A stretch of 64,000 nucleotides of DNA from Anaerolineales bacterium (GTDB lineage Bacteria > Chloroflexota > Anaerolineae > Anaerolineales > Villigracilaceae). Made by a program: the position numbers and the translations under genes. A model generated the notes under the pieces. It worked only from the letters and a program-made list of their open reading frames with translations, made no database searches and was not told where the DNA came from. The stretch covers positions 1-64,000 of the forward strand of contig JAUXUL010000005.1 of assembly GCA_030680795.1 (NCBI GenBank). Reading direction: 5' to 3'. This document shows positions 1-64,000 of the stretch, piece by piece. Every line of letters starts with the position of its first letter. The stretch's first letter is position 1.

Positions 1-150
1 CGTTACATCTTCATCCACGATGGCTTCACCGCAACTTGGACAAATTTGCGCAGGTATATTTTTAATCAACAATCGAAACTCTTCGCGTTCAAAAGTAATG
101 GATGCAAGACCGTCAACGATTTCAGCTTGTCTACAGATTAAGCATTTCAT
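1..150 (-). CDS. YgiT-type zinc-finger protein, C-terminus beyond window
   Basis: The minus strand encodes a start at 150 followed by MKCLICRQAEIVDG and, later, ICPSCGE, so two CxxC pairs form a zinc-ribbon typical of YgiT/MqsA-N antitoxins. The 50 visible codons run off the left edge, so the C-terminal part is not seen. The gene lies downstream of a DUF4258 gene on the same strand, the usual toxin-then-antitoxin order for this pairing. The role as antitoxin and autorepressor is inferred from family knowledge; only the zinc ribbon is visible. Confidence 0.8.
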   Translation of the reverse strand, partial: MKCLICRQAEIVDGLASITFEREEFRLLIKNIPAQICPSCGEAIVDEDVT

Positions 151-163
151 AAGAAAAACCGAT

Positions 164-251
164 TAAACACGAAGTATACAAGAGCACAAGGGGGTTTTTG
201 CTTTCCCTTGGTGAACTTCGTGCCCTAAGCCCCGTTTTCGGGGTCGTGTTT
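164..251. repeat. Long imperfect inverted repeat between toxin and antitoxin
   Basis: The outer arms AAACACGA (164-171) and TCGTGTTT (244-251) enclose further pairing of CACAAGGG with CCCTTGGTG and a small CCCCG-TTTT-CGGGG hairpin at 230-243. Related CACGAAG/CACAAAG-type palindromes occur at 58962-59047, and CACAGAG-type ones at 21704 and 31982. It sits in the 114 nt between the DUF4258 and YgiT genes and could act as an intercistronic terminator or attenuator. Confidence 0.7.
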
Positions 252-264
252 ATGCTCTTTGTCT

Positions 265-549
265 TCACTTCCGACTCCGAAAATCTTTTTTCCATTTATT
301 GGCATCGGGAAGATAAACAGTAACCACTGTGATCTCATGTGCTTCTGGATTTTCCGAAGTGACCACATGGAACGGACGTTTGCCTTGAAAGCCCATGATC
401 AGTCGGCTCGGCTCGGGCATTTCGGCGGAGTAATCTTCGATCATATCTTCTGCCTCCAAGGCACGGCGCACTTTGCTTGCGGATATTTCGCGTTCAAACA
501 TACGCTGAATCGCATGGACGCGGTAAAGAATTTTGATCATGGGTTTCAT
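265..549 (-). CDS. DUF4258 domain protein (putative toxin)
   Basis: From the Met at 549 the product is about 94 residues and begins MKPMIKILYRVHAIQRMFER, the H-A-x-x-R-M-x-x-R core of DUF4258. It ends with ITVVTVYLPDANKWKKDF, a typical DUF4258 C-terminus. The longer open frame upstream to 675 is not similar to the family and overlaps repeat DNA, so it is rejected; Met at 540 is an alternative start. DUF4258 proteins are often encoded just before YgiT zinc-finger genes in putative type II toxin-antitoxin modules, as here. RNase-like toxicity is inferred from context, not visible in the sequence. Confidence 0.8.
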   Translation of the reverse strand: MKPMIKILYRVHAIQRMFEREISASKVRRALEAEDMIEDYSAEMPEPSRLIMGFQGKRPFHVVTSENPEAHEITVVTVYLPDANKWKKDFRSRK

Positions 550-592
550 TATACATTGGGAGCTGCCTCCCTCCGCCCGCTTCGCGGAGCAC

Positions 593-667
593 CTCCCCGG
601 TTTCACTTTCGAACCATATTTCGCCGTCATGCAAGTTAATGATATGCCCGACTTCTGACCGATACTC
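593..667 (-). pseudogene. Possible histidine-kinase ATPase domain remnant
   Basis: A short minus-strand reading frame contains IINLHDGEIWFESETGE, resembling the G2 box of sensor histidine kinases (HGGxIWVESExGxGS). It is cut off by GC-rich repeat DNA with CTCCGCGAAGCGG. No other kinase domain is nearby. The similarity is short, so this is only a likely gene fossil. Confidence 0.3.
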
Positions 668-856
668 CCGTGCATTATAATGAAAGCGGAGGCAGATATG
701 GCAATGAGCTGTTGAAACGCGACGAACCATTTACCGCGTAAAACATGACCTTTTGGATGAGTATTTGTATCAACAACTCAAGTTTCCTACCGGTTAAATG
801 CTTCTTAAGTAAGAGCCAATCAAGTTTTATTTTAGAATGACTGCAAGAGATGGAAA

Positions 857-1140
857 ATGTATTCTGAGCAAGCCAAATCAACAAAATCCATGCGCTCATC
901 AATCATAAAAAAGATAACATCCCTTGCCTTTGATACGGGATTAATTAGGGCCGGGCGTCAGCTCTGGTCAAAATCCCTGACGGTACTTAATTATCACCGA
1001 ATTGATGATCCGCATCAAGCAGGCTTCGACTCGTTTTTGCCCACGGTCAGCGCGCATCCAGATGAATTTAACCGACAGATGGACTACCTTGCCCGTTGGT
1101 TTAATGTAATTTCTTTACGCGCTGTGGTCAATTGGTTTCG
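857..1140 (+). pseudogene. Truncated polysaccharide deacetylase paralogue
   Basis: The first ~93 codons closely match the N-terminal part of the intact deacetylase at 8177: both have SIIKK/SIIIK, SLAFD, AGRQLWSKSLTVLNYHRIDD and DYLARWFNVISL. Nucleotide similarity also extends to the start codon context. Homology stops near 1138, before the catalytic TFDDGY motif, and the reading frame then runs through a tRNA 3' fragment to a stop at 1189. The product would lack the whole catalytic barrel, so it is a relic of duplication or recombination with the intact copy 7 kb away. Confidence 0.85.
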
Positions 1141-1177
1141 GATCAGTGGGTTCCGGGTTCGACTCCTGGATGGGGCA
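1139..1177 (+). pseudogene. tRNA 3'-end fragment (T-arm and acceptor strand)
   Basis: CCGGG (1153-1157), TTCGACT loop (1158-1164) and CCTGG (1165-1169) make a five-pair T-arm, followed by ATGGGGC and discriminator A, then a T-run resembling a terminator. No matching 5' half GCCCCAT lies just upstream; instead the truncated deacetylase abuts it. Such displaced tRNA 3' ends are what integration at tRNA attachment sites or imprecise excision leaves behind. The isotype cannot be assigned without the anticodon. Confidence 0.6.
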
Positions 1178-1189
1178 CTTTTTTTATAA

Positions 1190-1425
1190 AATTTGGATGA
1201 AGAGTCACTCACCTTCCACCGACTCCTACCAGCCCGCTTGGAATAAATTTAAATTGATACATGTTCGGCGCACCTCGCCAGGGGAGTACTCGCTACTCGT
1301 CATTGAGGGCGTTGGAGAGATCGAAAATTGCTGACCAGTTCCAAAGTCCGAAATGGAGCGATTAGTGGATGTGGGTTATTCAATTTTGTGGAACGCTCCC
1401 GTAGAAAAAATCAAATCATTAAAAT
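1190..1425. other. Intergenic debris, no supported gene
   Basis: No complete gene is visible. A 24-codon plus-strand tail at 1353-1427 reads MERLVDVGYSILWNAP before a stop and looks protein-like. It may be the C-terminal end of a lost gene. It has no convincing ribosome-binding site and I do not recognise it. Confidence 0.4.
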
Positions 1426-1460
1426 AAAGCAGGAACACTGTTGTTAAGTGTCCCTGCTTT
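1426..1460 (-). terminator. Intrinsic terminator of the BcsB-like gene
   Basis: AAAGCAGGAACAC (1426-1438) pairs with GTGTCCCTGCTTT (1448-1460), 13 pairs with one wobble and a 9-nt loop. On the minus strand it is followed by a T-rich tract and lies 38 nt past the stop codon at 1499. Confidence 0.85.
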
Positions 1461-1498
1461 AAATGCTACTTGATTACTGAATACGCACTTCTTTATTT

Positions 1499-3805
1499 CT
1501 AATCGTCATCTGAACTAAAAACCTTCGCCCGCTTATCACGCTTATCTGGAACTTTAATGCGGTTTGAGCGATTCTTGGCAATTGCCGCCACTCCAACAAA
1601 CACCAAGATTCCAAGAATACCCAGAAATGAGATAAGGATAACTGGCAACAGCCATACGGGGGGGGGATTTGCAGGGATTCCGCCAGATAGATCAGAAACT
1701 GGGTTGATATTAACCGGTACGGAACCAGGCACAATATCATCAACAATAGAAAACGGTGATGCAGCATTACCGGTAGCGATCTGTGTTCCGTTGGTTACGG
1801 CAAACACGCCGGCTAGCTGGCTTTGTAAATCAGGCTGCAACAAACCATTTCCAGCAAGAGACACGCCGTTGTAATCGTTACCGGAAACAACAAGAATGGA
1901 GTTCTCTGCATTGAATGGAGAAGGCATTAATTCAAGGTAGCCAACGCTCACGCCAGCCGGAATTCGATAAATGACCTGCATTTGACGCTCATTGGCAGTA
2001 TTGTTTGACATATCAAAAGGCGCAGGCAGCGTATCATTCAATTCAACAAGAATTGGCACCTCGCTTGCAAGCCCAATGATGATCATAGAATTATTAGCAC
2101 GGATATCCTGCGGCACATCGTCAGCATAAATTGCCTGTAAATTTGCTATTATAGGATTAAATTGTTCTCCCAAATTATATGCAAGTTTTCCTGCGATATT
2201 CCAACTGGCGATATCGGATTTTGGAAGAATAAAGGCAATGTCCCCGAGGTCACTGTGAGTCACAAATGTTTCAGGAAAAAACTTCAAGTCTTTTAACGAC
2301 GGTTTTGAAAGACCTGCTCCTGTATCTACTGGTAGGTGAAAAACTGATTGATTAGAAACAGTAAACCAGGGGTCAGGAAATCCTGAAGTATCACAAGAAG
2401 GCGCTATGATCATACTCGCTTTGAATTCCAAGCGATTTTCTCCAAATCGAAAAACACCCGGGGGAATTTTGACGCGTAAATTTGTAACTTGTTCCGATTC
2501 TTTGCTAAATGGTGCACTGGCGATGATCTGACCATTTAGATTAATAGAGAAAGACGAGATCCCATAATCTAATAATCCCGAATGGTAATAAATCAGATCA
2601 ATATAACCTTCTTTCGATAAAACCTGCTCTTTACTCACATAAAATATGTATTCCTGGGTTTTCACGCCAATTCCAGTTAAGGTCTCTGTAACGTATCCGA
2701 TGTTCTCAAAAGTAAAGTCTTCGACAACAGGGAGCGTCTCAGAAAGTATTTGTACTTTGGAAACAAATGCGAGCGTGGGATTTTCGTAAATAAAGACCCG
2801 TCCAGAGCTGACCGCTTTACCCGCTTTAACAACAGCCTCACCTGAATTTCCGCTAACCAGCATAAGCACTTTATTCGGATTCCAAGGCGAAAGAGTTAAT
2901 TGGATAACGCCATCTTCCTCCGACACGGGCGGCATATTTACAAATTTACCGTTCGCAATGGGCATTTGAAAATTAGCATTAGACAGGCTATCGAGTTGAT
3001 CCGGGGTTCCGATAAATATCATATGATACAAGCTTGGATCCAGGCCGGCCAATTGGCTGAGGTTAATTAATTCCATGTTATAAGATGTGTTAATTACTGA
3101 GCCAAAACCGGCCATAACGTTTAATGCCGCCTGTATTTCTAAGGCGCTCGGAGAATCAGGGACGATGACTAAAGTACTGTCAGGGATAAATGAATTTTCA
3201 AGATAAAAAGGAGCCGGCAAGTTGGATAGATTTAACACCGGGCTTGATTCTTCAAAAACCAGGTCGAAAAAGGAGGTGGGTTTAATACTAACCGTGGCAT
3301 TGATATCGTAGTCACAGCTAAAGCGGGCATCCAGTAAAATTGTTAATTGATGCCGGCCATCTCCCCGAATGGGAGTTAAGGCATTAGCAGGAATACCCAA
3401 ACGGATGGTATTGCTTCCAATCTTATCAAGAGGAGCACTGCCAATAATCTGATTATTAAAAGTGACAAGCAAACTCCCGCCATACGGATTCTTCACGTCA
3501 ACAATCTTATCTAGATCTGCGCCACTAAAAATAACATCGTAATGCAATTCAATTTCACCGCCAGGAATTAACTTCCAAGTAAGCGGTGTACTGAAAAGAA
3601 CGCTGGTCACGTCAATAGGGCTGATTAATGTCTTTCCACTGAACCCCACTTCACTAAATGGGACAGATGCCATGTTGCCATTAATCTGAATCGCCTCAGC
3701 CTGTTGAGGCTGGGCAGTCATATCAGGCGCTTGTGCCGCTACTTGAAATGGACTTATCAGCAAGATATTGAGTATTCCGAACATGAGGAATAACTTTTTT
3801 TTCAT
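1499..3805 (-). CDS. BcsB-like cellulose synthase regulatory protein
   Basis: The product is 768 residues from the ATG at 3805, chosen because GGAG lies 8 nt upstream; a longer frame starts at 3829 without a site. Residues 1-26 form a signal peptide ending AQA. The body has the duplicated jelly-roll plus ferredoxin-like arrangement of BcsB (for example SVPFSEVGFSG, GDGRHQLTILLDARFSCDYD, and the second-copy NRLEFKASMIIAPSCD). Residues ~717-743 form one C-terminal membrane helix followed by a basic tail. BcsB normally guides the nascent glucan chain from the BcsA synthase on the outer face of the membrane. No PilZ-bearing BcsA is present, so the partner is probably the GT2 protein at 5479. It is followed by a strong terminator. 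Confidence 0.85.
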   Translation of the reverse strand: MKKKLFLMFGILNILLISPFQVAAQAPDMTAQPQQAEAIQINGNMASVPFSEVGFSGKTLISPIDVTSVLFSTPLTWKLIPGGEIELHYDVIFSGADLDKIVDVKNPYGGSLLVTFNNQIIGSAPLDKIGSNTIRLGIPANALTPIRGDGRHQLTILLDARFSCDYDINATVSIKPTSFFDLVFEESSPVLNLSNLPAPFYLENSFIPDSTLVIVPDSPSALEIQAALNVMAGFGSVINTSYNMELINLSQLAGLDPSLYHMIFIGTPDQLDSLSNANFQMPIANGKFVNMPPVSEEDGVIQLTLSPWNPNKVLMLVSGNSGEAVVKAGKAVSSGRVFIYENPTLAFVSKVQILSETLPVVEDFTFENIGYVTETLTGIGVKTQEYIFYVSKEQVLSKEGYIDLIYYHSGLLDYGISSFSINLNGQIIASAPFSKESEQVTNLRVKIPPGVFRFGENRLEFKASMIIAPSCDTSGFPDPWFTVSNQSVFHLPVDTGAGLSKPSLKDLKFFPETFVTHSDLGDIAFILPKSDIASWNIAGKLAYNLGEQFNPIIANLQAIYADDVPQDIRANNSMIIIGLASEVPILVELNDTLPAPFDMSNNTANERQMQVIYRIPAGVSVGYLELMPSPFNAENSILVVSGNDYNGVSLAGNGLLQPDLQSQLAGVFAVTNGTQIATGNAASPFSIVDDIVPGSVPVNINPVSDLSGGIPANPPPVWLLPVILISFLGILGILVFVGVAAIAKNRSNRIKVPDKRDKRAKVFSSDDD

Positions 3806-3972
3806 ATATAATCTCCATTTACTAAACATGCCTTACTAGATGACATTATTTGTTTTAACCGCGGAACTCTGAAACCTATTTGATTCATCCTGAATTCCGC
3901 AATAAATTCTTTACACCATAATAGTTTGATCAGTTTCGACACAAACTACAATCTTTAACCCAAATCCCGCGT

Positions 3973-5088
3973 CTAACCAAATGGCTGCACTTTATACTTG
4001 ACTACTTTCTTATCAGACTCCATGGAGCTCTCAAGTGCCCTTTCAGCCTGCCTAACCAAAACATTTATTGATTCTCCACCCTGGCGGTCTGCAATGCCAA
4101 TTCTGGGATCAAGAACAATATCAGCCCCTTGATCAGCTCCTTCGAGAGAGATAGGTTGATTTAATTCCATTCGAATTCGTTCTAACTTATTCGTCGCAGC
4201 AAGTGCTTTAGTAGAAGGCAAAAGAATACTGAACTCCACCTGGGACCATCTGCCGACAATATCATTGCCTCGAAATTGATATTTCAGCGTTTCTGTAACC
4301 TTACGTAATATTTGGTTGATAAAGGCCTGTGGAAGAGAATCGTAAATTTCCTGAAGCCCCATAAGGTGTATCACACCAAGTGTCAGTACGGTTTCCGGGT
4401 GGTTGACAATTTCCTGACGCAAGCGTCGTTCAAAATAAACACGCTTAAAAGCCTGGGACTCGGCATCAACCATATTACGTTGACTTAATTTATCCAATGT
4501 GTCTGATAATTGGTCCCTGAAAATAGCCAACCCCACACCTAAGATCAAGCCCCCTATGAATGCAAGTCCGGCACTTTGAGAGGGCCGGGGCTGGTAGGGA
4601 TCGTTTGGAATTAACGCCTTGTCGAGGAAATCAATATTATAGATAATGTACAAATTTTTAACTAAATCAATTGCATTTTGACCTATATTATTTGCCAAAA
4701 GAGCCGCAACTTCAGGGTTGGGTCCTTTCACGCTTAAGCGGATGATATTCGTATCGGGCAAAACCACCACAGATGTTATATATCCGTCAAAATCACCTGG
4801 GTTTTGACGTAACAACTCCTTTGTTCTATTGACAACCTCATGGCTGTTGAGAACCTCAGCATACGTGGAAATAATTGAACGTTTATCAAGGGCTTCAATA
4901 CTATTTACCATATCCCTGTTGTCCGTGTTTTGCAGGTTAGGACTGACAATAAATCGAGCTACGGCTTCATACATGGGTGTGGCAATATAATATGAATATA
5001 TGAGGGAGATGTTGACAGCCACCAAGGTTGTTGCCAAAACCAACCACCATCCGCGCTGGATAATTCTGAGATAATATCGGATTTCCAT
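3973..5088 (-). CDS. Wzz-type chain-length protein fused to degenerate GGDEF domain
   Basis: Residues 1-160 match the Wzz/polysaccharide co-polymerase fold: membrane helix ~14-33, periplasmic domain with YEAVARFIVSP, a proline-rich segment PYQPRPSQS and a second helix ~173-190. Instead of a tyrosine kinase, the cytoplasmic C-terminus (~200-371) resembles a GGDEF domain. Its catalytic signature is SQVEF (282-286), so it should not make c-di-GMP. RGND (273-276) sits exactly five residues before it, the position and form of the RxxD inhibitory site that binds c-di-GMP. The likely role is polymer length or export control gated by c-di-GMP. Wzz and GGDEF assignments come from motifs; binding is inferred. 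It precedes the BcsB-like gene on the same strand by 167 nt. Confidence 0.85.
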   Translation of the reverse strand: MEIRYYLRIIQRGWWLVLATTLVAVNISLIYSYYIATPMYEAVARFIVSPNLQNTDNRDMVNSIEALDKRSIISTYAEVLNSHEVVNRTKELLRQNPGDFDGYITSVVVLPDTNIIRLSVKGPNPEVAALLANNIGQNAIDLVKNLYIIYNIDFLDKALIPNDPYQPRPSQSAGLAFIGGLILGVGLAIFRDQLSDTLDKLSQRNMVDAESQAFKRVYFERRLRQEIVNHPETVLTLGVIHLMGLQEIYDSLPQAFINQILRKVTETLKYQFRGNDIVGRWSQVEFSILLPSTKALAATNKLERIRMELNQPISLEGADQGADIVLDPRIGIADRQGGESINVLVRQAERALESSMESDKKVVKYKVQPFG

Positions 5089-5172
5089 AACAAATTCTCC
5101 AAACTAATTATTTAATGTTACAATTTATGCAGTATTGATTTACTACAGATTTTATCATTGAAAATTAATTAT

Positions 5173-5453
5173 TCACCTTACGCGCTTAATGTATCAGATA
5201 AATAGCCTTTTGGCCTAAGTTTTCACGTTTTACCTAGATATGGCGGTTAAAATATGCGCTCTTTACGGGTGCGGGATAGTTGACTTAAATATTATAACAT
5301 TCATTATGAATGTGCAAGTGGCATAATTGACCATTTTCATCAGGTTTTCCTAAAGTGGAATAAACTATAAACTCATATTACGCACTATCCCGCAGGTTCT
5401 TAAATTCTACCGTATTTGCAATTAAATCTTATTGGATGCTCTACGTAAGGTGA
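5173..5453. repeat. Element bounded by TCACCTTACG inverted ends (copy A)
   Basis: The left end is TCACCTTACGCG at 5173 and the right end CTACGTAAGGTGA finishes at 5453. The right end lies 26 nt before the start codon of the GT2 gene. Similar paired ends occur at 8007-8150 and 45395-45500, each also ending about 25 nt before a start codon. No gene lies inside; the whole 390-nt space between the divergent Wzz and GT2 genes otherwise holds only AT-rich presumed promoter DNA. Confidence 0.7.
5269..5394. repeat. Nested inverted-repeat element, TGCGGGATAGT ends
   Basis: TGCGGGATAGT at ~5270 is repeated inverted as ACTATCCCGCA at ~5384, enclosing ~100 nt of AT-rich DNA. The same 5' end, GGTGCGGGATAGTT, occurs alone at 25802, upstream of the NYN-domain gene. 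The structure is MITE-like with no coding capacity. It is nested inside the larger 5173-5453 element. Confidence 0.6.
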
Positions 5454-5478
5454 GTTAATAAATTAAAGTGAAATTTTT

Positions 5479-6690
5479 ATGGGTAACGCATCTATATCAT
5501 CAACGCTAATCGCTTTGCTATTTTGGCTAGCTTTAGGGGTTATTTCATACACATATTTTGGTTACCCACTATTGATTTGGATAATCTCAAGACTTCGTCC
5601 AAAATCGGAAAGTTATGAACGTCATACACCTTATATTACCTTGCTTATCGCTGCGTATAATGAAGAAGTGATAATTGAAGATAAACTAATAAACAGTCTA
5701 TCGATTGACTACCCAAAAGAAAAGCTTCAAATCCTTATAGTTACTGATGGATCAACCGATCAAACTCCTGATATAGTGAATAAATTCGCCAATTTAGGAA
5801 TAGAAAAGCTACATCAACCAGAACGGCGAGGTAAAATGGCGGCAATAAACCGGGCTATGGCGCATGCACGCGGTGAAATTATTGTTTTTTCGGATGCGAA
5901 TAACTATTACCAACCTGATACACTCAAAAAATTAATTGCCCCTTTTAGTAATCTTGAGGTTGGGGCTGTAAGCGGTGCAAAAGTGATAGGTCGCGGGGAT
6001 GGAGCCCTAGGGGCATCTGAGGGACTTTACTGGAAGTATGAGTCTTTCATAAAACAGCAGGAGAGTCGGTTGGGTAGTTGCACAAGCGTGTCCGGTGAAA
6101 TATTGGCAATAAGAAAAAATACATACAACACGCCTCCAGATAACATCATCAACGATGATTTTTATATAGCAATGCAAGTCATCCGTCAGGGACATCGCCT
6201 AGCCTACGTACCTGATGCAAAATCCAGTGAACGCGTGTCTTTAACTGCCAAAGATGAGATAATACGCAGGACACGAATTAATGCCGGAAGATATCAGGCG
6301 ATTGCCCTGGCAGGGCAACTGCTACCGTTTAATCATCCCGTACTAGTGTGGCAAATAATTTCCCATAAATTTCTTAGACCGCTGGTACCTTTTTTTATGA
6401 TAGTGCTGGCTATATCAAATTTGACGGCAGTTATATATCCTCCAAGGGCAGGCGGGGCTATTAATCTTCAACCTCCTTTTGGTGTTTTTATGCTCTGCTT
6501 ACAGATGCTATTCTATATGTTAGCCTGGTTCGGAGCCCGGCCCTCAAAACAGGAAAATCAAAGTAGGCTTATTCGATTATTATACCTGCCAACATTTTTG
6601 ACAAATAGCAATATTGCTGCTCTAAATGGGTTTTTTCAGTATTTACGCGGACAACAATCTCATATTTGGGAACGCATCCAAAGAAGATGA
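5479..6690 (+). CDS. Membrane glycosyltransferase family 2, polysaccharide synthase-like
   Basis: This 403-residue protein has an N-terminal membrane helix (~8-37), a GT-A domain and two or three C-terminal helices (~300-375), the layout of processive beta-glycan synthases such as PgaC and hyaluronan synthase. Visible motifs are AAYNEE, VTDGSTDQT, VFSDANNYY for nucleotide-sugar/metal binding, an acceptor-site INDDFYIAMQVI, and RRTRINAGRYQA in the place of the QxxRW region. No PilZ domain is present. It is divergent from the Wzz/BcsB-like pair and is followed 3 nt later by a GT4 gene. It likely polymerises or elongates the exopolysaccharide with the BcsB-like protein; the sugar is not predictable. 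Confidence 0.88.
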   Translation: MGNASISSTLIALLFWLALGVISYTYFGYPLLIWIISRLRPKSESYERHTPYITLLIAAYNEEVIIEDKLINSLSIDYPKEKLQILIVTDGSTDQTPDIVNKFANLGIEKLHQPERRGKMAAINRAMAHARGEIIVFSDANNYYQPDTLKKLIAPFSNLEVGAVSGAKVIGRGDGALGASEGLYWKYESFIKQQESRLGSCTSVSGEILAIRKNTYNTPPDNIINDDFYIAMQVIRQGHRLAYVPDAKSSERVSLTAKDEIIRRTRINAGRYQAIALAGQLLPFNHPVLVWQIISHKFLRPLVPFFMIVLAISNLTAVIYPPRAGGAINLQPPFGVFMLCLQMLFYMLAWFGARPSKQENQSRLIRLLYLPTFLTNSNIAALNGFFQYLRGQQSHIWERIQRR

Positions 6691-6693
6691 TCT

Positions 6694-7872
6694 GTGCAAA
6701 TCAAGCAATTCTATCTAAACATGAATGATATTTCAAATTTCCTTCCCAAAGTATTAATCGTAGACTTATCAATGGATTACGGCGGCTCGAGTTCGCGCGT
6801 TCTTTCACTCATGACCAAAGCCCCTCCTGGAAAGATCGCTCTAGCCGGATTAAGATCCAGTGCCATCACTCAGCAAGCCAAGCAACTTAATTTGCCTGTC
6901 CATATCCTGGGACAGCACAAAGTTGATCCGCACATCCTTTCACATCTAATGCATTTGATCCGCACGCAAGGCTACCTAATTCTAGACACCCAGAATATCC
7001 AATCCAAGTTTTGGGCAAGTATTGCAGCAAAATTAACAAACACAACTTTGGTCTCAACAATTAACAGTTGGTACGCAAACGAACATGGACATAGCTCCAT
7101 CAAAGGAAAAATTTATACGGCATTGGAGCTTTCGACAAATTGGGGATTAAGCCTGTATATAACAGTATCGGAAAAAGACCGGCAGGCTCTACTCCGATCA
7201 AAAATCACCGAAGATGCCATCGAATTGATCCATAACGCAGTCGAAGTTGATCCTGCAAAAATTTTAGGTAGCCCTGATTGGCTATGTAATAAATTCGATC
7301 TACCCTTTCAATCGTTAGTCTGCGTGGCAGTCGGCCGCCTTGTGCAAGTAAAAGGATACGACATTTTAATTGATGCCGCTCAGCGTATCGTTTCTAAGGT
7401 ATCTGAATTTATATGTATTATCGTTGGAGAAGGCGAGTGCAAAGAAGCATTAAGACGCCAGATCCAAAGAGCAGGGTTAGAAAATCAAATACGATTAGTT
7501 GGTTTTCAAAACCGGGAAACTGTACTATCCATATTAAAATCAAGCGATATATTTGTGATGCCATCCAGATATGAGGGCACACCCATCGCACTTTTGGAAG
7601 CCGCTGCTTTGGGATGTCCAATTTTAGCCTCATCCTGCGGCGGTATCCCCGAATTGGTAACTAATGATGTGCACGCGCTTTTAGTCCAACCTAATGATTC
7701 GATCGCCCTTGCAGAAGGTTTGTTGAGACTTAGCACAGATCGGAAATATGCCCACTCCCTAGGCCAAAATGCGCAGCAAAAAGTGCAAAAAGATTTCAAC
7801 ATCCATGCTCAGGTTCGAAATACCTGGAACGCATACCAAAAGGCGCGGAGTAGACACAATAAACAAGCATAA
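6694..7872 (+). CDS. Glycosyltransferase family 4 (GT-B)
   Basis: A GT-B glycosyltransferase of about 392 residues if the GTG at 6694 is used; ATG at 6721 (MNDISNFLPKVL) is an equally plausible start. The C-terminal nucleotide-sugar half has VGRLVQVKGYDILIDA, VGEGECKEALRR and the EX7E motif EGTPIALLEAAALGCPI followed by SCGGIPELV, as in Glycos_transf_1. It is translationally close (3 nt) to the upstream GT2 gene, so both probably act on the same cell-surface polymer. The sugar donor is unknown. Confidence 0.9.
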   Translation: MQIKQFYLNMNDISNFLPKVLIVDLSMDYGGSSSRVLSLMTKAPPGKIALAGLRSSAITQQAKQLNLPVHILGQHKVDPHILSHLMHLIRTQGYLILDTQNIQSKFWASIAAKLTNTTLVSTINSWYANEHGHSSIKGKIYTALELSTNWGLSLYITVSEKDRQALLRSKITEDAIELIHNAVEVDPAKILGSPDWLCNKFDLPFQSLVCVAVGRLVQVKGYDILIDAAQRIVSKVSEFICIIVGEGECKEALRRQIQRAGLENQIRLVGFQNRETVLSILKSSDIFVMPSRYEGTPIALLEAAALGCPILASSCGGIPELVTNDVHALLVQPNDSIALAEGLLRLSTDRKYAHSLGQNAQQKVQKDFNIHAQVRNTWNAYQKARSRHNKQA

Positions 7873-8006
7873 CTGGATTATACTCTTTTCTTAATGCCTC
7901 ACCTGACGCAGTTTGCTCAAAGGTGAATGAGCCTGCCGTTTTTTCGAGCAGCTTCGCAAGCCCCGCGTGGAAGCATGACACATAGCAAGGTCTCTTTTAT
8001 TATAAG

Positions 8007-8150
8007 TTACCTTACGCACTTTTTCACGTTTTCGGACAGGTCGCCCTCCCGAAAGAGCATCGGGACGATGTGAGCAACAGCGAAGGATCTCTACGAATAT
8101 CTCAGAGACCCTTCGCTCCGCTCAGGGAATCACGGTGGTGCGTAAGGTGA
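8007..8150. repeat. Element bounded by CCTTACGCAC inverted ends (copy B)
   Basis: The left end TTACCTTACGCAC (8007-8019) is matched by GTGCGTAAGGTGA (8138-8150). The interior holds another palindrome pair, including CTTCGCTCCGCTCAGGGAAT. The right end lies 27 nt upstream of the deacetylase start. The 304-nt gap 7873-8176 contains nothing else I can recognise. Confidence 0.7.
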
Positions 8151-8176
8151 GATAATAATAAACACAGGATAGTTAA

Positions 8177-9229
8177 ATGTATTCTCAGCACACCACATCA
8201 AAAAAATCAATACGTTCGTCAATCATAATAAAATTAGCGTCCCTTGCTTTTGATTCGGGAATATTTAGAACCGGGCGTCAGTTTTGGTCGAAATCTCTGA
8301 CAGTCCTGAATTACCATCGAATTGATGATCCGCATCAAGATAGTTTCGACTCATTCCTACCGAACGTCAGTGCAATCCCAGCTGAATTCAGTCACCAAAT
8401 GGACTACCTTGCCCGTTGGTTTAATGTTATTTCTTTACACGAGTTGATAAATTGGCTTGATGGCCACCAAAGCCTGCCTGCATACGCTGCGCTAATTACT
8501 TTTGACGATGGTTATCTCGATAATTACACGCAGGCCTATCCTATCCTTAAAAAATATGATTTCCCAGCTGTCATATTTTTAACTTCCGGCCACATTGAAA
8601 CGGACACGCCATTTTATTGGGATATGGCAGCCTACTGCTTTCACCATACCAACCACGACCACGTCTTATTCCCGGAAAGCAAAGAACGATCGTGGACGAA
8701 TAAGCTTGAAAGAAGAAATGTTAACAAAGCATGGGTTGAGTCAATGAAAAACTTGGCTGATTCTGAAAAACAAAAATGGATCAACACCCTGCCAGCAAAA
8801 CTGGGGGTTTCCATACCTAAAAACTATTTTCGAAATCTTATGCTGAGCTGGCACCAAGTTCGGGAAATGAGCAACAATAGAATTGAATTTGGCAGTCATA
8901 CAATAAATCATCCGATTCTTTCGAAAATTCCTGTTGATCAAGCCTATATCGAAATTAATGAATCGAAGGTAAAAATTGAAACGGAATTGGGGCAAAAAGT
9001 CCGAGGCTTTGCCTACCCAAACGGGTCGAAGAACGACATTAATTCTGAAATCGAACAACTCGTACATCAGGCTGGTTATAGGGCAGCTTTCACATTGCAA
9101 AATGGACCCACATCTATTAGAGAAGTAAGACATAATCCTTATGCAGTACGGAGAATATTCATTTCTCATACACATACACTCCCCCAATTTGCCCTATTGA
9201 CGAATAATATTAATCGTATTCGAAACTGA
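8177..9229 (+). CDS. Polysaccharide deacetylase (CE4 family)
   Basis: A 350-residue protein with the CE4 catalytic motifs: LITFDDGYLDN (about residue 100, general base and metal Asp) and SHTINHPILS (His-x3-His metal site). Later AYPNGSKNDIN corresponds to the conserved motif 3 region. There is no clear signal peptide, so a cytosolic or membrane-peripheral location is possible. Likely removes N-acetyl groups from GlcNAc-type residues of the polymer, as PgaB/IcaB do. A truncated relative lies at 857. The preceding inverted repeat ends 27 nt before the ATG. Confidence 0.9.
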   Translation: MYSQHTTSKKSIRSSIIIKLASLAFDSGIFRTGRQFWSKSLTVLNYHRIDDPHQDSFDSFLPNVSAIPAEFSHQMDYLARWFNVISLHELINWLDGHQSLPAYAALITFDDGYLDNYTQAYPILKKYDFPAVIFLTSGHIETDTPFYWDMAAYCFHHTNHDHVLFPESKERSWTNKLERRNVNKAWVESMKNLADSEKQKWINTLPAKLGVSIPKNYFRNLMLSWHQVREMSNNRIEFGSHTINHPILSKIPVDQAYIEINESKVKIETELGQKVRGFAYPNGSKNDINSEIEQLVHQAGYRAAFTLQNGPTSIREVRHNPYAVRRIFISHTHTLPQFALLTNNINRIRN

Positions 9230-9285
9230 CAATGTTGATTCTTCGTCGAATCCAATAAAATCCATTCGCATCCCCATCTGCGAAA

Positions 9286-10020
9286 TCAAGTCTCTTCACT
9301 TTTTTTCTTCAGAATTACAAACGCATAACTAGTTAAGAGGGCGGATGGTTTTATTAACAAATACCGTGTATTGATTTTATGCAGTTCATTAATAAATTTA
9401 AATTTTTCGTAATAATCATGTCCGAAATAACCGACATACTCGACAACATCATATCCCAAGCTGTTATATTTTCTTATTAGACTAAGAAGAGGACCGCGGC
9501 ACCAATTGTAATAGGCCGGCAATTTCGCATGTTTATATTTGTCTCTTGGAGCGAATATATCCAAAAGTTTATTGGTTATTTTTTCGTGCAGGATATAATT
9601 TACAAAGAAAGGAAAAGAGTATAGTGTCGAAAAAAAATGAATTGCCATTCCTTCCTCAGTTAATATCTTTTGCATATTCTTATGAAATTGCTCCACCTCT
9701 TTGATGTGCCCAACTACCATTCTACTGAAAACCAAATCAAACTTTTTATCAACTATAAAATTCGGTGAGGCAGCATCCGCCACAATTTTATGGTAGTTTT
9801 TCGGCGCTTTTTGTAATTGAGCCTCAGATATATCAAGGATGGTGTAATCAATTTCAGCGCAGCGAATAAAATTCTCATTAAGAGCGGGATTGGCGCCAGC
9901 GCCCACATCAAGGATATTTTTATATCCATATTGCGCGATCGTATCTTTTAAAATATTCTCAAATTCCTGCGCGGAATCTTCATATTTTCCATAACGAATT
10001 ATTGTCTTCATATTATACAC
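9286..10020 (-). CDS. SAM-dependent methyltransferase
   Basis: A 244-residue class I methyltransferase with the SAM-binding glycine loop ILDVGAGANPAL near residue 40, YTILDIS as the acidic strand-2 end, and FDLVFSRMVVGHIKEVEQF as motif II/post-II. Start at 10020 (MYNMKT) or 10011. It probably methylates a sugar or polymer end in the surrounding exopolysaccharide cluster. Sequence is more AT-rich than its neighbours, which may mark recent acquisition. The 236 nt upstream to the next gene hold no recognisable feature. Confidence 0.85.
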   Translation of the reverse strand: MYNMKTIIRYGKYEDSAQEFENILKDTIAQYGYKNILDVGAGANPALNENFIRCAEIDYTILDISEAQLQKAPKNYHKIVADAASPNFIVDKKFDLVFSRMVVGHIKEVEQFHKNMQKILTEEGMAIHFFSTLYSFPFFVNYILHEKITNKLLDIFAPRDKYKHAKLPAYYNWCRGPLLSLIRKYNSLGYDVVEYVGYFGHDYYEKFKFINELHKINTRYLLIKPSALLTSYAFVILKKKSEET

Positions 10021-10256
10021 ATAAATAGTTTTTATATATGAGATTCAACGTCACTGCAAATAATTTATTTAAATTTCCTCAATAGATTACCCGTATTTTA
10101 TGGACAGCTTGGGAAAATCAACAGTATTGGCGGCTCGAAATTCCCAATCTATCGTGAACTACTGATTCTTAGAATTGACTATAGTATATCCTATACTTTT
10201 TGATCTACAATTATTGAATCAAAAACGCATGTTCAAATCAACTCACTAGCTACAAA

Positions 10257-11507
10257 TTATTGAACATTGTTATCTAATAAACCTTCGTAATTCATTTTGA
10301 TTCTTCGGGCAATCAATTGCCAGCTAAAACGTGTTGTGGATAAATACCTGGCATACTTCCCCATTTTATTTGCTAAGTTTGGGTTATTGACTAAAACTGC
10401 GATCTTGTCTGCCAGCTCACGTGGAGATTGCGCTGGCACCAAATAACCACTTTTTCCGTCATCTACCACATCGGGTATTCCACCCACAGCTGTTGCGATA
10501 ACCGGACGGCCAAATGTGTAGGCAGTCTGCAACGCCCCACTCTGGGTGCCGCTTCGATATGGGAATACAACGACTAAAGCGATTCCCATCAAAGGCCGAA
10601 TCTCCTCTAGAGAGATGTAGTGTGCATCAAAAATTATCTGGTCGCTAATCCCAAGAGTTTTACTTCTCTCTAACAATTCATTCATGCTTATGTGCTTCGT
10701 GGGGTAGCCTGCGATAACCAGTTTGACATCGCAGGATTTTCGGACAATCGCGAATGCGTCGAGCAGATCATCCAGCCCCTTGCTTGGGGAAAGCAAACCA
10801 AAAAATAACACTATGCGTTCATTTTCCTGCAATCCATACCGATGACGGAGTACTTCCTCCGAAATGGCTGGAATATTGAGCAACCAGCCCGAGTTTCCAT
10901 GCGGGATGACAAACGTACTTTTCTCGGATATGGAAGGATGGAGGGATAGAAACTTCCTACGGATCTCTTCCGAGAGGAAATAGATAATCGAAAAATGACG
11001 GTAAATCTCACCGCTGAGGCGATCGAGTGCCAGCCAAATCGGATCGAGGTTTTCACGTAATTCAAACTCGTGACAGAGCTGGCTGACAATCACCCCGCGA
11101 TGGCGCAAATAACCCACAAAGAATGCCTCAAAGGAATATTCAATCGTGGAAAACTGTACAATATCCGGCTTAGCGCGCAGCAAATACAGGATTAAGCGTA
11201 CCCACATAAGGATCATGCGCATACCACGCACAACCCTTCTCAATGCCCAGTAGGCTATTCTCCATGCGCGCTTTAAGGGGTTCTGGCGTTCCACCTTCAT
11301 TGATTCCGGGTCGAAGTGTTCCCAGAGATTCAGGATCCTCTCCACGCGAAAATTATGGGGAAGCGCCGCCAACTCGTAATTCACTCCAGTAATCAGGGTG
11401 ACAACCACTCCCTCATTGGCTAAAGCAGTGCACATCTGGTAGGCAAAGTGAACAAGCCCCCCGCCATTATTCGGTTCGACAACAAAAAGACGTAGTTTAT
11501 TTTTCAT
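10257..11507 (-). CDS. Glycosyltransferase family 4
   Basis: A 416-residue GT-B enzyme. The N-terminal half begins LRLFVVEPNNGGGLVHFAYQ, a Gly-rich acceptor-domain start, and the C-terminal half has LFFGLLSPSKGLDDLLDAF, GTQSGALQTAYTFGRPVIA and AVGGIPDVVDDGKSGYLV. The first Glu of the classic EX7E motif is replaced (GTQSGALQTA), so this is a divergent member. Its start overlaps the upstream GT4 gene by 11 nt, placing it last in a tight minus-strand operon running from the flippase at 16625. Confidence 0.88.
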   Translation of the reverse strand: MKNKLRLFVVEPNNGGGLVHFAYQMCTALANEGVVVTLITGVNYELAALPHNFRVERILNLWEHFDPESMKVERQNPLKRAWRIAYWALRRVVRGMRMILMWVRLILYLLRAKPDIVQFSTIEYSFEAFFVGYLRHRGVIVSQLCHEFELRENLDPIWLALDRLSGEIYRHFSIIYFLSEEIRRKFLSLHPSISEKSTFVIPHGNSGWLLNIPAISEEVLRHRYGLQENERIVLFFGLLSPSKGLDDLLDAFAIVRKSCDVKLVIAGYPTKHISMNELLERSKTLGISDQIIFDAHYISLEEIRPLMGIALVVVFPYRSGTQSGALQTAYTFGRPVIATAVGGIPDVVDDGKSGYLVPAQSPRELADKIAVLVNNPNLANKMGKYARYLSTTRFSWQLIARRIKMNYEGLLDNNVQ

Positions 11508-12681
11508 ATTGTTTTATCAAGTTAAGATAAAGTTCTTTCAATTTGTCAACTTGCGCATGGATATTGAATTTCTCAGTAACGACCTGCCAACCCTGCTCGC
11601 CCATTACCTTGCGTCGTTCAGCATCAACCATCAACGAGATACAGGCGGTGGCGAGGGCTTCCGAGTCGCTGGGTGGAAGTAGAAGCCCATTCTCGCCGTC
11701 TATAACCATTTCAGGCACACCTCCCACAGCGCTCGCAACAATAGGCAATCGCGCCGCCATGGCTTCCGCCAATACCGTAGGTAGAGCTTCAGTTAAGGTT
11801 GGGAGAACGAACAAATCACTGGCTGCCAATAGTTGGGGAATATCATCGCGCTGGCCGGCGAAGATTATATGATCTCGAACCCCAGCCTGGTCAGCTTCCT
11901 GTTCCAAAGAGTCACGATGAGAACCATTTCCAACTAATAAATAATACGCGTTGGGAACTTCTGACACAATCGAAGGTAATGCGCGGATCATAAATTGAAT
12001 CCCTTTAAATTCACGCAAAACCGCAACTGTGACCAATATTTTCGCGTCATTCGGGATGCCAAATTCCTGCCGTATTTTAAAACGCTCTTGTTGATAATCA
12101 AGATTCTCAAAATGACTTAGATCAATTCCATTGTAGATTGTAAGTAATTTTCCCGCAGGAATCCTGCTGATATCCAAATAATACTTTCGTGCCTCCTCCG
12201 AGACCGACACAACCACATTGCTGAAATAACGCAGGGCGAACAACTCCACATCCTGATGAAGCCTTGATTTAAGTTTCATATCCTGCGACGGCATTGTATG
12301 AATTGTAGCCACACTTGGCAATCGTAAAAGTTTCGCGGCGATATTCCCTAATATATCTGCAATTTCAAGTTGCGTGTGAACTAAATCAGCCCTTACATCC
12401 TTTAAGTATCTATATAATCGAGGCAAAGCAGTGACGTCTCTTAAGTAGGGCACTAAAATTAAATCAACAGGTATACCTAAGGCACGCAGATCGTCCGCTA
12501 TCGGGTTGCCGTCTTTGATCTGAAGCGCACAAACGCGAGGTTCAAAATAATCCCTGTTGAGGTTTCTTAAAATCGGCATCATCAGGCGCTCAGCGCCACC
12601 CATACCGAGGCCATCGATCAAAAAGATAATATTGTATTTGCGTTTCACCTGATCATTAGATACCATCGAAAAATCCGCCAT
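11497..12681 (-). CDS. Glycosyltransferase family 4
   Basis: A 394-residue GT-B enzyme: N-terminal IIFLIDGLGMGGAERLM, then VTVAVLREFKGIQFMI, LVGNGSHRDSLEQEA and the EX7E motif EALPTVLAEAMAARLPIVAS followed by GGVPEMVIDGENGLLL. The start at 12681 overlaps the APH-like gene by 26 nt; a later start at 12663 is possible. Likely adds a sugar during repeat-unit assembly on the cytoplasmic face. Confidence 0.9.
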   Translation of the reverse strand: MADFSMVSNDQVKRKYNIIFLIDGLGMGGAERLMMPILRNLNRDYFEPRVCALQIKDGNPIADDLRALGIPVDLILVPYLRDVTALPRLYRYLKDVRADLVHTQLEIADILGNIAAKLLRLPSVATIHTMPSQDMKLKSRLHQDVELFALRYFSNVVVSVSEEARKYYLDISRIPAGKLLTIYNGIDLSHFENLDYQQERFKIRQEFGIPNDAKILVTVAVLREFKGIQFMIRALPSIVSEVPNAYYLLVGNGSHRDSLEQEADQAGVRDHIIFAGQRDDIPQLLAASDLFVLPTLTEALPTVLAEAMAARLPIVASAVGGVPEMVIDGENGLLLPPSDSEALATACISLMVDAERRKVMGEQGWQVVTEKFNIHAQVDKLKELYLNLIKQYEK

Positions 12682-13678
12682 CGGGAATATTGATCAATTC
12701 GGTTAACAGATTTCGCCAGATCAGACCATCGAATTGATTATAGCCAAAATCACGCACCGCGCGAACGGCTTTTTCCACACAACACACCAACATTCCATAG
12801 CGGGCAGGTAATACCGAAAAACGATTCACCACACCATAGGCATTTAGATAAGTAGGGATAATTTTCTGCCGCCACCCCATGAGAACTTTTGTCGTGGAAC
12901 GAGCTCTCTCCTCCGCTGAACCTCGCGATACCGTCAAGGCGCCAGCCAGCAAGAACAGATACACATCCAAATTTACATCCCGTGACCAGCGGGAGTACTG
13001 CCAATCCACAAATATCAATGTGTTTTGCGCCGAGCCGCGAATTATATTACCATGCCAAACATCGCCGTGAATCAAAGTCTTGTAATTTCCGACCTGATTC
13101 TCGAAGCGGTGCGCCAATTCTGAAAGAGCCTGCGTTTCTTTTTCGGCAGGTGTAAAAATCTGTTTAAACAATTCCAATTTTTGTAGAAAATCGCAGGGAA
13201 CCTGCTCATGTTCCTCCAATTTTACTTCGGCCCTATTGTGCAACGCGCGCAGAGAGTGTGCCACATCGAGAGACAGCTCAAGAACCAGCGCGGGATCATG
13301 CCACATTCTCTTTTTCGCTGAAAACAAAAGGTCCTCTCCGTGAACATAAGAAATCACCAAAACACGCTGCTCTCCCACATCAAATAAGGCAACTGGTTCA
13401 GGCAGGTGCAAAGGAGCATCTTCACCCAAAATACGCCACATAACCACCAGACGATCGTACTCTGTTTGCACAATCCAGCCATTGGCGGGCAAGCGTGGAA
13501 CCTTGGCGACAAATGAAGGCTCCGCATGATTCCCTTCAAATCCAAAGAAAATAACATTGTCATTCAAATCCGCCGCACCATTTGAAAGCATCAACCAATT
13601 TAATTCATTCTTAATCGGATGGCGGCTATTTGATAATACAGACGCCGTGAGGCCGTGGACAAAAGAATTTGCCCTCAT
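12656..13678 (-). CDS. Aminoglycoside phosphotransferase-like small-molecule kinase
   Basis: A 340-residue protein with the APH/choline-kinase catalytic signature LIHGDVWHGNII (Brenner loop with catalytic Asp and Asn) followed by FVDWQYSRWSRD, the metal-binding Asp. The N-terminal lobe is weakly conserved. It overlaps the upstream methyltransferase by 4 nt and the downstream GT4 by 26 nt, so it is an integral operon member. In this setting it more likely phosphorylates a sugar or an alcohol substituent of the polymer than confers antibiotic resistance; this is an inference. Confidence 0.82.
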   Translation of the reverse strand: MRANSFVHGLTASVLSNSRHPIKNELNWLMLSNGAADLNDNVIFFGFEGNHAEPSFVAKVPRLPANGWIVQTEYDRLVVMWRILGEDAPLHLPEPVALFDVGEQRVLVISYVHGEDLLFSAKKRMWHDPALVLELSLDVAHSLRALHNRAEVKLEEHEQVPCDFLQKLELFKQIFTPAEKETQALSELAHRFENQVGNYKTLIHGDVWHGNIIRGSAQNTLIFVDWQYSRWSRDVNLDVYLFLLAGALTVSRGSAEERARSTTKVLMGWRQKIIPTYLNAYGVVNRFSVLPARYGMLVCCVEKAVRAVRDFGYNQFDGLIWRNLLTELINIPDGGFFDGI

Positions 13679-14340
13679 CCGCCAACCCCGGCAACCACAT
13701 AATAAAATGGCAGGAAATTCAACAGGGGATTCACCAGAGCAGTCTTTGTCAACTTCAAAAAATAATGCGGCAATTTATGTTGATAGCGATGATTTAGAAC
13801 GAACCCCAGAGACTGCGCATCCAAAGGAAAAATATATTCCGGCGAAACTCGTTCGGGAACTGCGCCATAATAGAATTTCGTTTCGTATCCCAATCCTGAA
13901 AGAAGGCGCGACATTTCCGAGGTTGTCGAGACGTAGGACGACTCCTGCCGCTTACGACGGATATCCCAACGATTGGAAAAACCAAGCAGGAACGCTCCGC
14001 CTGGACGAATCAGACGGCGTGCCGACCTCAAACTTTCTGCCAACCCGCTTCGTTCACCCATGCTGCTGATCCTGTTTAACCCGTGAGGCGCGGCCACTAC
14101 ATCAAAACTCTCTAGTTCAAATAGTGGTGAGTACCGATTGTCCGTTGCTTCTAATTTATCGAAAGACATAGTCTCGATGGGAATTCCCAACTCTTGAAAT
14201 GAACGATCATAATCATTTTGCTCATAGCAGATCACCAACATTTTGGTCTTTTCGTAGATCGGCAATAAAAAACGCCAGTCAACGCTATGACTGGGAAGCG
14301 ATGTTTCGTTCATAGGCGCAGCCAACTTCTCAGAATCCAT
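13675..14340 (-). CDS. Methyltransferase-like protein with divergent SAM site
   Basis: A 221-residue protein. The C-terminal half resembles class I methyltransferases: FDVVAAPHGLNRI (motif II area) and ARRLIRPGGAFLLGFSNRW (motif III, LRPGG). The glycine-rich SAM loop is missing; the expected place has only KMLVICYEQNDYDRSF. It may be a divergent enzyme or inactive. A C-terminal hydrophobic stretch (NFLPFYYVVAGVGG) is present. It lies 3 nt after the sulfotransferase gene and overlaps the kinase gene by 4 nt. Confidence 0.6.
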   Translation of the reverse strand: MDSEKLAAPMNETSLPSHSVDWRFLLPIYEKTKMLVICYEQNDYDRSFQELGIPIETMSFDKLEATDNRYSPLFELESFDVVAAPHGLNRISSMGERSGLAESLRSARRLIRPGGAFLLGFSNRWDIRRKRQESSYVSTTSEMSRLLSGLGYETKFYYGAVPERVSPEYIFPLDAQSLGFVLNHRYQHKLPHYFLKLTKTALVNPLLNFLPFYYVVAGVGG

Positions 14341-14343
14341 AAT

Positions 14344-15135
14344 CTATTCCGTGATCGGATCTTCCCTCTCCAAGTCAGTAAGACTGTAACCAAACCGATT
14401 TAAACGCGTCTCAAACAGCCTCACCATTCTTCTTGCAACAATACCAGACACGAACCCGTTAAGATCCTTTTTCCATATGGAAAAATATTTTTTATTAACA
14501 TCCGATAGCACCGTTTGATTATTTGGGTGAGGACTCATTCCAAGAAATTCATAGATCTGATTTGTGTAAGCGGATGGCTCCGCTACAAACTGTTCATAAT
14601 TTAAGATCATGGCTTTCTTCAAATATGGTCTATCTTGCAGAAATATTTCGTGACAAACCAACCAATGCTCAAATATGCGGGGAAGGCTGCGCCAATAGAT
14701 ACGGTACTTTTTATACCATTTACGAGTGGCATAAGAGACAGCTAACGGATGGCGCAACATGATGATTAAATACGAATCAGGGAACATCGCCTGAAGGAAA
14801 CGGGTGCGGATCAAATTAGGCGGGGATTTTTCCAAAAGGTATTGCTTGCTCAGATCCCAATACGGTGACCATTCTGAAATTAATTTTTGGAGATTTTCCT
14901 CGGTTACGAGAGGAGACGATTCGGTCAAATGTGCTTCGGGATGAAAACCGAACTTGCCAGCGCCACCATAATACCCCGAAGGTTTATAGACAGACTGAAG
15001 ATGCATGCCCTCATCTTCTGGTGAGTCTGTGTTATGGAAGCCGCTAAGATTTGGATGGTCCCGCAGGGACTTGAAGAGAATGGATGTGCCACTGCGGTGA
15101 AGCCCGCAAACAAAGATGAAACGATGATTTTGCAT
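14344..15135 (-). CDS. Sulfotransferase
   Basis: A 263-residue PAPS-dependent sulfotransferase. FVCGLHRSGTSILFKSL at residues 6-22 is the 5'-phosphosulfate-binding loop, and YLIIMLRHPLAVSYATRKW carries the 3'-phosphate-binding Arg/Ser region; EKSPPNLIRTRFL is typical of Sulfotransfer_3. It sits 14 nt after the flippase gene. The location suggests sulfation of a sugar of the repeat unit, giving an acidic polymer; the acceptor is unknown. Confidence 0.88.
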   Translation of the reverse strand: MQNHRFIFVCGLHRSGTSILFKSLRDHPNLSGFHNTDSPEDEGMHLQSVYKPSGYYGGAGKFGFHPEAHLTESSPLVTEENLQKLISEWSPYWDLSKQYLLEKSPPNLIRTRFLQAMFPDSYLIIMLRHPLAVSYATRKWYKKYRIYWRSLPRIFEHWLVCHEIFLQDRPYLKKAMILNYEQFVAEPSAYTNQIYEFLGMSPHPNNQTVLSDVNKKYFSIWKKDLNGFVSGIVARRMVRLFETRLNRFGYSLTDLEREDPITE

Positions 15136-15149
15136 TGGTTAAATTTCCT

Positions 15150-16625
15150 CTATGCTTTTTTGGAGACACCAATCGCGCGTATCAGGTGAAACAGGTTATC
15201 CTTCTCGATCCACCATGCTACCCCAATATAACTACTGACGCCAGCCAGCATAACGAAGATCAACTGAACGAGCGGGCTTAGACTCGCCGTCAGGTAGAGA
15301 ACTGCCACAGTCGTAAAAGCCATTACCAGTCCCGCGCGAAGCGAAGGCTTTAGTTCGCTGAGAATCTCCCCCAAGGTCACCTTCAAAAATCTTGTTGCGA
15401 ACGACAGGCTGACAATCCTGCGGACCAGCACAGCGAACAAATGTCCCCATGCAACCCCGATGACGCCGAACGAGGAGCCGATCAAAAGGGAAGGAATCAA
15501 GATGATTACAGAAAAAATGGAAAGATTCAACAAAATATCAGGGCGTCCAACAGCCTTATAGATGCCGCCAATATGAAAGCCAAGCGAGTAAACCCATGCA
15601 AAAAGAGCAAGCACACGCAGCATTGGAATGGCTTCAAGCCATTGATCGCCAAACACCACCCGCACAATCGGGTCCGCGGCAATAAACAAACCCAGAGAAA
15701 TTGGTGTGGCTAATAACTCAACCAGACGTACGGAACCTAAAAAGCCGTTGCGCATTTCCTCTGGTTTATCTTGAATGGACGAAAAGGCCGGAAAGGCGAT
15801 CTGTCCTAAAACCCACAGGTTTCCGATCAAAAGCATTTCAGGTAAACGATAGGCAAGCGTGTAAACGCTGAGTTGAGCCACCCCGAACACTCTTCCAACG
15901 ATGACATAATCTATATTATCAATGATTGTGCCTAATATGTCCCCGCCGATGATTGACCCGCCAAATTTCATCAGCGATCCCGTAATTTTTCGATTGATTG
16001 TCAACTGCGGCCGCCAGGGCAGGATAATCCACACCATGATGACCGAAGCGAGCGCTCCTGCGATCTGTCCAACCACTAAAGACCAAACTCCAAAACCCGC
16101 AAATGCCATTGCAATCGATGTAATGCCTTTTACAACAGTATTCCCCATGTCGGGGATGAATTTGCGGCGGTAATCGAGTTCTCGCAACAGCCAGATCATA
16201 TGAACAGAACCAAACGCATTGATCGCGAACGACAACCCCAGCCAGCGTAATACAGGGACTACACTGGGGTCATGGAAATAATTGGCAATTGGGGGGGCCA
16301 AAGGAATGACAATTGCCGATATTAAAAATCCCAGGATTATATTTATTGTAAAAACTGTATTGGCTGCTTCTTTCACATCTCCACGACTCTGGATCAACGC
16401 GACCCCCAGTCCTAAATCCTTTATGACTGATAAATAACTAATAACAACGAATGCTATCGCAACTTGACCAAATTCCTCTTTTGTTAATAAACGCGCCAAG
16501 ACCGAGGTGGTCAGCAATACAGCAAATTTACCGAAGCCAAAGGCAAGAGTATTCCAAAGAATTCCTCGCGTTACTTTTTGCGGTAATAGGAGGCCGATAT
16601 CTTGATTATCGGAATTAGGGATCAT
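15150..16625 (-). CDS. Wzx-type polysaccharide flippase
   Basis: A 491-residue hydrophobic protein with about 12-14 membrane helices and the WzxC/MATE-like signature TRGILWNTLAFGFGKFAVLL at the N-terminus, then LLTKEEFGQVAIAFVVISY. This matches lipopolysaccharide/teichuronic acid exporters of the MOP superfamily. It should move undecaprenyl-linked repeat units across the membrane for the Wzy polymerase at 17694. It starts the tight operon ending at 10257. Confidence 0.93.
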   Translation of the reverse strand: MIPNSDNQDIGLLLPQKVTRGILWNTLAFGFGKFAVLLTTSVLARLLTKEEFGQVAIAFVVISYLSVIKDLGLGVALIQSRGDVKEAANTVFTINIILGFLISAIVIPLAPPIANYFHDPSVVPVLRWLGLSFAINAFGSVHMIWLLRELDYRRKFIPDMGNTVVKGITSIAMAFAGFGVWSLVVGQIAGALASVIMVWIILPWRPQLTINRKITGSLMKFGGSIIGGDILGTIIDNIDYVIVGRVFGVAQLSVYTLAYRLPEMLLIGNLWVLGQIAFPAFSSIQDKPEEMRNGFLGSVRLVELLATPISLGLFIAADPIVRVVFGDQWLEAIPMLRVLALFAWVYSLGFHIGGIYKAVGRPDILLNLSIFSVIILIPSLLIGSSFGVIGVAWGHLFAVLVRRIVSLSFATRFLKVTLGEILSELKPSLRAGLVMAFTTVAVLYLTASLSPLVQLIFVMLAGVSSYIGVAWWIEKDNLFHLIRAIGVSKKA

Positions 16626-16726
16626 TGTAAAAACTCACAGAACGGAGCTTGGAATAAATGATCCGCCCAGCATTTATATTACCATCCGGATAACAAACCC
16701 TTTCTTTCGCCATCAACCCGGCTTTC

Positions 16727-17509
16727 TTAGTCATTTAAAAAATCAGAATATTTCGAATTCTTTAGCAATTGATAGACTTCATCATAGTTACCAATCAACT
16801 GATCCAATTTTTCTGAATTTTGTTTGATGATCTTAATCTTCGTAATATTAATGTCATCAACATCCAAAAATGCCCCAATTCCCTGAAATATCTTTCGGGG
16901 ATTCTTGACCATTTCTTCATAAACAACCTCTAACATAGGCCTATCTTTAAAGCGTTCTCTTGCCAAAGCCTCCTGGGTTTGAATTTGTTCAAGCCTTTCG
17001 AACAAATTTGTTGTGTCCAGGAATATCCATTTATCAACCAATCGCTTCTCCTTGACGCGTGAGAAACGGGTCCATTCATTTGTCTTAAAAGCAACATCCA
17101 GCGAAACAATGGTTTTTAATCGATTCGCTCGAGTAAGGTGGATTATTTTAAATTCGTCATGAGACAGAAATTTTTTCCATTCTTCCTCGGTTAAATGATT
17201 ATAAAAAAGTTTAAACCCCACAATCCTAGTGTTCTTATTTTCTTTTCGATAAAGTTGGGAAAGAACTTTCTCAAAATTTTTGCCTATTGTGCGGTTATGG
17301 CCGGCAAAAATTTCGTGGTAAGCCGTTATCAATTTCGAACTGATTATTCCATCAAGAAGATAATTCGATCCTGTCCGCGCGTGCGCAACGATAACAAATC
17401 TACTGAGCGATTGCTGTCCAAACAAGTTGTGATACGTTCGTAAAATTAGCCTTTCATATAATGAGGTCATACGAGCGCACAATTTTACTGCCAACACTCT
17501 TATATTCAT
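16727..17509 (-). CDS. Sulfotransferase (Stf0-like)
   Basis: From ATG at 17509 (weak AAGAAG site upstream) the product is 260 residues; the frame extends further upstream to 17629, but that extension lacks similarity. FVIVAHARTGSNYLLDGI is the PAPS-binding loop and FKIIHLTRANRLKTIVSLDVA carries the second phosphate-binding motif, resembling Stf0-family trehalose/sugar sulfotransferases. This is the second sulfotransferase in the cluster, separated by 101 nt from the flippase operon. It likely sulfates a different position of the same glycan. Confidence 0.85.
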   Translation of the reverse strand: MNIRVLAVKLCARMTSLYERLILRTYHNLFGQQSLSRFVIVAHARTGSNYLLDGIISSKLITAYHEIFAGHNRTIGKNFEKVLSQLYRKENKNTRIVGFKLFYNHLTEEEWKKFLSHDEFKIIHLTRANRLKTIVSLDVAFKTNEWTRFSRVKEKRLVDKWIFLDTTNLFERLEQIQTQEALARERFKDRPMLEVVYEEMVKNPRKIFQGIGAFLDVDDINITKIKIIKQNSEKLDQLIGNYDEVYQLLKNSKYSDFLND

Positions 17510-17693
17510 TTTCAATTTTCTTCTTTTATTGAAGATAAGCAACAACCATCTCGCGCGGAATATGGCGGATAGTTTTTCAAACTGCAGAGTTGAGTGATGA
17601 TAATCTGTCCCTGTTATAAAAAAAGCCAAGGTATTCTAAATCATGCGCTGTTTCACTTGACATCAATTTGGTCAATTTAATGCAAATTAAGTA

Positions 17694-19178
17694 CTACTCC
17701 AGTTGAGGTTTTGCGATCGCTTGTGAAGACTCCTTATTGTTATTGAGAATCTCATCTGTTATCCGAATCGCGGCAATGCCAAGCCCGGCTAGAATCCAGA
17801 AATAACGAATATATGCCCCATGTAAAATGGTGGCCGCTATTAAATACCCAATTAGGGAAGCCTGTAGGGAACTGATCCAGGGCGACCATGTTCGTTGCAG
17901 GATGGGCAAGTGGGAAACAGACCTTTTGGCTTTGGCTAAACCACTAAATAACGATACTATAACTCCAACAAAGGCCAAAAATCCCAGTAAACCATTCTCA
18001 GCAAGAAGTTGAATATAGAGGGAGTGGGGATCGCGCGGTTCAGCGCGTATTTCAATTCCAATAATTTGCGAAAACTTTTGATAATTGGGCTTGTAATTTA
18101 ACGGGCCAATCCCCAGCAAGGGACTTGATTTAAACATGCTCAACCCAGTCAATAATTCACTACTGCGGCCTCGAAAGGAACTGTCCTGATAGACACTATA
18201 TTTGTTAGAAGGCACCAAAATGAGCAACGAATTAAACCGGTCCGCATAGCTTGCAGGCAGGAACTGGATGGTTAGTAGTATCAATCCAACACCAGCGATA
18301 GCGATCATTGGACTAAATTTATCTTCAAACACGAAGAATATCAACAGTACAACAATGGCGAGTGCCAGGTACGCTCCTCTGCTATAAGTATTTAGAGTCT
18401 CTAACAAAAGAACTCCCAAAATCAACACAGCGAATATTTTTATGAAAGTGCGCCGTTCATGAATGATTCGAAATATAACCAGGGCAATAACGGCGACAAC
18501 CGTTTGTCCCCACATATTTGGCGCGTTGATCGGACCTCCCAGGCGCGCAGCATAATCTTCCACCGTCACCATGGCAAATCCAAAGAAATTCTGGTTGTAA
18601 TTTCCTGAAACGGATTGATAAAGACCCAAAAGCGACAACCCAAATGTAACCAGAATTACGACCCAGATTGACCGTTTCCAGGTTTCTGGGGTTCGCAAGG
18701 TGAACAAAAGACAGTAAATAACGATGATATCTTTACCTAAGTCCAAGATTGCAGCAAGCGCTTGATCCTTATATGAAGCCATGAAGAAAGATGCAGTATA
18801 AATTACAAAAAATAGAATTAGGAATGATTCAATCCTCTTCGTTTTTGAGTGTTCGATTGTTGATTTTTCGAAATACAAATACCTCGAGGCAATAGTGATT
18901 GCGACAACCAAGACAAGAGGTTTTATAATGCCCGGATATCCATAATTTGTTAATTCGTCAGAGATGTTCGAAAATACAGCGACGATTAGAATATTCGCGC
19001 CAAAACCTGGGTTTACAAAGATAATCAGCGCAAGAGCAATACCGATCAATCCCGCCAAACCGTATAAACTCAGATCACTGTCCAGGTTGCTAACTGCCAG
19101 AGTGATTCCAACTGGAAGAACAATGCTAAGCACAAGAAAAAGCATGTTATTATTATTGGGATTAAAATTTAAGCGCAT
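17694..19178 (-). CDS. Wzy/O-antigen ligase family membrane protein
   Basis: A 494-residue polytopic protein (about 12 helices). The Wzy_C region is clear: RGRSSELLTGLSMFKSSPLL, then GIGPLNY and DPHSLYIQLLAENGLLGF, the conserved large periplasmic loop with catalytic His region. Start at 19178 is chosen because GGAGG lies 5 nt upstream; a TTG at 19190 would overlap that site. It likely polymerises flipped repeat units, or ligates the glycan to an acceptor. Confidence 0.9.
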   Translation of the reverse strand: MRLNFNPNNNNMLFLVLSIVLPVGITLAVSNLDSDLSLYGLAGLIGIALALIIFVNPGFGANILIVAVFSNISDELTNYGYPGIIKPLVLVVAITIASRYLYFEKSTIEHSKTKRIESFLILFFVIYTASFFMASYKDQALAAILDLGKDIIVIYCLLFTLRTPETWKRSIWVVILVTFGLSLLGLYQSVSGNYNQNFFGFAMVTVEDYAARLGGPINAPNMWGQTVVAVIALVIFRIIHERRTFIKIFAVLILGVLLLETLNTYSRGAYLALAIVVLLIFFVFEDKFSPMIAIAGVGLILLTIQFLPASYADRFNSLLILVPSNKYSVYQDSSFRGRSSELLTGLSMFKSSPLLGIGPLNYKPNYQKFSQIIGIEIRAEPRDPHSLYIQLLAENGLLGFLAFVGVIVSLFSGLAKAKRSVSHLPILQRTWSPWISSLQASLIGYLIAATILHGAYIRYFWILAGLGIAAIRITDEILNNNKESSQAIAKPQLE

Positions 19179-19200
19179 AGCATCCTCCAAACAAACACAC

Positions 19201-20331
19201 TCATTGTACTATAGTAGACGGAAAATTCCAGTCTATAACGTCATACCATTCAGGGGGAATATTGCGCAACATGTCGCTCGACCAGATTTTTTCATCCCAG
19301 TTAGCGGTGGCGCTCCCTTCTGGGTAGGTTTTGGGGTGTCCACTATTATCCACAATAAATCCGCCAAATTTCTGCATGGCAACAACCCAGACTATACAAC
19401 CCTTTACTCCAGAACAGGCTTTGATAATCTCCTCCTTTGATATTTCAGGATGGATGACGATACGCGCACCTTCCGGTATATCGCCATTTGACAGACCTCT
19501 ACCATCCGTTTTTGTAAACGGAGGAATTACTTCCGGCCAGCCATTTACCCGGCAAACATCAGGAGCACATGGATAGTCATATGCCAGCGTGACCGCATGC
19601 TCGATGGAACCACGCTCCACTTCACATCGACGGATAATCCCAGAATAGTTACCAATACCTGCGCCACGTTGACCAAAACCCAGCGGCGGGACTCCTGAAT
19701 TTCGTATGTGATACCGGTAGGCTCCATCTGCCAACCAGTTCCCCAATAGATCTATCTCACCCTTGTTAATACCCCATTCTTCTCCAGTATCCCTATTGAC
19801 AACCACGAGCTGCCCATCGGTTCCCGGAGCAGGCTGCGCTCCTGGCGGGACAGGCATCCAAATCGTTGAAGCCGGCTCGCCATATTGAATTTCCATATCA
19901 TTGAAAGCATCTCGAAATCGATTTTTGCTTAATTTTACAGGAACTAGAGGGGTTGTTCCATCCACAAAATAAATATTTGGTGCATACTGCGATGGATCAG
20001 AGCCTATCCATCGAGTGCCGTTCCAAAACGCATCCATCATTTTCCCACTATCGGGATGAATTCTGGCTACAGACCAATCGATCGGCACGTTCCAAATTGA
20101 AGATTTTGAATAAGGACGGCTGCATACATCCTGATCCTTTACATTACCCAACTGAGAAGCCTGCTCATCGCCATTGATATTTTCAATAGCACCCACTTCG
20201 CCTGCTGGGGATTCTAATACGGGAGAGCATGCCGCTCCCATTAATACCGCCCCAACAAATACAATGAGAAGTTTTTGGGAGAGAACATTCTTATATTGAT
20301 GCTTTCGAGAAACAAAATATGGAGCGATCAT
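19201..20331 (-). CDS. Secreted lipoprotein of unknown family
   Basis: A 376-residue product with an N-terminal hydrophobic segment ending VLMGAACSP, an imperfect lipobox, so it is probably lipid-anchored or secreted. I do not recognise a named domain. Conserved-looking patches include SIWNVPIDWS, GQRGAGIGNYSGIIRR, EHAVTLAYDYPC, PEGARIVIHPE and KFGGFIVDNSG. The last pattern resembles uncharacterised secreted proteins that share GARLxLDP and YGxYVxDNSG motifs. Four cysteines in the middle may form disulfides. It overlaps the CelD-like gene by 4 nt and lies 22 nt before the Wzy gene, so it is co-transcribed with export functions; a carbohydrate-active role is a guess. Confidence 0.7.
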   Translation of the reverse strand: MIAPYFVSRKHQYKNVLSQKLLIVFVGAVLMGAACSPVLESPAGEVGAIENINGDEQASQLGNVKDQDVCSRPYSKSSIWNVPIDWSVARIHPDSGKMMDAFWNGTRWIGSDPSQYAPNIYFVDGTTPLVPVKLSKNRFRDAFNDMEIQYGEPASTIWMPVPPGAQPAPGTDGQLVVVNRDTGEEWGINKGEIDLLGNWLADGAYRYHIRNSGVPPLGFGQRGAGIGNYSGIIRRCEVERGSIEHAVTLAYDYPCAPDVCRVNGWPEVIPPFTKTDGRGLSNGDIPEGARIVIHPEISKEEIIKACSGVKGCIVWVVAMQKFGGFIVDNSGHPKTYPEGSATANWDEKIWSSDMLRNIPPEWYDVIDWNFPSTIVQ

Positions 20332-21515
20332 CGCTTCTCTTCCAGCCAATATTTGAATCGCTTCAATCTTTCGAATATCTCGGGCATGGATGCAAGCTTT
20401 CGCTTCCCCTCCAACAATTGGTTTTCAAACCAATAACGATCCTTGCTTCTTATTAACCGAATCCAATACATGGACATGGTATTTGTAGAGAGGCTTGCCT
20501 TGTATTGGGATTCTCCAGCAAGGAAATCATAAAGGGAATAACCTTTTTCTGTATTATGAAGGATCCCAAAATAATGTGAAACAAGTCCCGGTCTATAAAC
20601 ATTCTCTTCGGCATAATTAAACCCGCTTTGATAAAACAAAACATTTCCTTCATACACAAAGTTATAAAGATAGCCGATTGAGGATTTTTCATTATAAACT
20701 TGAAGCAATTGAATTTCACCATTTTCAAATCTATTTTGAATTATATCACGGTGAAAGCCGTAAAAATATTGATCGGAAAAAGCCCCCGGTCTATTCCTTC
20801 TTTTCCACTCCCGCTGATGCAAACTTACCAAATCATCAAACATCAACAGCGCATCTGCTTGACTACCGGCCTCACGAATTAGAATTTTCCCCTCCAGCTC
20901 GTATTGTTTGATGGATCTACGGATCTGACTTCTCCTATTGGAACTAAGCAAACTAAGAAAATCCATGTCCAAATCGCGTATCTTTTGAAGATCAACATAA
21001 TAAGAACTCTCGGTTTTATCTAATATCGTATAAAAATCATGCCAATCGCCTTTCAGTAACCCCATGGAAGAGACAAAGTCCGGGGAAACCCCTTGAAGTA
21101 TAAATTCATCCCAACCCCCAATAGGTTTAAGCAGGTCTGTAATTTTTATTGAAAGATCGGAAACCATAAGAATCGAATTATATTCAATGAACAACTGGTC
21201 AAAATGCGAATCCCCAGTTGAATTTAATGAATACGTTTTCGAAGGCAAGAATCCGTAGCGAAATCCCCTTTTACGTCCCACAAAAAAGGCAACAACAACT
21301 TTATCGTCAAGGTAGCCGACTATTAGTTGAATGTTGTTTTTAGCGGGCAAACTAAACAGCCAGGTGGATATCCATCCCCAGGATGTGAAGTAGTTATGAC
21401 TGCATTTTTTAGATATTTTCAACCACACATCCTCTGTAAAGTTAATATTCACAAAAGGATCAAATATCTCAAATCGTAATTCTGCAATATCCACATAAGA
21501 ATTTACAACAGACAT
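20328..21515 (-). CDS. CelD/BcsL-like GNAT acyltransferase
   Basis: A 395-residue protein matching Acetyltransf_6 (CelD/FemAB-like) proteins of polysaccharide clusters. Recognisable regions are SWGWISTWLF near residue 45, RRSQIRRSIKQYELEG, LHQREWKRRNRPGAFSD, FHRDIIQNRFENGEIQLLQV and YRPGLVSHYFGI followed by YDFLAGESQYK. Two GNAT-like halves are implied. It probably acetylates or otherwise acylates the exopolysaccharide. The stop overlaps the start of the downstream lipoprotein gene by 4 nt. Confidence 0.82.
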   Translation of the reverse strand: MSVVNSYVDIAELRFEIFDPFVNINFTEDVWLKISKKCSHNYFTSWGWISTWLFSLPAKNNIQLIVGYLDDKVVVAFFVGRKRGFRYGFLPSKTYSLNSTGDSHFDQLFIEYNSILMVSDLSIKITDLLKPIGGWDEFILQGVSPDFVSSMGLLKGDWHDFYTILDKTESSYYVDLQKIRDLDMDFLSLLSSNRRSQIRRSIKQYELEGKILIREAGSQADALLMFDDLVSLHQREWKRRNRPGAFSDQYFYGFHRDIIQNRFENGEIQLLQVYNEKSSIGYLYNFVYEGNVLFYQSGFNYAEENVYRPGLVSHYFGILHNTEKGYSLYDFLAGESQYKASLSTNTMSMYWIRLIRSKDRYWFENQLLEGKRKLASMPEIFERLKRFKYWLEEKR

Positions 21516-21703
21516 TCTACCTTCTCACTTGAAAACTAAATTAATTAAGGGAATTCAGAAAATCGAATAAGCCTTTGGATGCAAGAATACACATGTGAAA
21601 TCCGGCAAGTTCAGGGCATTGGCATTAACGGGAAGTGCGAACAACACCTTTACTAAACGCGGTCTCATGCGAAGCGTACGATTTCGCCATGTCCAATTTT
21701 TTT

Positions 21704-21750
21704 CACAGAGCACACAGAGATATTTGCAGAAAATCTCTGTGTGCTCTGTC
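21704..21750. repeat. 17-bp perfect inverted repeat, CACAGAG type
   Basis: ACAGAGCACACAGAGAT (21705-21721) is repeated inverted at 21733-21749 with an 11-nt loop. It belongs to the dispersed CACAGAG/CACGAAG hairpin family also seen at 164, 31982 and 58962. Confidence 0.8.
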
Positions 21751-21777
21751 CGCTCTATAGCTGATTAAAAGCTCAAT

Positions 21778-21948
21778 TTACGTCCATATTTGGTATTGCA
21801 TGACGCTGTAGACAAGCAGCGTCTGTTGGTAAGCTAAAGATAATTCCTTCCAGCGAACTGCGGACAATCCATAATATCGTTTCACCCAAGAGAAGTAACT
21901 CTCAATGACGGCATAGAATTGCAGATGAGAGGCAACATTGACGGAGCC
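21778..21948 (-). pseudogene. Transposase C-terminal remnant
   Basis: A 56-codon minus-strand tail contains HLQFYAVIESYFSWVKRYYG and AYQQTLLVYSVMQYQIW, the C-terminal pattern of DDE insertion-sequence transposases (Y-[x2]-R/E-x-x-F-x-x-L/V-K followed by a hydrophobic helix). It has no start and is preceded by an in-frame stop. It is the only IS trace in the 614-nt space 21516-22129; the remainder of that gap holds no gene I can support. Confidence 0.5.
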
Positions 21949-22129
21949 TTATTGCCATATATGTGTAAGTTTTAATCAATCACAAACCTTATATGCGAGA
22001 TTGAGCAAATGTAGTTCGGAAGGGTCTGTGCTAAAGTATGCGACATCCGCTTCTCTCGAATTCAAGTACTACTAGACATCTTTTCCTGTAGATAGGCGGC
22101 TAACAACGTCTCAAGATTCTTATAGCAGA

Positions 22130-22858
22130 TTAATGTTGAACATCTTTCTTGTCCAACGAGATCATATCGACGAACACAAATAAAGCGACTAAAACAAATA
22201 GCACTCCATAATTCCCCTCTTTGACCTCTTGAACTGCCTGGCGAAATGGAATAAGTTCGAGGTTGTACGATGAAAAATATATTATCTTTGCAATCTTGGC
22301 CCATAGATAATTAAACACGAACAGCAACCCTATCGCCCAGTGAATGATTGGGACAAATTTTCCAACGAACCGTCCAAATGGTTTGATGAAAATAACCGCA
22401 ATAGGTATTGCCACCACAAACGACATCCAAAAAAGATCGAACATTGTCTCAAATGGAATATTGACCCCACCAAATGAGAGATTATGTACTGTTATTTCTC
22501 CCTGGTCATTAATTGTATTGATGCTTTCGGGAGTCTCCACATTGAAAATTCTTTGACCCCAGCTAATTTCCTCACCCGCGCCAAAGAAAAAAAAGAAAGA
22601 AAGCCCCAAACAAACCCACTGTTTTATCCAAAATACTTTATTCTGACCCTGCACCTTACGCGCTCTTAAAAAAGCAAAGAAAAACAAAACAGATGACACA
22701 AAAAAAGAAAGTGCCCCAACCGATTCAAAATAATGATCTTCCGGGATAGTGGCTACTAATACTTGATTGCCCGATCCCAGAGCCACATAACTTAAAATTA
22801 TATAAGCGATCAAAGCAATATAGATCAATGGCTTGGAAAATTGATTTTTGTTCAACAT
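22130..22858 (-). CDS. Conserved membrane protein of unknown function
   Basis: A 242-residue protein with about six membrane helices. A striking cytosolic/loop motif GAGEEISWGQRIF (about residue 94-106) followed by an Asn-rich stretch ending EITVHNLS is strongly conserved in my recollection of similar proteins near glycosyltransferases. The Glu pair inside the membrane-adjacent motif suggests an enzymatic or ion-coupled role, but no function is established. It lies between the polymer-modification genes and the priming transferase, 44 nt downstream of neither coupled gene. Confidence 0.7.
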   Translation of the reverse strand: MLNKNQFSKPLIYIALIAYIILSYVALGSGNQVLVATIPEDHYFESVGALSFFVSSVLFFFAFLRARKVQGQNKVFWIKQWVCLGLSFFFFFGAGEEISWGQRIFNVETPESINTINDQGEITVHNLSFGGVNIPFETMFDLFWMSFVVAIPIAVIFIKPFGRFVGKFVPIIHWAIGLLFVFNYLWAKIAKIIYFSSYNLELIPFRQAVQEVKEGNYGVLFVLVALFVFVDMISLDKKDVQH

Positions 22859-22901
22859 AGGCTCCTCTAATCCGTTGCATTTTCCCTAGCAAGATTCAGT
22901 T

Positions 22902-23585
22902 TTAGTGTGCCCCGCGTCCCTTGAAAACAGCAAACATCGTAAGAAACAGAATGCTGATATCCATCCACAAACTGCGTCTCTCAATGTAGGCGATATCCAA
23001 CCGCAGGCGGTCATCGAACTCCATCGAAGCCCGGCCAATGATCTGCCACAAGCCAGTTAAGCCGGGTATAACATCCAATCTTTCAGTTTGCCATAACTTA
23101 TAGGTTTCTGCGCCGAAAGAAGTGGGCCGCGGCCCGACCAGACTCATCTCACCTTTAAGAACATTGATCAACTGAGGCAATTCATCCAAGCTGGTCTTTC
23201 GCAGGATGTTACCCACTTTTGTAACGCGCGGATCATTAGTAATCTTAAAATCAGGCCATTGCAACTCATTCAAATGAGCATATTTTTCTTTTAACTCCTC
23301 AGCATTGGAAACCATTGAACGAAATTTATACATACTGAAGCGTTTACCGCCTTTTCCCGTGCGGAATTGTGTGAATATTGCAGGCGCTCCCGGAGAAGTG
23401 AGTGTAATAATTAACCCTAAAATACCAACCACCGGAAGCCAAAATGGAGAACTTAATATCACAAGGGTGAGATCGATCGTTCGTTTTAAAATGAAATAAG
23501 AACGTCCAGTAAAAATACGCTTCTTTGGGTCAAAAGAATTGATCCACGAATGCTGGCCAACAGCTGTAAGTGTCTTACTGATCAT
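22902..23585 (-). CDS. Undecaprenyl-phosphate sugar phosphotransferase (WcaJ/WbaP-like catalytic domain)
   Basis: A 227-residue protein with one N-terminal hydrophobic hairpin followed by the bacterial sugar transferase domain: FILKRTIDLTLVILSSPFW, YKFRSM, KTSLDELPQLINVLKGEMSL with VGPRPTSF, and PGLTGLWQIIGR. It lacks the N-terminal CoA-binding-like and four-helix region of full-length PglycT enzymes. It transfers a sugar-1-phosphate to undecaprenyl phosphate, starting repeat-unit assembly. Its start overlaps the degenerate GGDEF gene by 4 nt, a translational coupling that ties the priming step to that regulator. Confidence 0.93.
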   Translation of the reverse strand: MISKTLTAVGQHSWINSFDPKKRIFTGRSYFILKRTIDLTLVILSSPFWLPVVGILGLIITLTSPGAPAIFTQFRTGKGGKRFSMYKFRSMVSNAEELKEKYAHLNELQWPDFKITNDPRVTKVGNILRKTSLDELPQLINVLKGEMSLVGPRPTSFGAETYKLWQTERLDVIPGLTGLWQIIGRASMEFDDRLRLDIAYIERRSLWMDISILFLTMFAVFKGRGAH

Positions 23586-24442
23586 TTCACAACTTGCTCT
23601 TTCGTTTGAATAAGCGTGTTGGGTTCTGGCAATTGCTTCGAGCGATCACGCGCCAATTGCAATAGGTCTTCAAAGGTTAAGGCTTCGTCAGGGAAGGCAG
23701 CAACACCGCAATTAACGTGAAGCCCGGCCCGCTCTTCAACGAGGCGGCAAATACGCTCTGCCAGAAAACCAGCCCTTTCCAAATCAGTCTCCGGACAAAG
23801 AACAAGAAACCGCCCAATCCGGTCTCGGATGAGCAGATCCGATTGACGAATGCTTTCACCAATAGTTTGTCCTATGCGAGCATTGGACAAGCGTGTAAGC
23901 ACGTCACGCTGCAAACTCTTCAACATCTCACGGACAATTTCATCATCCTTTGGGTAGGCACGCACTACCAACAAGGAGAACGGACGATGATAACGTCTAC
24001 TTCGTCCGAGCTCGATATTTATCTGTTCAGAAGCAGCATCCAATTCAATAGCCCAGTGAGGGAATGTCGCTTGGGCTAAAACATCCATCAGTGATTCTGA
24101 GCGCTGGATCCCAACAGCCAGTTGGTACGATAGCCACACCCCCACTTCCAAAATCACGATCTCCAAAACAATCACCTCTACATCCATGGAACCTGTATTG
24201 GCACGATTTATAATCTGTGAAAGCCCAAAATAAATTGCGCCCCAAAAAATCATGGGTACAACAAAAGACACTTTGTTAAGGGATGGCACAAAAACCATCA
24301 CTGGTACAAGGAAGATCGCGACAAGATAAAAATATGCCGCAAAGTTAATAATCGGTGTATCGGAACGGTCTAATTGAGCAAGCACCAGCACAATCAGCAA
24401 ATAGAAGGCAATCCAAAAAAGGGACTTTTTGAGGTTAGTCAA
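23582..24442 (-). CDS. Membrane protein with degenerate GGDEF domain
   Basis: A 286-residue protein: four membrane helices in residues 8-118, then a cytosolic GGDEF-like domain. RRYHRPFSLLVVRAYP corresponds to the strand that normally holds the first metal-binding Asp. The signature is RIGRF (208-212) instead of GG(D/E)EF, so diguanylate cyclase activity is not expected. RQSD (199-202) stands exactly five residues upstream, matching the RxxD inhibitory site. GVAAFP near 246 is the usual late GGDEF strand. It likely reads c-di-GMP and acts on the coupled priming transferase; binding is inferred. Confidence 0.85.
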   Translation of the reverse strand: MTNLKKSLFWIAFYLLIVLVLAQLDRSDTPIINFAAYFYLVAIFLVPVMVFVPSLNKVSFVVPMIFWGAIYFGLSQIINRANTGSMDVEVIVLEIVILEVGVWLSYQLAVGIQRSESLMDVLAQATFPHWAIELDAASEQINIELGRSRRYHRPFSLLVVRAYPKDDEIVREMLKSLQRDVLTRLSNARIGQTIGESIRQSDLLIRDRIGRFLVLCPETDLERAGFLAERICRLVEERAGLHVNCGVAAFPDEALTFEDLLQLARDRSKQLPEPNTLIQTKEQVVK

Positions 24443-24578
24443 ATTAATACCTTGTCACAATATGACAATTGCTTATTTATGACCCATAACGATTTGATTT
24501 GGATGTGTTTCAAATGAGTTGGATGGAGCGCTCCTAATTGATTTTAACATAAAATGACTGCAATTTAGATTGATTTAA

Positions 24579-24734
24579 GGTAGCACCAAAATATGGTGGC
24601 CGGGTTTAGCCAAAACGTATTGGAAAACGGGTAAGAATTGGCGCGAAAAATTCATCCATGCTCACGGTGAGAGTGCACCTGCCGCCCTTGCTATTCGCGA
24701 ACATCTTAAATCGCTTGGCGATCACATTAAATAA
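24579..24734 (+). other. Open stretch without start codon, possible gene remnant
   Basis: In the 309-nt space between divergent genes, one plus-strand frame stays open for 51 codons and reads protein-like (AKTYWKTGKNWREKFIHAHG, then APAALAIREHLKSLGDHIK) up to a stop 17 nt before the glutaredoxin gene. There is no ATG, GTG or TTG in frame. It may be the tail of a lost gene. I do not recognise it. The rest of the gap shows nothing. Confidence 0.3.
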
Positions 24735-24751
24735 ATTTCTGGAGATTATCT

Positions 24752-25018
24752 TTGAGCGACCTTTACAACATGCAGCCATCCCAGATCGTAATGTACACCA
24801 CTCAATATTGTTCTGACTGCCACCGGGCAGCAGCATTTTTTGAAGCCAATAAAATAGATTACATCAAAGTTGACCTCGAAGACAATGAAGAGGCTACTGA
24901 ATTCGTCATGAACGTAAACAGGGGGCATCGCAGCGTACCAACCATTATTTTTCCCGATGGTTCCGCGCTCGTTGAACCAAGTTGGGATCAATTGAAAGCA
25001 AAAACAATAGACAAGTAG
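24752..25018 (+). CDS. Glutaredoxin-like (mycoredoxin type) protein
   Basis: An 88-residue thioredoxin-fold protein with CSDC at residues 20-23 and the cis-proline loop RSVPTIIFPDGS. VMYTTQYCSDCHRA matches mycoredoxin/NrdH-like glutaredoxins. TTG at 24752 is favoured because GGAG lies 8 nt upstream; ATG at 24770 would still leave the active site intact. Probably reduces disulfides using a low-molecular-weight thiol or thioredoxin reductase. Confidence 0.88.
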   Translation: MSDLYNMQPSQIVMYTTQYCSDCHRAAAFFEANKIDYIKVDLEDNEEATEFVMNVNRGHRSVPTIIFPDGSALVEPSWDQLKAKTIDK

Positions 25019-25076
25019 TCATGTACAAATTTACAATAAAGCGAGGATGGTTATTCGCTAAACATCAGCCTCTCTT

Positions 25077-25104
25077 TTGATTCTCAACTACGCCGGGGTA
25101 TAAT
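25077..25104 (+). promoter_or_regulatory. Promoter with TATAAT 6 nt before ATG
   Basis: TTGATT (25077-25082) and TATAAT (25099-25104) are separated by 16 nt. The -10 box ends 6 nt before the ATG of the lipoprotein gene, so transcription should begin at or within a nucleotide or two of the start codon, giving a leaderless mRNA. Confidence 0.65.
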
Positions 25105-25110
25105 GAATGC

Positions 25111-25770
25111 ATGAAGAAGTTCATCACCCTGCCTTTACTCGCTTTCGTCCTGGCCGCGTGTGACACATGGGGCGTGCCGCCACAACCTTTTCCAGTATGG
25201 ACGTCCTTCCCGTCGCAGACACCCAGTATTGTATCGGCAACACCTTTGATACTCCTGCCTCCTTCTCTTGAGACGATCATACCAACGATAACTCAACTCA
25301 TCCCTGTTAGTCCAACAAATACTGAAACTCCATCACCAACAAATACGCTGGAACCAGCCCCACCGACCCAGACTTTTACACCCCTGCCTTTGCAATCTGT
25401 AGCGGTTGATATTCTTGGCTGCAACACAAGTCTTGACATCAGGAATGGCATGGGGGAAGTGACGAACGCCTATGTGACGATCAAAAATAACGGGACAGTT
25501 GGCCTGCCAAATACCTGTGCCCTGCTGCGCGCCATTGACGAAGACCGGGAACACCCCGACAAGAAGCGCTGCGTGGATATTCTGCCTGTGGGATATCAAG
25601 TTAATTTGAAATTGACCGTTGATTCGAAATACAAAGCCGACACGATTATTCAGGTAGACATCACAACCAACGATACAATTCTGCTGCGGCTCGACAAACA
25701 GTCGTGCAAAGACATTGGTCTTTTCGGTGGTACGCCATCAGACGTTGGTGTAGTAAAGCCAATTCAATAA
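25111..25770 (+). CDS. Lipoprotein with Thr/Pro-rich linker
   Basis: A 219-residue product with signal peptide MKKFITLPLLAFVLAACDTW, lipobox LAAC. Residues ~45-90 are a Thr/Pro/Ser spacer (for example SPTNTETPSPTNTLEPAPPT), then a folded domain of ~125 residues with four Cys. The domain resembles FxLYD/CARDB-type beta sandwiches in pattern, but I cannot assign it. No Shine-Dalgarno site is present, consistent with the TATAAT at 25099 giving leaderless mRNA. Confidence 0.75.
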   Translation: MKKFITLPLLAFVLAACDTWGVPPQPFPVWTSFPSQTPSIVSATPLILLPPSLETIIPTITQLIPVSPTNTETPSPTNTLEPAPPTQTFTPLPLQSVAVDILGCNTSLDIRNGMGEVTNAYVTIKNNGTVGLPNTCALLRAIDEDREHPDKKRCVDILPVGYQVNLKLTVDSKYKADTIIQVDITTNDTILLRLDKQSCKDIGLFGGTPSDVGVVKPIQ

Positions 25771-25827
25771 AAATTGATTTTAACGAAAAATAAAAACAGA
25801 CGGTGCGGGATAGTTCAATGAAAAAGG

Positions 25828-25833
25828 TATAAT
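25828..25833 (+). promoter_or_regulatory. TATAAT box 6 nt before ATG
   Basis: A perfect -10 hexamer ends 6 nt upstream of the NYN gene start codon, with no Shine-Dalgarno sequence between, implying a leaderless transcript. GGTGCGGGATAGTT, the end of the element nested at 5269, lies ~20 nt upstream and could provide -35 context. Confidence 0.6.
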
Positions 25834-25839
25834 CACATC

Positions 25840-26601
25840 ATGACAGACGAACAGATCAAACCACTAGCACGCAACAAGATCGCCATGCTGATTGACGGCG
25901 ATAATGCCCAGGCAGGCTTGCTTTCTCAAATGCTGGTTGAGGCAGGCCGTTATGGACAGGTTACCGTCCGCCGTATTTATGGGGATTGGACCACAAACAG
26001 CATGAACTCGTGGAAGGATACGCTTAACTTTCACGCTTTCCAACCCATTCAACAATTCCGCTATACGATCGGCAAAAACGCAACCGACAGCGCCATGATC
26101 ATTGACACGATGGATATCCTGCATTCTGGTGTTGTAGACGGATTTTGCCTAATTTCAAGTGATAGTGATTACACCCGCCTGGCTACCCGCATCCGCGAGA
26201 CAGGCATTTTTGTGATGGGAATTGGCGAAAAGAAAACGCCCAAACCCTTTGTAAATGCCTGTGATGTTTTTGTTTACACCGAAAACCTGGCAGCTGAAAA
26301 GAAATCTGTCCAACAAAAGAATATAAACAATACCAAAGTTAAGAAAGCTAAAGGCGAAAAAGAAGAACTTGACCCCATGCCGATCTTAACCCAGGCTTTT
26401 GAGATGGCTGTTCAACAGGATGGCTGGGCCTCGCTGGCAAACTTGGGCAATGCGCTTTATCAAGTGGATCCCAGCTTCGACCCCCGCACATACGGCCATA
26501 AACAACTCTCGAAGATGATTAGTAAATTAAACGACCGCTTTGAAATGCGCGCACCGGAAAATGATGGCCCGCAAATTTTTTATGTGAAAATGAAGGAATA
26601 A
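25840..26601 (+). CDS. NYN-domain nuclease-like protein with OST-HTH/LOTUS domain
   Basis: A 253-residue protein. The N-terminal NYN (PIN-like) domain has AMLIDGDNA with the first catalytic Asp, KNATDSAMIIDTMDIL and LISSDSDYTRLATRIRE with the later acidic residues. After a charged linker (~155-180) comes an OST-HTH/LOTUS domain, QDGWASLANLGNAL and DPRTYGHKQLSKMI. The combination occurs in bacterial LabA/DUF88 proteins that are thought to process RNA. It is monocistronic with its own terminator. Confidence 0.9.
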   Translation: MTDEQIKPLARNKIAMLIDGDNAQAGLLSQMLVEAGRYGQVTVRRIYGDWTTNSMNSWKDTLNFHAFQPIQQFRYTIGKNATDSAMIIDTMDILHSGVVDGFCLISSDSDYTRLATRIRETGIFVMGIGEKKTPKPFVNACDVFVYTENLAAEKKSVQQKNINNTKVKKAKGEKEELDPMPILTQAFEMAVQQDGWASLANLGNALYQVDPSFDPRTYGHKQLSKMISKLNDRFEMRAPENDGPQIFYVKMKE

Positions 26602-26641
26602 AAAAAGCCCCGATGCAGTCAAAACTCATCGGGGCTTTTTT
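26601..26641. terminator. Bidirectional intrinsic terminator
   Basis: AAAAAAGCCCCGATG pairs with CATCGGGGCTTTTT around an 11-nt loop. A-run and T-run on opposite sides let it end both the NYN gene and the convergent glycosyltransferase gene. Confidence 0.93.
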
Positions 26642-26657
26642 ATCCTTCAAATAATAC

Positions 26658-27908
26658 TCAAACTGCTTCTTTATTTAAGACCTCGTTATATACTCCAACA
26701 ATTTGAGAGGCTATCTTATCCCAAGCGTAGTCCAATGCATATTCTGCGGCAGAATGTCCCATTTGATTCCGTAAACCAGTATCCCCCAAAAGTTTTGAAA
26801 GTTTGTCGCGCAAATCCTCAGGGTCACTATCGGGGATGGTATACCCGGTGAAGCCATTCTGAACAAGATAACCAAGCCCACCCACCTCTGAGGCGATCAC
26901 TGGCACACCACAAGCCATGGCCTCAAGCGCCACCATCCCAAATGATTCATAAAGCGAGGGCATCACAACCACCTCCGCCGCCGAATAATAATATGGCAAT
27001 GTATCCTGCCCGCGCTTGCCAAGAAAGACAACCAGCGCCCCCATAAATAGATCATCGCATAATTTTTGCAGGCGTATCATTTCTACAGACATATCCTCGG
27101 AGCTTACATTCACATCGCCGCCAATGATCGCCAGATGAACAGGATGCTGCGAACCCTGCAAATCCAAACCGGAGATCGCCTGAATTAAAGTATCCACGCC
27201 CTTCAGTGGCTCAATCCGCCCCACAAAAAGCACCATGCGATTTTCAGGTTTCAAGCCAATGAATTGCTTTGCCTCATCTGCAGGGATTGGAAAAAAATGG
27301 CTCGTATCTACACCGGGCGGGATGATCACCAATTTACGGGAATCCGCTCGATACAGAAAACGAAGCTGGGTCAACTCTGCCAAGGTAGCGACGACGATCC
27401 GATCCGCCCGACGGAGAACCTGCCTCTCACCATAAAGGCGATCCTCGCTTGCACGTTCATCCTCCGAACGCGCCACCCTATTCTTCATCTCCCCCAGTGT
27501 ATGGAACATATGTACAACAGGAATACCTCCCCAGGCATCACTCAATACTTCCGCTGCCAGACCAGACAGCCAATAATGACTATGAATCAGATCGTATTGA
27601 ATGCCTTTTTCAGCTGCAAAATGCTTAATTCCATCCACAAACTCAGGGACATAATTCGCAATATCGCTTTTGCTGATTGGCTCCTCAGGTCCCGCAGGGA
27701 TATGCACCACGCGATTGCCATATCCAAGATCGTGCAATACATGCGGCACATGTTCATCCTGCGAGCGCGTAAATACATCCACGTGGACACCCATTCGCCC
27801 CAACTCCCGCGTCAGATCGCGGACATACACATTCATTCCGCCTGTATCCTTGCCTCCAAGGGTAGCCAGGGGGCAGGTGTGATAGGAAAGCATTGCAATA
27901 CGAAGCAT
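26658..27908 (-). CDS. MshA-like glycosyltransferase family 4
   Basis: A 416-residue GT-B enzyme. ATG at 27908 is preceded by GGAG at 7 nt. HTCPLATLGGKDTGGMNVYV is the hallmark start of the MshA/sucrose-phosphate synthase group, and FVGRIEPLKGVDTLIQAI, ESFGMVALEAMACGVPVIAS (EX7E) and GLGYLVQNGFTGYTI follow. MshA makes GlcNAc-Ins for mycothiol in Actinobacteria, but related Chloroflexota enzymes may make sucrose-like or other glycosides. No mshB-D partners are nearby. Confidence 0.88.
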   Translation of the reverse strand: MLRIAMLSYHTCPLATLGGKDTGGMNVYVRDLTRELGRMGVHVDVFTRSQDEHVPHVLHDLGYGNRVVHIPAGPEEPISKSDIANYVPEFVDGIKHFAAEKGIQYDLIHSHYWLSGLAAEVLSDAWGGIPVVHMFHTLGEMKNRVARSEDERASEDRLYGERQVLRRADRIVVATLAELTQLRFLYRADSRKLVIIPPGVDTSHFFPIPADEAKQFIGLKPENRMVLFVGRIEPLKGVDTLIQAISGLDLQGSQHPVHLAIIGGDVNVSSEDMSVEMIRLQKLCDDLFMGALVVFLGKRGQDTLPYYYSAAEVVVMPSLYESFGMVALEAMACGVPVIASEVGGLGYLVQNGFTGYTIPDSDPEDLRDKLSKLLGDTGLRNQMGHSAAEYALDYAWDKIASQIVGVYNEVLNKEAV

Positions 27909-27949
27909 ATATTTTCTCCACAGACTAGACGACACGAAAGCATGAAAAC

Positions 27950-27978
27950 TTGCGGGATTAAACCAAATCCTTTATAAT
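27950..27978 (+). promoter_or_regulatory. Promoter of tRNA-Thr
   Basis: TTGCGG (27950-27955) and TATAAT (27973-27978) have an exact 17-nt spacer, 34 nt before the tRNA 5' end. It overlaps the divergent glycosyltransferase leader region. Confidence 0.75.
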
Positions 27979-28012
27979 CCCGCCGCTTCTAAAAGACCTT
28001 TAAGGTTAGTAA

Positions 28013-28085
28013 GCCACCGTAGCTCAGCTGGTAGAGCAAACGATTCGTAATCGTTAGGTCGTGGGTTCGTATCCCACCGGTGGCT
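28013..28085 (+). tRNA. tRNA-Thr (anticodon CGT)
   Basis: A full cloverleaf can be drawn: acceptor GCCACCG/CGGTGGC, D-arm GCTC/GAGC, anticodon arm AACGA-TTCGTAA-TCGTT with CGT in the loop, T-arm GTGGG-TTCGTAT-CCCAC, discriminator T. CCA is not encoded. It reads ACG threonine codons. A broken acyl-CoA synthetase starts within a few nt of its 3' end. Confidence 0.96.
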
Positions 28086-28089
28086 CTGC

Positions 28090-28495
28090 AATGAAATCCA
28101 CAGAACGTAACCCATTAGCAGTTCTATTTACTGCTTTATACAACTCTTTATTAGTTAAAGATTTCGTCACTCCTTTTTCCCCACCCGACCACTGACAACT
28201 GATTCCCGATGTCTGTTGACTGAACCTTATCCACACAATTATGGACAATGTTCATCTTCACATCCAGGCACCACTTTGGAAATTGAATTCCTTCTGAAAG
28301 ATCAACCACCCTGGAATACGGCTCGTAAAATTGAATGTCAAGAAATTTCAAAACCGCATCTGTGAACCAGGCCACATCACTCGCCGATCTCTGCATGAGT
28401 TCCTCGAAATTTTTGATGCCATGCGTGCGCATATATGCTGTTAAGTTCGAGCACTCAATATGCTCTGGGGTTGGCTTCCAAACGATCTCACCACC
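28090..28495 (-). pseudogene. Acetyl-CoA synthetase N-terminal remnant
   Basis: Minus-strand frames read GGEIVWKPTPEHIE, ASDVAWFTDAVLKFLDI, PKWCLDVKMNIVHNCVDK and, after a frameshift near 28195, WSGGEKGVTKSLTNKELYKA and VNRTANGLRS. These are consecutive blocks of the N-terminal ~130 residues of acetyl/acetoacetyl-CoA synthetases. There is no start codon, one frameshift, and the homology ends abruptly beside the tRNA-Thr 3' end, so the catalytic AMP-binding core is gone. The 720-nt space 28086-28805 contains this remnant and the repeat at 28711. Confidence 0.8.
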
Positions 28496-28710
28496 GAAAC
28501 TTGCACTGCGCGGCGTCGAAGTGTTAAATTATTCTGTCAGGCACTGCTCCTCTTAGTTTGGCTGGGTTGATTCTACCGCTTGATGCATAAATTACTAAAC
28601 TTGTTGGAAGAAATAAAAAATAAAAATCATGATTCTGGTTTAGTTATTTACGCGGCACTCTGTAATGTAAGAACATTCAAGGTGAAGAAGCAAAGAAGCA
28701 AAGCTAAAGC

Positions 28711-28779
28711 TAAGAGCCTATCCGAATCATGGAGCGCGGACTTCAGTCCGCTTTTTTCAGCAAATCAGATAGGCTCTAA
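28711..28779. repeat. MITE-like element enclosing GCGGACTTCAGTCCGC palindrome
   Basis: AGAGCCTATC (28713-28722) and GATAGGCTCT (28768-28777) form inverted ends around a 69-nt element whose centre is the perfect palindrome GCGGACTTCAGTCCGC (28736-28751). Relatives of the centre occur at 32119 and 60539. Confidence 0.7.
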
Positions 28780-28805
28780 GTGTATATTTGGGCGGTAGCA
28801 AAAAT

Positions 28806-29228
28806 TCAATTCGATAATTTGATCTTCACGAACAATCTATCTTTTGCGATACGCGCAACATCTTCTGCATTCGGGATTTTATTTCCCATACGAATTCCCA
28901 ATGGTTTTGCCGCTTGTGGTACATATCGAATATATTCGAACATGCGTGATTCAACAGCTTTGCCATCCAACTCTGTTTCAGCAAATCCATTAACAGGCTT
29001 GCGCTTCAATAATAGTTTCACTTGCGCGCCACCTAGCAGGTTGCGCCACCACGTTCTATCGCGGCTGGTGAGGATCCATAAATATCCATCTTCTTGATAA
29101 TAGCCCACAGGTGTTGTATATGTCTTTCCCGTTTTGCACCCAGTCACTGTGATAATCATCATGCCATTGCTTAACATGCTGTGAAACGGCGAGCGCAAGA
29201 CCCAACTCATAAAATCATTTCCAGTCAT
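28806..29228 (-). CDS. DUF385/deazaflavin-dependent nitroreductase family protein
   Basis: A 140-residue split-barrel protein of the Ddn/F420-dependent type: MIITVTGCKTGKTYTTPVGY, YLWILTSRDRTWWRNLLGG and VKLLLKRKPVNGFAET match the family core. The WWRNL region is the usual cofactor-phosphate motif. It probably binds F420 or heme/flavin; substrate unknown. Its start overlaps the radical SAM stop by 4 nt, so the two are co-expressed. A second family member is at 56163. Confidence 0.88.
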   Translation of the reverse strand: MTGNDFMSWVLRSPFHSMLSNGMMIITVTGCKTGKTYTTPVGYYQEDGYLWILTSRDRTWWRNLLGGAQVKLLLKRKPVNGFAETELDGKAVESRMFEYIRYVPQAAKPLGIRMGNKIPNAEDVARIAKDRLFVKIKLSN

Positions 29229-30115
29229 TCGAGTACTCCATACATTTGATCGGGATTAAGATATTGCGGGAAGCGCTCCCTCAGCGCAGTCCGCGCTTCA
29301 TAGCACAGATGACAGGCGTCGGCGTAGCGCGAAGCGTGCGGAAGGTTGTACTCGGTCACCAGCGCGGCAGGTCCGCCTGCGAGCAGAGGTCCGCATATCG
29401 GGTGGGCATCCGCATTATATTTTTCACAAATCTCTTTGAGCGGCGTCTCAAACACATTGCCAATTGTGATGCCCTGACAAATGTGAATATTGCCCAGCGG
29501 ATCAAGATGGACACGCCCCGGCTCGTGCAGATCTTCGTGCGGACAGGAATCGAATCCTTCCCAGGCATGGCTGGTTGCTTTTTCAACAAGCATTTTCGCC
29601 GCCCGACCGCGAAACATAACCGCGCCTTCATCTTCGATCTGACCATGCGTCTGTTGCGCATCTGCATCAGGTTGCGCGATGCTGATCATGCCCGTTGGGA
29701 TGTTCAACCCCTTTGCCGCGACAAGCGCGTTCTGCGGACGTTCACCCAGACGTTCATTGCAATGGAACAAATCACTGCTCACGGTGAAATCCGCAAGACG
29801 ACCTGCAAATGGACGCAACCATTCCTCGGCATCGGCAACAGAATTCGCCCAATACACATTGGAAACGATACCAACGGAGAAACCCATATCCGCCGCTTTG
29901 CGAACAGCTTTTACCAAAACGGCGTAATACAAGAACGGTTCGCCGCCTTCAAAGTAAATCGAAGTGACGCCTGCCACTTTTGCCTGCTCAAGGATCTGCT
30001 CAATTTGCTCATAAGTGAGCGTGCCGCTCTGCCACGGACTACCCCATACGAAACAGTGATCGCACTCGTAGGTGCATTGATAGGTCAAAAGGATGTGAAG
30101 ACCGGAGAGTTTCAT
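29225..30115 (-). CDS. Radical SAM protein
   Basis: From ATG at 30115 (GGAAGGAA upstream) the product is 296 residues. CTYECDHC is the CxxxCxxC iron-sulfur site and FEGGEPFLYY the SAM-contacting GGEP motif. The C-terminal half holds extra cysteines (SCPHEDLHEP, HICQGITIGN, ICGPLLAGG, CHLCYEAR), resembling a SPASM/Twitch auxiliary cluster. The substrate is unknown; such proteins often modify peptides. No small precursor peptide is obvious nearby. It is translationally coupled to the DUF385 gene. Confidence 0.9.
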   Translation of the reverse strand: MKLSGLHILLTYQCTYECDHCFVWGSPWQSGTLTYEQIEQILEQAKVAGVTSIYFEGGEPFLYYAVLVKAVRKAADMGFSVGIVSNVYWANSVADAEEWLRPFAGRLADFTVSSDLFHCNERLGERPQNALVAAKGLNIPTGMISIAQPDADAQQTHGQIEDEGAVMFRGRAAKMLVEKATSHAWEGFDSCPHEDLHEPGRVHLDPLGNIHICQGITIGNVFETPLKEICEKYNADAHPICGPLLAGGPAALVTEYNLPHASRYADACHLCYEARTALRERFPQYLNPDQMYGVLE

Positions 30116-30136
30116 AGTGAACTTCCTTCCCATCAT

Positions 30137-30604
30137 TCAGGGAACATATATTGGCAGGTCAAGCACAACCAACCTTCCATCTGTTGTCTTTTGCACGCGA
30201 TATTCGAACTGCGAGACAGGCGGAAAATCAGTCTCACTCCCGTCACAGCATGGACCTAGGACGAACAATGTGCCATCTGGGTTGCTGAATTCAACGATGA
30301 AAAGGTATTCGTCCCCAACGTTCTTCTCCAGTGTCGCTGTGCGAACAGGCAGACATTGGGCACCATTGATGGTGCAGGCGTTCTTCCATAAAGCGACATT
30401 GTCGCTGGGATCGAGGCTGGAATTGTGGTCAGTCAATACTTCGTAGTCACCGCCATAAAGCTCAACCGCGTCGTCATACCGACCCTGATTCAGGAAATCG
30501 AAGAATTCCACCAGCGCCTGCCGCGCTGGTTCGGTGTCATCGCGCACAGGGACGCAGGCGCCAAGAAGTATCACAATCAGGATGAACAATCTCATAATCG
30601 TCAT
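30137..30604 (-). CDS. Small lipoprotein, NTF2-like pattern
   Basis: From ATG at 30604 (GGAGAG 6 nt upstream) the product is 155 residues with signal MRLFILIVILLGACVP and lipobox LGAC. The mature part starts TEPARQALVEFFDFLNQGRYDDAVELYGG, a helical pattern seen in NTF2-like/DUF4878-type lipoproteins, and has two Cys-Cys groups. Function unknown. It lies 21 nt before the radical SAM gene. Confidence 0.75.
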   Translation of the reverse strand: MTIMRLFILIVILLGACVPVRDDTEPARQALVEFFDFLNQGRYDDAVELYGGDYEVLTDHNSSLDPSDNVALWKNACTINGAQCLPVRTATLEKNVGDEYLFIVEFSNPDGTLFVLGPCCDGSETDFPPVSQFEYRVQKTTDGRLVVLDLPIYVP

Positions 30605-30674
30605 TCTTTCTCTCCGCATTTCAGTATACAGAGGTTCAAGTCATAAATCATGTGTCAAAAGTCACGTCACAGAC

Positions 30675-30680
30675 TATAAT
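30675..30680 (+). promoter_or_regulatory. -10 box of upp
   Basis: TATAAT lies 27 nt before the upp start codon, leaving a short leader with a GGAGG site. The -35 region is weak (GTGTCA at 17-nt spacing). Confidence 0.55.
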
Positions 30681-30706
30681 CAAGTTATCCAATTTCGGAG
30701 GCAATC

Positions 30707-31333
30707 ATGTCCAACGTTCACGAATCCAACCACCCGCTCATCGCCCACAAACTTTCACGCCTGCGTGATAAAAATACCGAACCCAAGAAATTCCGGGAAC
30801 TGGTGCGCGAGATCGCCGCGCTTTTGGCATACGAAGCCACTGCCGATCTTCTCACAATACCACGCGAACTTGAAACTCCTCTCGAAAAAATGACGGGAGC
30901 GGAACTGAAAGAAAAGGTCGGACTCGTCCCAATTTTGCGCGCGGGGCTTGGCATGGTCGAAGGGATTTGGGGTTTGATGCCGAGCGCGGAAGTCTGGCAC
31001 ATTGGTCTGTATCGCGATGAAGATACTTTGCGCCCTGTGGAATACTATAATAAGCTGCCTCTAGAACCGACTGTTTCCGTTTGCCTTATTCTAGACCCAA
31101 TGCTTGCAACCGGCGGCTCTGCCACTGCTACAGCCGATATTCTCAAACGCTGGGGGGTGAAGAGGATTAAATATATTGGGTTGATCGCCGCGCCGGAAGG
31201 CATCAAAGCCATGCAAAAGGCGCATCCCGATATTGATATTTACGTCGCCGCAATTGACGATCATTTGAATGAACGCGCTTATATTGTGCCTGGATTGGGC
31301 GACGCAGGCGATAGGCAGTTTGGAACGGGATAA
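30707..31333 (+). CDS. upp: Uracil phosphoribosyltransferase
   Basis: A 208-residue enzyme of standard length. [18 protein letters not shown] is the PRPP-binding loop, [14 protein letters not shown] the uracil/dimer region, and [16 protein letters not shown] the conserved C-terminal uracil-binding end. It converts uracil and PRPP to UMP in pyrimidine salvage. ATG at 30707 follows GGAGG at 6 nt. Confidence 0.97.
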
Positions 31334-31370
31334 GCCAGTGATCAGTGCTCAGTAGGCAGTGAGGCGAAAG

Positions 31371-31920
31371 ATGTGGAATTGGATTGTCTTCAGCTTTCTC
31401 ACTTTATTTCTGATCTACATTTCACGGGCATCGTTACGCGCGCCGCGCTCGCATGGCTTCTATCGTTTCTTCGCCTGGGAATTCATGCTGGCCCTGTTCC
31501 TTATCAACGAAAAAATTTGGTTTCAAAATCCATTTGCGTGGTATCAACTCATCGCGTGGACTTTGCTCTTCGCATCGCTGATCCCGCTGGCATTCGGAGT
31601 ACGTGCGCTAAAGTCACGCGGGAAGCCATCTACCGAGAGAGGAAGCGACCCAACATTGCTTGCCTTTGAAAAGACCGCACAACTTTACAAGCGGCGTTTA
31701 CAAATACATTCGCCATCCGCTTTACAGTTCATTACTTTTGCTGACGTGGGGTATTTTCTTCAAAAACTTTTCGGTGGCAGGAATTGTCCTTGCAATCGCC
31801 GCCACAGTTTTTCTGGTTTTCACCGCGAAAGCAGATGAGACGGAGTGTATTCAATTTTTTGGCCCTGCTTACGACAATTATATGAAAAGAACAAGGATGT
31901 TTATTCCGTATATCTTCTAA
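31371..31920 (+). pseudogene. Isoprenylcysteine carboxylmethyltransferase-like protein, frameshifted
   Basis: The N-terminal part (MWNWIVFSFLTLFLIYISRA onward, three membrane helices) and the C-terminal part (SGVYKYIRHPLYSSLLLLTW, then AKADETECIQFFGPAYDNYM) lie in different frames. They form one ICMT/PEMT-family protein of ~182 residues if a single T is removed from CTTT near 31684. The YxRHPxYSS and E-x-x-x-x-x-F-G-x-x-Y motifs are SAM-site features of the family. It is a real frameshift or a homopolymer sequencing error. Two intact relatives are at 33618 and 55392. Confidence 0.8.
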
Positions 31921-31981
31921 AGCGGAGAGTGGTCTTTTGCAGATAAACAATTAAACCGAGCATCCTTGAAACCTATTTTGA

Positions 31982-32047
31982 ACCACTGAGACACGAAAAC
32001 ACAGAGAAAGACCATTTAGAAACTCCGTGCCTCAGTGTCTCAGTGGT
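31982..32047. repeat. Inverted repeat ACCACTGAGACAC
   Basis: ACCACTGAGACAC (31982-31994) and GTGTCTCAGTGGT (32035-32047) are perfect 13-nt arms, with CACAGAG/CTCCGTG pairing further inside. The hairpin could end transcription of the preceding gene. Confidence 0.8.
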
Positions 32048-32118
32048 AAAGGCTCTGATGTTATTCACGAGTTTTTTTTCTCGATTAATGTGGAAAAATT
32101 CAATAGTCCGCCTTTGCG

Positions 32119-32145
32119 AAATGGCAGACTGAAGTCTGCGCTCCC
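32119..32145. repeat. REP-like palindrome GCAGACTGAAGTCTGC
   Basis: GCAGACTGAAGTCTGC followed by GCTCC is the inverse form of the GGAGCGCGGACTTCAGTCCGC unit at 28731 and of the copy at 60539. It lies just upstream of the alcohol dehydrogenase start. Confidence 0.65.
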
Positions 32146-32155
32146 GGAGAACATT

Positions 32156-33170
32156 ATGAAAGCCATGCTCCTGCGCGAGTCTGCGCTATTTTCACAAAAC
32201 CCAACTCATCTTTCATTTGAGGATTTACCTGAACCAAAAATTGACGCGGGCGAAATCTTGTTGCGCGTCACCCGTTGTGGAATTTGCCACACCGAGCTTG
32301 ACGAAATCGAAGACCGCATCAAGCCGCGTCTGCCGATCATATTGGGACATCAAGTGGTGGGAAACATTCTGAAGTCCGACAGCAAACTGTCGGACTTCAG
32401 AATGGCCAACGCGTCGGGGTGGCATGGATCGCATCCACCTGCGGAGTATGCCAGCCCTGCCTATCTGGCAATGAAAATCTAGTATTGAATTCAAGGCCAC
32501 AGGACGCGACATCAACGGGGGTTATGCCGAATACATGAAAGTCCGCGCGGACTTTGTTCACCCCATCCCCGGATTATTTTCTGATTCAGAAGCCGCCCCG
32601 ATGTTGTGTGCGGGCGCGATAGGTTATCGGTCATTGAGATTGACCAATCTGCAAAATGGACAGTCGCTTGGTTTGATGGGCTTCGGCGGATCGAATCATC
32701 TTGTACTTAAACTGGCAAAACACAAATTCTCCAATTCTCCAATCTTCGTTTTTAGCAGGAATCCAGCAGAAAGAGAATTCGCCTTATCGCTGGGAGCGGC
32801 ATGGGCAGGGACGATTGATCAGAGTCCGCTTGAGGCGTTGGATGCGGTCATTGACACCACACCCGTTTGGGGTCCGGTGGGTGCAGCGCTGAAACGGATC
32901 AAGCCCGGGGGCCGAGTTGTGGTCAATGCCATCCGCAAAGAAGAAGCCGATAAAGAAGCCCTGATGAAGTTGGATTACTCATCACAGTTATGGATGGAAA
33001 AAGAGATCAAATTGGTTGCGAACGTGACGCGCGCTGATGTGCGTGAGTTTTTGCAGATCGCGGCGCAGGCGAATATTAAACCTGAGTTTCAAGAATATGA
33101 ATTGAAAGACGTCAATCAGGCCTTGGTTGAGATGAAGCAGGGTAAAATTCGTGGATCAAGATATTGGTGA
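32156..33170 (+). pseudogene. Zinc alcohol dehydrogenase, interrupted by palindrome and frameshifts
   Basis: Starts with MKAMLLRESALFSQNP, then the catalytic-zinc motif CGICHTELDEIE and GHQVVGNI. A 40-nt perfect palindrome (32365-32404) follows. After it, the conserved VGVAWIASTCGVCQPCLSG lies in a new frame, and EFKATGRDINGGYAEYMKV shifts again, after which the NAD-binding part continues to 33170 (LGLMGFGGSNHLVLKLAK). An intact enzyme of ~330 residues was therefore broken by an insertion plus at least two shifts. The family oxidises alcohols with NAD(P). Confidence 0.85.
32365..32404. repeat. 40-nt perfect palindrome inside dehydrogenase pseudogene
   Basis: CATTCTGAAGTCCGACAG and its exact complement flank a CAAA loop, 18 pairs without mismatch. 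The core CTGAAGTC is shared with the GGACTTCAG repeat family at 28736, 32119 and 60539. Confidence 0.9.
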
Positions 33171-33191
33171 CTTGATTTTATCGGAGACAAA

Positions 33192-33605
33192 ATGGCTGAA
33201 CCAAAAACAAAGGTCAATAACGCAAGCGTTACAGATTTCTTGAATACCATCGAGGATGAAACCAAAAGAAAAGATTGCTTCGAGATATTAAAACTTATGA
33301 AGCAGATCACCAAAGAAGAGCCAAAGATGTGGGGTTCCAGCATTATCGGCTTTGGCAGTTATCATTACGTCTATGCCAGCGGGCGCGAGGGAGATTGGAT
33401 GCTGACCGGCTTTTCGCCGCGCAAACAAAACATCACACTTTACATCATGCCCGGCTTTGAACGCTATAACTCGCTGATGAAAAAACTTGGCAAGTATTCC
33501 ACCGGCAAATCCTGCCTGTACATCAAAAAACTTGGCGATGTGGATACAAAAGTATTAAAGGAACTAATCTCACAATCCGTCAAGGTAATGAGGGCGAATC
33601 AATAG
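33192..33605 (+). CDS. DUF1801 domain protein
   Basis: A 137-residue protein with the DUF1801 pattern: VTDFLNTIEDETKRKDCFEI, EPKMWGSSIIGFGSYHYVY, FSPRKQNITLYIMPGFE and GKSCLYIKKLGDVD. These small YdhG-like proteins have no agreed function, although a frataxin-like fold has been suggested. GGAGA lies 8 nt before the ATG. Confidence 0.88.
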   Translation: MAEPKTKVNNASVTDFLNTIEDETKRKDCFEILKLMKQITKEEPKMWGSSIIGFGSYHYVYASGREGDWMLTGFSPRKQNITLYIMPGFERYNSLMKKLGKYSTGKSCLYIKKLGDVDTKVLKELISQSVKVMRANQ

Positions 33606-33617
33606 AAAGAAGGTAAG

Positions 33618-34304
33618 GTGTCCGAAAACACTGGAACGGCCAAGTCTGTCGCGACCTCGATTGTCCGTCTGATATTTGGCATACCCATCATCGGGGCAAT
33701 GTTCTTCCTGCCTGCGAGCACGCTCGATTACTGGCAGGCGTGGATGTGGCTGGGTACACTTTTCATTCCCATGATCTTCGTCCTGATCTATCTCGCCAAA
33801 AATGATCCCTCCCTACTCGAACGTCGGTCACGCCTGCGCGAAACGCGCTCCGAGCAGAAACTCATCATCGTCGCCTCGACCCTCTATTACCTGATCACCT
33901 TCCTCCTGCCAGGCTTCGACAAACATTTCGGCTGGTCTGCGGTGCCCGCCTGGGCGTGCATCGCCGCGGATGTGGTTATGCTCGCGGGCTATCTCCTCTT
34001 CTTTCTCGTCTTAAAAACCAATAGTTACGCCTCACGCGTCGTTGAAGTGCAACAAGGCCAGCAGGTCATCGCCACCGGCCCCTACGCACTCGTCCGCCAT
34101 CCCATGTATTTGGCAATGATTCTAATGATGGTTTTTTCGCCGTTGGCACTGGGATCATCCTGGGCGATGCTTTTCTCCCTCGTCCTGATCTTCCTGTTGG
34201 CGGCCCGCATCAAAAACGAAGAAGAACTCCTGCTGACGGAACTTAAAGGTTATCGCGAGTACACGCAAAAGACACGCTATCGTCTCTTCCCTGGAGTTTG
34301 GTAA
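33618..34304 (+). CDS. Isoprenylcysteine carboxylmethyltransferase family protein
   Basis: A 228-residue integral membrane methyltransferase with about five helices. GPYALVRHPMYLAMILMM and KNEEELLLTELKGYREY carry the RHPxY and E-x8-L-x-G-Y-x-x-Y features that bind SAM in ICMT/PEMT enzymes. GTG at 33618 follows GAAGGTAAG. Its stop overlaps the next gene's ATG (TAATG). Likely methylates a lipid or a small hydrophobic substrate. Confidence 0.88.
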   Translation: MSENTGTAKSVATSIVRLIFGIPIIGAMFFLPASTLDYWQAWMWLGTLFIPMIFVLIYLAKNDPSLLERRSRLRETRSEQKLIIVASTLYYLITFLLPGFDKHFGWSAVPAWACIAADVVMLAGYLLFFLVLKTNSYASRVVEVQQGQQVIATGPYALVRHPMYLAMILMMVFSPLALGSSWAMLFSLVLIFLLAARIKNEEELLLTELKGYREYTQKTRYRLFPGVW

Positions 34305-35041
34305 TGGGCAAACCACAAAAAGACCCCGAAGGATTTGAGCGAAAGATCCTGCATCAATTGGTGGACTTCACAAACGCACACGTCCTTGAAGTCGGCTGCG
34401 GTGAGGGACGCTTGACATTCAAATACGCCGCCTCTGCAAAACAGGTCATTGCGTTCGATCCTGACCACGATTCTCTTCGCATCGCCCGCACAGACTTGCC
34501 GTACGATCTGCAAAAGCATGTTCATTTTGCAGGCGCAAGCGCAAAGGACATTCCATTCTCAAAGGAGACCTTCGATATTGCCATACTGGCCTGGTCACTC
34601 TGATGAATGGAACACGAGAGCATGGTGCATGCTCTGGATGAAATTCGTAGAACGCTAAAACCAAAAGGGGTATTAATAGACCTGCGCCCGGTCGAGGAAA
34701 ACTGGTCGGTGGAGGTATCTTCGTCGGTTGGCTATCAGGCAGCGGGTAGGTTGAACGATATGCCCATCGGCCTGGCAGATGATGAAGCGGCGTTCGAAGC
34801 CCTGAGGGAAGCCGAATCCCGCAGATGGTTCGTCAAAGAAAAAGAAGAAGAATTTGCTTTCTTTTATTATTGGGATACACCCTCTGAAATGAAGGAATTC
34901 ATGGAAGATGAATGGGAAGACTTTGAAAAGCTGGAAGAGTCTGTTTATCAAAAAACAAAGTCGATTTGGGCTTCAGCTAATGCGGATGCGCAGGTGCGCG
35001 TGCGTGTCAAAATGCTCATTACGCTCTGGAAGGAGTTATAA
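34304..35041 (+). CDS. SAM methyltransferase with two consecutive in-frame UGA codons
   Basis: The first 99 codons encode a class I methyltransferase N-terminus (VLEVGCGEGRLTFKYA, IAFDPDHDSL, FDIAILAWSL). Then come TGA TGA at 34601-34606, after which the same frame continues 144 codons with MVHALDEIRRTLKPKGVLID and LRPVEENW, the expected motif III onward. There is no frameshift: removing nothing but the two stops restores a 245-codon enzyme. Similar methyltransferases often have one or two Cys after AWSL/SWSL (from memory). An 8-pair hairpin begins 11 nt after the second UGA. Possibilities are selenocysteine decoding, two separately translated halves, or a pseudogene. Confidence 0.6.
34617..34635 (+). 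other. Candidate bacterial SECIS-like hairpin
   Basis: AGAGCATG (34617-34624) and CATGCTCT (34628-34635) pair perfectly around the loop GTG. The loop starts 21 nt after the first UGA and 18 nt after the second. Bacterial SECIS elements usually have a stem-loop with the apical loop 16-37 nt after UGA and a G among its first two loop bases, and this one satisfies both. SelB binding is only inferred. Confidence 0.35.
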
Positions 35042-35114
35042 TTTCATAATTGCCCAAGCCGCCATCCTGAGGGAGCAAGGAAAACAAAAATTTTCATAGA
35101 GATTGGGACAAACC

Positions 35115-36431
35115 ATGTGTGACACTCTGATCGCAACAAAACTCGCCACAACAAACAACATCGCCATCTTCGGCAAAAATTCCGACCGCCCGCCGAACGA
35201 AAGTCAGCACATCGCCTACTTTCCTGCCGCCCAACATCCCGCAGGCAGTTCCCTGAAATGTACCTACATCGAAATTCCGCAGGTTGAAAAAACCAATGCA
35301 GTTCTGCTCTCCAAACCCTTTTGGATGTGGGGCGCAGAAATGGGTGTCAACGAACACGGACTCGTGATCGGCAACGAAGCCGTCTTCTCAAAAATTCCTG
35401 CCAACAAAAAGCCTGCCATGCTCGGCATGGATATGCTGCGCGCTGCGCTGGAGCGCGCTGTGACAGCGCGTGAAGCGCTGCAAGTCATCATAGACCTGCT
35501 GGAAGAATTTGGTCAGGGCGGCAACTGCACCTATGGCGAAAAACTGTATTATCACAATAGTTTCATCATTGCCAACGCAGAAGATGCCTGGGTGCTTGAA
35601 ACTGTGGACAAGCAATGGGCGGCGCGCCAGATTAAAGATGTATATTCCATTTCAAACTGCCTGACCATTAAAGATCAATGGGATATGGCTTCGCCCGATC
35701 TTGTTGAACTTGCTGTGAAGAAAGGTTTTTCAAAATCCAGGCAAAGTTTCGACCTCGCAAAAGATTACTCTGATTTCCTCTTCACCAATTTTGGCAAAGG
35801 CCGCAATCGCCGCGCAACCACATTTAGCGTACTCGGCGAACAAAAAGGCAAAGTCTCGCTTGAAGCGATGATGAGCACGCTCCGCCATCACAATGCTGAG
35901 AACTTCGACCCGCAGAACAGTGTTACCGAAGTGGCTGTGTGCATGCACGCGGGCTTCGGTCCCATTCGCGTCAGCCAAACTACCGCCTCCATGGTCGTTT
36001 ATCTGGATAAAAACAACCCGATCATTTTCGCCACTGGAACATCTGCCCCATGCACGAGCATCTTCAAACCCTTCTGGATGGATGCCGCGTCTTCTCTTAA
36101 CCTCGGGCCTGCTCCAACACACCGAACAGATTCTTCCCTTTACTGGACTCACGAAAAACTGCATCGCGCCACCCTGCTCAACTACCCCGAACGGATCAAG
36201 ACCTATGCCGCCGAGCGCGACGAAATGGAAAAGAGATTCATCCAGGGTGCATTGAAATTACAATCCGCCTCCGCCAAAACACGCGCGGACTTCACCGATC
36301 AATGCCTGACCGAAAGCCTCGCCGCCGAAGCCGAATGGCTCAAACGCGTAAAACTAGTACCCGCCAGGAAAACCTTCCTGTACTCGCTGGCATGGAATGG
36401 GTTTAACAAAAAGGCTGGAATGAGAGGGTAG
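35115..36431 (+). CDS. C69-family peptidase (secernin-like)
   Basis: A 438-residue Ntn-hydrolase. ATG at 35115 is chosen because it places Cys at position 2 (MCDTLIATKLATTNN), the N-terminal nucleophile of C69 dipeptidases; a longer TTG start would bury it. AIFGKNSDRPPNESQ, MWGAEMGVNEHGLVIGNEAV and FIIANAEDAWVLETVDKQWA are the conserved blocks of secernins. The protein likely hydrolyses dipeptides or amide bonds; no signal peptide is seen, so it is cytosolic. Confidence 0.9.
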   Translation: MCDTLIATKLATTNNIAIFGKNSDRPPNESQHIAYFPAAQHPAGSSLKCTYIEIPQVEKTNAVLLSKPFWMWGAEMGVNEHGLVIGNEAVFSKIPANKKPAMLGMDMLRAALERAVTAREALQVIIDLLEEFGQGGNCTYGEKLYYHNSFIIANAEDAWVLETVDKQWAARQIKDVYSISNCLTIKDQWDMASPDLVELAVKKGFSKSRQSFDLAKDYSDFLFTNFGKGRNRRATTFSVLGEQKGKVSLEAMMSTLRHHNAENFDPQNSVTEVAVCMHAGFGPIRVSQTTASMVVYLDKNNPIIFATGTSAPCTSIFKPFWMDAASSLNLGPAPTHRTDSSLYWTHEKLHRATLLNYPERIKTYAAERDEMEKRFIQGALKLQSASAKTRADFTDQCLTESLAAEAEWLKRVKLVPARKTFLYSLAWNGFNKKAGMRG

Positions 36432-36462
36432 GGATTTTTCAAGATTCGGGAAAAATAGCCAA

Positions 36463-36686
36463 ATGGCCGACACACTTCAAATCCAACCTGTTTTCCTGCC
36501 GCTGGCTTCTGATAAAACAGCATTGTAAAAGCAGGCGGCCCGCGTGTGAGGCTGGAACCATTGCTCAAAGCCTTTATCAGAGGCGCAACTGCAGAGCAGA
36601 TTGTGCAACAATATCCATTCATTTCATGATCGAATGATGCAGCCATCAGTTACTACCTGCAGCACATCCAGGAAGTTGATGAATAA
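36463..36686 (+). pseudogene. DUF433 antitoxin-like gene remnant
   Basis: An N-terminal MADTLQIQPVFLPL and, one frame over, GGPRVRLEPLLKAFIRGATA then EQIVQQYPFIS, a TGA at 36627, then AISYYLQHIQEVDE reproduce a complete DUF433 protein of ~75 residues broken by a frameshift and a nonsense codon. DUF433 proteins are Vap-type antitoxins or DNA-binding partners. No toxin is nearby. This is the only content of the 377-nt gap 36432-36808. Confidence 0.8.
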
Positions 36687-36808
36687 ACATTATTCGTAAT
36701 AACAGGTGACAGCTACAGATGAAACCAGTTCAATAATTACCTACCCATGCAATTCACTATTCGGGTTAACCGAAATTCCCATGGCTTTGGTGCCTGAAAA
36801 GACCGATA

Positions 36809-37417
36809 TCAAACCGTGATCAAATCTTTAATTTCATCAAAAGTCGCGGGACCCACGCCCGAAACATCCATGATCTCTTCAATGGTGGAAAAAGGACCGT
36901 TCTCGGTTCGATAGTCAATGATGCGTTGGGCGATGGTGGGGCCTATGCCCGGTAAACTATCCAAGTCTTCAAGTGCAGCGGTGTTGATATTGATCAACTC
37001 AGTATCTGTATTGGAATTTGAAGGTTCGGCTGTTACAGAAGAAAAATCGTCTATACCAGGGGAGCCAGGCAACTCGAGCGACGCAGCGTCCTCTACCGGC
37101 GCCTGTCCGGATTTATAGGGGATGTTTAGCTGTTGTCCATCGTTCAGTAACGCGGCAAGATTAATTGCATCAACGTTCGCGGTTGAAAGCAATCCGCCGG
37201 CCGCATCAATCGCATCCTGAATACGCGCGCCTTGCGCAAGTTCATACAACCCCGGGCGCGGCACAGCGCCGATCACATGCACTGCAATGGGCGCTTTGGT
37301 TGGGGCAGGCTGTAAAACAATCGGCTGGCCCGCAGGCGCGCGCGAAACAAATATCAGCACGCCCGCAAGCACAAAACCTGCCATCACACCCAGCAGCACA
37401 TACAAAGCATTCTTCAT
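36809..37417 (-). CDS. comEA: ComEA-family DNA-binding protein
   Basis: A 202-residue protein with one N-terminal membrane helix (~5-25), an SLBB domain (HVIGAVPRPGLYELAQGARI) and two helix-hairpin-helix motifs at the C-terminus (LDSLPGIGPTIAQRIIDYR and IMDVSGVGPATFDEIKDL). ComEA binds double-stranded DNA outside the membrane during natural transformation. No comEC lies in the window. A DNA-repair or other role is possible for isolated homologues. Confidence 0.9.
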   Translation of the reverse strand: MKNALYVLLGVMAGFVLAGVLIFVSRAPAGQPIVLQPAPTKAPIAVHVIGAVPRPGLYELAQGARIQDAIDAAGGLLSTANVDAINLAALLNDGQQLNIPYKSGQAPVEDAASLELPGSPGIDDFSSVTAEPSNSNTDTELININTAALEDLDSLPGIGPTIAQRIIDYRTENGPFSTIEEIMDVSGVGPATFDEIKDLITV

Positions 37418-37427
37418 AAATGCAATT

Positions 37428-37871
37428 CTACTCCAACTTCATCACCAGCAATTCCTCGCCCGTTTGCCTGAACACATCTGCAATATCGAACACCTTTTGT
37501 ATGCGTTGAAAATAGCGCGGCATTTTTTCATAAGGAATGGATTTGAACCCAAATTTTTCATACATGCGTCCATTATGAGCAATGCACATTAAGTATAATG
37601 GCCTTGAAGTTTTACGCAGCAATTCTTCGATGATCTTCCGTGCAATTCCCTGCCCGCGATATTCGGGAGGAACGGCAATCGAAGCCATTTCCTGGATGTC
37701 GGCCCCGTGAGGTTTGACCTGTCCGCAGCCAATCACTTGGCCGCCATCATTTACCGCAACGATAAAACGCTTCCAATCCAAACCTGTGGGGTTGATCCCG
37801 ACTAAATGAATCAGACCCTTAATTTGAGCGGATTCTGAGTCCAATGCCGAGCGAATTTCATACGTGGTCAT
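37428..37871 (-). CDS. GNAT N-acetyltransferase
   Basis: A 147-residue GNAT protein from ATG at 37871 (MTTYEIRSALDSES); the upstream extension overlaps the CPBP gene and lacks similarity. PPEYRGQGIARKIIEELL is the acetyl-CoA pyrophosphate loop, and MCIAHNGRMYEKFGFKSI the C-terminal strand with Tyr general acid. Acceptor unknown. Confidence 0.88.
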   Translation of the reverse strand: MTTYEIRSALDSESAQIKGLIHLVGINPTGLDWKRFIVAVNDGGQVIGCGQVKPHGADIQEMASIAVPPEYRGQGIARKIIEELLRKTSRPLYLMCIAHNGRMYEKFGFKSIPYEKMPRYFQRIQKVFDIADVFRQTGEELLVMKLE

Positions 37872-37875
37872 AAGC

Positions 37876-38490
37876 CTATATCGCTCCCGCCGCCGCGATG
37901 ATAATGAACGTGGCAATGAACCAATGGATCAAAAACGGCCAGAAAAAGGACTTTGTGCGATACGCCACCCAGCCAAAGGCAAATCCGCCAAAAATGGTGG
38001 ATAGGGTTTCGACTTCAGGCTTGCTGAGATGCGCCAGCGCAAATGGGACAGCCTGCAGCCAGATGGCCTCGTGCCCAAACTTGCGGGCGTAGGCGAACAA
38101 AATCCAGCCGCGGAAAATAAACTCCCAACCGATCAAATCAAGGAAGGTTGTCCACGGGAGACCGGGCAGAAAACGCTCATAATAAGTTTTCATGACAGCA
38201 TTCCCGCTTCCAAGAAAATAAATAACGGGAGCCATAAAAAGGATGCCAAGCGCGGTATAGATCAGCCCTAATTTCCAATCGCCAAACGAAAACCCATATT
38301 CCCGCGGATACTCACGGAAGAGAATCAAGATAATCAGAAGCGGAATGACAAGGTATAAAATGACGCGATCCCAATATTTATACGCCGTCAGTTTATGATA
38401 ATGGTCCACCATCAACAGCAAAGTGCTGACAATGGTGACAGTGACGATCTTCCAATCAAAATTCAGTTTTTCGCCGAGCAGATACTTCAT
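37876..38490 (-). CDS. CPBP-family intramembrane metalloprotease
   Basis: A 204-residue protein with about six membrane helices. WEFIFRGWILFAY is a reduced motif 1 (usually EExxxR; here one Glu and the FRG arginine), FALAHL supplies the first His and FLIHWFI the second. Start at 38490 is preferred (GAGA upstream) over TTG at 38502, which overlaps the GT39 stop. CPBP proteins process CAAX-like or bacteriocin leader substrates or confer immunity; substrate unknown. Confidence 0.85.
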   Translation of the reverse strand: MKYLLGEKLNFDWKIVTVTIVSTLLLMVDHYHKLTAYKYWDRVILYLVIPLLIILILFREYPREYGFSFGDWKLGLIYTALGILFMAPVIYFLGSGNAVMKTYYERFLPGLPWTTFLDLIGWEFIFRGWILFAYARKFGHEAIWLQAVPFALAHLSKPEVETLSTIFGGFAFGWVAYRTKSFFWPFLIHWFIATFIIIAAAGAI

Positions 38491-38498
38491 GGTTTCTC

Positions 38499-40025
38499 TC
38501 AATAAGGGAAGTAGGTTTTATTGCCGTCTGGAGCAAGCAATGCAGCAATTTTATCCGCATCGCGGGTTAACTCAAATCCCCAATTGGCCAGGAGCAAAAT
38601 AAAGACAAGCATCGCAAAAGTCACGGCGAGTTTTCCATATAATGATTCACGCCAGCGGACAGACAGGCTGTGGATCCCGTTACCCCAAAAATAGGCGGCC
38701 AGAATTGCCAGGCAGGGAATAAGCGCAAGGTGGAAACGGTCTTCTGCGAGGATAAAAACATGCGGCAAAATATAAGAAATGAGCAGCAAAGCCAGCATTG
38801 TCGTTTGTGGATTCCGCTTTAAGAGCGATAACCCAAACATTGCCGAAGTTGAAATGAACACAAACGGCAAAAGCAAAACCGCAGAGAGTGCCAGCAAGAT
38901 TGATTTTGGCATAAAACCCAAAATATTATTGGAATAAAAATACATCAATACACGTTTTTCCAGGCCGAAGAAAAAGCCCAGCCTGTTCACTGCAAGCGGG
39001 ATAAATCTTTCAGGCTGATCCTTTATAAACTTGACCGCTTTTTGTGTGCCAACTTCATCGCGCTCGGCATCGTCCATAATGGTAAGTAAATCCAGCGAGG
39101 GACCAAAGATAAAAGAGCCGTTTCCCTGCGGATGATAGCCAAGATACAGGTTGTATCCCATTGAAGTCTCGATGCCTGTGAGTTTATGATGTAACAGCGA
39201 ATTGCGAATAACCCAGGGCGTGATGACCAAGATAAATGCAATCCCTATAATAATTCCATCATTGCGAAATATATGTCGTTGCGAGGAGGGCGCTTGCTCT
39301 TTCCGACGAAGCAACCCTTGTTGCAAAGCGGGAGATTGATTCGTCGCTCCGCTCCTCGCAATGACGATGAGGAAGAGACTAGCCAACCCTGCAAACGGAA
39401 GGATGACCGAACGTGTGAGGGCGGTTAATCCAAGGAAAAACCCGGAAAGCAAGAGGTTGATGGGAGATGGAGCTTCGATGGATTTAAGGAGAAAGAGGAA
39501 AGACAAAAGGAGAAGTACAAAGAAGGGATTTTCTGTGCCAAGCCCGAGGGGGTAAATCAAAAGCATTGGATATGCGGCTGTCACCCATGCCGAGATTTTT
39601 GCTGTCTTTTCAGAATCTGGGAACAAGCTACGAGAAACAAAATATGTCAACGGGGCCAGCGGGGCGCCGAGAAAGATCACGTGCGCCAGACGCGCGGCGA
39701 AGAAACGCGAGAAATCCAATCCATTGAAAAAATAAATAACCGCTAAAAATGCCGGGTACAGCGGCGCACGGAAGGAGGTATACAGTCCGTGCTGCGGGTC
39801 GTAATCCTTTGCGGTTGAAAGATCAAAATCAACATAGGGATCCAAAAGTTTCAGGTCTTCCTGCGCGTACCAGCGAAAGCCGTTTCCAGAAGCAAGGCTG
39901 CGCGCAAGCATGTCATACTGGAACATGTCGTCGAGTCCGATGCCCATCGCGCGGGTGAGGAGGACCGGGATCAAACGCAAAACAAGCGCGACCAAATATA
40001 TGCGGATTGGAAAGGAAATTTTCAT
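38499..40025 (-). CDS. GT39-like membrane glycosyltransferase with in-frame repeat insert
   Basis: A 508-residue protein with about 11 helices. GIGLDDMFQYDMLARSLASG near residue 28 resembles the catalytic Asp loop of ArnT/PMT-type lipid-linked sugar transferases, and FRAPLYPAFLAVIYF follows. Residues ~222-252 (VIARSGATNQSPALQQGLL and RRKEQAPSSQRHIFRN) are encoded by a dispersed GTC(A/G)TTGCGAGGAG palindrome (39275-39365) and break up a hydrophobic region, yet the frame stays open. It overlaps the SET gene by 4 nt. Acceptor unknown. Confidence 0.85.
   Translation of the reverse strand: MKISFPIRIYLVALVLRLIPVLLTRAMGIGLDDMFQYDMLARSLASGNGFRWYAQEDLKLLDPYVDFDLSTAKDYDPQHGLYTSFRAPLYPAFLAVIYFFNGLDFSRFFAARLAHVIFLGAPLAPLTYFVSRSLFPDSEKTAKISAWVTAAYPMLLIYPLGLGTENPFFVLLLLSFLFLLKSIEAPSPINLLLSGFFLGLTALTRSVILPFAGLASLFLIVIARSGATNQSPALQQGLLRRKEQAPSSQRHIFRNDGIIIGIAFILVITPWVIRNSLLHHKLTGIETSMGYNLYLGYHPQGNGSFIFGPSLDLLTIMDDAERDEVGTQKAVKFIKDQPERFIPLAVNRLGFFFGLEKRVLMYFYSNNILGFMPKSILLALSAVLLLPFVFISTSAMFGLSLLKRNPQTTMLALLLISYILPHVFILAEDRFHLALIPCLAILAAYFWGNGIHSLSVRWRESLYGKLAVTFAMLVFILLLANWGFELTRDADKIAALLAPDGNKTYFPY
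39275..39365. repeat. Palindromic repeat inside GT39 gene
   Basis: Left arm GTCGTTGCGAGGAG (39275-39288) and right arm CTCCTCGCAATGAC (39352-39365) match at 13 of 14 positions. GAAGCAACCC and GATTCGTCGC lie between. This is the well-known style of intergenic palindrome, here inside an open reading frame. Confidence 0.85.
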
Positions 40026-40522
40026 TTAGCCGTCTTCTCAATTCGCCTTGTAAGATAAGGAGAGAAATAACCCGTATAATTTTCCCATAGTTCCGGTAGT
40101 TTCCAATCATTACCGGTCACTTTGCCGCGGCAATTTGGCGAGCCGCAGTAACAGTCGAATTCATCATAAGGTCCGCCGTCAGACATGGCGTAATCGAAGG
40201 TTACCTCTTCGCCTGCTTCAATATCATGCATGGCAACCAGACCGATCTGACCAAAGAAACCTATATTTGGATCGCAGGAATGGTTGAAACAATCATTCGG
40301 TTCTTTTTCCTCGGCAGTGAGCAGGTACAAGCCTTCGTCAATTTGAATCACGCGCTGCGTGAAGCGCGGCATGGAAGGGTCGATTTCGTCTTTGCGGAAG
40401 ATACGCCCGCCCCACAAAGAGACCAGTTCGTCCTTCAAAATTTTTTCGCGCGCAAAAACCCCGCATCCGCCTTCAGCCAGTTCGCGCGCCTCGCATTTTG
40501 GATTGAGATAGGAAAAAGTCAT
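40022..40522 (-). CDS. SET domain protein (putative lysine methyltransferase)
   Basis: A 166-residue protein with the SET core: GCGVFAREKILKDELVSLWG (N-SET), FNHSCDPNIGFFGQIGLVAM (NHSCxPN cofactor motif), GEEVTFDYAM (GEELxxDY motif with catalytic Tyr) and a post-SET cysteine cluster CYCGSPNCRG. Bacterial SET proteins methylate ribosomal or other proteins; the target here is unknown. It is first of a minus-strand run that overlaps the GT39 gene by ATGA. Confidence 0.9.
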   Translation of the reverse strand: MTFSYLNPKCEARELAEGGCGVFAREKILKDELVSLWGGRIFRKDEIDPSMPRFTQRVIQIDEGLYLLTAEEKEPNDCFNHSCDPNIGFFGQIGLVAMHDIEAGEEVTFDYAMSDGGPYDEFDCYCGSPNCRGKVTGNDWKLPELWENYTGYFSPYLTRRIEKTAK

Positions 40523-40944
40523 TTCACCTCTTTTGGTACGCGCCAGGCATGAATAAGATCAAATAAGAGTGGAACGCGCCAGTACTCAGCTATTTCGCCA
40601 AAGTGCTTTTAGCGGTGATTTCAGCCGCTTTTACCTGAATGACTAAAGTCGTTACTACGTTTTTGTGATTTACTGATTATCAGTACTTCACGAAATACCC
40701 TGGAGTCAGGCGGCAAGCCGCCTGAAATGGGCGACAGATCGTGATTTTCTGAGTATAACAATGACGGCATCCACCAGCCCCACGCAACGGTTTGAATGCC
40801 AAAGTCACGTCCAACTCATTTGTGACGAACCAGATATAAAGTCCGGAAAGAAGCGAAAGAATGCTCCAGGTGAGCGGGCAGTTGGTTAAGTCTGATTCAA
40901 ATCTCCAGATGGGATATTGATGAGGTGAATTATACAAAGAAAAC
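40523..40944. other. Intergenic region with palindromes, no supported gene
   Basis: Contains a GCTTTTAGCGG...CAGCCGC repeat near 40600 and the exact palindrome CAGGCGGCAAGCCGCCTG at 40707-40724. A hydrophobic minus-strand stretch near 40790-40880 (SLLSGLYIWFVTNELDVTL) has no credible start or similarity. I see no real gene. Confidence 0.6.
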
Positions 40945-40971
40945 GAGCGGCAAGGTAAAACCCTGCCGCTC
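40945..40971 (-). terminator. Terminator of the ABC transporter operon
   Basis: GAGCGGCAGGG and CCTTGCCGCTC pair on the minus strand, followed by GTTTTCTTT. It lies ~20 nt after the last permease gene. Confidence 0.9.
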
Positions 40972-40990
40972 AAATTTTTCATGAAATAAT

Positions 40991-41815
40991 CTATTTCGTT
41001 TCGCCTTCGGTATCCGATGAACCCGCGGAAATTTTTTGAGCAATGAAGATCGGCAGAAAGGTGATCAGGATGACAATGGTTGCAACCACATTCGTCACCG
41101 GGCGATCGCGCGGGCGGGAAAGCTGGCTGAAGATCCAAATCGGAAGCGTGGTTTGCTGCCCTGCGGTAAATGTCGTCACGATAACTTCATCGAAGGAAAG
41201 CGCGAAAGCCAGCATGCCGCCTGCAAGCAGCGCGGTGGCGATATTGGGCAGCACAACATGACGAAAGGTTTGAAAGGAGTTCGCGCCCAGATCCATGGAG
41301 GCTTCGATCATTGTCGCGCTGGTCCGGCGGAAGCGCGCCAGCACATTGTTGTAAACGACGACCACGCAAAAGGTTGCATGACCGATAACGATGGTCCAGA
41401 ACGAGAAGGGAATATCCAACCCGCCGATGGCTGTCCGTAAAGCAATACCCGTAACAATACCAGGCAGGGCGATCGGTAATAACAACAGAAAAGAAATGGA
41501 TTCGCGCCCAAAGAAATTACTACGATAGACCGCCGCCGCCGCGAAAGTGCCTAAAATCAGGGCGGCGATCGTTGCAACGGTTGCGACCTGCAACGACAAT
41601 GTAAGGGAACGCCAAAGGTCTGCACGTTGTAATGCCACCCCAAACCATTTGGTTGTGAAGCCAGGTAATGGGAAGGTGTATGTAGTTTCATCTGGAGTAA
41701 AAGTATAAAGAAAAATGATCCACATCGGAAAATGCAGAAAGAACAATGTTCCAAATGCTGCCAGCTTTAATCCCCAGGATGCTCCTGGGCGAGTGTCGGA
41801 TGATTTAGATGGCAT
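40991..41815 (-). CDS. potC: ABC transporter permease, PotC-like
   Basis: A 274-residue permease from ATG at 41815 (GGAG 6 nt upstream), overlapping the previous permease gene by 11 nt. Six helices; [20 protein letters not shown] is the EAA loop that contacts the ATPase. [17 protein letters not shown] and [13 protein letters not shown] are characteristic of PotC-type subunits. Part of the four-gene spermidine/putrescine-type importer; other small molecules are possible. Confidence 0.9.
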
Positions 41816-42710
41816 CGAACGCTCCAAGCCTGCGGGCAATCAGAAGATAAAGGACCATGATGACAACAGGACCCATCGTCATGGCGGCTGCCAGAGGGAC
41901 ATTCCCGCCAGTTCCCTGATAAGAGTAGACCGCCTGCCCAATAAAAAATTTTGAATTGCCAAGCGTAAGCGGAATGATAAAGTCACCCAAAGTTAAGGAG
42001 AAAGTAAAGATCGAACCTGCCACAACCCCGGGGAAAGCGAGCGGTAAAATTACGGTGCGGAATGTTTGAGACGGCCTTGCGCCCAGATCACTGGAGGCTT
42101 CGAGCAGAGAACCGGGCACACGCTCCAGAGCGGTTTGTATTGGTATGATCATGTATGGCAGCCAGATATACACAAATACGATAAACATTCCAATCGGTGA
42201 GAGGGAGAGGGATGAGCCGCCAATGCCCGGTAAACCAAGCAGCCAATCAAGGGCATCGGTCAAATTGAATAAATGGATAAACCAGGACAAAATACCTTCT
42301 TTTGCGAGGATCAACTTCCAGGCATAAACACGCACAAGGTAACTTGACCAAAGCGGAATGGTCACAGCGATCAGAAGCCAGGTCTTTAATCTTGGCGAGG
42401 CGAATTTTGCAATGTAATAAGCCAAAGGGAATGCTATCATCGCATCCACAATGGTGACGATCAAAGCCATTGTAGCGGTGCGGAAGATAATTTCACGGTT
42501 GGTTATGTTGAATACCTGGGCGTAAGTCCGCATAGTAAACTCACGGACAATCATGCCGGTAAAATCGTCTATTGAGTAAAAACTATTCACCAGCAAAGAA
42601 ACCAATGAACCAAGATACACAACCAGCAGATAGAGCAATGGCGGTATAAGAAAAATAGCCAAAACCAGGTTGGGGCGGCGAAAAAAATATGTGGATATGC
42701 GGTTAAGCAA
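41805..42710 (-). CDS. potB: ABC transporter permease, PotB-like
   Basis: A 301-residue permease with six helices and the EAA loop [40 protein letters not shown] and the periplasmic [16 protein letters not shown] match PotB. It pairs with PotC to form the channel. The start lies 1 nt after the ATPase stop region, so the genes are co-translated. Confidence 0.9.
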
Positions 42711-42711
42711 G

Positions 42712-43752
42712 TCAGCCTCCCACGCGGCTGATATGGTCTTGATGCCAGGACAGCCTTACCTTTTGTCCTTTTGCAGACAGCACATCCATCGAAGTGCTCT
42801 TCAAATTCTGCTCAACTACAACAAGATCAACACCACCTTCTATTTCAACCAAATAGCGGGTAAAAAGGCCAAGATATACCACGTCACGGATAACTCCATC
42901 CATCGAGATCATGTCGCTGTGGGGGGTGTCGCTCAGAGAACCAATATGGATTTTCTCAGGGCGGATCGAGAAGGTCTGCTCAGAGCCTGTGCTGTGTTTT
43001 GCAATCTCTCCGCTAACAAGATTGGACGTACCCACAAAACCTGCAACAAAGGATGAGGCCGGTCTTTCGTAAATATCAGAGGGCGAACCGATCTGTTCGA
43101 TTTTTCCCTGATTAAAAACAGCAATGCGGTCGCTCATGGTGATCGCTTCTTCCTGATCGTGTGTAACAAAAATAAAAGTAATGCCAACTCGTTTTTGAAT
43201 TGTCTTGAGTTCGACCTGCATCTGCTGGCGGAGTTTCAAGTCCAATGCGCCGAGCGGTTCGTCGAGCAATAAAACTTTGGGATGGTTGATCAAGGCGCGG
43301 GCAAGAGCGACGCGTTGACGCTGCCCTCCGGAGAGTTGTGATGGTTTGCGTCCTGCAAAGCCCGAAAGCTGGACAAGCTCCAGCATCTCATCCACATGTT
43401 TTGTGCGTTCTTGCCTGGCAACATTTTTCACCATCAATCCATAGGCAATATTGTCTCCCACATTCATGTGCGGAAATAAAGCGTAATCCTGAAACACAGT
43501 GTTGACATCGCGCTCATAAGGCGGCAGGCTGGAAACATCCCGCCCGTATAAATGGATTTGCCCCGAGGTGGGCCTGTCAAACCCTGCGATCATTCGCAAA
43601 CAAGTTGTCTTTCCAGATCCAGATGGACCGAGCATGGAAAAAAATTCACCGTCAATAACTTCCAAATCAATTTGATCTACTGCTTTTACTTCACCAAAAT
43701 ATCGGCTCACTTTTTCAAATGTAATGGCGGGTGCGGATGGATTATTCATCAT
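42712..43752 (-). CDS. potA: ABC transporter ATPase, PotA-like
   Basis: A 346-residue ATPase: Walker [15 protein letters not shown]-loop [12 protein letters not shown], signature [15 protein letters not shown], Walker [14 protein letters not shown]-loop THDQEEAI. The C-terminal TOBE domain (~260-346) is typical of polyamine, iron and sulfate importers. It energises the PotB/PotC channel. MM at the start leaves 43752 or 43749 as first codon. Confidence 0.95.
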
Positions 43753-43780
43753 ATGGGCGGCTCTTCATCATAATAAAGTA

Positions 43781-43808
43781 TATCAGGCGGGAGTTACCCC
43801 GCCTGATA
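43781..43808 (-). terminator. Intercistronic hairpin between binding protein and ATPase genes
   Basis: TATCAGGCGGG and CCCGCCTGATA form 11 perfect pairs around a 6-nt loop in the 74-nt spacer. There is no T-run after it on the minus strand, so it is better read as an mRNA stabiliser or partial terminator that keeps the binding protein in excess. Confidence 0.7.
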
Positions 43809-43826
43809 CCAAAACAGATTTTATTA

Positions 43827-45059
43827 CTAACGACCGCCGATAACGGCTACGTAGTTTGTGACCCATTCATGGTAGGGAACACAATCCTTGCTGCCATCAC
43901 CACAGTCGGCGGTGGGGGTGCGCCACCATTGGATCTTGTCAAAATCATTCAAACCGTTGTTCACACAACCATCGGCTCCCAGAAGTTCATTACCTTCGCA
44001 GGCATCCAGACGGACAGGAACATTCTGGAACCAGGCGGCTAAATCGCCCTGCAACTTGGGATTAAGCGACCATTCCATCCACGCATACGCGCAGTTGTCA
44101 TGTTCGGAATCCACATGCAGCATGGTGGTGTCAGCCCAGCCGGTCGCGCCTTCTACAGGGACAACCTTATCAATCGGGGCGCCGCCAAACTTCAAGAGGT
44201 TTGCCTGGAAGGGCCAGGAGCCGGAAGCGGCAACGCCTTCATTGGTAAAGTCATCCATCTGGATGAACGCATCATGCCAATAACGGTTGATCAAAGTGCG
44301 CTGCTGGCGCAGGAGTTCAATGGCCGCATTGAATTGATCACGGTTCAACGCATATGGATCTGTGATGCCCAGCTCAGGGTTGTTATACTGCAAATACAAA
44401 GCCGCATCCGCAACGTAGATCGGACCATCATAAGCCTGAATACGGCCTTTGTTGGACGCGCCATCGGGCAGGGTCGTCTCTTCAAAGACAACGTTCCAGC
44501 TTGTGGGAGGTTGATCGCCAAAAACATCTGTGTTGTACATCAGGATGTTTTGACCAGAAGAATATGGGACGCCGTAATGAACGCCATCCACCGTATGCCA
44601 GGGGGCACTCTGCAAACGCGGATCAATTTTGTCATAGCTTGGAATGCGGGAAATATCAATCGGCTGAACCCTGCCACCTGAGATCAAACGGTTGGAAGCA
44701 TCGCCGGAGGCAGTCACGAGATCAAAGCCGCCTTCGTTCATCAAAGCAACCATTTCATCAGAAGTAGCGGCAGTCTTTACCGAAACCAAACAGCCAGACT
44801 GAGCTTCAAATTCAGTCACCCAATCATAGGCAGGGTCAGTCTCACCACGCTCGATGTAACCGGCCCAGGCAACAATTGAAAGCGCACCTTCAAGTTCCAT
44901 GGACGGTGCTTCTGTTGCAGCGGGCACTTCGGCAGCAACAGGAGCTTCAGTAGCGGCAGATGGAGCCGCGCTATCAGCAGGTGCTGCACCGCCACAAGCG
45001 GCAAGCACAAAGCTGGCCAACACAAACAGAACCAACAAGTTAAAAGCAAACTTCTTCAT
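43827..45059 (-). CDS. potD: Extracellular solute-binding lipoprotein, PotD-like
   Basis: A 410-residue lipoprotein with signal MKKFAFNLLVLFVLASFVLA and lipobox LAACGG. A low-complexity Ala/Pro/Glu tether (~25-52) precedes the SBP fold: LSIVAWAGYIERGETDPAYD, GGFDLVTASGDASNRLI, YGVPYSSGQNILMYN. The fold matches spermidine/putrescine-binding PotD; the many cysteines in the C-terminus are unusual. First gene of the importer operon, so it delivers substrate to PotB/C. Confidence 0.9.
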   Translation of the reverse strand: MKKFAFNLLVLFVLASFVLAACGGAAPADSAAPSAATEAPVAAEVPAATEAPSMELEGALSIVAWAGYIERGETDPAYDWVTEFEAQSGCLVSVKTAATSDEMVALMNEGGFDLVTASGDASNRLISGGRVQPIDISRIPSYDKIDPRLQSAPWHTVDGVHYGVPYSSGQNILMYNTDVFGDQPPTSWNVVFEETTLPDGASNKGRIQAYDGPIYVADAALYLQYNNPELGITDPYALNRDQFNAAIELLRQQRTLINRYWHDAFIQMDDFTNEGVAASGSWPFQANLLKFGGAPIDKVVPVEGATGWADTTMLHVDSEHDNCAYAWMEWSLNPKLQGDLAAWFQNVPVRLDACEGNELLGADGCVNNGLNDFDKIQWWRTPTADCGDGSKDCVPYHEWVTNYVAVIGGR

Positions 45060-45394
45060 TATTCTCTCTCCTATAGAATCTTGAAATATGTCCAGACAAT
45101 AGATCGGTCAAAAGTAATTCACCCCGGCTGCCTCCTTTCAGGTAATCATAACTACACCTAAAGAGAAAATTAGATGCGAATTTTCTTAACGATGTAATTA
45201 TATTGAACGGAGACGAGAAGTCAACCATCTTTTGCCGAATAGGACATACGCCTCCCCTGCAGGGACGCCCCAGACCGCGCCCGAACCTGCCACAACACAA
45301 CCAGCAGAATCCACGCTGACGAATTTCCCAAGCCCTCTCATAGCGGTATAATCCTACAAAGTGCCGCATAAAAACTAAAATTCTGATATTTAAT
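45060..45394. other. Promoter region of the importer operon
   Basis: The region upstream of the potD-like gene contains a Shine-Dalgarno-type GGAGAGAG next to its start and AT-rich stretches, but no clear promoter boxes or gene. Nothing else recognised. Confidence 0.4.
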
Positions 45395-45500
45395 TACATA
45401 CCTTACGCAGTGTCATGCTGAGTGGAGCGAAGCACTCGTATCTCAGCAGTAGAGACTCTTCGCTCCGCTCAGAGAATCTCGATTAGGTGCGTGCGGTAAA
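45395..45500. repeat. Element with CCTTACGCA / TGCGTGCGG ends (copy C)
   Basis: The left end ACATACCTTACGCAG (45396-45410) and the right end GGTGCGTGCGGTAAA (45486-45500) are degenerate inverted ends of the family at 5173 and 8007. Inside are CTGAGTGGAGCGAAG and CTTCGCTCCGCTCAG, a second inverted pair. The right end lies 25 nt before the acyl-CoA dehydrogenase start. Confidence 0.65.
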
Positions 45501-45524
45501 AAATAATTTTGGAGAAAATAACCA

Positions 45525-46694
45525 ATGACAGCCCTCCCCATCTACCCTCTCACCGAAGAACATAAAATGCTGCGCGATGCCGCCCGTGATTTCGCCCAAA
45601 AAGAGATCGCGCCCATCGCGGCTGAATTTGATGAAAGCGGCGAGTTCCCGCACGCCACCATCAAAAAAATGGGGGGGCTAGGTTTTATGGGAATTGAAGT
45701 CCCTGAGGAATACGGCGGTGCAGGCATGGACACACTTGCTTATGTGCTCGCTCTCGAAGAGATTTGCAAAGTGGATGCTTCGCATGGCGTCATAATGTCA
45801 GTCAACAATTCCCTATATTGTCATGGCATTCTACAATTTGGCACTGAAGAACAAAAGAAAAAATTCGTCATTCCGATTGCATCCGGCAAAGCCATCGGCG
45901 CATATGCTCTTACTGAACCCCAAAGCGGATCGGATGCCGGCGCACTCAAAAGCCGCGCGACCCGCGACGGCGATTTCTACGTGTTGAATGGGCGCAAATC
46001 CTGGGTTACAAGCGGACCCGTTGCAAATTACTTTGTTGTCTTTATGATGACAGACCCCGCTAAAAAACAAAAGGGCGTGAGCGCTTTTTTGGTGGATGGA
46101 GACACCCCGGGACTCATTCGTGGAAAGAAAGAGCCAAAACTCGGCATCCGCGCTTCAGCAACCAGCGAGTTGATCTTTGAAGATTGCCGCATCTCCGCTG
46201 AAAACAGGCTTGGCAAGGAAGGCGAAGGCTTCAAAGTTGCCATGACCGTTCTGGACGCAGGCCGCATAGGCATTGCGACACAAGCGCTTGGGATTGCCGA
46301 ATCTGCCTACGAAGCAGCGAGGCAGTATGCGGGTCAGCGCGAAGCGTTTGGTCAGCCAATCGGCGCATTTCAGGGAACAGGCTTCAAGATCGCGGATATG
46401 AAAACCCGCATCGAAGCCTCGCGCCTGCTGCTTTACAATGCCGCCATTGCAAAGGAAAATTCCAAACAAAGCGGCGGGCGCTATTCATTGGAAGCATCCA
46501 TGGCAAAATTATTCGCCTCTGAAACCGCCATGTTCGTTACGCACCAAGCCGTGCAAATTCACGGCGGCATGGGCTATAGCAAAGAACTGCCCATTGAACG
46601 CTATTTCCGCGACGCAAAGATCACCGAAATTTACGAGGGCACGAGTGAGATCCAAAGATTGGTCATCTCACGCAGTGAACTTGGATTGAAGTAA
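45525..46694 (+). CDS. Acyl-CoA dehydrogenase
   Basis: A 389-residue flavoprotein of standard length. EEYGGAGMDTLAYVLALEEI, AYALTEPQSGSDAGAL (FAD/substrate loop), AFGQPIGAFQGTGFKIADM and YEGTSEIQRLVISR with the catalytic Glu match short-chain acyl-CoA dehydrogenases. It introduces the alpha-beta double bond, passing electrons to ETF. The downstream dehydrogenase gene starts at its last base (ATGA-type overlap), suggesting a shared operon. GGAG lies 9 nt before ATG. Confidence 0.96.
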   Translation: MTALPIYPLTEEHKMLRDAARDFAQKEIAPIAAEFDESGEFPHATIKKMGGLGFMGIEVPEEYGGAGMDTLAYVLALEEICKVDASHGVIMSVNNSLYCHGILQFGTEEQKKKFVIPIASGKAIGAYALTEPQSGSDAGALKSRATRDGDFYVLNGRKSWVTSGPVANYFVVFMMTDPAKKQKGVSAFLVDGDTPGLIRGKKEPKLGIRASATSELIFEDCRISAENRLGKEGEGFKVAMTVLDAGRIGIATQALGIAESAYEAARQYAGQREAFGQPIGAFQGTGFKIADMKTRIEASRLLLYNAAIAKENSKQSGGRYSLEASMAKLFASETAMFVTHQAVQIHGGMGYSKELPIERYFRDAKITEIYEGTSEIQRLVISRSELGLK

Positions 46695-47764
46695 TGAAAG
46701 CCACTCTCTTCCGCCAGCACGGCGGACCAGCAGTATTGGAATACACAGATTTCCCAACACCGCAGCCAAAAGCAGGTGAAATTTTAGTGCGCCTGCGCGC
46801 CGCCGCGCTCAACCGTATGGACGTATTCGTGCGGAATGGCTGGCCTGGATTAATACTGGAACTCCCCCACATCAACGGCGCAGACGGCGCGGGCGAGATC
46901 GTGGGAATTGGTACCCCTCTCCCTGAGGGAGAGGGGTTAGGGCGTCGGGCTGAGCCTGTCGAAGCAGTGAAGGTTGGAGATCGAGTCGTCATCAATGCCA
47001 ACCTCGGCTGCGGCAAATGTGATTTGTGCTTGAACAAACAGGACAACCTGTGCCATGATTGGCATCTGCTTGGAGAAACCGTGCGCGGGACGTATGCAGA
47101 GTATGTTTGTGTGCCGGCCCGCCAGCTTTACAAATTGCCGCATAATTTTGATTTCCATGCGGCTGCTGCGGCCGCATTGGTGTATCAGACCGCATGGCAT
47201 TCGATGGTCAAGCGCGGGGGATTAAAGGCTGGGGAAACAGTGGCAATTGTCGGCGCAGGCGGAGGCGTGAACTCTGCCAGTCTCCAGATCGCGAAATATC
47301 TGGGAGCGCGAGTCATTGTGATTGGTTCAAATCGAAAGAAATTAGAGCAAGCCGAAGCGCTCGGCGCGGATATTTTGATTGACCGCTCAAAAGAAGAGGA
47401 ATGGTCGAAAGCGATTTTTATTGCAACCAAAAAACGCGGCGTGGATGTGGTTGTGGATAATGTCGGCACTACATTTCCATTGAGTTTGCGCGCGCTCAAA
47501 AAAGGCGGGCGGCTGCTCACTGTCGGCAATAGCGGCGCGCCGCGCTTTGAAATTGACAACCGTTACATTTTTGCAAAACATCTTTCGATCATCGGCTCCA
47601 CCATGAGCACACTTGCAGACTTTGCCGAGGTGATGGACCTGGTGGTTGCTGGTAAACTCAAACCCATTATTGATAAGACCTTTTCCCTGAAAGACGCCGC
47701 TGCCGCGCAGGAAAGATTATGGCGCGGCGAAAATTTTGGCAAGATCACACTCGAAATTCCATAG
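46694..47764 (+). CDS. Zinc-binding MDR alcohol dehydrogenase/quinone reductase with in-frame repeat
   Basis: A 356-residue medium-chain dehydrogenase. ALNRMDVFVRNGWPG and INGADGAGEIVGIG precede a structural-zinc Cys cluster NLGCGKCDLCLNKQDNLC; VAIVGAGGGVNSASLQIAKY is the NADPH loop. Residues ~74-95 (GTPLPEGEGLGRRAEPVEAV) are encoded by an inserted repeat (46914-46970) between two strands, in frame and without a stop. Zinc is structural, so the enzyme may be a crotonyl-CoA-like or quinone reductase; substrate unknown. Confidence 0.9.
   Translation: MKATLFRQHGGPAVLEYTDFPTPQPKAGEILVRLRAAALNRMDVFVRNGWPGLILELPHINGADGAGEIVGIGTPLPEGEGLGRRAEPVEAVKVGDRVVINANLGCGKCDLCLNKQDNLCHDWHLLGETVRGTYAEYVCVPARQLYKLPHNFDFHAAAAAALVYQTAWHSMVKRGGLKAGETVAIVGAGGGVNSASLQIAKYLGARVIVIGSNRKKLEQAEALGADILIDRSKEEEWSKAIFIATKKRGVDVVVDNVGTTFPLSLRALKKGGRLLTVGNSGAPRFEIDNRYIFAKHLSIIGSTMSTLADFAEVMDLVVAGKLKPIIDKTFSLKDAAAAQERLWRGENFGKITLEIP
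46914..46970. repeat. Palindromic repeat inside dehydrogenase gene
   Basis: CCCCTCTCCCT (46914-46924) and AGGGAGAGGGG (46926-46936) are perfect arms, followed by GGGCTGAGCCTGTCGAAGC, a common intergenic repeat unit. The insertion is a multiple of three in effect and keeps the reading frame. Confidence 0.85.
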
Positions 47765-47808
47765 GATGCATACGCCAGGGCATTGCATAATGCTGAAGCG
47801 ATACAAAA

Positions 47809-49881
47809 ATGAATATTCTTAAACGATTCTCTTTATTTGAAGTTTCACTCATCGCCGTCATACTTGGCATTCACCTGTATGCCGCACTTGCAGATGCGTA
47901 CACCTTCCCCAACGTATGGTTCAAACGCGATGATGCTTATTATTACTTCAAGGTTGCACAAAATATTTCCGAAGGGAATGGCAGTACCTTCGACGGCATC
48001 AACCTGACCAATGGTTATCATCCATTGTGGATGATCGTCAACATCCCCATCTTTGCGCTCGCCCGCTTCGACCTGATTCTGCCTTTGCGCGTACTGCTGA
48101 TGGTAGTGGCTGGCTTTCACGCCGCAAGCGCAGTGCTGATCTACAGGCTGGTAAAAAGCAATCTGTCACACGCAGTTGCTATTTTAGCCGCGGTGTTTTG
48201 GGCATTTAACTTTTACATCCACTACACCGTATACGAATACGGGTTGGAGACCCCACTTGCCGCGTTTGCGGTCATTTATTTCATTTACAAACTTTCTCAA
48301 TTTGAAAGGGGATGGCGCACAAAAGCGGTTACACCACGCGAGATCGTAAAACTTGCGATAATCGCGGTGGTGGTTATGTTCAGCCGCCTGGACCTGGTCT
48401 TTCTTGCAATCATCGCAGGAACTTGGATTATCTTGCGCGGCAAAACCATTCGCTACCTGCTCCCCTTGGATATGGCCATCATTATCGTTTCGATGACGAG
48501 TTCGGTTGCATTGCGAACGGGCATTGTCCCTTATAACAACTACTATGCTTCATCGGCAATAGAGGCAGCCTTCCTTGCGCTTTTTGTCAAACTGGTTTTG
48601 TTATATTTCTTTGGCGCATACCAACATCCGCGCACGAAATCCGTCTGGATCATATTCCGTCAAATTCTTATAGCCATTACAACCAGCGTAGTGATCATCA
48701 TTGGTATTTCCATGCTCCTCGTTCAACTTGGGTTTGGGAGAGATTTCCCACGCAGCGCCTTTATCCTGGACTGGGGCGTCAGCCTGTTCCTTATCTTCGC
48801 GCTCAGGTTGGCCGCATGTTGGTTCAGCAATAACAACAGTACGCAGCCCGAATCTCCCGTTCTTGAGTTCAAGGCAAGTTGGAAACAATGGCTCGCCGAA
48901 GGTACTGCCTACTATGGTGTGCTTGGCGGATTCCTAGCTTTATATATGTTCTTCAACAAGATCATGTTCGGCATCTCCAGCCCGGTCAGTGGACAGATCA
49001 AACGCTGGTGGGGAAGCCTGCCCAATACCATCTACGAAGCTCCCGCCTCCAACTGGTTTTCCTTTCTGGGCATTGGCATGGGTGGACCATTTGACACATG
49101 GCAACCCGCTTCGGATCTATTTTATTGGGGCGGAGAAGTTCTTCGCGCTCTGTACCCTGGCTCAAACAGGGTAAATGACCGATACTACCTTGCAATGTCC
49201 ATTTTCATCCTGCTCGGAATGATTCTGCTATTTATCAATAAACGCCGCTCCTTGAATATTTTTTCTAAAATGGCATTTATTCCACTTATTGCCGGTAGTG
49301 GAATTCAGGCTCTTTCTTATTCAGCAACTTCATTCGGCGGAGCAAAAGAATGGTATTGGGTCAGTCAAATGATACTGATGACTCTCACAGGCAGTTTCTT
49401 TATAGACCTGATCCTGAAACCATTACAAAAAATAAAAATCGCCCGTCTCGCGCTGGAAATCACATCCGTCCTGGTTGGAGCATATTTTGCTTACAACCTT
49501 GGAAATTATGTACTCACCTCCATGCGGCATGGCTATTTCCCTGCCGACCGACCCTACATGGAAGTATTGGAATATCTGGAGGAGAATACACCCCCCGGCA
49601 GTATCATCGGCATGACCGGCGGAGGCAACGTCGGATACTTAATACGCGAGCGAACTATCGTTAACATGGATGGGCTGATCAACAGCTATGAATATTTCAA
49701 CGCACTGCAAAACGGGGAAGCGCCCATATTTTTATACGAGCGCAGTATCACAATCATCTTTGCAAACCCACAACTGCTCGAAGTTCCACCCTACTACGGT
49801 CAATTTGCCCCGTATCTCGAAAGATACAGCAGCTATGGCGGCAAAGGGTTGTTGTATTTATTGGAAGAACCAAAATATTAG
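47809..49881 (+). CDS. Large membrane protein, GT-C glycosyltransferase-like
   Basis: A 690-residue protein with about 12-13 helices. WFKRDDAYYYFKVAQNISEG near residue 37 places a DD pair in the first extracytoplasmic loop, where GT39/GT-C lipid-sugar transferases hold catalytic Asp residues, and NLTNGYHPLWMIV follows. The C-terminus is a soluble domain (ENTPPGSIIGMTGGGNVGYL). Probably transfers a sugar from a polyprenyl carrier; acceptor unknown. No domain can be assigned firmly. Confidence 0.75.
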   Translation: MNILKRFSLFEVSLIAVILGIHLYAALADAYTFPNVWFKRDDAYYYFKVAQNISEGNGSTFDGINLTNGYHPLWMIVNIPIFALARFDLILPLRVLLMVVAGFHAASAVLIYRLVKSNLSHAVAILAAVFWAFNFYIHYTVYEYGLETPLAAFAVIYFIYKLSQFERGWRTKAVTPREIVKLAIIAVVVMFSRLDLVFLAIIAGTWIILRGKTIRYLLPLDMAIIIVSMTSSVALRTGIVPYNNYYASSAIEAAFLALFVKLVLLYFFGAYQHPRTKSVWIIFRQILIAITTSVVIIIGISMLLVQLGFGRDFPRSAFILDWGVSLFLIFALRLAACWFSNNNSTQPESPVLEFKASWKQWLAEGTAYYGVLGGFLALYMFFNKIMFGISSPVSGQIKRWWGSLPNTIYEAPASNWFSFLGIGMGGPFDTWQPASDLFYWGGEVLRALYPGSNRVNDRYYLAMSIFILLGMILLFINKRRSLNIFSKMAFIPLIAGSGIQALSYSATSFGGAKEWYWVSQMILMTLTGSFFIDLILKPLQKIKIARLALEITSVLVGAYFAYNLGNYVLTSMRHGYFPADRPYMEVLEYLEENTPPGSIIGMTGGGNVGYLIRERTIVNMDGLINSYEYFNALQNGEAPIFLYERSITIIFANPQLLEVPPYYGQFAPYLERYSSYGGKGLLYLLEEPKY

Positions 49882-49890
49882 GATATCATT

Positions 49891-50613
49891 TTGCGAATCA
49901 GACTTATTTCTCTATTGACTTTAGTATTCCTTTCAGCATGTAATTCATCCCAGGCAACGCCTCAAATAACGGACCCTCAGCCCTTCGACCCTGCTCAGGA
50001 CAGGCCTGCTCCTGTTTTTACAGCAATCCCCACGCTGACGCCGCCTCCGCCAACGCCCACCTTTGGTGTACCTCCACTCGATGATTCAGAAAACATTGTC
50101 TATTATTTTGCGCCAGACATGTGTAATGCCAAATGGGTCAACAATGGAAAGGAACTGCCCTGCCCCGGTGTCCATGGACAAATCAGTTCGGGATATGTCG
50201 GTTCGCTTACCTCGGCGGAAATGAGTTTGGGTTATCAGGCAAATAGCCTGCTGACAATTCCCTCACAGGACCACAATTTCTACGCCATCTTCGGCACCTT
50301 CCCCGCCAGAAAAATCGAGTTTGCAGATTTCTTCCGCGCCCAACTATATTGCATGCCCAAATCCCAATGTGATGTCACATTTTCTCTTGGGTACTACGAC
50401 AGCAGCGGAAAATTTTATGAGCCCTTCCCAGCCTGGCCCTATAACTACACCGAACTCCCGCGGCTGATCAATTTTCCACTCGATATTCTTGCAGGAAAAA
50501 CAGTACAACTAACTTTGATCGTGCGCGATAACGGAAACCCATCGGATGACTTCGCCGTTTGGGTCGAACCGCGTATTTTCAGGCATCCTGACGTTTCCAC
50601 ACCCACGTCGTAA
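49891..50613 (+). CDS. Lipoprotein of unknown function
   Basis: A 240-residue product using TTG at 49891, with signal MRIRLISLLTLVFLSACNSS and lipobox LSAC. Residues ~28-52 are a Pro/Thr-rich tether, part of which (DPQPFDPAQDRPAP) is encoded by the common CCCTTCGAC...CTCAGGACAGGC repeat at 49978-50006. The C-terminal ~180 residues are unrecognised, with two Cys pairs. It lies 9 nt after the membrane transferase and 2 nt before the next gene. Confidence 0.7.
   Translation: MRIRLISLLTLVFLSACNSSQATPQITDPQPFDPAQDRPAPVFTAIPTLTPPPPTPTFGVPPLDDSENIVYYFAPDMCNAKWVNNGKELPCPGVHGQISSGYVGSLTSAEMSLGYQANSLLTIPSQDHNFYAIFGTFPARKIEFADFFRAQLYCMPKSQCDVTFSLGYYDSSGKFYEPFPAWPYNYTELPRLINFPLDILAGKTVQLTLIVRDNGNPSDDFAVWVEPRIFRHPDVSTPTS
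49978..50006. repeat. CTTCGAC/CTCAGGACAGGC repeat inside lipoprotein gene
   Basis: A fragment of the dispersed CCCTTCGAC...CTCAGG intergenic repeat lies in frame in the proline-rich tether. A related fragment is at 60408. Confidence 0.6.
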
Positions 50614-50615
50614 CA

Positions 50616-51029
50616 ATGAAACGCCCTTTCCCGGTAACCCTGACGCTGTGGGTGGTGTTAATCACCATAGCATGGAACATCCTGCGCACATGGACATCCA
50701 TTGCATGGAGCGACGTATTGATCGAGTTCTCCGCCAGCATCCCACCAATCAACAGCGCAATCTTTGGCGGGATATGGGTTGTCACCGGAATTATCCTATA
50801 TTGGGGCATTTGGCAGGGAAAAGCATGGGCTGGGAAAATGCTCCTCGGGACTGCATCAGGTTACACGGTCTGGTATTGGAGCGAGCGGTTCTTTTTCCAA
50901 AATCCACGACCAAATGGAATGTTTGCTGTTATAGTAAATCTAGGGTTACTGATCCTTATCTTTTTTGCCACTAAATCACTTTCGAGAGAGTCCTATGACC
51001 GAAAAATCGAAAATCAAAAAGTTGAATGA
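50616..51029 (+). CDS. Small four-helix membrane protein
   Basis: A 137-residue protein with four predicted membrane helices (~8-24, 48-64, 72-86, 104-120) and a basic tail. No domain is recognised. Its end overlaps the carboxyltransferase start by 35 nt in another frame. Confidence 0.7.
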
Positions 51030-52542
51030 CTTAAAAGCGCAATCACGCCTTGGCGGGGGCCAGGGGCGCATTGATGCGCAACATAAAAAAGGACGCCTGA
51101 CCGCGCGCGAAAGATTAGACTTGTTGTTGGATAAAGGTTCATTTCGCGAAGTAGATGCGTTCGTCCTCCATCGCACGCATGATTTTGGTCTTGATGAACA
51201 AAAGTTCATGAGTGACTCGGTCGTGACTGGCTGGGGTACAGTGGATGGGCGGCTCGTATATGTGTATTCGCAGGATTTCACTGTGTTCGGGGGAAGCCTC
51301 GGTGAAGTGCATGCTGAAAAAATTTGCAAGATCATGGATATGGCGATGAAGAACGGCGCGCCAATCATCGGGTTGAACGACTCGGGCGGCGCGCGTATTC
51401 AGGAAGGTGTAGTGGCGCTCGGCGGTTATGCGGATATTTTCTTGCGCAACACAATGGCATCGGGCGTCATCCCGCAAATTTCTGCAATTATGGGCCCCTG
51501 CGCAGGCGGAGCGGTGTACTCCCCCGCGCTCACAGATTTTATTTTCATGACCCGCAATACCTCCTATATGTTCGTTACCGGGCCTGATGTTGTCAAAACC
51601 GTAACCCACGAGGAAATAACACAGGAAGAATTGGGCGGCGCAAGCGTACATTCCGAAAAATCGGGCGTGTGCCATGTTGCCGCAGATAGCGAAGCAGACA
51701 CGTTATACCTGATCCGCAAATTGCTGGCTTATCTGCCTCAGAACAATATGGAGGATACACCTTTTGTTCCAGGCGATGACCCTATCCGCATGGAAGAGGG
51801 ATTGAACAGCATTATTCCCGATGACGCCAACAAACCTTACAATATTAAAGAAGTCATCGGCATGATCGTGGACAATGGACAGTTCTTTGAAATCCATGAA
51901 AATTACGCCCAAAATATTGTGGTCGGCTTTGCGCGTCTCGGCGGACATTCAGTCGGCCTTGTTGCAAATCAGCCTGCTGTTCTGGCGGGTGTATTGGATA
52001 TTGACGCAAGCGAAAAAGCGGCGCGTTTTGTGCGCTTCTGTGATGCCTTCAATTTCCCGATCATCACTTTTGTGGATGTGCCGGGCTTCCTGCCTGGCAC
52101 AGTCCAAGAACATCACGGCATTATTCGTTCTGGCGCAAAGCTGCTATATGCCTATTGTGAAGCGACTGTGCCAAAACTTACCGTGATCACGCGTAAAGCC
52201 TACGGCGGCGCATACGATGTGATGTCGAGCAAACACATTCGCGGCGATATAAACCTCGCCTGGCCTACGGCTGAGATCGCTGTGATGGGGCCCGACGGCG
52301 CGGTGAATATCATCTTCCGCAAGGAATTGGACGCGGCCAAAGACCCCGTAAAAAAGAAAGCCGAGTTGGTGGCGGAGTATAAGGAAAAATTCGCCAATCC
52401 GTATGTCGCCGCGCAACGCGGATACATTGACGATGTGATCGAGCCGAAGGAAACCCGTCCGCGTTTGATCAATGCGCTGGAAATGTTGAGCAACAAGCGC
52501 GACGCGAATCCTGCCAAGAAGCACGGAAACATACCGTTATGA
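50995..52542 (+). CDS. Acyl-CoA carboxylase carboxyltransferase subunit (beta)
   Basis: A 515-residue carboxyltransferase from ATG at 50995 (GAGAGAG 5 nt upstream). [20 protein letters not shown] is the usual start; [20 protein letters not shown] and [19 protein letters not shown] form the oxyanion holes of the N and C half, and [18 protein letters not shown] the biotin-binding end. Length and motifs match propionyl/methylmalonyl-CoA carboxylase beta (pccB/mmdA). With the adjacent biotin carboxylase and carrier it forms a complete acyl-CoA carboxylase. Confidence 0.94.
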
Positions 52543-54074
52543 CCATGAAAGTCACAAGATCGCTCATGTTCAAAAAAGTCCTTGTCGCAAATCGCGGTGA
52601 GATCGCAGTCCGCATCATTCGCGCCTGCCGTGAACTTGGCATTGGGACGGTCGCTGTCTTCTCAGAAGCAGACCGCAGTGCGCTTCACGTCCGTTATGCG
52701 GATGAAGCCTATTTGATCGGCCCTGCCCCCTCGCGCGATTCGTATTTACGAGCCGACAAAATTTTTGAGGTTGCCAAAAGCTCCGGCGCGGATGCCATCC
52801 ACCCTGGATATGGTTTCCTCGCTGAGCGCGAAGATTTTGCCGCGCAATGCGCCGATTTGGGAATAAAATTTATTGGACCCAAGCCATCGTCCATTGCGGC
52901 GATGGGAGATAAAGGCAAAGCGCGCGCAACGGTTATTAAAGCGGGCATTCCTGTGGTGCCTGGCACAGAAGCTGTCGGCAATATGACGGACGACGATCTT
53001 CTGCGAATCGCGCCAACCATCGGCTTTCCATTGCTGGTCAAGGCCACTGCGGGCGGCGGCGGAAAAGGTATGCGGGAAGTAAAAAGCCTCGAGGAAATGC
53101 CGACCCTGCTTGCGTCTGCGCGACGCGAAGCGGAATCTGCTTTCGGCGATGGAAATGTCTATCTCGAAAAATTAATCGAAGGCGCGCGCCACATCGAATT
53201 CCAGATCATGGCTGACTCATTTGGCAGTGTCATCCACCTGGGTGAACGCGAATGTTCCATTCAACGAAGGCATCAAAAATTGCTGGAAGAATCGCCATCC
53301 TCATTTCTTGACGATGAACTGCGCGAGAAAATGGGAAGCATCGCCGTAAAATCCGCGCAGGCTGTGGACTACGTCAATGCTGGCACGATTGAATTCCTGG
53401 TGGATAAAGATCATAATTTTTACTTCCTTGAAATGAATACGCGCCTGCAAGTGGAGCATCCCATCACGGAGATGATCACAGGCGTGGATATCGTGGCCGA
53501 ACAGATCCGCATCGCGCGCGGGCGACAACTGAGTTACACACAAGAGCAGATCAAATTCAATGGTCATGCGATTGAATGCCGCGTCAATGCAGAGGATCCC
53601 TTCAACGACTTCATGCCCTCCACGGGACGGATCACGCACAGCATGATACCTACAGGACCCGGCGTGCGCGTGGATACCGGCGTTTACCCCGGCTTTGAGA
53701 TTACACCATTCTACGACCCAATGATCGCAAAACTGATCGTGTGGGGCGAGACGCGCGCGCAGGCCATCCTGCGTATGCGCCGCGCGCTGGAAGAGTATCG
53801 CATCGTCGGAGTGCGCACGAATATCCCCTTTCATCAAACCTTGATGGATTCTCTTCGCTTCATGGGCGGTCAATTTGACACGCGCTTCGTGGAAGAACGC
53901 TTCTCAATGAATGATGCTGTTGAAGCCCGCGCGGCCAATGCAGAGATCGCGGCCATTCTCGCCACACTGGTCGCCCACCAACAAACTGAACGCAACGCAA
54001 ATATTGTCCGCCGTAATGAACGCGACACTTCAAACTGGAAGTGGGTCGGCAGATGGGAACGAATGCACCGATAA
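52539..54074 (+). CDS. accC: Biotin carboxylase
   Basis: A 511-residue ATP-grasp enzyme. [20 protein letters not shown] is the universal start; [14 protein letters not shown] is the ATP loop; [18 protein letters not shown] holds the catalytic residues; the C-terminal domain ends [13 protein letters not shown] at 52539 overlaps the previous stop (TTATGA), but ATG at 52566 immediately before FKKVLV is the more conserved start. It carboxylates the biotin of the carrier at 54175. Confidence 0.94.
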
Positions 54075-54174
54075 CGATTTGAGATTGACGATTTACGATT
54101 GGTGAATTTTGGTGGTCGAGCAGCCTCGAATGATTTTAGAGAGGCGTACTGAGACCATGATTGAGGTCAAATAA

Positions 54175-54672
54175 ATGAAGTACATTACAACGATAGACAA
54201 TAAAGAATTTGAGATCGAAATTGTAGACGAGCGCCACGTCCGCATCGGCGACCGTTTGCTTGAAGTTGATTTTGAATCAGTGAGCGGCCAGCCGGTCTTT
54301 TCATTGATCCTTGACGGCAAGTCCTATGAATCCTTCGTCTATCAAGGCGAAGAGGATTGGGAAGTGCTGATACGCGGACGGCAGTATCAAGTCAAGATTG
54401 AGGATGAGCGTGAAAAACGTCTGAAAGCCGCAGCAGGCGCAGGCGTTGAAGAAGGCGGCGAGTTCCATCTCAAAGCCCCGATGCCCGGGCTGGTTGTCGC
54501 TGTCCTGATCGAGGAAGGTCAGGAAGTAAAGAAGGGACAAGTCATGCTGATCCTTGAATCCATGAAAATGCAGAACGAACTCAAAGCCCCGCGCGATGGC
54601 AGCATGGGACGCGTGCGGGTAAAAGCAGGCGAAAGCGTGGAACAAAGACAAACTTTGCTGAGTGTGCATTAA
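54175..54672 (+). CDS. Biotin carboxyl carrier protein
   Basis: A 165-residue protein with C-terminal biotinyl domain: KAPMPGLVVAVLIEEGQEVK and ILESMKMQNELKAP, biotinylated Lys at residue 131. The N-terminal ~85 residues link it to the carboxylase. It lies 100 nt after the biotin carboxylase with no terminator in between. Confidence 0.93.
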   Translation: MKYITTIDNKEFEIEIVDERHVRIGDRLLEVDFESVSGQPVFSLILDGKSYESFVYQGEEDWEVLIRGRQYQVKIEDEREKRLKAAAGAGVEEGGEFHLKAPMPGLVVAVLIEEGQEVKKGQVMLILESMKMQNELKAPRDGSMGRVRVKAGESVEQRQTLLSVH

Positions 54673-54681
54673 TCACCAGAG

Positions 54682-55287
54682 ATGAACGGACACGAAACTG
54701 AAGTTAAGTTTTACATCCGGGATTTAAGAAGGATCGAATTGCGCCTTCGTGAGTTGAAGGCGCAATTGATTCAGCCGCGTATCCATGAAATCAATTTTCG
54801 CTATGACCTGCCCGATGGAAGTTTGCGAGCCAATGGACGAGTACTGCGCTTAAGACGTGACGCGAATGTAATTCTGACATACAAGGGGCCAAGCAACATA
54901 ATTGACGGAGTGTTCTCACGCACAGAATTGGAAACCACAATTGGCAATCTCGAAACTGCACAAGGCGTACTTGAAGCATTGGGCTATGTTCAGTTTTTTA
55001 TTTATGAAAAATATCGTGCTACCTATGAAATAAACGATTGCCATATCATGCTGGATGAACTGCCATACGGTGATTTTCTGGAGATTGAAGGCTCCGATGC
55101 ATCGAGCATTCGCAAAATGGTTTTACAAATTGGCTTGGATTTTGAATCGGCAATCGGCGCCGGGTATGCAAGGCTCTTCGAGAACTACAATTCAAAGTAT
55201 GGCTTCCCATCCAGTGACCTGACCTTTGATGCTCTCAGCGGAAAAAAGCCCTCACCCGAAGAATTAAACGTTCGCGCCGCAGATTAA
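54682..55287 (+). CDS. CYTH-domain protein (class IV adenylate cyclase-like)
   Basis: A 201-residue CYTH protein: ETEVKFYI is the ExExK metal/triphosphate motif, with RPLRA-like stretches NGRVLRLRRDANVILTYKGP and the acidic ELETTIGN and DELPYGDFLEIEG providing the other tunnel residues. Class IV cyclases, thiamine triphosphatases and inorganic triphosphatases share this fold, so substrate is uncertain. ATG at 54682 overlaps nothing; the spacing of 10 nt suggests co-transcription with the carrier. Confidence 0.88.
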   Translation: MNGHETEVKFYIRDLRRIELRLRELKAQLIQPRIHEINFRYDLPDGSLRANGRVLRLRRDANVILTYKGPSNIIDGVFSRTELETTIGNLETAQGVLEALGYVQFFIYEKYRATYEINDCHIMLDELPYGDFLEIEGSDASSIRKMVLQIGLDFESAIGAGYARLFENYNSKYGFPSSDLTFDALSGKKPSPEELNVRAAD

Positions 55288-55391
55288 TAAAATATTGGCT
55301 ATGCAAAATTGGATATGATATTTTAGCTATTGGATCTCTCTCCCCACTTGACATTGTGAAACAAAATACTATACTCAAACAGGAGGCGAAA

Positions 55392-56159
55392 ATGAAATTC
55401 AAAGGCATGGATACCCTCTCAAAACACGTCCCCGAATTGAATTCAGCAGGCGGCATGGCGCGGATTGCAGTTTACGCGATATTCCTGTTTGCTTTCGTCA
55501 CTGCCTATTTCATCATCACAGACAAAATCCCCACCTGGAGCATAGACAGTCAAATCCTCATTATCGCGCTGGGGTTTCTCGTCATGAGCCTGTTCTTCTC
55601 CCGCAAACAACTATATAAAGAAAAATATAAGGAACTCGCATATCGTAATGCCTTCGCCCATTACGCCCTGCCCGGGCTGGCGCTCATCATGGCGGCCATC
55701 GCACATGCGGGATACATGAACGGGCCATTCGTCCCGCAAGGCTGGTGGACAATTATATTCCTCGCGCTTGGCTGGTTCATGCTTTGCATCGGCGCAATAT
55801 TGTGGATTCGCAGTGTCTTTGCATTCGGCGCGGATAATCTTGCATTGTTATATGTCTACTATCCCGAAGAAGGCAGGATTATTAACTCCAGCATTTACGG
55901 CATCTTGAGGCATCCCGTTTACGCGGGTGTCCTGCGCGTGGGCATCGGGCTTGCATTACTCAACGGCAATGCCAATGCCATCGCATTTGCCATCCTCATG
56001 CCGCTCGGACTCTCAAGTTGGATTCGGCTCGTGGAAGAAAAAGAATTGATCGAACGCTTCGGCCAATCCTATCTTGATTATCGCAAGCGCACCCCGGCCT
56101 TCTGGCCGCGATTGCCTGATTTTGGAGTCTTCTTCAAATTTTTGATCACAGGAATATAA
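55392..56159 (+). CDS. Isoprenylcysteine carboxylmethyltransferase family protein
   Basis: A 255-residue membrane methyltransferase from ATG at 55392 (AGGAGG 7 nt upstream), five or six helices. GILRHPVYAGVLRVGIGLAL and EEKELIERFGQSYLDYRKRT are the ICMT/PEMT SAM-binding motifs. Together with 33618 and the frameshifted copy at 31371 there are three relatives in the window. Confidence 0.88.
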   Translation: MKFKGMDTLSKHVPELNSAGGMARIAVYAIFLFAFVTAYFIITDKIPTWSIDSQILIIALGFLVMSLFFSRKQLYKEKYKELAYRNAFAHYALPGLALIMAAIAHAGYMNGPFVPQGWWTIIFLALGWFMLCIGAILWIRSVFAFGADNLALLYVYYPEEGRIINSSIYGILRHPVYAGVLRVGIGLALLNGNANAIAFAILMPLGLSSWIRLVEEKELIERFGQSYLDYRKRTPAFWPRLPDFGVFFKFLITGI

Positions 56160-56162
56160 CCC

Positions 56163-56645
56163 ATGAGCGCCTTCGATAAACGGCCTGACCGATTGCTAAA
56201 ATTTTTCTTCAAAGTTCCGGTCTGGCTTCACAAGATGGGATTTGGCGGATGGGAGCGTATGGTCGGCGCGCAATGGATGCTTATCACGACTACTGGCCGC
56301 AAAACCGGCAAAGGCCGCGACGCCATGGTGGATGTAATGGATTATGACAAAGCCACCGACACCTATTACATTGAAGCCGCCTACGGCGCGCGCGCCGATT
56401 GGTACAAGAACATGCAAAGCAATCCAATCTTTGAAGCGCAGGTCGGGCGCAGAAAATTCAAAGCGCGCGCGGGCGCAATTTCCAACGAAGGCGCGGGGGA
56501 AATGCTTGTTCAATTCTATCGCCGCAAACCCGCCTACACACGATCCGTAATGACAATGGCTGGCATGAAATTCAAAGACGAAGACGAGCTGCGCGCCATC
56601 GGAAAAGATTTGACACTTTTAGCTATCAAACCCGAGAAGGAGTAA
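56163..56645 (+). CDS. DUF385/nitroreductase-family protein
   Basis: A 160-residue split-barrel protein: VWLHKMGFGGWERMVGAQWM, LITTTGRKTGKGRDAMVDV and ADWYKNMQSNPIFEAQVGRR match the F420-binding Ddn/DUF385 family. It starts 3 nt after the methyltransferase stop. Function unknown. Confidence 0.86.
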   Translation: MSAFDKRPDRLLKFFFKVPVWLHKMGFGGWERMVGAQWMLITTTGRKTGKGRDAMVDVMDYDKATDTYYIEAAYGARADWYKNMQSNPIFEAQVGRRKFKARAGAISNEGAGEMLVQFYRRKPAYTRSVMTMAGMKFKDEDELRAIGKDLTLLAIKPEKE

Positions 56646-56651
56646 AGTAAA

Positions 56652-56740
56652 ATGTCAAGGATTTTGATACTGGGCGGGTATGGATATAACGCAAGTTCCT
56701 TGCCAAGCACTTGCTTGTTTTATTGAATCTCGCGATCATT
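56652..56740 (+). pseudogene. NAD-binding (saccharopine-dehydrogenase-like) gene start, truncated
   Basis: MSRILILGGYG is a Rossmann-fold start; then in a shifted frame RKFLAKHLLVLLN follows, as in GGYGNTGKFLAKHLL-type proteins. Homology ends at the antisense murI gene, which it overlaps from 56720. No downstream part exists. Confidence 0.6.
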
Positions 56741-57541
56741 TTTCCACTTAACCGACTCAACCTCCCCATCTGTACCCAACAATAAAGGCAGCAAGGATTT
56801 CATTGATGTTGAATCGCCCGAAGTAAAAAAGCGGACTCGCGCATCCCGGCTGCCGGGATTAATCAGTCCCCGCACCTCAAGCAGGCGTTCGGCCTGTCTC
56901 GCCACCGAGGGAGCTGGGTCTATCACCCGAACATTCTCTCCCACAATTTGTTCGATCAGCGGGATCACAAATGGATAATGCGTGCATCCAAGCACAACGG
57001 TATCAATATTTTTTTCCAACATGGGGAGCAATGCCTCTTCGAGGATAGCGCGTGTTTTTGGTGAATCCAGTTCGCCCGCCTCAATTTGACTGACCAGCCC
57101 CGGGCATGTGTGCTGGAATAATTCCACGTCTGCGCCAAATCTTTCCACTACAGAAGCATATAACGCGCCTTGAAAGGTGGCAGGCGTTGCCAATACACCC
57201 ACCTTACCTGTCTGTGTTTTTTCAGCCGCAGGTTTGACAGCAGGCTCCATACCCACAAATGAAACTTCGGGGAAGGTCGCGCGCAAATATTTTAACGCCG
57301 CCGCCGAAGCTGTATTGCAGGCAACGACAATTATTTTCGAATCGTGCTTGAGCAGAAATCTTGTGATCCCCTCTGAGAAATTCTGGATTTGCACCATCGA
57401 ACGCGCACCATACGGCACATGCCCCTGATCGCCGAAGTAGATCACATCCTCTGCGGGCATTTGCTCACGAATGGAACGCAGGACGGAAAGCCCGCCTACG
57501 CCAGAGTCAAATACACCGATGGGGTTGGTTTGAGAACTCAT
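56720..57541 (-). CDS. murI: Glutamate racemase
   Basis: A 273-residue racemase. GVFDSGVGGLSVLRSI is the conserved N-terminus, VVACNTASAAALKYL holds the first catalytic Cys and VVLGCTHYPFVIPLIEQ the second with His. It makes D-glutamate for peptidoglycan, so the cell has a wall. The start context is MSSQTNPIGVFD. Confidence 0.96.
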   Translation of the reverse strand: MSSQTNPIGVFDSGVGGLSVLRSIREQMPAEDVIYFGDQGHVPYGARSMVQIQNFSEGITRFLLKHDSKIIVVACNTASAAALKYLRATFPEVSFVGMEPAVKPAAEKTQTGKVGVLATPATFQGALYASVVERFGADVELFQHTCPGLVSQIEAGELDSPKTRAILEEALLPMLEKNIDTVVLGCTHYPFVIPLIEQIVGENVRVIDPAPSVARQAERLLEVRGLINPGSRDARVRFFTSGDSTSMKSLLPLLLGTDGEVESVKWKNDREIQ

Positions 57542-57609
57542 GAGGAGATAACTATGCCATGTGAATGTTAATTAGTAATTAGCTCGCCAAGCTGATTATA
57601 AATTACCAA

Positions 57610-58326
57610 TTACTTTTCAGCCGCATCTACAAACGACCTGAACAACCTCTGCATGGCAATCTGATCTGTCAACCATTCAGGATGCCATTGCACCGCCACA
57701 GCGTAAGGATGATCTGATATTTCCACAACTTCCACCAAACCATCAGGCGCATGACCTGCCACGCGTAAGGCTGGCGCAATATCTTTCAATCCCTGGTGAT
57801 GCAAACTGTTGACATTCAACAGCGTCTCGCCGAAAATCTCCGCAGAACGCGTTGTCTCGTCCACAGTGACGGGGTGGACAAGCACTCTTCGCAAGTCACC
57901 GGGATAGTCATGATCGAGCGCGCCCTTCAATTGATCATGGATGTGGGTATAAAGTGTGCCGCCCAAAGCCACGTTCATCACTTGAACGCCACGGCAGATT
58001 CCTAAAATCGGTTTGCCGTCGTTGACGGCGGCGCGCATTAAAGTAATCTCGGTAGTATCCCGCGGCTCGTCCACCTCGCCAATTCTCGGGTGGTCTGAGC
58101 CGTTGAAATGTTCCAGGGAGATATCCCCTCCTCCAGTGAAGAGAATGCCATTAACCCGGGAATATAAGTCGAGGAAGTCTTCTTCGGACAAAATTTCGGG
58201 AATCAATATGGGCAAGCTGCCGGCTTGCACGATGGCATTGATATATGAATGTTGCAGCGCGGTCAGCGGATGTCCATCCCCATCCTTGCCATTGCGGGTT
58301 GTGATGCCGATGAGCGGTTTGGGCAT
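57610..58326 (-). CDS. Class I glutamine amidotransferase (gamma-glutamyl-GABA hydrolase-like)
   Basis: A 238-residue protein from ATG at 58326, GGAGG 4 nt upstream. PKPLIGITTRNGKDG start, GILFTGGGDISLEHF, ILGICRGVQVMNVALGG with the nucleophile Cys, and QWHPEW with the catalytic His/Glu match the PuuD peptidase C26 group. It may cleave gamma-glutamyl-GABA or gamma-glutamyl-folate compounds. No other puu genes are nearby. Confidence 0.9.
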   Translation of the reverse strand: MPKPLIGITTRNGKDGDGHPLTALQHSYINAIVQAGSLPILIPEILSEEDFLDLYSRVNGILFTGGGDISLEHFNGSDHPRIGEVDEPRDTTEITLMRAAVNDGKPILGICRGVQVMNVALGGTLYTHIHDQLKGALDHDYPGDLRRVLVHPVTVDETTRSAEIFGETLLNVNSLHHQGLKDIAPALRVAGHAPDGLVEVVEISDHPYAVAVQWHPEWLTDQIAMQRLFRSFVDAAEK

Positions 58327-58353
58327 GTTACCTCCAAAATAAATAGACCCCAA

Positions 58354-58486
58354 AGGCTTTAAAGACCTTTAGGGTCTTTCCAGAAACCCTGTTGGTTGAC
58401 GGTTCATCCCGCTCACCTGCACTCCCGAAAAAGCGTCGGGAGTATGAGGCGTGCGGCGCAAGTGTCACAGCTCACCGTGTCGAAAT
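58354..58486. terminator. Hairpins after L19 gene
   Basis: AAAGACC-TTTA-GGGTCTTT near 58362 and CTCCCGA-AAAAGCG-TCGGGAG at 58422-58442 could terminate or protect the rplS transcript (minus strand). Neither has a strong T-run. Confidence 0.45.
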
Positions 58487-58834
58487 CTAATCGAATTTTT
58501 GTTTGAGACGCGCGCTCTTGCCTGTGCGGTCACGCATAAAATACAATTGTGCGCGGCGGACCTGGCCATGCCGTTCGACAACAATCTTGTCAATGCGCGG
58601 GGAGCGCAGGAGAAATGTACGTTCCACGCCGATGCCATTGGAGGCCATCCGTCGAACAGTGACATTGGTGTCGTTGCCGCTCTTGCGTAAACGAATCACG
58701 ATGCCTTTGAACTCCTGGATACGCTCCCGCTCTCCTTCTTTGATCTTGACATGCACACTGACCGTATCGCCAGCACTTAGCTGGGGGATTTTTTCATTAA
58801 CTTTGGCCTCTACGGCCTTCACAAAATCTGTCAT
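58487..58834 (-). CDS. rplS: Ribosomal protein L19
   Basis: A 115-residue protein of standard length. SVHVKIKEGERERIQEFKG and SNGIGVERTFLLRSPRID are universal L19 blocks, ending RRAQLYFMRDRTGKSARLKQ. Assembles at the 30S-50S interface. It is not next to rimM or trmD here. A promoter is visible at 58883-58911. Confidence 0.97.
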   Translation of the reverse strand: MTDFVKAVEAKVNEKIPQLSAGDTVSVHVKIKEGERERIQEFKGIVIRLRKSGNDTNVTVRRMASNGIGVERTFLLRSPRIDKIVVERHGQVRRAQLYFMRDRTGKSARLKQKFD

Positions 58835-58882
58835 TTTCGTTCTTCCTTACTTATTGATATGGTTTCAAAAACGCGACTGCGG

Positions 58883-58911
58883 ATTATAGCACGCAAATTC
58901 TTGGTTCACAA
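58883..58911 (-). promoter_or_regulatory. Promoter of rplS
   Basis: On the minus strand TTGTGA (58911-58906) and TATAAT (58888-58883) are separated by exactly 17 nt. The -10 box is ~49 nt before ATG, leaving a leader with GGAAG as ribosome site. Confidence 0.75.
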
Positions 58912-58961
58912 TACCGATCTTAGCTGTGGGTGTGCGTCAAAATTTTGGGAGAAGAACCCTA

Positions 58962-59047
58962 AACACAAAGTATACGAAGGTCACGAGGGAGAAAAGAGCG
59001 CAAAATTGTGGATTCTCCCACGTTGTGTACTTTGTGCCCTCCGTGTT
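58962..59047. repeat. Inverted repeat AACACAAAGTATAC type
   Basis: AACACAAAGTATACGAAGG and its partner GTACTTTGTG...CCGTGTT pair with mismatches over ~25 nt each side. It resembles the hairpin at 164-251 (both contain AGTATAC next to CACGAAG/CACAAAG). Confidence 0.75.
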
Positions 59048-59078
59048 AAAGGGTTATTCAAAAAACTGACGCCCACCC

Positions 59079-60317
59079 TTAGCTGTATTTTCTAAGAGCC
59101 AGTACCGCATTGTGACCGCCAAAACCAAAGGCATTACTAATAGCAAATGATACTTTTACTTCACGCGCTTTATTCGGGATGTAATCCAAATCACATTCGG
59201 GATCAGGGGTTTCGTAGTGAATGGTGGGGGGCAAAATGCCTTCACGAATGACCTGCACACAGAAGATCGCCTCCAGCGCACCCGTTGCGCCCATCATGTG
59301 CCCTGTCATGGACTTGGTGGAAGACATGGGGAGTTTATATGCCAACTCACCAAAAGCGGCTTTCATGGCGCGGGTCTCTGCCTGGTCATTTAAAAGTGTC
59401 CCTGTACCATGGGCATTAATATAACCAAGCTCTTCAAGATTTCCTTTTGCGGATGATAAAGCCATCAGCATGGCCGCTGCGCCGCCAGCGCCATGTTCAT
59501 GCGGCGCAGTGACGTGAAAGGCATCTGCTGTCGCACCATAACCTGCCAGTTCAGCCAGGATATTCGCGCCGCGCGCTTTTGCATCCGATTCTCGTTCAAG
59601 CACCAAGACAGCCGCGCCTTCGCCCATCACCAAGCCATCACGGTTTTTATCAAATGGCTGAGGCGTCATGGCATAGTTTTCATTCCTGCGTGACATCGCG
59701 CCGACCCGATCGAACGCTGCCACACCCGTAGATGTGATCGTCGCTTCAGAAGCGCCAGCCAGAGCCGCTTCGATCATGCCTGTTCGCAACATCATTAAAG
59801 CCGTACCAATTCCATCTGAACCAGAAGCGCAGGCAGAAGCCACGGAAAAGCACGGCCCTTTAATCCCAAATTCAATCGCCGCCATGCCAGCCCCGCCATT
59901 TGGCATCAACATCGGAATCAAAAACGGACTCACACGCCGCGGGCCCTCCGTATGGTTTGTCAGAATGGCATCCTGCAATGATTGCAGACCACCAATTGCC
60001 GATGAAATGATCACGCCGATCTTTCCAGCATTTTTTTCGGTGATCACCAAGCCAGATTGAAGCAAAGCCTCCTTAGCTGCCGCAATTGCAAACTGCTCAA
60101 AACGGTCACGACGGCGCGCTTCCTTCGCATCCATAAAATTTTCAGGCATGAATCCCTTCACCTCCGCAGCAATATGCACTTGCAAAGCGGAAGAATCAAA
60201 CGAAGTGATCGGCCCAACGCCGGAATTTCCCGCAATTAAATTACCCCAGGTTTCCATTACGCTCAAACCAAGAGGATTAACTGTCCCCATTCCTGTAATA
60301 ACGATACGATCCTGCAT
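59079..60317 (-). CDS. fabF: 3-oxoacyl-ACP synthase II
   Basis: A 412-residue condensing enzyme. SVASACASGSDGIGTAL holds the nucleophile Cys, INAHGTGTLLNDQAETRAM the first catalytic His, and SMTGHMMGATGALEAIF the second His region. VITGMGTVNPLGLSVMETW is the standard FabF start. It elongates fatty acids. The GGAGG-like AGGAAAAATG precedes ATG at 60317. Confidence 0.96.
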   Translation of the reverse strand: MQDRIVITGMGTVNPLGLSVMETWGNLIAGNSGVGPITSFDSSALQVHIAAEVKGFMPENFMDAKEARRRDRFEQFAIAAAKEALLQSGLVITEKNAGKIGVIISSAIGGLQSLQDAILTNHTEGPRRVSPFLIPMLMPNGGAGMAAIEFGIKGPCFSVASACASGSDGIGTALMMLRTGMIEAALAGASEATITSTGVAAFDRVGAMSRRNENYAMTPQPFDKNRDGLVMGEGAAVLVLERESDAKARGANILAELAGYGATADAFHVTAPHEHGAGGAAAMLMALSSAKGNLEELGYINAHGTGTLLNDQAETRAMKAAFGELAYKLPMSSTKSMTGHMMGATGALEAIFCVQVIREGILPPTIHYETPDPECDLDYIPNKAREVKVSFAISNAFGFGGHNAVLALRKYS

Positions 60318-60639
60318 TTTTCCTCCAGCAGCGACAAATATAAAAGTAGATGTATGTGCAATCTAAAACCCCATAAGATAACAATCGTCACGCTGGACAT
60401 GCCCGCCCTTCGACAGGGTCTAACAAGCTCGACCTACCAGCTCAGGATACCGCTTCTTTCCCCGCTCACACCTGCCCTGCCCCAAAAGACGTTTATCCAC
60501 GCCTGGTCATTGGCCACCAAGATTAAACTCCGTGATAACGGAGTACGGGCTTAAGTCCGCATTCCGGGGTTGTGTCGGACAAATTCTGAAGGGATCGAGG
60601 ACGCTTCAAAAAATTAAGCGATTAGTATGCAGCAAGATG
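60318..60639. other. Intergenic region with repeats
   Basis: No gene. It contains fragments of the CCCTTCGACAGG repeat near 60408 and the REP unit GGAGTACGGGCTTAAGTCCG at 60540-60559, related to those at 28731 and 32119. Confidence 0.6.
60539..60566. repeat. REP-like unit GGGCTTAAGTCC
   Basis: CGGAGTACGGGCTTAAGTCC and following CGCATTCCG is imperfectly palindromic and shares the GGAGxxCGGxCTTxAGTCCGC consensus with 28731 and 32119. Confidence 0.6.
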
Positions 60640-61101
60640 TCACTCGCCAGGCTTGGGGATGTAATCGCCTTCCACCCATTCTTCGCCGTTTGGGCTTACT
60701 TCCTTTTTCCAGACAGGCACAATTTTCTTGAGGCGGTCAATACCATAACGCGCCGCATCGAAGACGCCTGTATCACGATGTGCGGCAGTGCAGGCAATTA
60801 AAACCGTCGGAGTCTTTGGGTATAACCTGCCAATCCGCTGAACGATCGCAATCCCTTCGATGACGGGCCACTTTTCACGGATCTCATCTGCGACCTGTTT
60901 CATTTTGGCTTCGGCCATTGGGATATAAGACTCGTATTCGAGGTATTCCGTCTCGTGCGGATGATCACGCGTCGTCACGCCGCGTACCATGCCGGTGAAG
61001 ATCGCCGCCGCACCCGAGCTGGTAAGTGTGATTTTTGCGAGCAGGTCGTTCAGGTCAATTTCGGATTCGGTGATGGAAAAGATGGTGGGAAGGGAAGACA
61101 T
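60640..61101 (-). CDS. moaE: Molybdopterin synthase catalytic subunit
   Basis: A 153-residue MoaE: GAAAIFTGMVRGVTTRDHPH, LEYESYIPMAEAKM, RIGRLYPKTPTVLIACTAAH and the Lys pair in RLKKIVPVWKKEVSPNGEEW are the conserved blocks. Inserts sulfur into precursor Z with MoaD. It lies 47 nt after moaD. Confidence 0.95.
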   Translation of the reverse strand: MSSLPTIFSITESEIDLNDLLAKITLTSSGAAAIFTGMVRGVTTRDHPHETEYLEYESYIPMAEAKMKQVADEIREKWPVIEGIAIVQRIGRLYPKTPTVLIACTAAHRDTGVFDAARYGIDRLKKIVPVWKKEVSPNGEEWVEGDYIPKPGE

Positions 61102-61148
61102 AATTTTGAGTTCGGTAATTTGTAGTGGGTAATTCGTAATTGGTAATA

Positions 61149-61397
61149 TTATCCACCTGAGACAGGTGGAAACATGCCGATTTCCGCATGCGGCGGGACA
61201 ACGGTTTCATCAAACGCATATTCGCGATTGATCGTGATGAGAACTGACTTCATGGAATCTTTCAAATATGGATAATCGGCTGAAAGCTTTTCTTTCAAAG
61301 CCTGTATCGTCAGATCCTCAGGTATATCCATTTCCATGGATTTGGCCCCTGCCCGATCACGTATCGTTGCAAAGAAAAGCAATTTTATTTTATTCAT
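61149..61397 (-). CDS. moaD: Molybdopterin synthase sulfur carrier
   Basis: An 82-residue ubiquitin-fold protein: IKLLFFATIRDRAGAKSMEM and NREYAFDETVVPPHAEIGMF with the obligatory C-terminal GG (FPPVSGG) that is thiocarboxylated. Sits between moaC and moaE. Confidence 0.94.
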   Translation of the reverse strand: MNKIKLLFFATIRDRAGAKSMEMDIPEDLTIQALKEKLSADYPYLKDSMKSVLITINREYAFDETVVPPHAEIGMFPPVSGG

Positions 61398-61455
61398 TAT
61401 TACCTATTTATCCAAGTGACAGTCACCTTAGAAGGAGACTGTCAAATTTTGAATA

Positions 61456-61932
61456 TCATTCATTCACCACATCCCCAGATTGACCACCATGTTTTTCAAC
61501 GAGACGGATATTCTGGATCTTCATAGTTTTTTCGGCGGCTTTCGCCATATCATAGACTGTCAATGCCGCAACCGAGACGGCCGTCAATGCTTCCATTTCG
61601 ACGCCGGTTTTGCCAGTCACTTTGACGGTGGCGGTGATGACAACGCCGGGCAGAGATTCATCCAGAGCGAGGTCCACGTCAATTTTCGAGATTGGCAGAG
61701 GATGACATAACGGAATCAGGTCTGAGGTCCGTTTTGAGGCGCTGATACCTGCGATCTGCGCCACGGTTAGAACGTCGCCTTTCTTTATTTGCCCGGCACG
61801 GATCAAATCCAATGTCTCTTTTTTCATGTGGACTTCGCCGCGCGCGATGGCAATTCGCTCGGTATCCGGCTTGTAGCCAACATCCACCATTTTGGCGTGG
61901 CCGTGTTCATCAAGATGAGTAAGCTTCGACAT
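61456..61932 (-). CDS. moaC: Cyclic pyranopterin monophosphate synthase
   Basis: A 158-residue Moa[61 protein letters not shown]. Catalyses the first committed rearrangement of molybdenum cofactor synthesis with MoaA (not in window). The start codon at 61932 overlaps the beginning of an alternative upstream start for the divergent scpA, which favours the shorter scpA start. Confidence 0.95.
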
Positions 61933-61951
61933 GGCTGAGATTATACACTGG

Positions 61952-61957
61952 TATAAT
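61952..61957 (+). promoter_or_regulatory. TATAAT box of leaderless scpA
   Basis: TATAAT ends 9 nt before the ATG at 61967, so the transcript should begin within about two nt of the start codon. There is no Shine-Dalgarno sequence. Confidence 0.6.
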
Positions 61958-61966
61958 TCGCCCGCT

Positions 61967-62740
61967 ATGGACGGAATTTTAGGACATCAAATTGGCGGGT
62001 ACAAAGTGCAGACCTCGGCTTACGAGGGACCGCTTGATCTTCTGCTTAACCTGATCGAACGCACTGAATTGGATATTACCGCCATTTCACTCGCAACAGT
62101 GACGGACCAGTATCTGTCTTATTTGCATGGGTTGGAAAAGTTGATGCCTGATGAAATTTCAGCGTTTCTTGTCATCGCGGCAAAGTTGGTGCAGATCAAA
62201 TCAGAGGCCTTGTTGCCGCGTCCGCCTGAACGCGAACCCGGTGAAGAAGACCCAGGCACAGAACTTATTGATCAATTAAAACTTTACAAACGTTATAAGG
62301 AAATTGGGGGCTGGCTGGTGGAGCGCCAGGAAAATGACTTACGCACATATCTGCGTGTTGCGCCTCCGCCCAGGGTGGCAGCCAAACTCGACCTTTCGAA
62401 TTTAACTCTGGAAGGTTTGCTCGCGGCGGCTGAATCGGCTTTTGCAAAAGGCAATCAGCAACAACCGCTCGGCGACATCATCTCTGCGCCCAAAGTGACC
62501 ATCCGCGAAAAGATCGAGTTCATCACCAAAACCATGAAAAATATCCAGCGCATGGCTTTCAGCGGACTGATCACCGACAAATCCACTCGGATCGAGATCG
62601 TGGTGACTTTTTTGGCTTTGCTCGAGTTGATCAAACGCTATCATATTTCAGCTAAGCAGGATCATTTGTTTGGGGATATAGAATTTGAACGCATCGGCGA
62701 GTGGCAAGACGACGAAGAAATCGAAATAGAGTTCGAGTAG
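61967..62740 (+). CDS. scpA: Segregation and condensation protein A
   Basis: A 257-residue kleisin from ATG at 61967, chosen because an upstream ATG at 61931 overlaps the moaC start and has no homology. [20 protein letters not shown] is the universal ScpA N-terminal helix that contacts SMC, and [20 protein letters not shown] the C-terminal winged helix. Acts with SMC and ScpB in chromosome condensation; scpB is not in the window. The mRNA appears leaderless. Confidence 0.95.
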
Positions 62741-62766
62741 GTCACGCTTAAAGCGCGACCTTTTTG
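62739..62766 (+). terminator. Terminator of scpA
   Basis: AGGTCACGC and GCGCGACCT pair (one mismatch) around a short loop, followed by TTTTTG. The hairpin begins within the stop codon. Confidence 0.85.
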
Positions 62767-62796
62767 TTTACCAAGTCAGTCACGTTACAAGCGGAC

Positions 62797-64000
62797 CTAC
62801 GCAATCTTCCCCGCTACGGCAACACCCGATAAATACGCCCCATGCACAGTAGCGGGATATTCGCGGCTTGTGGCCTCCCCCGCAAAATATAAAACCTCGT
62901 CCACAGGTTCGAACAACGCATCATAATCATCGCCGCTGGCAAAAGGCGGGATGTGTGAATACGAACCAAAGGCAAGCGGGTCTTTTCCCCAACGTGTAAT
63001 AATAAAACCATCAGGCTCTGGAATTTCATCACCATAGATCACGCGCAGCGTTTTCATCGCGCCGGCAACGATCTCATCATCTGAAAGTTCCTCAAGCTCG
63101 TATCCCTTTGCCCCGCCGTGAAAGGCCATCAACACAGGCTCATTGATGTACGGCACGAAATTCAACCAGTCACACCACTCGCCCACGCGCTCACCCATAT
63201 AGGAAATTCCCTCGATCTCCTCATTCCAAAACACTCCTGGGAATTTCAAATAGACTTTATCGAGCACGCCCATATCGAGGCGATCAATTGCGGATTGTTT
63301 CAACTCAGGAAGCGGCGGCTCAAACTTTACCTCAGCCTGCTTCAACACCCCAAGCGGAAACGTGACAATGACTTTATCTGCCAAAAACATGCCTGACGAA
63401 GTGTTCACCTCCACGCCGTCTGCGCCATAGGAAATGGCTACCACCTTTGCGCCGAGGCGGATATCCAGTCCATTTGCGAGTCCGTCTGTGATCTGGTTAT
63501 ATCCTTTTGGAAAGACAACATCATTGCCGCCGAATTCTTCATCCTGATCCCATTCCCAAAGAGAAAGATCGTCAGGGTCTGCGCCATATTCCAGCGAAGT
63601 TACGCCTTGAATATAAAAATTCAGCCTGCGTAATTCTTCTGCCGAAAGATCTCGGGATGAAATGACTTCGTCAAAAGCCTGCTGAAGAGACCTGTCATTG
63701 TCAGTGTCCTCCTGCATTTGCGCCACTTCCTCGTAGATGGATTCAAACAAGTCTTCTATTTCTGTATATTCCGAGTCCGACATTTCACGCCCATCAAAGT
63801 CAAACACCAGGCCGTTGTCATAATCTGACGCGACAGTTTGCACACCGAATTTTTTGGCTAACTCGGTAATCGGATTCCCCTTGACACCGTGGATCCAGGA
63901 TGCGCCCAGGTCGAGCGGCACGCCAAGCGAAGTATCCGTCCACATGCGGCCGCCGATGCGGTTACGCGCTTCGATGATGATCACGCGAATGCCTTTGTCC
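62797..64000 (-). CDS. Flavin amine oxidase, N-terminus beyond window
   Basis: At least 400 residues. The visible start DKGIRVIIIEARNRIGGRMW is the FAD-binding Rossmann continuation (the GxGxxG lies outside). LGVPLDLGASWIHGVKGNP and the C-terminal PFASGDDYDALFEPVDEVLY, then FAGEATSREYPATVHGAYLSG match polyamine/monoamine oxidases. It oxidises amines with FAD. The gene extends past 64000. Confidence 0.9.
   Translation of the reverse strand, partial: DKGIRVIIIEARNRIGGRMWTDTSLGVPLDLGASWIHGVKGNPITELAKKFGVQTVASDYDNGLVFDFDGREMSDSEYTEIEDLFESIYEEVAQMQEDTDNDRSLQQAFDEVISSRDLSAEELRRLNFYIQGVTSLEYGADPDDLSLWEWDQDEEFGGNDVVFPKGYNQITDGLANGLDIRLGAKVVAISYGADGVEVNTSSGMFLADKVIVTFPLGVLKQAEVKFEPPLPELKQSAIDRLDMGVLDKVYLKFPGVFWNEEIEGISYMGERVGEWCDWLNFVPYINEPVLMAFHGGAKGYELEELSDDEIVAGAMKTLRVIYGDEIPEPDGFIITRWGKDPLAFGSYSHIPPFASGDDYDALFEPVDEVLYFAGEATSREYPATVHGAYLSGVAVAGKIA

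Follow-up and report, generated by a model that had tools for sequence, protein, structure and literature searches.

A Wzz-type co-polymerase that carries a degenerate GGDEF domain, a candidate c-di-GMP receptor in an exopolysaccharide gene cluster of an Anaerolineales bacterium

The window analyzed here is a 64,000-nucleotide stretch of contig JAUXUL010000005.1 from an Anaerolineales bacterium. It encodes, at 3973-5088, a protein that we call WzzG, in which a degenerate GGDEF domain follows a Wzz co-polymerase in a single fused chain; the gene lies on the minus strand, which was left unstated in an earlier interpretation made from the letters alone (hereafter the sequence-only reading). The genes and features of the cluster are the following.

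1499..3829, minus strand: BcsB-like protein, the next gene downstream of WzzG (Pfam BcsB, E 4.2e-40)
3973..5088, minus strand: WzzG, 371 aa, fusion of a Wzz co-polymerase and a degenerate GGDEF domain (ORF and translation, Pfam, AlphaFold2)
4009..4476, minus strand: WzzG residues 205-360, degenerate GGDEF domain, presumably facing the cytoplasm (Pfam, match to PleD 2wb4, catalytic residues mostly lost)
4177..4179, minus strand: R304 of WzzG, 28 residues past D276, at the position of the third I-site arginine
4261..4272, minus strand: I-site motif R273-G-N-D276 of WzzG (RxxD kept by 23/23 close homologues and by 11/13 far ones)
4504..5088, minus strand: WzzG residues 1-195, comprising TM1, the extracytoplasmic Wzz part and TM2 (Pfam, hydropathy, model helices, Wzc profile match)
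5479..6690, plus strand: GT2 membrane glycosyltransferase, divergent from WzzG and conserved near it (Pfam and NCBIfam)
6694..7872, plus strand: GT4 glycosyltransferase (Pfam)
8177..9229, plus strand: polysaccharide deacetylase (Pfam)
10257..12681, minus strand: two GT4 glycosyltransferases, 10257-11507 and 11497-12681 (Pfam)
15150..16625, minus strand: Wzx-type flippase (Pfam Polysacc_synt_3, E 2.3e-83)
17694..19190, minus strand: Wzy-type polymerase/ligase (Pfam Wzy_C, E 3.1e-19)
22902..23585, minus strand: initiating sugar transferase, overlapping TMG by 4 bp (Pfam Bac_transf, E 9.2e-61)
23582..24442, minus strand: TMG, 286 aa, four hydrophobic segments and a second degenerate GGDEF domain (ORF, Pfam, model, hydropathy)
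23753..23848, minus strand: I-site triad R199, D202 and R230 of TMG, conserved in the homologue sets

The best NCBIfam match of the GT2 protein was PgaC/IcaA, at 84.9 bits far under the cut-off of 422.3. Two minus-strand ORFs inside the cluster (19201-20349 and 22130-22858) have no Pfam match at E 0.01, and a homologue of the second (47%) lies next to a Wzy gene in another genome (G054, locus L210). A 110-aa ORF at 857-1189 on the plus strand resembles the N-terminus of the deacetylase, with a similar start and a different end; judging from the two sequences, this likeness is a partial duplication flanking the BcsB-WzzG-GT2-GT4 block.

Two Pfam domains were identified in WzzG, Wzz (PF02706) at residues 4-89 (E 6.5e-12, 46 bits for a cut-off of 25.5) and GGDEF (PF00990) at residues 208-356 (E 2.8e-14, 53.7 bits for a cut-off of 23.8), and residues 149-191 gave a weak match, below the cut-off, to GNVR, the region found beside Wzc-type kinases. 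Hydropathy revealed two hydrophobic segments (about 13-35 and 171-192) and the AlphaFold2 model, built from 48 sequences (mean pLDDT 83.8, pTM 0.48), helices at 14-35 and 169-206, a predicted topology that is the one of the Wzz family, with two transmembrane helices around an extracytoplasmic domain. Pfam, hydropathy and model thus agree with the Wzz-like N-terminus with two helices proposed by the sequence-only reading. With both hydrophobic segments in the N-terminal part, the GGDEF domain is expected to face the cytoplasm, the compartment that contains c-di-GMP. A structure comparison of residues 201-371 with PleD (2wb4) yielded a Z score of 23.5 and an rmsd of 2.0 over 167 residues; a fold unlike GGDEF was not seen, and the GGDEF fold first read at the C-terminus is confirmed. 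The motif string is RGND-IVGRW-SQVEF, with RxxD five residues ahead of the GGDEF position, and E285 and F286 are what the window protein retains of the GGDEF signature; the replacement of GGDEF by SQVEF, the RxxD spacing of RGND and the numbering of R273 and D276 had all been given correctly. No kinase domain was matched in WzzG and its C-terminal domain is a GGDEF by profile and by fold, so the protein lacks the cytoplasmic tyrosine kinase domain of the PCP-2a (Wzc-type) co-polymerases. A profile of the WzzG family nevertheless aligned, over residues 147-205, with Wzc 405-463 (whole-sequence E 1.1e-6, with no single stretch passing 0.001), which we take to be TM2 plus the segment just ahead of the kinase.

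Homologues were searched with the whole WzzG protein at E 1e-20, independently of the motif. Matches were obtained in 21 of the 61 genomes of a family sample, in 23/249 genomes of a class sample, five of which (G161, G293, G255, G180 and G110) have a Wzz without GGDEF, and in 24/400 genomes of a phylum sample, where this is the case for at least three (G430, G589 and G605); the survey of Chloroflexota genomes proposed by the sequence-only reading thus recovered WzzG matches together with some Wzz-only ones. One phylum-sample locus (L193) gave no match on re-search. Residue counts were made on 36 GGDEF-bearing WzzG sequences (23 close, 13 far) from the family and class samples, after the removal of seven rows corresponding to Wzz-only proteins (L106-L109, L111), a sequence cut by a contig end (L014) and a near-duplicate (L010). 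A contig scan with RG[NR]D returned 51 loci, of which L095-L098, partial matches to the GGDEF region (25-37%), were removed to leave 47 full relatives. The conservation of RxxD in these relatives was rejected as evidence because the scan itself had used RG[NR]D, and the whole-protein homologues were counted instead; the column lists A1 and A2 were likewise set aside for this claim. As the architecture recurs in full-length homologues with identities of about 60-84% and 35-48%, it is not a product of chance: the Wzz-GGDEF architecture is real, from Anaerolineae to Herpetosiphon, mostly with TMG alongside.

Several individual homologues deserve mention. A contig labelled Planctomycetota (VGXV01000052.1, L048) carries a WzzG 84% identical to that of the window with the same neighbors (polysaccharide deacetylase, GT2, BcsB), and is probably mis-binned. 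Three far paralogues (L025, L026 and L027; 26-29% identity) each share a genome with a close WzzG, and consist of Wzz plus a degenerate GGDEF with REED, REVD or REDD at the I-site and without the third arginine. A WzzG relative annotated as a hypothetical protein (BCY19478.1) was found on a plasmid of Leptolinea sp. HRD-7 (AP024711.1, L232), where it is followed by two tandem BcsB-like genes and a deacetylase, this exopolysaccharide cluster being plasmid-borne; no TMG was marked in the 25-kb plasmid stretch with the 15 cluster-protein queries.

As a control for residue conservation we used 26 GGDEF domains, presumed to be active, from four WzzG-bearing genomes. Of the 28 loci examined there, L132 and L144 were missed by the pattern and left out; one of the 26 has DGDEF and two have GGDEL, hence "presumed". 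The comparison was made on the 32 positions conserved in at least 85% of these control domains. Among the 23 close WzzG sequences, the metal and GTP positions are nearly all lost (D241 is kept in 1, D243 in 2, K356 in 1, and K246, N249, D258 and D349 in none), as are those of the loop (G282 in 5, G283 in 0, E285 in 4), and no GG[DE]EF was found among the 36 WzzG sequences or in the TMG loci of the wider set and of the phylum sample. The window protein itself has an SQVEF loop and mostly lacks the metal and GTP residues. We thus rejected WzzG as an active cyclase, the GTP/metal and loop residues being lost in nearly all 23 close homologues. Some degenerate GGDEF domains do stay active, such as, reportedly, the AGDEF of VCA0965 (PMC3974145), and the window WzzG retains E285, but the disappearance of D241, K246, N249, D258, D349, K356 and the loop glycines from nearly all 23 sequences makes it very improbable that the domain is still catalytic or binds another nucleotide.

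By contrast, R273 and D276 are each kept in 23/23 close homologues and RxxD in 11/13 far ones, the other two having lost the first arginine, so that the lack of RxxD conservation among orthologues, which the sequence-only reading had named as a refuting outcome, was not seen. RxxD is also present, in the alignment, in each of the 11 additional GGDEF-bearing WzzG that the phylum sample contributed (L181-L191, of which six are near-identical). The third I-site arginine of PleD is R390, after D362, and we take R304 to be the corresponding position; it is an arginine in 20/23 and a serine in 3/23 close WzzG, and an arginine in 1/13 far ones. In sequence, WzzG therefore combines what is expected of an I-site receptor, i.e. 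a degenerate GGDEF, a conserved RxxD and R304 as third arginine. RxxD is near-universal in the control cyclases (R in 25/26, D in 26/26), which led us to reject it as a feature gained by WzzG. It is inherited from active cyclases, and the argument for a receptor is therefore one of selective retention: the residues of the cyclase drift while R273 and D276 (23/23) and R304 (20/23) stay. The non-universality of R304 was counted against this argument, as was the lack of TMG in 4 of the 21 family-sample genomes with WzzG. Other control-conserved residues are also kept in the 23 close sequences (R280 and G331 in 23, D208 in 22, F286 in 21 and A351 in 20). The retention of RxxD could be partly structural, because the motif is near-universal in active cyclases and R280, outside it, is equally kept.

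A second degenerate GGDEF protein, overlooked by the sequence-only reading, was reached through a weak match in a GGDEF profile search of the window (23642-23878, minus strand). This protein, TMG, has a Pfam GGDEF match at E 1.1e-5, and its model (pLDDT 73.8) superimposes on 6d9m with a Z score of 17.8 and an rmsd of 2.7 over 139 residues, the GGDEF-like part beginning at about residue 127, directly past a helix spanning 88-125. The last 4 bp of its gene are at the same time the first 4 bp of the gene for the initiating sugar transferase. The triad R199, D202 and R230 is invariant in 14/14 homologues, complete in 28 of the 30 loci of a wider set, which includes the near-identical L197-L199 and L152-L153 as well as the window's own copy (L149), and kept in 21/21 of the phylum sample. 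The two exceptions, L169 and L170, lack all three residues; both belong to one genome (G251), and no other TMG of the set has diverged as far (28% and 22% identity). Thin as the numbers are, such a joint loss is more readily explained, as far as these sequences can tell, by a ligand site than by a structural role of each residue on its own. No GAF domain was matched in TMG by Pfam, a difference from the PelD layout of four transmembrane segments, GAF and degenerate GGDEF, and for this reason we did not adopt TMG as a PelD orthologue; PelD is absent among the structural matches listed for TMG and WzzG, a listing that does not exclude it. In G589 and G605 (L195, L196, L227 and L229), a TMG with an intact triad lies about 4.6 kb away from a Wzz without GGDEF, so TMG may work without WzzG.

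The main alternative for the domain itself is that the GGDEF fold serves only as a dimerization or docking module that does not bind c-di-GMP, RxxD being a structural leftover. The retention of R280 in 23/23 sequences, the inheritance of RxxD from active ancestors and the non-universality of R304 all speak for such a role, and kinase-independent co-polymerase scaffolds have been proposed, e.g. the BY pseudokinase EcpK for EpsV (PMC12004946). However, RxxD stays while most other cyclase-conserved positions drift, and the TMG triad, although spread over 32 positions, is kept or lost jointly, with only two losses in one genome. Moreover, the Leptolinea WzzG, read by eye from its translation, has R280 replaced by K and yet retains RSND and the third arginine. 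We therefore consider a mere scaffold quite unlikely. The core of the sequence-only reading, a co-polymerase of an exopolysaccharide cluster bearing a catalytically degenerate GGDEF with an I-site, stands, while it had overlooked both TMG and the near-universality of RxxD.

WzzG and TMG tend to occur together. The 61 genomes of the family sample divide into 17 with both, 4 with WzzG only, 2 with TMG only and 38 with neither (Fisher p 1.6e-9), and the 400 of the phylum sample into 18, 6, 3 and 373, respectively (p 2e-23), both p-values ignoring shared ancestry; three of the 18 phylum double-positives are unconfirmed as fusions (the Wzz-only G589 and G605, and G637, cut by a contig end). TMG is present in 21 of the 25 genomes with a WzzG match, and in 17 of the 21 genomes carrying both the two genes lie on one contig within 20 kb, the exceptions being G051 and G011, where they are on different contigs, and G041 and G264, where they are far apart. 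In Herpetosiphon aurantiacus (G395), a single strand carries TMG, sugar transferase, GT4, GT4, WzzG, Wzy, Wzx, GT4, GT4, GT2, a 628-aa ORF and BcsB, presumably as one operon; the same order recurs in L198-L200, i.e. in 4/4 loci examined of family f79. The sugar-transferase match of the H. aurantiacus locus (L197, about 6521-7033) is confined to residues 57-227 of the protein encoded in the window and is longer in L198-L200, and its start or frame may differ.

Neighboring genes were counted in the 46 contig-scan rows with WzzG, leaving out L028-L047, which partly come from the same genomes as L048-L094; L032, L033 and L055 show no WzzG owing to an ORF-picking artefact, a longer antisense ORF having displaced it. 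The gene after WzzG is BcsB in 31/46 rows, belongs in 12/46 to a cluster whose representative matches Wzy_C, and is neither in three. Because BcsB rather than Wzy comes next in most rows, the machine controlled by WzzG is uncertain, and the receptor could control a synthase-type machine made of GT2 and the BcsB-like protein, in the way that PelD acts on Pel or BcsE on cellulose, instead of a Wzx/Wzy one. In line with such an assignment, a GT2 gene adjoins WzzG in divergent orientation in the window, and in H. aurantiacus a GT2 gene belongs to the run that contains WzzG. However, the 12 rows with a Wzy_C-cluster gene and the presence of a flippase and an initiating transferase within the cluster argue for the Wzx/Wzy route, and Wzz proteins accompany Wzx/Wzy systems; control of a synthase-type machine thus appears rather unlikely.

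The replacement of the usual tyrosine kinase, proposed by the sequence-only reading, is upheld in part. The genome of the window has no TIGR01007 kinase above the cut-off (best score 48.6 bits for a cut-off of 108.05), and the profile alignment to Wzc 405-463 points in the same direction. However, 15/25 WzzG genomes have a TIGR01007 kinase somewhere, so the replacement is at most at the level of the locus. Concerning the signal, the window's genome has one PilZ match and, beyond WzzG and TMG, five strong GGDEF domains, three of them with an intact GG[DE]EF, and for this reason c-di-GMP can probably be made.

Among the closest known systems is PelD, also a membrane protein with a degenerate GGDEF, which binds c-di-GMP through RxxD plus a further arginine and is needed for biofilm. 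PelD of Bacillus cereus binds c-di-GMP with a KD of 103 nM, and R363A, D366A and R395A each abolish detectable c-di-GMP binding as well as adherence and biofilm (PMC7112168). The third arginine lies 29 residues past the aspartate in B. cereus PelD (R395/D366) and 32 in that of Pseudomonas aeruginosa (PMC7112168), compared with 28 in WzzG and TMG. WzzG differs from PelD in having a Wzz co-polymerase in place of the four transmembrane segments and GAF, and TMG in that its four hydrophobic segments come with no GAF found and with Wzx/Wzy-type neighbors. BcsE (PMC7439463) likewise has a degenerate GGDEF with an I-site and binds c-di-GMP in the cellulose secretion machine, but it is cytosolic and not fused to a co-polymerase. 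WzzG shares with Wzc and other PCP-2a proteins the Wzz-type membrane part and a cytoplasmic domain past TM2, with a degenerate GGDEF in place of the kinase and tyrosine-rich tail, and its 371 aa make it shorter than the 727-aa Wzc chain. Octamer assembly and disassembly of PCP-2 proteins are described as driven by tyrosine phosphorylation, and the pseudokinase-linked co-polymerases of the EcpK/EpsV and HfsB/HfsA pairs are proposed to act without it (PMC12004946); these rely on a separate pseudokinase partner, whereas in WzzG a candidate ligand-binding domain is fused. Most likely, WzzG works like PelD or BcsE without being a PelD. No account of a Wzz-GGDEF fusion was found in the open-access literature among the matches listed.

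Taken together, our results make it probable that WzzG is a co-polymerase with a cytoplasmic c-di-GMP receptor domain instead of a tyrosine kinase, directly gating a Wzx/Wzy exopolysaccharide machine. c-di-GMP, probably as an intercalated dimer able to bridge GGDEF domains at PleD-type I-sites, would bind R273, D276 and R304 and alter the association of neighboring GGDEF domains beneath the Wzz ring; this association would in turn drive the assembly and disassembly of the ring, hence polymerization and chain length, as tyrosine phosphorylation does in Wzc and CapAB. TMG would perhaps carry the same signal to initiation. A more elaborate scheme, which we put forward tentatively and hold to be rather doubtful, is that, within the co-polymerase ring, c-di-GMP dimers link one degenerate GGDEF domain to another in place of cycles of phosphorylation, and that they also act via TMG on the initiating transferase, in which case cross-linking of WzzG and TMG by shared c-di-GMP may tie initiation to chain-length control.

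How co-polymerases that have no working tyrosine kinase are driven is a question raised for EcpK/EpsV (PMC12004946), and a candidate ligand-binding domain in the place of the Wzc kinase would offer a clean, switchable case. As the WzzG gene run is present in a cultured type strain, Herpetosiphon aurantiacus DSM 785, the proposal is testable. If true, c-di-GMP would have a direct post-translational input to the Wzx/Wzy route, whereas the directly gated Pel and cellulose machines are synthase-dependent.
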